A stretch of 28,955 nt of DNA from Myxococcota bacterium. GTDB lineage: Bacteria > Myxococcota_C > UBA6777. Each line of letters starts with the position of its first letter. Within the stretch, counting starts at the first letter, position 1. The stretch is from positions 1 to 28,955 of the forward strand of contig JAKLKB010000085.1 in assembly GCA_023150835.1 (NCBI GenBank), in the 5' to 3' direction. Both the position numbers and the translations under genes were made by a program. The notes under the pieces were generated by a model. The model searched no databases, was not told where the DNA came from, and saw only the letters and a program-made list of their open reading frames with translations. Below, one piece after another: positions 1 through 28,955 of this stretch.

Positions 1-398
1 CCCCCAATACCAACACCCCCTCCAACACCGCAAACCAATCCACCCGAACTTCAGCCCAAACCACAACCAACTCCGGCGGAGCAAGCCTCGCTCCCCCCCC
101 ACGTCCCAAGCCTCGCATCCGACGCACCAAACCTCGAACAGCCTCCTCTGCATGGGGCGGAATGCCCACCTCAACCTTGACGATCAGCACCAATCCCCCC
201 GGAGCCACCGTCCTCGTCGATGGCCGACCCTATCGCGGAAAAACGCCCTTGCGCATCGTCCTACTCAAAGGCAAACCCGCTGAGATCCGACTCCAATTGT
301 ACGGACACAACGACGCCTACTTCACATGGTCCGCCGAGCAAGACGAATCCAAAGACAATATCAAACTCTACCGCCTCAGTTGGTTCACACCGCGCTGA
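1..398 (+). CDS. PEGA-domain protein, C-terminal part (5' end outside window)
   Basis: The frame beginning at base 3 is open from the window edge to the TGA at 396-398, so the visible part is a C-terminal fragment of about 131 residues. The first roughly 50 residues are Pro/Thr/Ser/Asn-rich with a basic patch, typical of an extracytoplasmic linker. They are followed by a PEGA-type domain (ISTNPPGATVLVDG, then GKTPLRI and a run of beta-strand-like sequence). PEGA domains are small beta-sandwiches common at the extracytoplasmic end of myxobacterial Ser/Thr kinases and cell-surface proteins. The gene ends 17 bases before the next kinase start, so the two are probably co-transcribed. The missing N-terminus may itself be a kinase, but that is only inference from the family. 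An internal ATG at 162 is unlikely to be the start because coding continues upstream of it. Confidence 0.7.
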   Translation, partial: PNTNTPSNTANQSTRTSAQTTTNSGGASLAPPPRPKPRIRRTKPRTASSAWGGMPTSTLTISTNPPGATVLVDGRPYRGKTPLRIVLLKGKPAEIRLQLYGHNDAYFTWSAEQDESKDNIKLYRLSWFTPR

Positions 399-415
399 AC
401 CCTCGGGAGCCCGCC

Positions 416-3130
416 TTGAACAACCCATCCTCCTCCACCCTCGGACGCTTGCTCAAAGACACCTACCGCATCGACGACTACCTCGGCGAAGGCGGCCCCT
501 CCGTCGTCTACAAAGGAACCGATATCCTTCTGGATGTACCTGTCGCCATCAAACGCCTCAAAGCGGGCCTTCCTCTGCGTTCTGGACACACGACCGCCCA
601 ACGCTTCCTCCGCGAAGCCCGCACACAAGCACGACTCCACCACCAACATATCGTCGGCATCCGCGCCATGCACGAAGAAGGCGAAGACACCTTCATCGTC
701 ATGGAATTTGTTCAAGGTGTCGATCTCCACGAATACATCGGCTGTTTCCCCCAGTTTCAGTTGCCCCTCAACGAAGCCCTTTTCATCTTCGAACACGCGC
801 TCGAAGGACTCGGTTTTGCCCACAAACACGGCGTGATCCACCGCGATATCAAACCTTCCAATATCCTCCTTGGCGAAGGTCTCGTCGTCAAACTCGCCGA
901 CTTTGGGATCGCTCGCGCTCTCGATGACCAAAAACTCACCCAAACGGGTTCCCTCCTTGGAACCCTACTCTATATCTCTCCCGAACAGCTTCGCGGTGAG
1001 ATCCCCGATCCTCGGGCGGATATCTATAGCATGGGTATCAGCCTTTATGAAGCGCTCGTCGGACACACCCCGTTTGCCCGTCACTCCGACGAGATCCACA
1101 ACGGCTACGAGCTGCTCTCCCGCCACCTCTTCACCCCCCCCGACCCCCCCTCTGCCTTTCGGCCCGATATCCCCGAAGCCCTCAACCAAGTCATCCTCCA
1201 AAGCATCGCCAAAAAACCAGACGACCGCTTCCCCGATTGCCATCACTTCGCCCAAGCCCTTCGTTCTGCACTTCTTCCCCACATCACCCCCCTCAAACAG
1301 TGGTCCCATCCCCTCCAACGCACCGTCGTCTCGCCGCCGCCTGCTTCAATCCCTGTCAAACCCCCGCTCTATCCAGACCCGCTCGCCTCTTCCGCTCCAT
1401 CACGAGGCACACAATCTTCCGCTCCATCACGAGGCACACAAACAGCCCATCCATCGGCACCGTTGCCCTCTCCCCATCTTCCACCCGATGTTGCAACACC
1501 CCCACCCGCCCAAACCGCATCCTCTCCCCACCTTACGCCCTCTCATGCCCTCAACACCCTCGATCCATTCTCCTTCGCCCTCTCGAACGCCCCCTCCGCA
1601 CAACGGCGCACACAAACAGCCCCCACCCTTTCGCCTCTCACGACCTCTCCACCACTCTCCATCTCTCCCGCTCCACCCACCGACGACGCCGATATCGCAT
1701 CGGCCTTTCCCTCCGGCGATGACTTCCACAGCCCACCTCTCCAAAACCCTGCCCCTTCGTCTGATCCCGAGATGCAAACCCTCCTCGACGATCAACTCTC
1801 CGCAGACCAGATCCGACAACATCACGCGCTCTACGCCGCCTCGATGAACCCCGACGCCTCCACCTCTTCGAGAAACTCCGAAACCTCTAACGCTCGCCCA
1901 CGTTCTCTCTCCAATCGCTTTGATCACGCCTCTGCCCTCTCGACCTCCGAGATGCAGGATATCGCCCTGTCCCTGTCTGAAACGATACCCTCGCTTGCCG
2001 ATCAAGCCCGCACCATCGACTCGAACGTACACGCACGCTCAAATCGTCGCTTCTTTGGGCGGCTCCTGCCGTTGTTCTTTCTGCTGCTCGGTGGGGCGAC
2101 ATTCGCTTGGTGGTACACCCAAACCTCCCCAACCACCGGACCCTCTCCTCATCCGCCCCTCCTCTCGTCCCCTCCCCACAACCCCACAACCCCTTCCGAC
2201 ACCACCCCATCACAACCCGCCATCACACCGCAGACAACACCACTGCCGAACACACCCTCACAAGCCCCCACACCACCCTCGTCTCACACAGTTCCGCCAC
2301 ACCGCACAGGCCCGCAAACTCCCGCAGTTCCGCCCAAATCCAACGTGATCCGAGGGATGCTCTGGGTCCCAAGCGGATGGTTTTGGCAAGGCAAAGAACA
2401 GCGTGTCGCGATTTATCGAAAACGCCCAAACAACGGGACGCTTCATCATCCGCTGCGCAAGGTCTACATCAGCGGTTTTTGGATCGACGCAGCCGAAGTC
2501 ACCGTTGGCGCATACCGCGCTTGTGTGGACGCCAACCAATGCCCCGATATCGAAGTCGCTTTTTCTTCTACTGGAAAAAAACTGGCCACCAAACGCTCGA
2601 TCGCCCAGAGCTTTCCTCCCGCAGAACCCATGCGCTTCGTCGATTGGAAAGAAGCGTTCACCTTCTGCCGATGGCAACAAAAACGCCTACCCACCGAGGC
2701 CGAATGGGAATATGCAGCACGCGGAAGTGTCGAACAGGCCGACCCCAAGCAACGCTTCTCTTGGAGAGGAACGGCGCTGACCTGCCAACACGCCGTCCAC
2801 AAAGGCTGCGCCAAGCAACCTCTTCCAAACCCAAACGCCGCGCAGCGCTCGCTCGGAAAAAGTCCCTTTGGTGCGGTCGATCTGCTCGGAAACGTCTGGG
2901 AATGGGTACAAGATTGCTACAGCCCCGATGCAGCGCGTTATACGCCTCCCACCAATCCCGTTTACGATCTCCCCGATTGCAAACGCCGCATACTACGAGG
3001 CGGTAGCTTTCTCTCCAACAAACGCCAACACGAGCTGACCGTCTACCACAGACGCCATTCCAGCCCCACCGCCCGACGTGATGAAAACGGGTTCCGATGC
3101 GCCTTTCGCCCCACAGGTCACCAGCCCTAA
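416..3130 (+). CDS. Transmembrane Ser/Thr protein kinase fused to an FGE-sulfatase-like domain
   Basis: This 904-aa protein has a Hanks-type kinase domain at residues ~17-285. It shows a Gly-rich loop (GEGGPSVVYKG), the ATP lysine K46 in VAIK, catalytic D144 in HRDIKPSN, D162 in DFG, and SPE in place of APE. A long Pro/Ser/Thr linker follows (~285-540), then one membrane span near 545-566, a second Pro/Thr-rich stretch, and an FGE-sulfatase (SUMF1-like) fold at ~645-900 (GMLWVPSGWFWQG, RLPTEAEWEYAARG, LLGNVWEWVQDC, LRGGSF, ENGFRCAF). The kinase should be cytoplasmic and the FGE-like domain outside. The two catalytic cysteines that follow the GGS motif in true formylglycine-generating enzymes are absent, so this domain is more likely a ligand-binding or structural fold than an enzyme. 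I prefer the TTG at 416 because GGGAG lies at 405-409, six bases upstream, and the upstream ATG at 326 would overlap the preceding gene. pcp follows after 23 bases. Confidence 0.9.
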   Translation: MNNPSSSTLGRLLKDTYRIDDYLGEGGPSVVYKGTDILLDVPVAIKRLKAGLPLRSGHTTAQRFLREARTQARLHHQHIVGIRAMHEEGEDTFIVMEFVQGVDLHEYIGCFPQFQLPLNEALFIFEHALEGLGFAHKHGVIHRDIKPSNILLGEGLVVKLADFGIARALDDQKLTQTGSLLGTLLYISPEQLRGEIPDPRADIYSMGISLYEALVGHTPFARHSDEIHNGYELLSRHLFTPPDPPSAFRPDIPEALNQVILQSIAKKPDDRFPDCHHFAQALRSALLPHITPLKQWSHPLQRTVVSPPPASIPVKPPLYPDPLASSAPSRGTQSSAPSRGTQTAHPSAPLPSPHLPPDVATPPPAQTASSPHLTPSHALNTLDPFSFALSNAPSAQRRTQTAPTLSPLTTSPPLSISPAPPTDDADIASAFPSGDDFHSPPLQNPAPSSDPEMQTLLDDQLSADQIRQHHALYAASMNPDASTSSRNSETSNARPRSLSNRFDHASALSTSEMQDIALSLSETIPSLADQARTIDSNVHARSNRRFFGRLLPLFFLLLGGATFAWWYTQTSPTTGPSPHPPLLSSPPHNPTTPSDTTPSQPAITPQTTPLPNTPSQAPTPPSSHTVPPHRTGPQTPAVPPKSNVIRGMLWVPSGWFWQGKEQRVAIYRKRPNNGTLHHPLRKVYISGFWIDAAEVTVGAYRACVDANQCPDIEVAFSSTGKKLATKRSIAQSFPPAEPMRFVDWKEAFTFCRWQQKRLPTEAEWEYAARGSVEQADPKQRFSWRGTALTCQHAVHKGCAKQPLPNPNAAQRSLGKSPFGAVDLLGNVWEWVQDCYSPDAARYTPPTNPVYDLPDCKRRILRGGSFLSNKRQHELTVYHRRHSSPTARRDENGFRCAFRPTGHQP
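1388..1441 (+). repeat. 27-nt tandem duplication in the kinase linker
   Basis: Two 27-base copies (1388-1414 and 1415-1441) encode SSAPSRGTQ twice in the disordered linker between the kinase domain and the membrane span. They differ at no position I can see, suggesting a recent slippage duplication. The reading frame is kept. Confidence 0.85.
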
Positions 3131-3153
3131 CCACAAAAAGAGAAAGGCCCATC

Positions 3154-3822
3154 ATGACCCCCACCCCCATCTTGTTGCTCGGCTTTGAGCCTTTTGGTGG
3201 CGACACGCTCAATCCCGCCCAAGAACTCTTAACGTCCTGTGATCCCCAGATCTTTCCAAGCCAAACGCACATCGCCATCCTCCCCGTAGACCACCAACAC
3301 GTCGCACAAGCCCTCCCCCGCTTGCTCGAAACTCATCAACCCCAGTTGGTGATCGGATGGGGCCTTGCTGCGGGCGAAGCCAGCTTACGCCTCGAACGTG
3401 TCGGCCTCAACTGGCTCGACTTTTCTATCCCCGACGCATCAGGCCAACAGATCCGCGATCAACGCCTGTACCCCGAGGCTCCCGATGCTTACATTAGCGA
3501 TCTCCCCCTTCGCACCGCGCAAAACCATCTCGCCAAGCATGGTATACCTTCCGTCCTCTCCTATACTGCGGGCACCTACCTGTGCAATCAGCTTCTCTTC
3601 ACCTGCCTTGATTTCTTCGCACAACGCAACTTCCCACGAAACGCCTGCTTTGTCCATCTTCCCCTTCTTCCCGAGATGATCGTTCCCCGACAAGCTCTCC
3701 GCTCGCCGCTCCCCCCTTCTCTCTCCCTTTCCACCCTTCAAGTCGCGCTGCCCTTGCTTGTCGACGCCCTCTGGAAGGGCATCTGCACGCTTCCACCCAC
3801 CAAGGATCGTTCGGCGGATTAG
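3154..3822 (+). CDS. pcp: Pyroglutamyl-peptidase I (peptidase family C15)
   Basis: This 222-aa protein has the normal length for the family. It removes N-terminal pyroglutamate from peptides in the cytoplasm. The substrate-binding signature LLGFEPFGG with the following NPAQ is at the N-terminus. The catalytic triad is intact: E81 in LRLERVGLN, C144 in AGTYLCNQ and H168 in CFVHLP. These numbers coincide with the classical E81/C144/H168 numbering of bacterial enzymes, which supports the ATG at 3154 rather than the upstream in-frame start at 3097. A purine-rich ribosome-binding site (AAAGAGAAAGG) precedes it. It is 23 bases behind the kinase gene and probably shares its transcript. Its TAG stop overlaps the TAA stop of the convergent gene on the other strand. 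Confidence 0.95.
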   Translation: MTPTPILLLGFEPFGGDTLNPAQELLTSCDPQIFPSQTHIAILPVDHQHVAQALPRLLETHQPQLVIGWGLAAGEASLRLERVGLNWLDFSIPDASGQQIRDQRLYPEAPDAYISDLPLRTAQNHLAKHGIPSVLSYTAGTYLCNQLLFTCLDFFAQRNFPRNACFVHLPLLPEMIVPRQALRSPLPPSLSLSTLQVALPLLVDALWKGICTLPPTKDRSAD

Positions 3823-6800
3823 TTGCAAGTCGTCGGAAGCTCCGAGAGTATGGGAACAGGAGAGAATCCACCCAATTCTTTTCCAAACAACAGCCGCTTG
3901 TTGTTGGTGTCTTTGCCGATGCGGATCTCGATCTTGCCTGAGCTACCGCTTCCACCGATGGACTTTCCGGCCACTTTTCGCGTGCCTTGTTCCAACACAG
4001 ACGAACGACCGCCTTCTCCGCCCGCCGCTGAAATCGCCGTTTGCTCGTAAAGAACAACCCGCTCCGCAACGACGTACATCGATCCTCCCGAACCACCGCC
4101 TCCTCCGCCGACAGATCCGCCTGCACTTGCGGCGTCCCCACCCGCAAGACCACGCGCAGAAAATCCACCGTTGAGATTCAACGTGCGCGCCCAAAGCAAG
4201 ACGATCCCGCCCCCTGCACCGCCCGCACCTACGGCATCGTTTTTGTTTCCCGCAGAGCTATTGTCGATGCCGCCTGCTCCGCCACCGCTGCCCAACACAA
4301 GGCGATCTTCGAGCGTTCCGCCGTAGGTTTTTCCACCTGTTCCAGCCGCTTGCCCGTCGCTGTCTTTTCCAGCCCCCCCCGCTTCCACATAACCGCCGCC
4401 ACCGCCGCTTGCCGCCTTGCTGCCAGCGCCTCCAGCGCTGCCTCCGCCTTCTTGGCTTGGCAAAGCATCCAACGACTCGCCCGCTGTTCCGGGCTGTGTC
4501 GTGCCGCTAACCGATGGCGCACCACGATAACCTTTACCGTCGACATGAAGGCGCCCGCCGTTGGCAACGCGCACATACTCTTTGACTTGCATCACCAACA
4601 AACCACCTTGGTTTCCGTCCCACGCAGACACCGTCAGCTCGCCTTGGCCGTCGATGATCACACGCTCAAAGGTGGGAACCCGCACCAGTCGGACTTTTTG
4701 ACCGCTCAGATCGCCGTTGGTGGTGGCCCCGTAGATCTTTTCAACCGCCGCTTGGAGCTTGATATCTTTGCCTGTTTTCTCTAACACCCGCACCAACTCG
4801 TAGACCCCAACACGGTCTTTGCTGCCTTGCATCTGGATCAAGACCGCTGCATCGCCGGGATCAAAGCCTGCGGCATCGCTCACTGTCACAGTTTTCGCGC
4901 CATCCTTGAACGCTTCCACAGCAGCCCAGTAGATCTCGGGCAGAGAAGAATTCTTACGTGGCGCTTTGTCCAAAACGATGGTGTTGCGCACCAAGAACTC
5001 ACCCGCCGTCCCGCCACCCCAACAGCTACAGTTGGCTTCCTTCGCATCAGGAATGCCGTTGCAGTCGTCATCCAAAAGGTTTCCACAACGCTCAGGCAAC
5101 GGCTTGACCTGCTCTTTGCAGGCTCCCCATTGGCCATTTTCACAAGTCTGCACGCCATCTTTGCAAGCCCCCACACTGCGCGTATTTGCGGGGCCATCAT
5201 AACAAGGCCGTGACAACGCCTTGCCGTCTTTGCCGATATCGACCTTCCCATCGCAATCATTGTCGAGGCCGTCACAGCGCGTCTCTGCAACTTCGTAATT
5301 GTTGTTCTTGCGGTAATAATCCCCTGCCGTACAAGCCACAAATCCCGCCTTGCCCGCACAAAGCTGTGAGGCTCCTTTGCAGACGCCGTCTTGTTTCGGA
5401 CACAGCGGTGCATTCGGGACGTTGTCGATCTTTCCATCGCAATCTTCGTCTGTTCCATCACAGGTTTCGGCTGCGGACTGCACCTTCTTTTGGCACTCAA
5501 GCTGACCGTTTCGACAAGCGATCTCGCCCACAGCACAGGGGCCTTTTTGACCTGTCACCGTACAAGCCCGACCCACACGCGGATCGGTTTCGTCGGTTTG
5601 CCCGTCGCAATCGTCATCTTTTCCATTGCACACTTCGGTTTGTGCGGTCTGGTTGGACACGCACGTCAGCGCACCGTTTTGACACTTTTGCGTTCCCGCT
5701 TGACAAATGCCTTTTTGGGCCGAAACAACGCAAGCCGCGCCACCTTCGGGGTTTCCTTCGTCCACAAAGCCATCGCAGTTGTCATCGATCCCGTTGCATA
5801 GCTCAATAAAGTTGGGCGTCTGCTCACCAATGCACCCACCCCAGATCCCTCCTGCGCCGCACGTCAGTTTGCCGGGGCGACAAGGAGAAACAAAACGTGT
5901 CGCGGTAGGCCCACCATAACAGTCGATTTGCCGCCCATCCATCGGGCAAGTACACCCATCATCGACTAGACCATTGCAATCATCGTCGATGCCGTTTCCA
6001 CCGTTGGCGCAGTTTTCGGCAGGAGCCGCCGAGACGGATTGTTGGCAAACGATCGCACCGTTGACGCAAGCTTTTTTCCCAAAGCGACACGGACCACGCT
6101 GGCCGATCACGTTGCAAGAAGCATCTTTTCCAACAAAGTCCTCATCGACTTGGCCGTCGCAGTCGTCGTCTTGGTTGTTGCACTCTTCGGGCTTTGGAAC
6201 GATCTGACTTTCGCAAGGCCCCCATCGACCGCCCAAAAGGCACACACGCTCGCCCTCTTTGCAAAGCCCTTTTCCTGCCGTGTTTGCGGCCCCTGTGTAG
6301 CAGGTTTCTTTTGCGCCGGGCTTGCACTGACAAGCAGGATCATCGGCGTCGATCTTCCCGTTACAATCGTTGTCTACACCATCTTCACAACGCTCTTGAG
6401 CTTCGGGTTCTTGAAGCTGCGTGCAGACGGCCACGCCATTTTGACAAGCGGTGAAGATCCCCTCTGCACAAGCCCCTTCTTTCCCTGCAACTGTGCAATT
6501 CAGCCCTTTTTTCGGAAACACTTCGTCGATCTGGCCATCGCAGTTGTCATCTTTTCCGTTGCAGATCTCTTCAGTGGGAGTGGCTTTGGGCTTGCAACGT
6601 TCGCGTCCATTTTCACAAATCCGCTCGCCGTCTTTGCAACCGTCGGTGGGCACGCCTGTATCGCAAGCTCCAAGCGCCGACAAACCATCATCGATCTGGC
6701 CGTTGCAATCGTCGTCTTGGCCGTTGCATTGTTCGCGTGGGGCCGCCAACACCGAGCCAACACACGCTCCCCAAGCACCGCCGCCTTTGCTCTCTGCTAC

Positions 6801-8051
6801 GTCGCTAAACTCGCAAACTTCGGCCCCTTGCAAACAGATCCCTTTGCCGGCTTGTTCGGCAGGCCCGCTATAACACGCTCTGCGCTGCCCAACGATGCAA
6901 CAATTGGCCAAGCCTTCATCGGTTTGACCGTCGCAGTTGTCGTCGATGCCGTTGCAGATCTCCTGTGTTTGGGGCTTTACAGCCTCCCGACAAGTTCCCC
7001 ACTTGAAAGCTCCCTTGCCATCGTCTGCACACACTTGATGCCCCTCGCGGCAGATGCCTTTTCCAGCCGTACCAGCGGGTCCATCATAACACGGACGGCG
7101 CACATCTTTGTGATGGCAATCGTCTGCTCCGCAACCCTCGTCGACTTGGCCATCGCAGTTGTCGTCCTTGGTGTTTCCGCACACTTCACGCGAGCAGATC
7201 TCGCAACTGTTGGCGACGGTCGAAAACGTGATGGCTTTGTTTTCTTCGGTCATCTTGGGCTGTAGCTTAAAAAAGAACCAACACGGCTCTGTTTGACCAA
7301 GGTCTTTTTGAAAGCAGTTGTATTCCGTCTTTTTCTTGCCGTCGGCCTCTTTCACCTGAAATCGCGTAGTGACCGACAAGATCGAACAAGCCGACTTGTG
7401 GCTTTCTTCCAACGCAGCATCTTTCGCACTTCCTAGAATATCGGGTCGAATCATCACCATCACCAAGCTCAGGCTGCTTTTCTCTAGCTTGGGTGGCGAG
7501 ACCGCCAAACGCAGACTTTCGGTGTATTGCTTGAGGCCTTCGCTCCAATACAAAACGTTTCCGTCTTCTTTGAGGCGGATCGCCACGACGTGCTTTCCGA
7601 TCTTGCCATCAACCCCATCATCCGGCCAACTCAACACCCAACAGCCTCGACTTTCCCCACCCGAAAATAGCGATGTGTACGGAGAACGCTTGCAAGAAGG
7701 ATCTTCGGGTTGGCTTTTGCACAAGGCTTGACGGGCGGCGATCTCTGTACAACGCTGGCGCGCAGCGTCTTGGCTGGCCCCCTGTGCGGGTTCCACCAAC
7801 AAACGCTGGCATTGCTCGACGGTGTACGAAAGACGCGGATCATCGTACGGCGACGGCTGCTCATACGCCGCAGCACCGCGCACTTGAACGATCGGACACG
7901 GTGACGGAAACTCCACTCCCACCGGACCGCACGCCCCACCCAACCACCACAAACCCATCATCCCACAAACCAACCACCCCAAACGCCCCGTCACGCCACG
8001 TCCATGCCCGCGATTCGGTTCTTGGGTTCTTCCACATCCTTGCAAAAACAT
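3819..8051 (-). CDS. Giant MopE-type metal-binding-repeat lipoprotein with Gly-rich C-terminus
   Basis: This 1410-aa protein is probably exported. The start at 8051 has AGGAG eight bases upstream, and a hydrophobic signal ends in LGGAC, a loose lipobox. Residues ~40-280 form an N-terminal region I do not recognise. About twelve Asp/Cys-rich units follow (encoded at ~7200-5040), such as CNGIDDNCDGQTDEG, CNGQDDDCNGQIDDG and CDGTDEDCDGKID. They are separated by Cys-rich spacers (CYDGP, GKGIC, WGTC). These match the putative metal-binding motif of MopE-like myxobacterial proteins, probably Ca or Cu binding and disulfide-bonded outside the cell. The last ~380 residues (4980-3819) are Gly/Ala/Ser-rich with repeated GGAGG-like loops between short beta strands, suggesting a beta-helix or adhesin-like region. 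The open frame continues upstream to 8672, but that part is antisense to the lnt repeat and is excluded. A role in adhesion, metal capture or predation is only inference. Confidence 0.88.
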   Translation of the reverse strand: MFLQGCGRTQEPNRGHGRGVTGRLGWLVCGMMGLWWLGGACGPVGVEFPSPCPIVQVRGAAAYEQPSPYDDPRLSYTVEQCQRLLVEPAQGASQDAARQRCTEIAARQALCKSQPEDPSCKRSPYTSLFSGGESRGCWVLSWPDDGVDGKIGKHVVAIRLKEDGNVLYWSEGLKQYTESLRLAVSPPKLEKSSLSLVMVMIRPDILGSAKDAALEESHKSACSILSVTTRFQVKEADGKKKTEYNCFQKDLGQTEPCWFFFKLQPKMTEENKAITFSTVANSCEICSREVCGNTKDDNCDGQVDEGCGADDCHHKDVRRPCYDGPAGTAGKGICREGHQVCADDGKGAFKWGTCREAVKPQTQEICNGIDDNCDGQTDEGLANCCIVGQRRACYSGPAEQAGKGICLQGAEVCEFSDVAESKGGGAWGACVGSVLAAPREQCNGQDDDCNGQIDDGLSALGACDTGVPTDGCKDGERICENGRERCKPKATPTEEICNGKDDNCDGQIDEVFPKKGLNCTVAGKEGACAEGIFTACQNGVAVCTQLQEPEAQERCEDGVDNDCNGKIDADDPACQCKPGAKETCYTGAANTAGKGLCKEGERVCLLGGRWGPCESQIVPKPEECNNQDDDCDGQVDEDFVGKDASCNVIGQRGPCRFGKKACVNGAIVCQQSVSAAPAENCANGGNGIDDDCNGLVDDGCTCPMDGRQIDCYGGPTATRFVSPCRPGKLTCGAGGIWGGCIGEQTPNFIELCNGIDDNCDGFVDEGNPEGGAACVVSAQKGICQAGTQKCQNGALTCVSNQTAQTEVCNGKDDDCDGQTDETDPRVGRACTVTGQKGPCAVGEIACRNGQLECQKKVQSAAETCDGTDEDCDGKIDNVPNAPLCPKQDGVCKGASQLCAGKAGFVACTAGDYYRKNNNYEVAETRCDGLDNDCDGKVDIGKDGKALSRPCYDGPANTRSVGACKDGVQTCENGQWGACKEQVKPLPERCGNLLDDDCNGIPDAKEANCSCWGGGTAGEFLVRNTIVLDKAPRKNSSLPEIYWAAVEAFKDGAKTVTVSDAAGFDPGDAAVLIQMQGSKDRVGVYELVRVLEKTGKDIKLQAAVEKIYGATTNGDLSGQKVRLVRVPTFERVIIDGQGELTVSAWDGNQGGLLVMQVKEYVRVANGGRLHVDGKGYRGAPSVSGTTQPGTAGESLDALPSQEGGGSAGGAGSKAASGGGGGYVEAGGAGKDSDGQAAGTGGKTYGGTLEDRLVLGSGGGAGGIDNSSAGNKNDAVGAGGAGGGIVLLWARTLNLNGGFSARGLAGGDAASAGGSVGGGGGGSGGSMYVVAERVVLYEQTAISAAGGEGGRSSVLEQGTRKVAGKSIGGSGSSGKIEIRIGKDTNNKRLLFGKELGGFSPVPILSELPTTCN

Positions 8052-8263
8052 CCACAACGCTCCTCGCAAAAGGCACAACCCTTCGCTTTGATGCTCACTT
8101 TTCGCGATCCAACACAGCCCCACATCTGAGCAAAAAATACAACACAAACAACGCCCATACTCGGATGCTTGACGATCGCACAGCCACACGACCATGCCAC
8201 AACGTCGCCGATCGATCAAGATTGACCTCGAAGTGACGCGACTGAACTTGTTTTTGTGGGGCG

Positions 8264-8291
8264 TTGCGGTCTTTCGTGGATGTGCTACAAC
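8264..8291 (+). promoter_or_regulatory. Candidate sigma-70-type promoter for lnt
   Basis: TTGCGG at 8264-8269 and TACAAC at 8286-8291 are separated by 16 bases, about 40 bases before the lnt ATG. The 283-base gap between divergent genes (8052-8334) must hold promoters for both. I see no comparably good element for the minus-strand gene. Confidence 0.35.
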
Positions 8292-8334
8292 TCTCGCCCG
8301 AACCCCTCTCCCACCGAGCAAAAGGACCGCAAGC

Positions 8335-10278
8335 ATGGCCAAAAAGGACAACAAGTCTCGAAAAACAGTACCCCCTCCCCTCAAGCCCGCCTCCAAGCAA
8401 CCCGTTTCTCCCGCACATCGCTCTACTTCGTCCAAAAAGCCCACACCCTCGCCACAACAACACACATCCTCCAAAAAGCCCACACCACCGCCACAACAAC
8501 AAGCAACGTCTGAAAAACCCACACCACCGCCACAAAAACAAGCAACGTCTGAAAAACCCACACCACCACCACAAAAACAAGCAACGTCTGAAAAACCCAC
8601 ACCACCACCACAAAAACAAGCAACGTCTGAAAAGCCCACACTCTCAAACCAACGTCCATCCGCGCCGCCCAAACCAAGCCATGCTTCGGGATTTTGGTCG
8701 GCTTATGGAGATCGTGGGCTGTTTTCTTGGCGTATCGGGGCTGTGTTGTTGACGTCGATCAGCCAACCGTTGCTCTCGGCTCCGTTTAACTGGTGGCCTT
8801 GGCATTGGGTCGCGTGGCTGCCCTTCCTTTGGGCAGTTCATCAGCAGGGTGGGAAAGGCCGCTGGTTCCTCGGTTATCTTGGCGGTACAGCCTCGAACTT
8901 TATGATCTTTTACTGGGTGATCCAAGCCCAAGTCGAATTCGGCAAGATCAAATATCCTGTGGCCGTTGGCTTAAATTGGCTGCTTTGTTCGAGTCTGAGT
9001 TTTATCTGGATCTTTCTTGCTTGGGGGATTCCTTGGCTTTCGCAGCGTTATCCGCGTGTCTGGATCTATCTCGTGCCTGCTTTCTTGGCCTCGATGGAAT
9101 ACCTCTTACCACAGTTGTTCCCGTATATGCAGGGTGTCAGCCATTATCAGGTCACGACGATCTATCAGATCTCTTCGCTTATCGGCATCTACGGTCTCAC
9201 CTTCTTGGTGCTTTGGTGCAATTGCTTGATCTACGACAAGTTCAGACGTTGGCAACAAGAACGCCCGATCTTTGGGTATGATATCGCCTTGTTTGTGATG
9301 ATCTTGCTGAGTGTCCTCGCCTACGGGCGCTTTCGCCAATTCACTTATGATCAAAAAGTCAAAACGGCTCGTCGTCTCAAAGTCGCCATGCTCCAATCCA
9401 GTCTGCTTCCGGGCGATCATTACGACCGCAGAAAAGTCGATCAGCTTTACAAAAAGATGAGCACCCAAGCCGCCTTGCTTGGGGCCGATTGGATCGTCTG
9501 GTCCGAAGGCGAATACAAACAACTCGTCAGCGATGTCTTGATCGATGCCAACGGTGATATCCTCCAAACCAAGCTCAGTGCGGGACTTTCGGACATCCGT
9601 GCGCTCAGCCGCAAGCTCGACCGCCCGATCCTCGTCGGCACTTACGGACGCCTTCACCAAGGCAAAGAAAGCAACTGGACCAACGCCGCCATCCATGTCC
9701 TCCCCAACGGCGATGTCGGCCAACGCTACGACAAGATCCTGCTCGTCCCTTTCGGTGAATACATCCCTTTTGAACGCTGGATCGCGCCGATCATGAAGCG
9801 CATCACCCATTGGCGCTCGCGCTACGCCTTCGGACGAAAACAAGTCGTCCAACCCCTCCAAGGTATCCCCTACAGCTTCTTGATCTGCTACGAAGCCATC
9901 TACCCGACCTTTGTCCGTGAAAGCGTGCGCAAAGGCTCCCGCCTACTGGTCAATATCACCTATGATGCGTGGTTTGGCCGCACCACCGCCCCTTACCAAC
10001 ACATGATGCTGGCGGCCTCTCGCAGTGCAGAACTGGGCGTCCCCCTCGTACGCCTCGCCACCACAGGCGTAAGCACTACGGTGGACGCTCTTGGCCGCAT
10101 GAACAAACTCAGCCCGCTCTACCAGCGACAAGTCGTCCTCCAAGAGATCCCTCTCGTGTATATGCCTTCTCTTTATCTCTGGATCGGTGATATCTTCGTT
10201 TGGTTGTGCATCGCAACCGTCCTCGTTGCCTTGCTACGGGGCCTTCGACGCCCTGCAACAGAACAACCTACCGCCTAA
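8335..10278 (+). CDS. lnt: Apolipoprotein N-acyltransferase with repeat-rich N-terminal extension
   Basis: This 647-aa integral inner-membrane enzyme transfers the third acyl chain to the N-terminal Cys of lipoproteins. The first ~105 residues are a Lys/Pro/Gln-rich, presumably cytoplasmic, extension with 13-residue repeats that ordinary Lnt proteins (about 510 aa) lack. Several membrane segments follow (~115-330), then a periplasmic nitrilase-fold domain (~345-610). The catalytic triad is intact: E391 in VWSEGE, K467 in YDKILLVPFGEYIP and C518 in LICYEA. A final membrane span lies near the C-terminus. The ATG at 8335 follows AAAGGA by eight bases; upstream in-frame starts enter the divergent promoter region. 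The sensor kinase follows after 39 bases, so the two are likely an operon. Its substrates may include the lipoproteins encoded nearby. Confidence 0.93.
   Translation: MAKKDNKSRKTVPPPLKPASKQPVSPAHRSTSSKKPTPSPQQHTSSKKPTPPPQQQATSEKPTPPPQKQATSEKPTPPPQKQATSEKPTPPPQKQATSEKPTLSNQRPSAPPKPSHASGFWSAYGDRGLFSWRIGAVLLTSISQPLLSAPFNWWPWHWVAWLPFLWAVHQQGGKGRWFLGYLGGTASNFMIFYWVIQAQVEFGKIKYPVAVGLNWLLCSSLSFIWIFLAWGIPWLSQRYPRVWIYLVPAFLASMEYLLPQLFPYMQGVSHYQVTTIYQISSLIGIYGLTFLVLWCNCLIYDKFRRWQQERPIFGYDIALFVMILLSVLAYGRFRQFTYDQKVKTARRLKVAMLQSSLLPGDHYDRRKVDQLYKKMSTQAALLGADWIVWSEGEYKQLVSDVLIDANGDILQTKLSAGLSDIRALSRKLDRPILVGTYGRLHQGKESNWTNAAIHVLPNGDVGQRYDKILLVPFGEYIPFERWIAPIMKRITHWRSRYAFGRKQVVQPLQGIPYSFLICYEAIYPTFVRESVRKGSRLLVNITYDAWFGRTTAPYQHMMLAASRSAELGVPLVRLATTGVSTTVDALGRMNKLSPLYQRQVVLQEIPLVYMPSLYLWIGDIFVWLCIATVLVALLRGLRRPATEQPTA
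8424..8642 (+). repeat. 39-nt tandem repeat encoding the Lnt extension
   Basis: Five to six tandem units of about 39 bases encode ATSEKPTPPPQKQ-like peptides; the first two are slightly divergent (TSSKKPTPSPQQ). The last three are nearly identical at the DNA level. The opposite strand is also open here, which creates a spurious extension of the minus-strand gene. Confidence 0.9.
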
Positions 10279-10317
10279 ATCCCGAGGGCGATCCCCTCCG
10301 CCGATACGAGGCCGCAC

Positions 10318-12405
10318 GTGACGATCTTAGCCCAAACATCGCTACTGTCCGCATTGATCACAGGCTCTATCGCCTTCTCGATCTTTTTGCGTGGACGCCG
10401 CACCAAAGCGCAGTCGTATTTTGCTTATTTCAACATCAACCTGTGCGCAGCGTTGCTTGCGACCTTTTTGATCAGCCTCGGCGATCTACTCGGAAGCATC
10501 GGACTTCACAGCTTGATGCTTCTTTCGTTGGGCTTGCCTGTGACGGGGCTGCGGTTTTTTGCGCTGTTCTTGCCCGATCTCGAAAAGGCTGTCTCTCGGA
10601 TGCTTGGGATCTGTTATCCGCTCACTGTGGTGTTTGCGGGGATCGCCGTCACACCTCTTTCACGAAACTTGATCTTGCTTTCTGCCCACATCGCTTATGT
10701 CTTGCTGATCTTTACGCTGTGTTTCTTGTTTATCTTCCTACGCTACCAAGCCTCCGAAAAGCCCGGAGAACGCACTCGACTGCGACCTGTCGGTTATGGC
10801 GGATTCATCGTCATCACCCTGATCATCCTCGACCTCGTGTCGTACCAACTCGACTGGCCTTATGTCTTTCTCGCAAACATCGGACTGGCCGTCTATATGT
10901 ACTACACCCTCCAGATCCTTTTGACCGTCCACGCCTTCGATATCTCGGAGCTGATCGGAAAAGGCGTTGTCTTGGGTGTGTTGTCTTTCGTTCTTGCGAT
11001 GATCTTCTGGCTATTGACTTTTTGGGCCGACACCAAACAGATCGGCTCCTTCTTTTTTAGCGTTCTTGTGGCATCGATCGTGATCCTGATCCTCTACGAT
11101 CCGCTCAAACACGAAGTCGAAGCCCGCGCTGCCGAATTCTTTTTTCGCCAAAAACGCGAACTCCGCATCCTGATCGAGCGGCTGCGCCGCGATCTTGTGA
11201 ACGTCATCGACCTCGAAAAAACGGCCCGCATCATCGTCACCACCCTCGAACGCTCGGGCCGCGCCACCCACGCCTCGTTTTATCTCCTACGCGAAGACGG
11301 CAGCGGATACGAACGCCTCAGTTGGGCGGGTAAACAACCGATCTACCTGATCGAAAAAGGCCGTCATGCCTCGTTTTTGCAAAACCTGCAAGAAAGCCTC
11401 GGCCCCGTCATCAAACAAGACCTCGAATTCCGCTACACCTCGTCCTTGTTTCATCTGCGCGGTGAAGGCGAAAATCTCCACGAAGAAGAACGCTTGTTGG
11501 AGATATTGCGCACCCTTGAACAACTTCACGCTGATTACTCTCTCCCTTGTATCGGCTCCGATCAAGAGATCCTTGGCTTTATCAACCTCAAAGACGACCG
11601 CTTCGAAGATTCCTACTCCCAAGAAGAACTCTCCTTTATCATGATGGTTGCCGCACAAGCCGCGATCACCATCGAAAACTCCCGTATCTTCGAGCAAGTC
11701 AAAGAACGTGAACGCCTCGCCGCCCTCGGTGAAATGTCTGCTGGGCTCGCTCACGAGATCCGCAATCCCCTCGGAGCCATCAAAGGTGCTGCCCAACTTC
11801 TTGACCCCAAAAACCTCGATGAAAGCGACCGAGAGATGCTTTCCATCATCCTCGAAGAAGTCGATCGCTTAAATAGCGTCGTCTCCCAATTCCTCGACTA
11901 CGCACGACCGATGCGCAGCGGCTTTGAACTGACCGATATCCACCAAATCCTCAAACGCACCAGCCAACTCTTCGACGCCGAATTCGCCGATACCCAGCGC
12001 AAACTCACCCTCCATCTCGATGAGGATGTCCCCCTGATCTACGCTGACGCCGAAAAACTTAAACAAGTCTTCATCAACTTGATCCGCAATAGCCTCGAAG
12101 CCATCGAAGAAAACAACGGACACATCGCGATCACCACCCACCTCACCCACGAACACGAAGCCCCCTACATCGAACTGATCTTTGATGACGATGGCCCCGG
12201 CATCCCCCTCGCTGTCATGAAAAACCTCTTCATCCCATTCTTTACCACCAAAGACAAAGGCACAGGACTCGGCCTCAGCATCTGTCAACGCATCATCGAA
12301 TCCCACGACGGCACCATCCAAGTCCAATCCAGCCCAGAACAAGGCGCTCGCTTTGTCATCCGCCTCCCTGTCCAACGCACCCCTCCACCCCGAATCGACC
12401 CGTAA
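10318..12405 (+). CDS. Membrane sensor histidine kinase (7TM-GAF-HisKA-HATPase)
   Basis: This 695-aa protein starts with seven or eight membrane segments (residues ~1-260). A GAF-like domain follows (~285-460; GRATHASFYLLRED, then AQAAITIENSRIF). Next is a HisKA dimerisation and phosphoacceptor domain with H479 in GLAHEIRNPLG, and a HATPase_c domain. That domain has an N box (LIRNSLEAIEEN), G1 at ~623 (DDDGPGIP), an F box (FIPFFTTK) and G2 (GTGLGLSIC). All catalytic motifs look intact. The HisKA/HATPase core is of the NtrB/ZraS type, whose usual partners are sigma-54 response regulators, but no receiver-domain gene lies next to it. The start is GTG at 10318 with GAGG upstream; it lies 39 bases behind lnt. 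The downstream gene, after an intergenic repeat, is the pseudo-sigma-54-activator described separately. Confidence 0.92.
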   Translation: MTILAQTSLLSALITGSIAFSIFLRGRRTKAQSYFAYFNINLCAALLATFLISLGDLLGSIGLHSLMLLSLGLPVTGLRFFALFLPDLEKAVSRMLGICYPLTVVFAGIAVTPLSRNLILLSAHIAYVLLIFTLCFLFIFLRYQASEKPGERTRLRPVGYGGFIVITLIILDLVSYQLDWPYVFLANIGLAVYMYYTLQILLTVHAFDISELIGKGVVLGVLSFVLAMIFWLLTFWADTKQIGSFFFSVLVASIVILILYDPLKHEVEARAAEFFFRQKRELRILIERLRRDLVNVIDLEKTARIIVTTLERSGRATHASFYLLREDGSGYERLSWAGKQPIYLIEKGRHASFLQNLQESLGPVIKQDLEFRYTSSLFHLRGEGENLHEEERLLEILRTLEQLHADYSLPCIGSDQEILGFINLKDDRFEDSYSQEELSFIMMVAAQAAITIENSRIFEQVKERERLAALGEMSAGLAHEIRNPLGAIKGAAQLLDPKNLDESDREMLSIILEEVDRLNSVVSQFLDYARPMRSGFELTDIHQILKRTSQLFDAEFADTQRKLTLHLDEDVPLIYADAEKLKQVFINLIRNSLEAIEENNGHIAITTHLTHEHEAPYIELIFDDDGPGIPLAVMKNLFIPFFTTKDKGTGLGLSICQRIIESHDGTIQVQSSPEQGARFVIRLPVQRTPPPRIDP

Positions 12406-12418
12406 AGAAGGGTCGGGG

Positions 12419-12500
12419 CGATCCGTTGTAGACGCCCGATGGTCGGGCAGTCACAGGGGGCTGCCCCTACCGATCACACCCCGGACGGATTTCGTATGAC
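12419..12500 (-). repeat. Dispersed intergenic repeat, inverted copy (copy 1)
   Basis: Read on the minus strand this matches the copies at 19239, 23384 and 28829: an ATACGAAATCCG-like end, then GTGTGATCG, GTAGGGGCAGCCCCCTG and a CTACAACGGATCG end. It holds an imperfect hairpin (12427-12455) with stem halves GCCCGA and TCGGGC around TGG (plus strand). At two positions its base pairs differ from the other copies but still pair. It lies in the 255-base gap between the sensor kinase and the 742-aa gene. No T-tract follows, so it is not a typical terminator. Confidence 0.8.
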
Positions 12501-12601
12501 GCAGTCTCTCCCACCCCAACACCCGCTCGCCACCACCACCCTTTCCCCTACGAACCTCCGCGATCGCGCCTAAAAAATCATGCCGCAAGAACACTTGCCT
12601 C

Positions 12602-12630
12602 TTGTACTCTTTTTTTAACGTGCGTACACT
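12602..12630 (+). promoter_or_regulatory. Candidate promoter for the 742-aa gene
   Basis: TTGTAC at 12602-12607 and TACACT at 12625-12630 are separated by 17 bases, 30 bases before the ATG. Each hexamer is only a partial consensus match. Confidence 0.3.
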
Positions 12631-12660
12631 GTCCTGTCATCGTCTTGTGAGGAGTGTGTC

Positions 12661-14889
12661 ATGTCGTTGTCGCAAGTTTGTGAAGTCCTTTCTCGTTGTG
12701 GTGTGGTGGGTCCTTGTCTTCAGCAAAGCCTTGCCCCTGCCCTTGAAGTCTGCCTCGCCTCTCATCCCCTTCGCCCCCTTCTTTATCTCTCCGCTTCTTC
12801 TTACGAAGGCGAAGAACTCGCGCAAAAACTTCATCGCGCCAGCACTCTGCTCTACCAACGCGAAGGACGCTTCGTTTCTCTCCAAGCCGCGACTCTCCTT
12901 CAACACCTCCAAGAACAACGCCCCCTCCAACAACTCACCTACAGCGACGGGGCCACCCTTTTTGTCCATCAGCTCGAAGCCCTTGCCACCGCGCAACGCT
13001 CACAACTCTGGCAGGCCCTTCGACACGATCCCCTCCTTCTCTCTGGGCGGATCTGGCTGCTCGCCTGCTCTCAACAACTCGACCTCGAACACGCCGAACA
13101 CTCCATCGCTTCCGACTTCTTTGGCCGCATCCTCTCTCTCCCTCCGCTCTACCAACGCGGCCCCGATATCGACGCGATCCTCTGCGACTTTACCCAACAA
13201 TGGCTCAAACGCCACAAGCTCAAACAGTTCCAAGGCTTTTCCCTCGAAGCCATCGCCCACATCCACCGCGCTGTTCTTCAAACCAAACAACAAACCCCAC
13301 CACTCCTCGCCTTCCTCGAACAACTCCTCCACAAAGCCTCCCAACAACAAATCCCCACACACGAAGGACACATCGTCGCTTGGACCACCGTCCGCGCCCT
13401 CGAAGATGCGTGGGGATACCGCATGATCGGCGGCGATTCCCAAGTCCAAGATATCCAACAATACGACTTCCAAGAACGCCTCTTTGCCGCAGCCCTCGAA
13501 TACGCCGCATGGAAAAGCCCCTTTTCCCGCGAACTCCTCGAACTCCAAACCACCCTCCTACGCAAAGTCATCGACGAACTCCCACCCCACCAACGCAACT
13601 ACCAAGGCGTCACCGCTCACCTCGATCACCTCCTCTGGCTCAGTATGAAACTCCTCAGCGGCGCTCGCACACAAGCCGAACTCCGCGACTTCTTCGGCTT
13701 TGGCTCCGAAGGCAAGATCCCCAAAGCCACCGCCAAACTCAAATTCGATCAATACCAACTCGATCAATTCGGCTTCCGACCCAACGACCCCCTCCCATGG
13801 AATGATGCCGATGCCCCCGGACTCCATGTCCGCCCCCTCCTCTTCGCTCAAAACGACTTCCCGCTCTCCGACAGCCAACCCCACCTCCCCGCCATATCCT
13901 CGCCCTCTTCCCCCCACTTCGCCGCCCTACCATCCGAAGCATCCAACGCATCCACACGCACCGATCGATTCGCCAAAATGGATCACCCTATAGACAAAAA
14001 CGTCGAAACATCCGCACTCATCGACCAATTCGCCAAAACGGATCACTCTATAAACCAAAACGCCGAAACATCCGCACTCACCACCCCCACTCCCGAACAG
14101 ACTACCCCCGACTCCCGCAGTCGCTTCGATATCTCAGGCGAGATCGAAGAAACACTCTTCCTTTTGCACCAAGATCTCCTCACCGTACTCGCCGCAGATG
14201 CCCTCACACTCGAACAGATCGCAACACTCCTAGGCGAGTCCGTCCCCCAAACCCTCGCCACACTCGAACAGCTCATCGACTACGGCCTGCTCGAACAAAA
14301 CGACCTCCGCTACGCCCCACCCACCCACGATCTCTATTATATGCACAAACACTCCAAACTCCGCTTTATGGAAGAAAATCTCTCTCGCCGCCTTGGAGCC
14401 GCCTTCCAAGCCGGTGACAACGCCATCCTCGAAAATCACTTCCTCCGCCTCCCTGACAGCGGACTCCCCCACCTCCGAAAACAACTGCTCGATCCTTTTG
14501 TCTTCCAAAAGCTCCTCCCCCGCGCCGATACCCAAGAGATCTTCCCCGAAGATCGCCCCTATACCAAACGCATATATGCCCTCGTTCTCCTCGGAACCAA
14601 TCGACTCAACACCGATATCCACAGCCGCACACCACTCCAACAGCGCGTCCTCTACTACTTCCGCGAAGCCTGCCTCCAACGTGCTGATCAACGACACAAA
14701 GATCAGGCCATCTGCCTTCAAGCCACCCTCATGCTCGACCCACACACCGCACCCCTCTGCATCCAAGACCTCCAAGGTCTCCGCAAACAAACCCGACAAT
14801 ATCTCCCGCAAGGACGCGGAAATAAACCCAATTTCAACCTGACGTATTGCTTTACCGAAGTCCCGCTCTCATTTCAAAAACCTGCGTGA
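12661..14889 (+). CDS. Degenerate sigma-54-activator-like (pseudo-AAA+) protein with winged-helix-like segment
   Basis: This 742-aa cytoplasmic protein is not an obvious member of any named family. Residues ~40-265 align by eye with the AAA+ domain of sigma-54 enhancer-binding proteins. LLYLSASSYEGEELAQKLHR fits the Walker A region but lacks the GxxGxGK consensus. ATLFVHQLEAL fits TLFLDEIgEL, with both Walker B acids changed (H103, Q104). FFGRILSLPPLYQRGPDI fits the arginine-finger and PPLrER region. WTTVRALEDA near residue 241 fits the sensor II WPgNVREL region. The GAFTGA loop is missing. It is therefore predicted not to hydrolyse ATP or contact sigma-54 normally. A low-complexity linker with a 60-nt repeat (~435-475) leads to a possible winged helix (~505-560; LEQIATLLGESVPQTLATLE) and an unrecognised helical C-terminus. 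GAGGAG lies six bases before the ATG. No N-terminal receiver domain is present. The gene is certain; the homology is my reading. Confidence 0.7.
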   Translation: MSLSQVCEVLSRCGVVGPCLQQSLAPALEVCLASHPLRPLLYLSASSYEGEELAQKLHRASTLLYQREGRFVSLQAATLLQHLQEQRPLQQLTYSDGATLFVHQLEALATAQRSQLWQALRHDPLLLSGRIWLLACSQQLDLEHAEHSIASDFFGRILSLPPLYQRGPDIDAILCDFTQQWLKRHKLKQFQGFSLEAIAHIHRAVLQTKQQTPPLLAFLEQLLHKASQQQIPTHEGHIVAWTTVRALEDAWGYRMIGGDSQVQDIQQYDFQERLFAAALEYAAWKSPFSRELLELQTTLLRKVIDELPPHQRNYQGVTAHLDHLLWLSMKLLSGARTQAELRDFFGFGSEGKIPKATAKLKFDQYQLDQFGFRPNDPLPWNDADAPGLHVRPLLFAQNDFPLSDSQPHLPAISSPSSPHFAALPSEASNASTRTDRFAKMDHPIDKNVETSALIDQFAKTDHSINQNAETSALTTPTPEQTTPDSRSRFDISGEIEETLFLLHQDLLTVLAADALTLEQIATLLGESVPQTLATLEQLIDYGLLEQNDLRYAPPTHDLYYMHKHSKLRFMEENLSRRLGAAFQAGDNAILENHFLRLPDSGLPHLRKQLLDPFVFQKLLPRADTQEIFPEDRPYTKRIYALVLLGTNRLNTDIHSRTPLQQRVLYYFREACLQRADQRHKDQAICLQATLMLDPHTAPLCIQDLQGLRKQTRQYLPQGRGNKPNFNLTYCFTEVPLSFQKPA
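13963..14082 (+). repeat. 60-nt in-frame tandem duplication in the linker
   Basis: Two 60-base units (13963-14022 and 14023-14082) encode FAKxDHxIxxNxETSAL-type peptides in the linker between the pseudo-AAA+ region and the winged-helix-like segment. They differ at several positions, so the duplication is older than the 27-nt one in the first kinase. Confidence 0.85.
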
Positions 14890-14990
14890 CCTCAAAAGAT
14901 GCGATAAAAGACACCCAAAACGCACACTCTGCACACACTCTTACGCACAGCAAAGAATGTCAAACATGAGGCATCTTTCTTCCTCACCCT

Positions 14991-15019
14991 TTGAAGTTTG
15001 ATGCCCACAAAAATACAAA
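14991..15019 (+). promoter_or_regulatory. Candidate sigma-70-type promoter for the Fn3 protein
   Basis: TTGAAG at 14991-14996 and TACAAA at 15014-15019 have a 17-base spacer and lie about 30 bases before the ATG at 15050. The 160-base gap after the 742-aa gene shows nothing else. Confidence 0.4.
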
Positions 15020-15049
15020 CCTCGATAACCGATAACGGAGACTTTTTCC

Positions 15050-15676
15050 ATGAAACGAATCTGGTGGTTGAGCGCTCTCGGACTCAGCTTCATCCTCACA
15101 CAACCCGCCAAAGGTGGCGGCATCGTCCAAGAAATGAATGTCGCTCCCAACGACCTCACTCAACAAAGCGCCACCACACCACAACACCACCGCGCTCCCA
15201 ACACTCCACCCTCCAAACGCGAAACCTCCACCCCAGATGGCATACAGCCCCAATCCAACAACCACTGCGCAACACCCGTTCGGATCGAACAACTCCCCTC
15301 CGAACGCAGCACCCGCATCTCTTGGAAAAGCTACAACCCTCAAGGCAAACAACCCGTCAAATACCTGATCTACCGACGCACCGAAGAAGGCGGTTGGGAA
15401 CTGATCGGCGAAGTTGACGGCTCCACCTTCTCTTTTACCGACCGCGATCTCCCCCAAGCCAACCGCTATTCTTATCGCGTCGTCGCCGTCTATGAACTCG
15501 AAAGCGGCAACTTCCAACGCTTCCAATATCCCTCCCAAAGCATCACCCTCCAACAAACCCTCGAACCCATCGGCGGTATCGGCTGCCAAGCCACCCCTTG
15601 GCAACACGCCCCCTCTCTTTTCTTCCTCTTGTTCCTGATCCCCTTGTTGCGTAGACGCCCTTCTGCACAACCCTAA
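15050..15676 (+). CDS. Exported fibronectin-III protein with MYXO-CTERM-like anchor
   Basis: This 208-aa protein has a signal peptide (MKRIWWLSALGLSFIL, cleaved near residue 22) and a Pro/Thr/Gln-rich spacer. A single fibronectin type III domain (~74-167) shows RISWKSYNPQG, VKYLIYRRTEEGGW, FSFTDRDL and YSYRVVAVYELESG. The C-terminus is tripartite: Gly-Cys (GGIGCQ), a hydrophobic helix (LFFLLFLIPLL) and RRR. This matches the MYXO-CTERM sorting signal, in which the Cys is thought to be processed for surface anchoring in Myxococcota. CGGAG lies about ten bases before the ATG. The domain suggests a cell-surface binding role, but the ligand is unknown. A lipoprotein gene follows after 86 bases. 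Confidence 0.82.
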   Translation: MKRIWWLSALGLSFILTQPAKGGGIVQEMNVAPNDLTQQSATTPQHHRAPNTPPSKRETSTPDGIQPQSNNHCATPVRIEQLPSERSTRISWKSYNPQGKQPVKYLIYRRTEEGGWELIGEVDGSTFSFTDRDLPQANRYSYRVVAVYELESGNFQRFQYPSQSITLQQTLEPIGGIGCQATPWQHAPSLFFLLFLIPLLRRRPSAQP

Positions 15677-15762
15677 CATCATCGAAAATCCCCTTCCAAC
15701 CGCCAACATCGTGCATTTGTTCACACCAAACCAACAAATGCCTCCCACCATACGGCCAAAAC

Positions 15763-16584
15763 ATGATCATCCCTTTCTCCGCTCACTATCGCAAAACACT
15801 CTCTTCCCTTTTCTATCGCAAAACACTCTCCTCCCTTCTGTTTGTTTTTTTCGCAGCATTCGCTCTTTGCGCGTGCTCTAGCAACGGGCAAGTCGCCTTT
15901 GTCGTCGAAGGCATCGCACCTTCCGCAGGTGGAAGCTTCACCAATCGCCTCAGCTTCCGCATCGATCCCAAGACCCTTCGCCTCGTCCTTGGCGACCTTC
16001 AACTCGGGCGTACCGACCCCGCACAAGACCTCCAATCCTTCGACTCTCTCCCTCCTCTCCTCACTCCCGGCCAAGCGGTCGATCCTTCCGAGATCGGTAA
16101 AGAGGGCCGATTCCCCGGAATGACCGTCGTCAACCTGCTCCCGGGCGCCACCACCACCGAAAATATCCTCCCCCAAGGCCGCGCTCCTGCCGATACTTGG
16201 AAAGAAGCCCGTCTGCGCTTTGCCCCCGCCGTTGTCGGTGTCCGTGGCGTCAACTCCCAAGATCCGCTCTTTCAACGCACCCTACTGTTTGAAGCCGTCG
16301 TCCAAAAAGATACCACCCTCCGATGTGATCTCCTGATCCAAATCCCCTTCCAAATGGGAGTAGCTCTCCGCATCCAGCCCTTTACCGTCCAACCCAACGG
16401 ACAACACACCAACAAGATCCGCTTCGATTACGCCAAATGGTTCGAGGACATCAACTTTGAATCCGTCTGCGCCGGAGCCAAAGCAACTGTCATCGTCAAC
16501 GAAACCCAAAACACCGCCATATTCGACCAGATCCGCACCGCCATCCCCTCCTCCATCTCCTTTCAATTCAGCGCCGGCCAATAA
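15763..16584 (+). CDS. Hypothetical lipoprotein
   Basis: This 273-aa protein has a long signal region ending in the lipobox-like LCAC (Cys38), followed by SSNG, so it is probably a lipoprotein. The rest is soluble and beta-rich in appearance (RLSFRIDPKTLRLVLGDLQL, VVGVRGVNSQDP, KATVIVNETQNTAIFDQ). It contains a second pair of Cys residues that could form a disulfide. I do not recognise a family. The first residues contain a tandem duplication (YRKTLSSL twice), which lengthens the cytoplasmic part of the signal. The ATG at 15763 has no clear ribosome-binding site. It lies between a MYXO-CTERM protein and a sigma-54-driven lipoprotein, suggesting an envelope gene cluster, but shared function is not shown. 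Confidence 0.75.
   Translation: MIIPFSAHYRKTLSSLFYRKTLSSLLFVFFAAFALCACSSNGQVAFVVEGIAPSAGGSFTNRLSFRIDPKTLRLVLGDLQLGRTDPAQDLQSFDSLPPLLTPGQAVDPSEIGKEGRFPGMTVVNLLPGATTTENILPQGRAPADTWKEARLRFAPAVVGVRGVNSQDPLFQRTLLFEAVVQKDTTLRCDLLIQIPFQMGVALRIQPFTVQPNGQHTNKIRFDYAKWFEDINFESVCAGAKATVIVNETQNTAIFDQIRTAIPSSISFQFSAGQ
15787..15840 (+). repeat. 27-nt tandem duplication in a lipoprotein signal region
   Basis: Two 27-base units (15787-15813 and 15814-15840) start with TATCGCAAAACACTCTC and differ at a few positions. They duplicate YRKTLSSLF in the n-region of the signal peptide. Confidence 0.85.
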
Positions 16585-16766
16585 CCTTCCGCCAAATTTC
16601 ACAAACCCCCCTCACTAAACTCACGCACCTATGGCATCGGTTTCATAGTTTCGTCATGGAGGGTTTCTCTCTCCGTGAGCGCGTGGCTTGAAAGAACGTG
16701 TCCGCGCACAGATTTCCTCTTTTCTTTTAGGAAGATGCAACTTTCTTGCTTTCTCCTGTCGCGCTG

Positions 16767-16781
16767 TGGCACATCCGTTGC
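16767..16781 (+). promoter_or_regulatory. Consensus sigma-54 (-24/-12) promoter
   Basis: TGGCAC at 16767-16772, a five-base spacer, and TTGC at 16778-16781 match the RpoN consensus at every core position. Transcription would start near 16793, about 32 bases before the ATG of the 49-aa lipoprotein. Such promoters need an AAA+ enhancer-binding activator. Upstream sequence (16585-16760) has GC-rich inverted fragments around 16675-16712 that could be activator sites, but I could not define a clear palindrome. Confidence 0.75.
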
Positions 16782-16824
16782 TTAGCGTTCGGCTGGATGG
16801 ATTGCTTTACGAGGAGGAGTGGCG

Positions 16825-16974
16825 ATGATGTACATCATTTTGTCGATTGTTGTGTACTTGACGGCTTGCAAGTTGTTGGACCTTGACGACACGGATGACA
16901 ACAAGATCCAACAACCTGTTTTTTCCGGCCACGCTGATCCTCCACAAGACCCACAAACACCCCCTCAACACTAA
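16825..16974 (+). CDS. 49-aa micro-lipoprotein under a sigma-54 promoter
   Basis: The ATG at 16825 (or the next codon, 16828) follows a strong ribosome-binding site, GAGGAGGAG at 16811-16819. The product begins MMYIILSIVVYLTACKLLD. It is a very short signal with a perfect lipobox, LTAC, giving a mature lipopeptide of about 35 residues that starts with Cys. It has an acidic patch (DLDDTDD) and a Pro/Gln-rich end. The stop at 16972 falls inside a 24-nt tandem repeat. No known family is recognisable. The combination of a consensus -24/-12 promoter, a strong ribosome-binding site and a good lipobox makes it a credible gene despite its size. It resembles small entericidin- or lysis-type lipoproteins only in format. 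The PTPS-like gene follows after 49 bases and may share the transcript. Confidence 0.7.
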   Translation: MMYIILSIVVYLTACKLLDLDDTDDNKIQQPVFSGHADPPQDPQTPPQH

Positions 16975-17004
16975 CCACCAACACCCCCTCAACACTAACC
17001 ACCA
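16957..17004 (+). repeat. 24-nt perfect tandem repeat
   Basis: Two identical 24-base units (16957-16980 and 16981-17004) span the end of the micro-lipoprotein gene and the gap before the next ATG. The stop codon of the lipoprotein lies in the first unit. Confidence 0.9.
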
Positions 17005-17023
17005 ACCCCCCCCATCACCTCGT

Positions 17024-17443
17024 ATGTACACTGTGATCGAAGAACGCACCTTCCAAGCCTATCACGCGATCCAATATCCCGACGGAACATGGGAAGAGTC
17101 CCACTGCCACGATTGGCTGCTGCGCGTCCATGTTTGCGCCTACGAACTGGATCGCGTTCATCTTGTGATTGACTTTCTTGTACTCCAAGCCATGATCAAC
17201 CGCACCCTCGCACCTTTCGAGGGCCAGCATATCAACGAGATTTCGCCTTTTTCCCAAGGGATCAGCCCTTCAACAGAGTTTCTTGCGCGACTGTTTTTTG
17301 ATACGTTGGCCGCGCAACTCCGCGAGCCGCGTGTTTGGTTGCACAAAGTCGAATTGCGCGAAGCCCTAACCTCTTGGGCTGTCTACGAAGTCGCCCATCC
17401 TCCCCGACATTCCGTCCCTTCCGACAAGGAGCCCTCTGCATGA
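17024..17443 (+). CDS. PTPS/QueD-family (COG0720) protein without the usual catalytic Cys
   Basis: This 139-aa protein has the T-fold of the 6-pyruvoyl-tetrahydropterin synthase / 6-carboxytetrahydropterin synthase family. Zinc ligands H14 (TFQAYHAI), H27 and H29 (ESHCHDW) are present, as are VIDFLVLQ, QHINEI, PSTEFLARL and a C-terminal acidic residue in LREALTSWAVYE (E113). The Cys normally four residues before the HxH motif is Trp23 here, and the intervening Gly of HGH is Cys28. Glu24 and Glu25 precede HxH, recalling the PTPS-III variants that use Glu and make 6-hydroxymethyl-dihydropterin for folate. Folate rather than queuosine synthesis is thus possible. The ATG at 17024 lacks a clear ribosome-binding site; longer forms would overlap the lipoprotein gene. 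It overlaps the next gene by four bases (ATGA), implying translational coupling. Confidence 0.8.
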   Translation: MYTVIEERTFQAYHAIQYPDGTWEESHCHDWLLRVHVCAYELDRVHLVIDFLVLQAMINRTLAPFEGQHINEISPFSQGISPSTEFLARLFFDTLAAQLREPRVWLHKVELREALTSWAVYEVAHPPRHSVPSDKEPSA

Positions 17444-19116
17444 ATGCAACATGGCGGATCACCCGCCTCTTTGGGTCACTTGGTCTGGCGCTGCTGTTGG
17501 TTCTCAGCGTCGACACATGGCTTGGCTGCCTCCCCGAAGCCAGCACCAAAGAGCCTCCAACCTCCCGCCCCGCGCCGATCACCCCACAAGATGGGTGGTG
17601 GCGCGATGCTGTTTTTTACCAGATCTTTTTGCGCAGCTTCAAAGACTCCGATGGCGATGGCATCGGTGACTTTGAAGGGCTAATCCGTCAACTCGATTAT
17701 CTCAACGACGGAAAGCCCGAAACCACCGATGATCTCGGTGTGACGGCGATCTGGCTTCTGCCTGTCTTCTCGTCCCCCAGTTATCACGGCTACGACACCA
17801 CCGATTACCGCCAGATCAACAAGCCCTACGGAACCAACGAGACCTTTGCGCGCTTCGTCCAAGAAGCCCACAAACGCGGGATCAAGGTCGTCTTGGATCT
17901 GGTGATCAATCATACATCCTCGCAACATCCTTGGTTTCTCGCTTCTCAAGATCCCGCGTCTTCGTACCGCCCTTGGTATGTTTGGCGCTCCGATAACCCG
18001 GGCTGGACACAGCCTTGGGGATCGGGTTCCGTCTGGCACCCCAGCGGCGGGGCCTATTACTACGGGATCTTCTGGAAAGGTATGCCTGATCTCAACTTCC
18101 AACACGAACCTGTCCGAAAAGAAATCACCTCATTGGCCCAACATTGGCTCAAAGCAGGCGTGGATGGATACCGACTGGACGCCGCACGTTACATCGTCGC
18201 CAACGGAGCCGGCCAACTCCAAAGCGACCAGCCCGAAACCCTCGATTACTGGCGCAGTTTCCGCAACGACGTCAAACAAACCCGCAACGACGCCGTCTTG
18301 ATCGGCGAAGTCTGGAGCGACACCGCTTCCATCGAAAAGTATTGCAAAGGCGATCAACTCGACCTCGCCTTTCACTTCCCGATGGCAGAATCGATCTATC
18401 TCGCGATCACCGCCATGTCCAACGAAGCCCTTTGGAAAACCATCCAACAATCTCAGAACTACCCGCTCTCCTGTTGGGCCCCATTCCTCACCAACCACGA
18501 CCAGATCCGCATCATGTCCCGCCTACGCCAAGATCTGCCCATGATGCGCAACGCCGCCAAGATCCTGCTCACTCTCCCCGGAACTCCCTTTGTCTACTAT
18601 GGCGAAGAATTCGGTATGCTCAACGGAAACAACCGCAACGACGAGGCCAAACGCACACCCTTCGCATGGAACGCCTCCCCAAACGGCGGCTTTACCACAG
18701 GCACACCGTGGGAACCCCTTACACCCCACGACACCGCCAACGTCACTTCCCAATCCAAAGACCCCCAATCTCTGCTTTCTCTCTACCGCAAACTCATCCA
18801 TCTGCGAAACCAACAACCTGCTCTCCGACGCGGTGATATCCGCAAGATCGACCTCGTTGGAAGCCCGCAAGAAGAGATATTTGCCGCCCTTCGCTCCTAC
18901 AACAACGAACGTATCGCCGTCTTCCTCAACCTCTCCGACAAATCCCTCGATGCGATCTCGCTTTCCCTCCCCACCACAAAAACTCCCCACATCCTTTTCT
19001 CCGAAGGCAACCCCGAGATCCTCGCGCCCTCCACACAACCCACCACCCAACCTTCGGCCTCTGCGATCCTCTCTCTCAAACTCCCCGCCAACGCCGCACT
19101 CATCCTCAAACTCTAA
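17440..19116 (+). CDS. Secreted GH13 alpha-glucosidase / alpha-amylase
   Basis: This 558-aa protein has an N-terminal signal (LFGSLGLALLLVLSV) ending near WLGC; the lipobox is weak, so it is secreted or lipid-anchored. A GH13 (beta/alpha)8 barrel follows: AVFYQIFLRSFKDSDGDGIGD, GYDTTDYRQI, VLDLVINHTS (region I), GYRLDAARY with nucleophile D247 (region II), LIGEVW with acid/base E290 (region III) and LTNHDQIR with D354 (region IV). A C-terminal beta domain closes it (~480-558). The DSDGDGIGD loop is the typical calcium-binding loop near the start. All catalytic residues are intact. It resembles oligo-1,6-glucosidase or alpha-amylase types; exact specificity cannot be read. AAGGAG lies eight bases before the ATG, which overlaps the stop of the PTPS-like gene. 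Confidence 0.93.
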   Translation: MNATWRITRLFGSLGLALLLVLSVDTWLGCLPEASTKEPPTSRPAPITPQDGWWRDAVFYQIFLRSFKDSDGDGIGDFEGLIRQLDYLNDGKPETTDDLGVTAIWLLPVFSSPSYHGYDTTDYRQINKPYGTNETFARFVQEAHKRGIKVVLDLVINHTSSQHPWFLASQDPASSYRPWYVWRSDNPGWTQPWGSGSVWHPSGGAYYYGIFWKGMPDLNFQHEPVRKEITSLAQHWLKAGVDGYRLDAARYIVANGAGQLQSDQPETLDYWRSFRNDVKQTRNDAVLIGEVWSDTASIEKYCKGDQLDLAFHFPMAESIYLAITAMSNEALWKTIQQSQNYPLSCWAPFLTNHDQIRIMSRLRQDLPMMRNAAKILLTLPGTPFVYYGEEFGMLNGNNRNDEAKRTPFAWNASPNGGFTTGTPWEPLTPHDTANVTSQSKDPQSLLSLYRKLIHLRNQQPALRRGDIRKIDLVGSPQEEIFAALRSYNNERIAVFLNLSDKSLDAISLSLPTTKTPHILFSEGNPEILAPSTQPTTQPSASAILSLKLPANAALILKL

Positions 19117-19238
19117 CGCAAACGACGATGGCTCCGACATCAAGAGCCGCAGCCCCTTGTCTTGCACGAGCTTTCGCCCTAGCCTTTGTCCGCACAAACG
19201 GCCTCTTTATCGATCTTGGGCTTTGGCAACCCGCGAAT

Positions 19239-19311
19239 ACAAAACCCGCTCGTTGTGTGATCGTAAAGACGTAGGGGCAGTGGCTGCCCAAGAATAGGGC
19301 GTCTACGTACT
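19239..19311 (+). repeat. Dispersed intergenic repeat (copy 2, internally deleted)
   Basis: This 73-base stretch in the 280-base gap between the GH13 gene and the 424-aa gene matches the other copies: GTGTGATCGTAAAGA, GTAGGGGCAG, GGCTGCCC and GGGCGTCTAC. The CCCCCTG segment after GGGGCAG is missing. Its inner hairpin has one mismatch (GCCCAA / TAGGGC). The remaining gap (19117-19238) shows nothing I can identify. Confidence 0.75.
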
Positions 19312-19396
19312 ATCCTTTGTGTGCGCGTCTCTCGGATATCGTATTCGCCTTCTTTCCCAAAGAGGTGTTGATCTTTCCCGTCAATCGGAGGTTTGG

Positions 19397-20671
19397 ATGA
19401 ACAAGTGGCTAGAGTCCTCTCGCCAGTTCTTTTACATGAGCATGGCGATCTTCTTTCTCAGCAGCGGTGGTTTTATGATCCGCCTGATGTTCATCGAAGA
19501 CCCCTTCCATTACCTCGGACGCCGCTTCCTCGAACAAGACGGCAAGATCGTGATCGATATCCTCAGTAACCCCCGCACCATCCAAGCGATCCGCGCTATC
19601 ACAACTCCCTCTCCCAAAGATCAACTCCCCCTCGAACGCTACATCGTCGACCGCATCCTCCAACAAGACGGCGCATGGCTGCGCGGATTCACCCAAAAAC
19701 TACTCCAAGATCCCCACATCCAAAAACTCGCCTCCCAAGCCCTCCTCTCCCCAAACAACACACCCCCTCAACAACAAACCTCCTATCTTTTGGGCCGTTA
19801 CGCCATCGACAAACTGCTCCAACACGACGCTTCCACCCTCCAAAAACTCCTGCTCCCCAGCACCCAACAACTCACCGCTTCTGTCGAGCGCACCGCACAA
19901 AACACTCTCCACAAGCTCACCGCTTCTGTCGAACTCACCGCACAAAACGCCCTCCACAAGCTCACCGCTTCCGCCGAACGCACCGCACAAAACGCCCTCC
20001 ACAAGCTGTTTGAGAAAGATGCCGCAGTCTTGCGCGCCTTGCTCAAAGACGTTCTCCAAACTCCCGCTGCTTCGGCCACCAAGCCCACCGCCAAACCCAG
20101 CCCCACCGTCCTTTCTGCCCTCGACAAAGAACAGCTCGCCATGGCCGAGCGTCTTGGGCGGTACACCATCGACCAACTCCTCGATGCACGCGCTCAAAAG
20201 CTCCGCGCTATCCTGCTTTCACTCGTCGGCCCCGAACTGATGCGCACCCTGCGCGAAGGCCGCTTGTCCCTCAACAAACTCACCCAACAAGCCCAATCGC
20301 TTCCCGTACGTCAGATCATCCAAGATGCCGCTTTTTCCGCTGGAAAAGGGGCCACCGAAGGCTTTCTCGGCGCACAATCCCAACAAAAACAACGCACCGC
20401 CCGCATTACCCGCGCCATCACTCGCCAAGCCCCCCACTTGCGCGATGCCTTGCGCCGCATCCACCCGTGTTTGCTTGCTTCCGACCCCCAATGGCTGCGC
20501 TGGCAAGACAACGCCCTCCACGCCCGTCTTATTCGCGCCAAAGATGCCGTATGCCAAAAAACTTCTTGCGCACAATCCACCCAAACGACCTACGCATGGC
20601 TGCAAAACCAACTGTCTCCCCTCAACCTCCATCCCAACGACATCCACGTCCAGATCGGCGGATGCGACTGA
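19397..20671 (+). CDS. Membrane-anchored helical repeat protein of unknown function
   Basis: This 424-aa protein has one hydrophobic segment (residues ~11-32: FFYMSMAIFFLSSGGFMIRLM) that could be an uncleaved anchor. The rest is predicted helical and probably periplasmic. It shows repeats at two scales. A degenerate motif of about 25 residues, xRYxIDxLLxxDxxxLxxLL, recurs at ~81, ~134 and ~255, with weaker units at ~42 and ~200. Three 15-residue repeats (LTASVERTAQNTLHK type) lie at 159-203. The C-terminal part has four Cys residues. I do not recognise a family. GGAGG lies six bases before the ATG at 19397. moeA follows after 45 bases and may be co-transcribed, but no functional link is evident. 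Confidence 0.75.
   Translation: MNKWLESSRQFFYMSMAIFFLSSGGFMIRLMFIEDPFHYLGRRFLEQDGKIVIDILSNPRTIQAIRAITTPSPKDQLPLERYIVDRILQQDGAWLRGFTQKLLQDPHIQKLASQALLSPNNTPPQQQTSYLLGRYAIDKLLQHDASTLQKLLLPSTQQLTASVERTAQNTLHKLTASVELTAQNALHKLTASAERTAQNALHKLFEKDAAVLRALLKDVLQTPAASATKPTAKPSPTVLSALDKEQLAMAERLGRYTIDQLLDARAQKLRAILLSLVGPELMRTLREGRLSLNKLTQQAQSLPVRQIIQDAAFSAGKGATEGFLGAQSQQKQRTARITRAITRQAPHLRDALRRIHPCLLASDPQWLRWQDNALHARLIRAKDAVCQKTSCAQSTQTTYAWLQNQLSPLNLHPNDIHVQIGGCD
19871..20005 (+). repeat. 45-nt tandem repeat, three units
   Basis: Three in-frame 45-base units (19871-19915, 19916-19960, 19961-20005) encode the amphipathic 15-mer LTAS(V/A)E(R/L)TAQN(T/A)LHK. They differ at only a few bases, so the expansion is recent. 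Confidence 0.9.
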
Positions 20672-20707
20672 GAACAAGTCCAGATCGGCGGATGTGACCA
20701 AAAAAAG
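20648..20707 (+). repeat. 30-nt direct repeat across a stop codon
   Basis: GTCCAGATCGGCGGATG occurs at 20648 and again at 20678, a period of 30 bases. The first copy encodes the last residues (VQIGGCD) of the 424-aa protein. The second lies just past the TGA at 20669-20671, in the same frame. Confidence 0.75.
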
Positions 20708-20716
20708 GAATCCCGT

Positions 20717-21946
20717 ATGCTCTCTTGGCAAGACGCCCTCGCCCATATCCTCGCGCACACCCACACCCTCAACACCGAAGAACTTCCGCTCCACGAAGCC
20801 GCAGGACGGCTGCTTCGTGAACCCATCCATGCGCCTTTTCCCATGCCGCGCTTTTCTGCTTCTGCAATGGACGGCTACGCCCTTCACCACGCCGATATCG
20901 CCCAAGCTTCCGAGGCTTCTCCGATCTCCCTTCCTGTCCTCCAACACATCGCCGCTTCCCAAGCCCCCGCCCCTCTCAAACGCGGCGAATGTGCGCGGAT
21001 CTTTACAGGCGCTCCCGTCCCCGATGGGGCCGATGCCGTCGTCATCCAAGAAAATGTCACCGCCCAAGACGGCCACGCTTTGTTTCGCGCCCCCGCAACA
21101 TCCTTCCAAAATATCCGACCCCTTGGCTCGGATTGCTCGCAAGGAACCCTGCTCCTCCCCCAAGGTTCGACCCTCTATGCAGGAGAGATCGGCCTTCTTG
21201 CGGGCCTTGGCGTCGGCATGGTCCATGTCACGCGCCGCCCTCGTGTTGCCGTGCTGGCCTGTGGAAGTGAGCTTCGGCGCATCGGTGAGCCGCTCGGCCC
21301 TGCCGACATCTACGAATCGAATCGCCACGCGCTTGCTGTGCAGATCCGCGAAGCGGGCGGTGATCCGTACCTTCTCCCCGTCGTCCCCGATCAACTCGAT
21401 GCACTCCAAGCCCAGATCCGCGAAGGACTCCACGCCGATGTCTTGATCTCTTCAGGCGGAGCCTCCGTCGGCGATCACGATCTGCTGCGGCCTGCCTTCG
21501 ATGCCCTTGGCGTCGCAACCGACTTTTGGCGCGTCGCCATGCGCCCGGGAAAACCTCTGTTCTTCGGAAAACACCAACAATGCTTGATCTTTGGACTCCC
21601 CGGAAATCCCGCCTCTTCGATGGTCACTTTTGAAGTGCTTGTTCGCCCTGCCCTCCAAAAAATGCTCGCCTCTCCCGCCCTCTATCGCCCCCTTCTTTGC
21701 GCACAGATCACCGAACCCGCCTCCAACAACACCAAACGTACCCACTTCGTGCGCGGCCAAATCTCGTTTGCTTCTCCTCAACCTCTCTTCACTCCGCTCT
21801 CTTCTCAATCTTCTGCCGATCTCCTCTCCATGCGACAAGCCCATGCCCTCGCGATCTTACCCCCTTCGTCTGCCCCCGTAAAAGCAGGTGACTCCGTTCA
21901 AGTTCTCTGGATTACACACGCCAATAGCCTTCAACTTCTTGCCTGA
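20717..21946 (+). CDS. moeA: Molybdopterin molybdenumtransferase MoeA
   Basis: This 409-aa cytoplasmic enzyme inserts molybdate into adenylylated molybdopterin, the last step of molybdenum cofactor synthesis. Characteristic segments in order are PMPRFSASAMDGYA, RIFTGAPVPDGADAVVIQEN, VAVLACGSEL, ADIYESNRHAL, VLISSGGASVGDHD, MRPGKPLFFG and FGLPGNPASSMVTF. They cover MoeA domains I-III, and a shorter domain IV follows. Length is normal. AAGGA lies seven bases before the ATG at 20717. No other cofactor-synthesis gene is adjacent. The nearby tatA is noteworthy because many molybdoenzymes are exported by the Tat system. Confidence 0.96.
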   Translation: MLSWQDALAHILAHTHTLNTEELPLHEAAGRLLREPIHAPFPMPRFSASAMDGYALHHADIAQASEASPISLPVLQHIAASQAPAPLKRGECARIFTGAPVPDGADAVVIQENVTAQDGHALFRAPATSFQNIRPLGSDCSQGTLLLPQGSTLYAGEIGLLAGLGVGMVHVTRRPRVAVLACGSELRRIGEPLGPADIYESNRHALAVQIREAGGDPYLLPVVPDQLDALQAQIREGLHADVLISSGGASVGDHDLLRPAFDALGVATDFWRVAMRPGKPLFFGKHQQCLIFGLPGNPASSMVTFEVLVRPALQKMLASPALYRPLLCAQITEPASNNTKRTHFVRGQISFASPQPLFTPLSSQSSADLLSMRQAHALAILPPSSAPVKAGDSVQVLWITHANSLQLLA

Positions 21947-22000
21947 TCGCTTCCCTCTCTTCTAGGAGTGACGCATCTCGACACCTTGTATGCGCTTCTC

Positions 22001-22028
22001 TTGACATCGCGCTCAGGTTCGGTATAGC
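22001..22028 (+). promoter_or_regulatory. Sigma-70-type promoter
   Basis: A perfect -35 TTGACA (22001-22006), a 16-base spacer and TATAGC (22023-22028) lie about 97 bases before the ATG at 22125. This is the best housekeeping-type promoter in the window and leaves a long 5' leader. Nothing else is apparent in the 178-base gap after moeA. Confidence 0.6.
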
Positions 22029-22124
22029 TTCGACCCTGCTATCGTCCCCGTCATGCAAGTGTCCCCGATGTGATGCGATGGCGCGAAAGAAAAGCTGTTG
22101 TCGTTGTGTTTGGAGGTATAGTCG

Positions 22125-23096
22125 ATGAAGCCCCTTGTTCGGTCAAGACAACCCCATCAACTCTTGAGAAGAGCGGGACTGTGCGCCTTTCTACTGACTG
22201 GCGTGTTGTTGGCTGGTGTGTTGTGGATCCCTCGTGCCATCGCTTCCCCCAACGATATCCATCTGCATTTCCTTTATCGGGGCCGTGACTTGCGCACCAC
22301 CCCCGAAGGTCTCGCCAACGACAAGCGACTCCGTGGACTCCAACAACTTGATTTCGCCCTGCTCAGCGCCGAATTGGGCTTTGCCCTCGCTGAACCCTTG
22401 ATGGCTCCTGCGGAAACGCTCGGCATCGCCGGCTTCGATATCGGCGTCGGCCTCACCGTCGCAGACATCCCCGAAAAATCAGCCCATTGGGCGCGGGCCG
22501 TTGAAGACGAACGCCCCGACAACAACGTGATCATCACCCGCCTTCGCTTCCGAAAAGGTCTCCCCCTCAGCTTTGAGATCGAAGGTAGCCTCGGTTTTAT
22601 CCACGACAGCAGCCATATGCTCGGCGCAGTCGCCGTCAAATGGGCCCTCAACGAAGGCTTCTATTATTTCCCTGATATCGCCGTTCGCGTCAGCATCAAC
22701 CGCCTCTTCAACTCTCGCGATCTCGATCTCTTTAACTTCACAGGCGATATCATCGTCAGCAAACATTTTGCGATCGCTGGAATGTTTTTGATCACGCCTT
22801 ACCTCGCTTACTCCCTTGTCTGGGCGCGTTCCAACTCCCAAGTCCTCGATCCTACCCCCAAAGTCTTTAGCGACAACGAAAGCGTCGCCACCGGAAACTT
22901 CGTCTTCACCACCGAAAACGCCCTCGGCAGTCGCATCAATTTCGGCCTCCAACTTGTCTGGTACATTCTCAACATTACATTGGAGGGGGCTTTTACCATC
23001 CCGAACTTTTCCCTCGTTGACCCAAACAACCCGGGAAATCGCATCACCCCCGCAACCATCGGGATGTTTAACGCCAAATTTTCTCTGACTTTTTGA
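22125..23096 (+). CDS. Putative outer-membrane beta-barrel protein
   Basis: This 323-aa protein has an N-terminal signal (basic start, then LCAFLLTGVLLAGVLWIP, cleaved after AIA near residue 41). The mature part alternates hydrophobic and polar residues in many predicted strands (FEIEGSLGFIH, AGMFLITPYLAYSLVW, INFGLQLVWYILNITLEGAF) and ends in Phe (FSLTF). A terminal aromatic residue and amphipathic strands are typical of outer-membrane barrels recognised by BamA. No specific family is recognisable. GGAGG lies eight bases before the ATG. tatA starts 66 bases downstream on the same strand. Confidence 0.72.
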   Translation: MKPLVRSRQPHQLLRRAGLCAFLLTGVLLAGVLWIPRAIASPNDIHLHFLYRGRDLRTTPEGLANDKRLRGLQQLDFALLSAELGFALAEPLMAPAETLGIAGFDIGVGLTVADIPEKSAHWARAVEDERPDNNVIITRLRFRKGLPLSFEIEGSLGFIHDSSHMLGAVAVKWALNEGFYYFPDIAVRVSINRLFNSRDLDLFNFTGDIIVSKHFAIAGMFLITPYLAYSLVWARSNSQVLDPTPKVFSDNESVATGNFVFTTENALGSRINFGLQLVWYILNITLEGAFTIPNFSLVDPNNPGNRITPATIGMFNAKFSLTF

Positions 23097-23162
23097 ACGC
23101 CCGTCGGTGGCTGTCCGAGACCATGCTCTGACAATCCCCTCGCGGGACATGAGGTTCTATCC

Positions 23163-23387
23163 ATGTGGTTTGCGTTCCTTTCTAGTGGCGAATTGATCTT
23201 GGTCTTTTTGGTCGTCCTCATCCTTTTCGGCTCCACGCGCCTCCCCTCGCTTGGCGATGCCTTGGGCCGAGGCATCAATAACTTCCGCAAGTCCCTCACC
23301 GGCAGCAACAACAACCCTGCCCTCCCCGAAGCACAAAACAACAACCTCCCCGCCGACGAAAAAGCCAAACAAGAAAAAACATCCTGA
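23163..23387 (+). CDS. tatA: Twin-arginine translocase subunit TatA/TatE-like
   Basis: This 74-aa protein has one N-terminal membrane helix (ELILVFLVVLILFG), the hinge FGSTRLPSLGDALG, an amphipathic helix with NFRKSL, and a charged Asn/Lys-rich tail. This is the TatA architecture: the oligomeric pore component that exports folded proteins with twin-arginine signals. Length is normal. The FG-x-x-x-LP motif is intact. No tatB or tatC is next to it, so it is a stand-alone copy here. GAGG lies about ten bases before the ATG. Confidence 0.9.
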   Translation: MWFAFLSSGELILVFLVVLILFGSTRLPSLGDALGRGINNFRKSLTGSNNNPALPEAQNNNLPADEKAKQEKTS

Positions 23388-23558
23388 TACGAAATCCGCC
23401 TGTAGTGTGATCGTAGTGTGATCGTAGTGTGATCGTAAAGATGTAGGGGCAGCCCCCTGTGGCTGCCCAACAATTGGGCGCCTACAACGGATCGCTTGGC
23501 TGCGAAAGAGTTCGGTATCGACGTGGCTGCCCAACAATTGGGCGTCTACAGCGGATCG
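23384..23558 (+). repeat. Dispersed intergenic repeat (copy 3 plus adjacent partial copy)
   Basis: A full copy (23384-23494) runs from ATACGAAATCCGCC through three tandem GTGTGATCGTA units (23405-23437) and GTAGGGGCAGCCCCCTG to CTACAACGGATCG. A second partial copy (23524-23558) repeats only the inner hairpin and end. The hairpin at 23458-23486 has stem halves GCCCAA and TTGGGC around CAA, extended by GGC/GCC and TGT/ACA past single-base bulges. The element fills most of the 250-base gap between the convergent tatA and cardiolipin synthase genes. Confidence 0.8.
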
Positions 23559-23637
23559 CACCTACCCTCCTAGCAACTTCTCTCAAAGATCGTATCATCC
23601 CCCCCAATCACCCGCGATCGCTCTCGTGTCCATCCCG

Positions 23638-25083
23638 TCACATATACGGCGAAAACAACCGAGCGATTCCATCGCGAAGCTGTATCCGCATGGGCCGCTG
23701 GGCCAGATCATCCAACGATATCTCCCGAGACTGCGCGATCTTTTGACCCATATAATCGTGAAGCTCGCCCGCCAAAGCCCGATCATACACTTCGACATTG
23801 AACTCGAAATTCAGCCGCAAACTGCGAGGATCCCAGTTTGCCGAACCGATCAAGGCCCACACCCCATCGACCACCATCAGCTTACTGTGATCAAAGGGCG
23901 GTGGCACCGCATACACACGACATCCCTGTTGCAACACTTGCCACAACATCCCCGTCGAGGCCCATTGGACGAACGCTAGATTGTTCTTTTCCGGCAACAA
24001 GATCTCCACCTGCACACCACGCATCGCTGCCACATTCAGCGACGATATCAACGGTGGATCAGGCAAAAAATAAGGCGTCATGATCCGCACCGAAGATCGC
24101 GCACACGCCAACGCCCCCAACAATGCCCATCGCAGCTTATCAAAGTCTTCGTCTGGACCGTCTGCGATCCCCCGCGCCAACATCTCCCCTTCGGGCGAAA
24201 GAGCCGGAAACCACTTGTCTCCCTCCAATATCTCTCCCGTCGTAAAGGCCCAGTCTTCCGCAAAAACCTCTTGCAATTGCCCAACAATCGGCCCTCGCAG
24301 CGAAAAGTGCATATCTTGGATCGGATGATCGCTGTTCATCGACGGCATATGACCCTCACGGATATTCATCCCTCCCGTAAATCCGAGATGACCATCCACC
24401 ACAAGGATCTTTCGGTGGTTGCGCAAGTTCGAAAAAGTCATCTTCCAAGGCAAAAATGTTTGCATAAACCGACCTGCTGGAACACCTGCCTCCCCAAGCA
24501 CCGTATCGATCGGCTTCCAAGAATAACGTCGCCCTACCGCATCGACCAACACGCGCACCGCAACACCCCGATTCACCGCATCCTTGAGCGCTTCGACAAA
24601 CATCGCCCCCGCACGATCGTTGTCAAAGATATAACTCACCATACTCACCGAATGTTTGGCCTCGCGGATCGCCCCACACATCGCCGCATAAGCCGCATCT
24701 CCATCGTACAACGGCTCCAGATGGTTTCCTCGCAACAAGGGCCGTTCCACAAGCTGACCCACCAGATTTTCCAACGAGGCCAACGTCCCCAAACCGCCCA
24801 AGACATGGGTGTCTTTGAGCAGATCCACACGCAGCTCACTTTCGGGAGCCGATAGCCTCGGGCGATTTCGACGCTTGCGTCCTGCACGCCGTTGAATACG
24901 ATTGATCCCAAACAACAGGTACGCCAGCGGCCCCATAAACGGCGCGATCCAGATAAACCCCACCCATCCCACCGCCGCACGGACATCTCGCTTGTAAAGC
25001 ACCGCGTGGCCTGACGCCCACAGCGCACCAACCACCGCCAACAAAGCCGTCAGCCACCAAAAGTCCAACACGATCTTCCACAT
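23638..25083 (-). CDS. cls: Cardiolipin synthase (phospholipase D superfamily)
   Basis: This 481-aa inner-membrane enzyme condenses two phosphatidylglycerols, or a related donor pair, to cardiolipin. Two N-terminal membrane helices (~5-25 and ~37-58, ending LLFGINRIQRR) are followed by two PLD domains. Each has an intact HxKxxxxD motif: H223/K225/D230 in NHRKILVVDG and H399/K401/D406 in DHSKLMVVDG. Each is followed by the usual glycine or Asn-rich strand (GFTGGMNI, IGSANWDPRS). The C-terminus ends a few residues after RLFSPYM, as in other bacterial Cls. The start codon is separated by 40 bases from the divergent glycosylase start, so promoters overlap or lie inside the opposite gene. The ribosome-binding site (AAAGG about 13 bases upstream) is poorly spaced. 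Confidence 0.94.
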   Translation of the reverse strand: MWKIVLDFWWLTALLAVVGALWASGHAVLYKRDVRAAVGWVGFIWIAPFMGPLAYLLFGINRIQRRAGRKRRNRPRLSAPESELRVDLLKDTHVLGGLGTLASLENLVGQLVERPLLRGNHLEPLYDGDAAYAAMCGAIREAKHSVSMVSYIFDNDRAGAMFVEALKDAVNRGVAVRVLVDAVGRRYSWKPIDTVLGEAGVPAGRFMQTFLPWKMTFSNLRNHRKILVVDGHLGFTGGMNIREGHMPSMNSDHPIQDMHFSLRGPIVGQLQEVFAEDWAFTTGEILEGDKWFPALSPEGEMLARGIADGPDEDFDKLRWALLGALACARSSVRIMTPYFLPDPPLISSLNVAAMRGVQVEILLPEKNNLAFVQWASTGMLWQVLQQGCRVYAVPPPFDHSKLMVVDGVWALIGSANWDPRSLRLNFEFNVEVYDRALAGELHDYMGQKIAQSREISLDDLAQRPMRIQLRDGIARLFSPYM

Positions 25084-25123
25084 CGTTGTCTTCGTACCTT
25101 TCTTCCTTTTGAGGTGATTTCAC

Positions 25124-26083
25124 TTGAGCCACCAAGCTAAAGCATCCCAACCACCAAAAGCAAGCCAAACCTTGATCTCCACCCCAAACCTCCCGCCCCT
25201 TGTCTCCATCGCCCTGCGCTTGCGCGATGCCCTCTCCGCCCTGTCGTTTCGCGCCCCCACCACCCACGTCTACCATCCCCTCACCTACGCTTGGGAAGCC
25301 CACCTAGCCTACCTGACGCGCTTTGGAACCCAACAGCCCCGCGAGATGTTTTGGCTCGGTATGAATCCCGGCCCTTGGGGCATGACCCAAACGGGCGTAC
25401 CGTTCGGCTGTGTGCCGTTTGTCCGTGACTGGATGCAGATCCACACACCGATCACACCTCCGCCTCAGATCCATCCCAAACGACCGATAGAAGGCTTTTC
25501 TTGCACACGAACCGAAGTCAGCGGCTCCCGCCTCTGGGGATGGGCTCAACAAAAAGCACCCCACGCACCCGATTTCTTTGCGCGGATCTTTCTCAACGCC
25601 TACTGCCCGCTCACTTTCCTCGAAGCGTCCGGCAAAAACCGCACACCCGATAAACTGCACCCCGACGAACGCACCGCACTATTCGACCTGTGCGATCAAG
25701 CTCTCCGCGAAACCCTTGACACTCTACAACCCCGTGTCCTCGTCGCCATCGGAGCCTTCGCCGAATCTCGCCTCAAACACGTCCTCGGCTCCTCCCACCC
25801 TCCGATCTTGCGCATCCTCCACCCTAGCCCCGCAAGCCCTCTCGCCAACCTCGGATGGGCCGAACAACTCGAACAAACCCTCCTCCGCGCTGGTCTCTCC
25901 CTCTCTTTCCCTTCCACACCATCCCCACCACACACACCATCCCCACCACACACACCATCCCCACCACACACACCATCCATCCCACCACACACACCATCCA
26001 TCCCACCACACGCCCATCCATCCCACCACACACACCACCCATCCCACGTCCCAACCACCCCATCCCAACCATCCAACGAATGA
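25124..26083 (+). CDS. smug1: SMUG1-type uracil-DNA glycosylase with repetitive C-terminal tail
   Basis: This 319-aa protein has residues ~50-265 closely following single-strand-selective monofunctional uracil-DNA glycosylase. Motif 1 LGMNPGPWGMTQTGVPFG contains the catalytic Asn. HPKRPIEGF, EVSGSRLWGW, NAYCPLTFLEASGKN and motif 2 ILHPSPASPLANLGW (catalytic His) follow. The Arg-Asn after HPSP in vertebrate SMUG1 is replaced by Ala-Ser, in the loop that inserts into DNA. It would remove uracil or hydroxymethyluracil from DNA. After residue ~263 comes a tail of about 50 residues, SPPHTP-like repeats rich in Pro and His, which is not part of the fold. The start is TTG at 25124, preceded by GAGGTGA at suitable distance; no closer ATG exists. 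Confidence 0.92.
   Translation: MSHQAKASQPPKASQTLISTPNLPPLVSIALRLRDALSALSFRAPTTHVYHPLTYAWEAHLAYLTRFGTQQPREMFWLGMNPGPWGMTQTGVPFGCVPFVRDWMQIHTPITPPPQIHPKRPIEGFSCTRTEVSGSRLWGWAQQKAPHAPDFFARIFLNAYCPLTFLEASGKNRTPDKLHPDERTALFDLCDQALRETLDTLQPRVLVAIGAFAESRLKHVLGSSHPPILRILHPSPASPLANLGWAEQLEQTLLRAGLSLSFPSTPSPPHTPSPPHTPSPPHTPSIPPHTPSIPPHAHPSHHTHHPSHVPTTPSQPSNE
25914..26045 (+). repeat. 15/18-nt tandem repeats coding the glycosylase tail
   Basis: Units of 15 bases (CACACACCATCCCCA type) change to 18-base units (CATCCATCCCACCA type) and encode SPPHTP and SIPPHTP. The reading frame is maintained because both periods are multiples of three. The tail is extremely C/A-rich and depleted of G and T on the plus strand. 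Confidence 0.9.
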
Positions 26084-26099
26084 TTTTTTTCAACAGGTC

Positions 26100-26129
26100 T
26101 TGCGAAAAACACACAGGGGGCGCTACAAT
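26100..26129 (+). promoter_or_regulatory. Candidate promoter for the second kinase
   Basis: TTGCGA at 26100-26105 and TACAAT at 26124-26129 are separated by 18 bases, about 70 bases before the kinase ATG. The -10 matches the consensus at five of six positions. Confidence 0.45.
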
Positions 26130-26197
26130 CTGGTTTGTATATCTTCCCTACACCACAAGGCCGCTTTCTCGCGGTCTTACGACACACAGGGTCGGTC

Positions 26198-27283
26198 ATG
26201 AACGACGATTCGCTCAAAGAACAATCTCGACGTGCTGTCGATGCGCTGGTGAAAGAAGTCGCTCGCCAACAACGTGAAAAAAACGAGCCACAACTCGAAC
26301 CCGGCCATCGCGTCGGACAATACTACGTCCTCCAAAAACAGATAGGCAAAGGCGGCATGGGACAAGTCTTTCAAGCCACCCACGTCCTCACCGGTCAAAC
26401 CGTCGCCGTCAAAGCGCTCTCGCCTGATCTCGAAGGTGATGCCGGTCTTCGCAAGCGCTTCGTCCAAGAAGCCCGTGCGATGGCTGCTTTGGATCACCCC
26501 AACCTCGTCACCTTGCACAATCTCCTCCACGAAGGAAATCGCCTGTTTATGGTGATGCAATTCATCGACGGACGCGACGTCGACGCCATGTTTCGGCGTT
26601 GCCAAGGACTCAGCCCCCAAGCCACCGTCGCGATCTTTGCTCAAGCCCTTGATGGACTTGCACACGCCCACAGCAAAGGCATCTTGCACCGCGATCTCAA
26701 ACCCGCCAACGTCCTCGTCACCCGCGACGGTCAAGTCAAATTGATCGACTTTGGCCTCGCCCTTATCTCTGGCGGCGCTCGGCTCACCCTCAAAGGCACT
26801 CACGTCGGCACCACCTATTACGTCGCACCCGAGATCCTCCTCGGCGGCGAAGCTACCGCACAAACCGATATCTACTCCCTCGGCGTCAGTATATTTGAAG
26901 TCCTCACCAACCGCCTCCCCTTCCAAGGCGACACCTTCGCCGTCCACAAAGCACACATCGAACAACCCCCCCCCGATCCGCGCCAATTCAATCCACAGAT
27001 ATCCGCTCCCCTCGCCGCCATTATCCTCAAATCTCTCGCCAAAGATCCCCGCCAACGCTTCCAAACTGCCGAAGACTTCCGCCGCGTCTTGGGCAATCCT
27101 CCCCCGATCAAGCCCCTCGTCGACTGCCCCCTATGCGGAAGCCCCCACCCCGAAACCGAAGGCGAAACCTGCGTCATCTGCGGAAAAACCGAAGTCTGCC
27201 AATACCATTACACCCGCGACAACGGCATCCTTTGCCGTCCCTGCAAGCGCCATATCCAACCTCCGCCTTTGCCCACCCCATAG
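26198..27283 (+). CDS. Soluble Ser/Thr protein kinase with C-terminal zinc-binding-like tail
   Basis: This 361-aa protein carries a Hanks-type kinase domain at residues ~45-300: GKGGMGQVFQA, K72 in VAVK, D166 in HRDLKPAN, D184 in DFG, GTTYYVAPE and DIYSLGVSIFE. All catalytic residues are present. No membrane segment is evident, unlike the first kinase, so it is probably cytoplasmic. The last ~50 residues hold two CxxC pairs and further Cys/His residues (CPLCGSPHP, CVICGK, CQYHYT, CRPCKRH). This pattern suggests a double zinc-ribbon or B-box-like module for binding partners. The ATG at 26198 follows AGGGTCGG. The Nramp-like gene begins 11 bases after the stop, so they are likely co-transcribed. 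Confidence 0.92.
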   Translation: MNDDSLKEQSRRAVDALVKEVARQQREKNEPQLEPGHRVGQYYVLQKQIGKGGMGQVFQATHVLTGQTVAVKALSPDLEGDAGLRKRFVQEARAMAALDHPNLVTLHNLLHEGNRLFMVMQFIDGRDVDAMFRRCQGLSPQATVAIFAQALDGLAHAHSKGILHRDLKPANVLVTRDGQVKLIDFGLALISGGARLTLKGTHVGTTYYVAPEILLGGEATAQTDIYSLGVSIFEVLTNRLPFQGDTFAVHKAHIEQPPPDPRQFNPQISAPLAAIILKSLAKDPRQRFQTAEDFRRVLGNPPPIKPLVDCPLCGSPHPETEGETCVICGKTEVCQYHYTRDNGILCRPCKRHIQPPPLPTP

Positions 27284-27293
27284 GCCCCTCAGG

Positions 27294-28613
27294 ATGCAAC
27301 AAAACGCTCCAACCTCCCTGCACCCTCCCACACACACACCACCGCTCACGGAACTCCCCATCGCACCGACCACTTGGCGAGGCTATCTGCGCTTTTTAGG
27401 GCCGGGCTTTGCGCTTGCAGCCACAGGCGTCGGGGCAGGCGATATGATCGCAGCAGCCGTCGCAGGATCGCGTTATGGGATCGCGATCTTGTGGGCAGCG
27501 TTGGTGGGAGCCGCGCTCAAGTTCGCACTCAACGAAGGCATGGCGCGTTGGCAGTTGGGCACGGGCAGCACCTTGATCGAGGGCTGGATGCGGCACTTGG
27601 GCGGGTGGTTTCGGATCGTGTTGCTGGTGTATCTGTTGGTGTGGTCGTTTGTGGTGGGGGGGGCGCTGATCGCGGCGTGTGGACTGGCTGCACACGCCAT
27701 CTATCCGAAGATATCGCTCGAATTGTGGGGCGTGCTGCATACGGTTGTAGCGTGTGCGTTGGTTTGGGGCGGTGGATACGATCGTTTTGAAAGCGCCATG
27801 AAGCTCCTGATCGGCTTGATGTTTTGCGCCCTGCTGGGTTGTGCTTTTTGGCTCAAACCGCCTTGGGAAGTGTTGTGGTTGAGTGTGCGTGATATCGACC
27901 TCCCACAACATGGCATCGCCCTGATCATGGGCGTGATCGGCGGTGTAGGCGGCAGCGTGACGCTGCTTTCCTACAACGTTTGGATGCGCGAACGTCGATG
28001 GGAAGGCCAAGCATGGTTGCCTGCGATCCGCGCTGATCTCGCTCTTGCGTACATCCTGACGGGTCTCTTTGGTGCGTCGGTGGTGGTCTTGGCGACGTGG
28101 ACACTCTACCAAGGCGGGCTCCAAGTCCAAGGCAATCGCGCTGTGCTTGAGATGGCGCGGATGCTCGGAGAGATCTTGGGGCGGGTCGGCCTTTGGGTGT
28201 TTTTGCTCGGCTTCTGGGCGGCGGTGGCTTCCTCGATGCTTGGGGTCTGGCAAAGCATCCCTTGTCTTTTTTGCGATATCGTCGCGCTGTGGAAACCCCG
28301 CCCCCCCGAAGAAGCCCAAGCCATCCTCTCCACAACATCCCCGTATTATCGTGGTTATCTCTTGTGGCAAGCCTTCCCGCCTTTGCTCTTGTTGTTCGTG
28401 CAAAAACCTGTAGCATTGATCGTGCTTTACGCTGTCATCGGCGCGTTGTTTATGCCGTTTCTCGCAGGCAGCCTCTTGTGGATGAACAACCACCCGCGCT
28501 GGATGCCCGCCCCCTTGCGCAACCGCTGGCCCTCCAACGCCACCCTCACACTATGCTTGCTGCTCTTTCTTTGGCTGAGTTTCCGCGCTCTACACACCCA
28601 CATCGGGGGCTAG
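27294..28613 (+). CDS. Nramp-like transporter with atypical metal-site motifs
   Basis: This 439-aa inner-membrane protein has about eleven hydrophobic segments. The start FLGPGFALAATGVGAGDM aligns with Nramp TM1, but the metal-binding DPGN is GAGD (residues 47-50). TM6 reads SVTLLSYNVWMRER where Nramp has IMPHN, so the coordinating Met and the His are replaced (LSYN). The rest follows the fold (AGSRYG, FALNEGMARWQLGTG, GVWQSIPCLFCDI). Transport of Mn or Fe by the usual mechanism is therefore doubtful; a Mg, other-ion or unknown substrate is possible. The ATG at 27294 has only a weak ribosome-binding site (TCAGG close to the start), consistent with coupling to the kinase gene 11 bases upstream. 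Confidence 0.85.
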   Translation: MQQNAPTSLHPPTHTPPLTELPIAPTTWRGYLRFLGPGFALAATGVGAGDMIAAAVAGSRYGIAILWAALVGAALKFALNEGMARWQLGTGSTLIEGWMRHLGGWFRIVLLVYLLVWSFVVGGALIAACGLAAHAIYPKISLELWGVLHTVVACALVWGGGYDRFESAMKLLIGLMFCALLGCAFWLKPPWEVLWLSVRDIDLPQHGIALIMGVIGGVGGSVTLLSYNVWMRERRWEGQAWLPAIRADLALAYILTGLFGASVVVLATWTLYQGGLQVQGNRAVLEMARMLGEILGRVGLWVFLLGFWAAVASSMLGVWQSIPCLFCDIVALWKPRPPEEAQAILSTTSPYYRGYLLWQAFPPLLLLFVQKPVALIVLYAVIGALFMPFLAGSLLWMNNHPRWMPAPLRNRWPSNATLTLCLLLFLWLSFRALHTHIGG

Positions 28614-28726
28614 AAACAGACCCGACGCCAAGAACATCCCCCAAAGCCGCGTTCGCACCACTCCAAGCGACAGAGCCGTCCGGTTGAAAAACCTCCGATC
28701 TCTTCGCCTACACGGGGTCAAGGGAG

Positions 28727-28764
28727 CCGCGCTAAGGGCGCGGGGCGTGGGGTTCCAACCCCAC
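28727..28764 (+). other. Two adjacent intergenic hairpins
   Basis: CCGCGC and GCGCGG (28727-28743) pair around a 5-base loop. GTGGGGTT and AACCCCAC (28747-28764) form a perfect 8-bp stem around CC. No T-run follows, so these are not standard terminators. They lie in the 342-base tail after the Nramp-like gene, where I see no coding sequence. Confidence 0.55.
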
Positions 28765-28828
28765 ACAAACACACAAACCCAACACAAACCCTCACACACA
28801 AAACCTACCCAACAAGTCGCTCCTATGC

Positions 28829-28955
28829 GATCATACGAAATCCGCCGATGGTGTGAGCGAAAGATGTAGGGGCAGCCCCCTGTGGCTGCCCAACCACAGC
28901 GCATTTATACGAGTTCCGCCGATGGTGTGAGCGAAAGATGTAGGGGCAGCCCCCT
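28829..28955 (+). repeat. Dispersed intergenic repeat (copy 4 and start of copy 5)
   Basis: Copy 4 starts with CATACGAAATCCGCCG near 28832 and runs through GTAGGGGCAGCCCCCTG and GGCTGCCC. Its inner hairpin is degraded. A further copy starts near 28906 (ATACGAGTTCCGCCG) and is cut by the window edge at 28955. The two are head-to-tail with a period of about 75 bases. Confidence 0.8.

Follow-up and report, generated by a model that had tools for sequence, protein, structure and literature searches.

A predicted sigma-54 activator AAA+ domain, disarmed and conserved, in a Myxococcota gene cluster

The window analysed here is a stretch of 28,955 nucleotides from a Myxococcota bacterium (contig JAKLKB010000085.1), and it carries a gene, hereafter pseudo-bEBP (protein P0001), whose frame is open from the ATG at 12661 to the stop at 14889 (Table 1). 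All five orthologs start with M-S and a GAGGAG precedes the P0001 ATG, in agreement with an earlier note that had described an intact frame of 742 codons with a good ribosome-binding site. Orthologs occur as one copy each in all five genomes examined of the phylum, covering three genera. A profile search of 386 genomes found no full-length relatives outside the phylum, and a scan of genome contigs for relatives returned the ortholog in G001 alone. The only signals from Pfam and NCBIfam were a weak match to a helix-turn-helix and a PspF trace; neither named an AAA+ domain above its cut-off, so the AAA+ domain of this protein would go unnoticed in standard annotation.

Table 1. Positions of the pseudo-bEBP gene, its domains and its neighbours in the window.
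Feature	Position	Strand	Residues	Evidence and remarks
pseudo-bEBP gene (P0001)	12661..14889	+		intact frame, 742 aa; single-copy orthologs; dN/dS
pseudo-AAA+ alpha/beta core	12661..13140	+	1-160	hhalign, motif map, AlphaFold2, Foldseek; Walker A at 44-51, Walker B at 103-104, loss of the GAFTGA loop near 86-88
AAA+ lid subdomain	13141..13380	+	161-240	conserved LPPLxxRxxDI box; hhalign, AlphaFold2, motif map
AWxTVRxLEDxWxY-like helix	13378..13422	+	240-254	conserved, after the lid; ortholog alignment
helical middle domain	13456..13809	+	266-383	most conserved part; invariant GKIPKATAKLKFDQ
unconstrained linker	13810..14115	+	384-485	dN/dS 1.09; 1/102 columns invariant
winged helix	14155..14313	+	499-551	HTH_20 and TrmB in an ortholog; hhalign
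C-terminal domain	14329..14886	+	557-742	ends in invariant LPQGRGNKPNFN
gene B	15050..15676	+		signal-peptide-like start (by eye), MYXO-CTERM-like tail
gene C	15763..16584	+		lipobox-like predicted lipoprotein (by eye); invariant Cys38 in alignment A4
GAF-HisKA-HATPase sensor kinase	10318..12405	+		upstream of pseudo-bEBP; adjacent in two genera only

Genes B and C follow pseudo-bEBP in that order in four genomes (G000, G001, G003, and G004); the contig of the fifth breaks off behind pseudo-bEBP. Two gene B orthologs matched MYXO-CTERM weakly, below the cut-off. The gene clusters conservedly with two predicted envelope-protein genes. An open reading frame of 255 aa (14984-15751, minus strand) lies antisense to gene B and is probably not a gene, because it is gene B on the plus strand that is conserved across genera. 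The NtrB-like kinase that the earlier note had placed upstream is present in this window, but it and a gene for apolipoprotein N-acyltransferase (Lnt) neighbour pseudo-bEBP in just two of the three genera, g1 and g3. The kinase ortholog in G002 and G004 is located elsewhere, beside an HD-domain gene, and an obligate pairing with the kinase was therefore rejected. The window also holds a 1617-aa protein with MopE-type Cu-binding repeats (3819-8672, minus strand), a homolog of which lies near the pseudo-bEBP gene in 5/5 genomes, and a Ser/Thr protein kinase to which an FGE-sulfatase (formylglycine-generating-enzyme-like) domain is fused (326-3130, plus strand).

No sigma-54-like site with fewer than three mismatches was found upstream of any of the five orthologs, and a sigma-54 promoter driving the pseudo-bEBP gene was discarded on that ground. 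A perfect sigma-54 promoter had been noted downstream; the consensus there is indeed exact (TGGCAC-N5-TTGCT at 16767-16782, plus strand; 0 in 60 mononucleotide shuffles), but it lies 1.9 kb past the gene end and beyond gene C, where it precedes another gene, one resembling 6-pyruvoyl-tetrahydropterin synthase (16883-17443).

Residues 1-265 of an alignment of the five orthologs (A1) were compared with 57 intact AAA+ domains of sigma-54 activators (bEBPs). Using hhalign, the family profile aligned to the bEBPs over residues 12-236, confidently over 40-231, with a probability of 97.2, an E-value of 3.9e-11, and a score of 80.0; the reversed profile reached 19.2, and none of 60 column shuffles exceeded 19.8. 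Against other AAA+ domains the family profile scored 12.9 (ClpA/B-type) and 16.7 (DnaA), although intact bEBPs reach 65.4 against the Clp set, which argues for a signal peculiar to the bEBP clade. The orthologs taken singly preferred the bEBPs too. The open profile search of the 386 genomes listed 19 non-orthologous matches at E <= 0.001, and 16 of the 19 were checked for bEBP identity: fifteen (loci L070-L084) scored 200 to 424 bits with a bEBP model, and the sixteenth (L055) is a divergent bEBP relative with 105 bits. A sequence search of the PDB had PspF chains as its sole AAA+ matches, and these were weak (E 0.3 to 0.7). The earlier reading, that residues ~40-265 follow the order of a sigma-54 activator AAA+ domain, is thus borne out by the profiles, in which the bEBP AAA+ domain and not an unrelated fold came out best.

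A template-free AlphaFold2 model of residues 1-265, built from the five orthologs only, had a pLDDT of 72. Foldseek ranked PspF (2c96) first among 350,542 PDB chains (E 6.5e-6), ahead of other AAA+ proteins, at moderate TM-scores of about 0.5, and structure prediction and fold search thereby agree on an AAA+ fold. VIA-align gave like Z values of 11-12 for HslU, ClpX, RuvB, and bEBPs, so the fold is set by structure and the clade by sequence. The full-length model was too poor beyond the N-terminal domain (pLDDT 44.7); in the fold search this low-confidence model returned AAA+ proteins as well. A spurious resemblance to bEBPs, or one that reflects generic AAA+ similarity only, would fit the tie of HslU, ClpX, and bEBPs in VIA-align and the moderate TM-scores, but it is barely credible in view of a profile score of 80 to bEBPs versus 13-17 to Clp and DnaA, the preference of every single ortholog, and the checked non-orthologous matches among those listed in the 386 genomes, all of which were bEBPs. 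Profiles and model together show that the first ~240 residues of P0001 form an AAA+ domain whose ancestry lies with the sigma-54 activators in particular.

The bEBP motif columns were then mapped one by one onto the five orthologs, given here with the two of genus g1 first. The Walker A lysine (G, G, R, C, H, where bEBPs expect GxxxxGK[DE]), the GAFTGA loop (an alignment gap), the sensor I asparagine (S, S, P, A, P), the first arginine finger (A, A, V, L, Q), and the sensor II arginine at residue 213 (P, P, H, S, E) are absent from all five. The glycine preceding the Walker A lysine is replaced by an invariant glutamate (E49), and one P-loop position is still glycine, in P0003 only. The second arginine-finger position reads R, R, H, Q, Y, with the arginine found only in the two g1 orthologs and beside an alignment gap. 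Walker B, which is DE in bEBPs, reads HQ, HQ, ED, MH, ED, meaning that the acids are swapped yet present in two of five. What was kept is structural: a histidine in alpha1, the T-L strand preceding Walker B, the LxPLxxRxxD box, and the lid.

The earlier note had anticipated much of this. The P-loop lysine and, apart from the residue in P0003, the glycines are gone, as is the GAFTGA loop, and no receiver domain is present in P0001. Loss of both Walker B acids is true of P0001 (H103/Q104) but not of the whole family, in which it is the loss of the Walker A lysine that is universal. The conserved WxxVRxLE motif (241-248) had been mistaken for sensor II; it lies past the lid. Since the parts that bind ATP and contact sigma-54 are lost in all orthologs, the former motor appears to survive as a passive scaffold. 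The alternative that a nucleotide or other small ligand is still bound in the old pocket, so that the protein would be a ligand sensor, could draw on the invariant E49 at a pocket position and on the acidic pair at Walker B in two orthologs; with the lysine in 0/5 orthologs, a single glycine left, and an acid in the P-loop that would be expected to repel phosphate, I regard it as quite improbable.

Between the two species of the P0001 genus, dN/dS was 0.085 over residues 1-265 and 1.09 in the linker. It was 0 over residues 266-383, where no nonsynonymous substitution occurs, 0.23 in the winged helix, and 0.07 in the C-terminal domain. The pseudo-bEBP is under strong purifying selection, and this constraint supports the earlier view that it is not a decaying pseudogene. 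Identity between genera was 24-28% in the alpha/beta core, 43-52% in the lid, 69-70% in the middle domain, and 53-55% in the C-terminal domain. The former motor is hence the fastest-changing folded part and the middle domain the most conserved, a gradient that is expected if the core keeps a scaffold role only. The same gradient speaks against the decoy partner of real activators that the earlier note had offered, a protein that would join genuine bEBP rings and poison or tune them. An AAA+ fold of the same clade and the 32 to 67 Sigma54_activat matches per genome would suit such a decoy, but it would need a conserved ring interface, and the would-be interface lies in the least conserved folded part and has unconserved arginine fingers, making the decoy improbable.

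The middle and C-terminal regions, winged helix aside, have no relative outside the phylum in the 386 genomes, and for the C-terminal domain no fold or relative was recognised, so that their role can be read from conservation only. A Fis-type helix-turn-helix, suspected by eye in the middle domain (NARTQAELRDFFGF...YGF), scored at shuffle level against 52 bEBP Fis regions and was dropped. The linker is expanded in the P0001 genus by the near-repeats FAKMDHPIDKNVETSAL and FAKTDHSINQNAETSAL, with a dN/dS of about 1.

The winged-helix-like segment that had been noted further on was located at about residues 499-551, where ortholog P0004 matches HTH_20 (E 8e-7), TrmB (E 3e-5), and, weakly, DUF4423. 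Aligned with DUF4423 proteins, the winged helix alone reached an hhalign probability of 94 while the remainder stayed at shuffle level, and the DUF4423 assignment was consequently not carried over to the whole C-terminal half. Beyond this segment the likeness to DUF4423/TIGR02147 proteins does not rise above shuffles, and no TIGR02147 member was found above the cut-off in the five phylum genomes. PADLOC gave weak matches only, around the winged helix. The net charge of the recognition helix is +4 and +2 in two orthologs, -1 in one, and -3 in the P0001 genus; as the charge is unconserved and negative here, DNA binding through the winged helix is doubtful in this genus. The DNA-binding role proposed in the earlier note therefore stands as far as the presence of the winged helix goes, but is weakened by its acidic recognition helix.

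With the PspF/NtrC class, the pseudo-bEBP shares the AAA+ fold and clade, the helix alpha1 pattern (..LH..), the TLF strand, the LPPLxxRxxDI box, and the lid helices. It differs from that class in lacking Walker A, GAFTGA, the sensor I asparagine, conserved arginine fingers, sensor II, and the receiver, in having no detectable Fis helix-turn-helix (usual, not universal in bEBPs), and in its extra middle, winged-helix, and C-terminal domains. Catalytically dead AAA+ subunits of the clamp-loader delta type also keep the fold without ATPase motifs, but they belong to a different AAA+ clade and work inside a ring with active partners.

GAFTGA-less bEBPs that act on sigma-70 promoters include R. 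capsulatus NtrC, which requires ATP binding, Caulobacter NtrC, which requires Walker A and B residues, and V. cholerae VpsR (spelled VspR in the source), which is reported not to need ATP (PMC10274813). The pseudo-bEBP shares with them the deleted L1 loop, and no direct sigma-54 contact is accordingly expected. The nucleotide site on which both NtrC proteins depend is gone in the pseudo-bEBP, whose nearest counterpart in behaviour is VpsR, likened by its reported ATP independence. Known unconventional bEBPs lose the sigma-54 contact loop, and two of the three compared still depend on the nucleotide site. In a limited body of literature searched for bEBPs lacking Walker motifs, only GAFTGA-less cases appeared, and none without the nucleotide site.

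Further bEBP-like proteins in the phylum have lost parts of the motor. In G004, a protein at L198:4994-6916:- (also L055) carries a second disarmed bEBP AAA+ domain, in which Walker A reads GQPGAGL, Walker B reads IEH, and GAFTGA is missing. This domain is joined to a Ser/Thr kinase domain whose HRD and DFG motifs are intact, and the Pfam matches in the protein are Sigma54_activat, AAA lid, and Pkinase. The fusion, from one genome, suggests that the lineage has repeatedly put bEBP motors to use as modules without enzymatic activity. A separate bEBP-like family (L049, L050, and L051 in G003, G004, and G001) keeps Walker A intact (GEDGVGK or GDDGVGK) but lacks GAFTGA, has EE instead of DE at Walker B, and has lost the arginine fingers; by eye, its N-terminal part looks like FHA plus GAF.

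Profile, fold, alignment, and dN/dS together support the core claim of the earlier note, an AAA+ scaffold without ATPase motifs, and show a bEBP-descended, disarmed AAA+ fold that is family-wide, under selection, and part of a conserved cluster. The best reading, to which I assign a probability of about one half, is that the motor was made non-enzymatic and that the protein is an ATP-independent scaffold or regulator whose middle and C-terminal domains act on envelope genes. It would involve neither ATP hydrolysis nor direct remodelling of sigma-54, and the AAA+ part would serve as a platform for folding and assembly on which the lid, the middle domain (GKIPKATAKLKF), and a C-terminal module comprising, in this grouping, the winged helix and the LPQGRGNKPNFN domain are displayed. 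These three parts may jointly bind nucleic acid or a partner, and envelope genes, perhaps those of its own cluster, would probably be controlled from ordinary sigma-70-type promoters. The bEBP ancestry and AAA+ fold, the motif loss in 5/5 orthologs, the constraint, the conservation gradient, the winged helix, the envelope cluster, the lack of an upstream sigma-54-like site, and the precedent of GAFTGA-less bEBPs on sigma-70 promoters speak for this reading; the recognition helix of net -3 in the P0001 genus, the lack of known relatives for the middle and C-terminal domains, and the E-D at Walker B in two orthologs speak against it.

The acidic recognition helix of the P0001 genus would suit a protein that is no transcription regulator but serves the neighbouring envelope proteins as an adaptor or assembly factor in the cytoplasm, with the winged helix as a protein-protein module. 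Clustering with a lipoprotein-like and a MYXO-CTERM-like gene, and the Lnt gene upstream in two genera, point the same way, but bEBP ancestry and the winged helix favour transcription, and Lnt is not adjacent in genus g2, so that an adaptor appears rather unlikely. Returning to the ATP-independent scaffold, its broadest form is put forward only tentatively: a family spread through the phylum would have stripped the sigma-54 activator motor of its function altogether and turned it into a platform that controls the cell envelope without ATP.

Standard family models overlook such bEBP relatives. That a descendant of the bEBPs has been conserved although its nucleotide site is gone means that the fold can serve something besides ATP-driven remodelling, and makes the pseudo-bEBP a clean system for asking what an AAA+ scaffold alone does in gene control.
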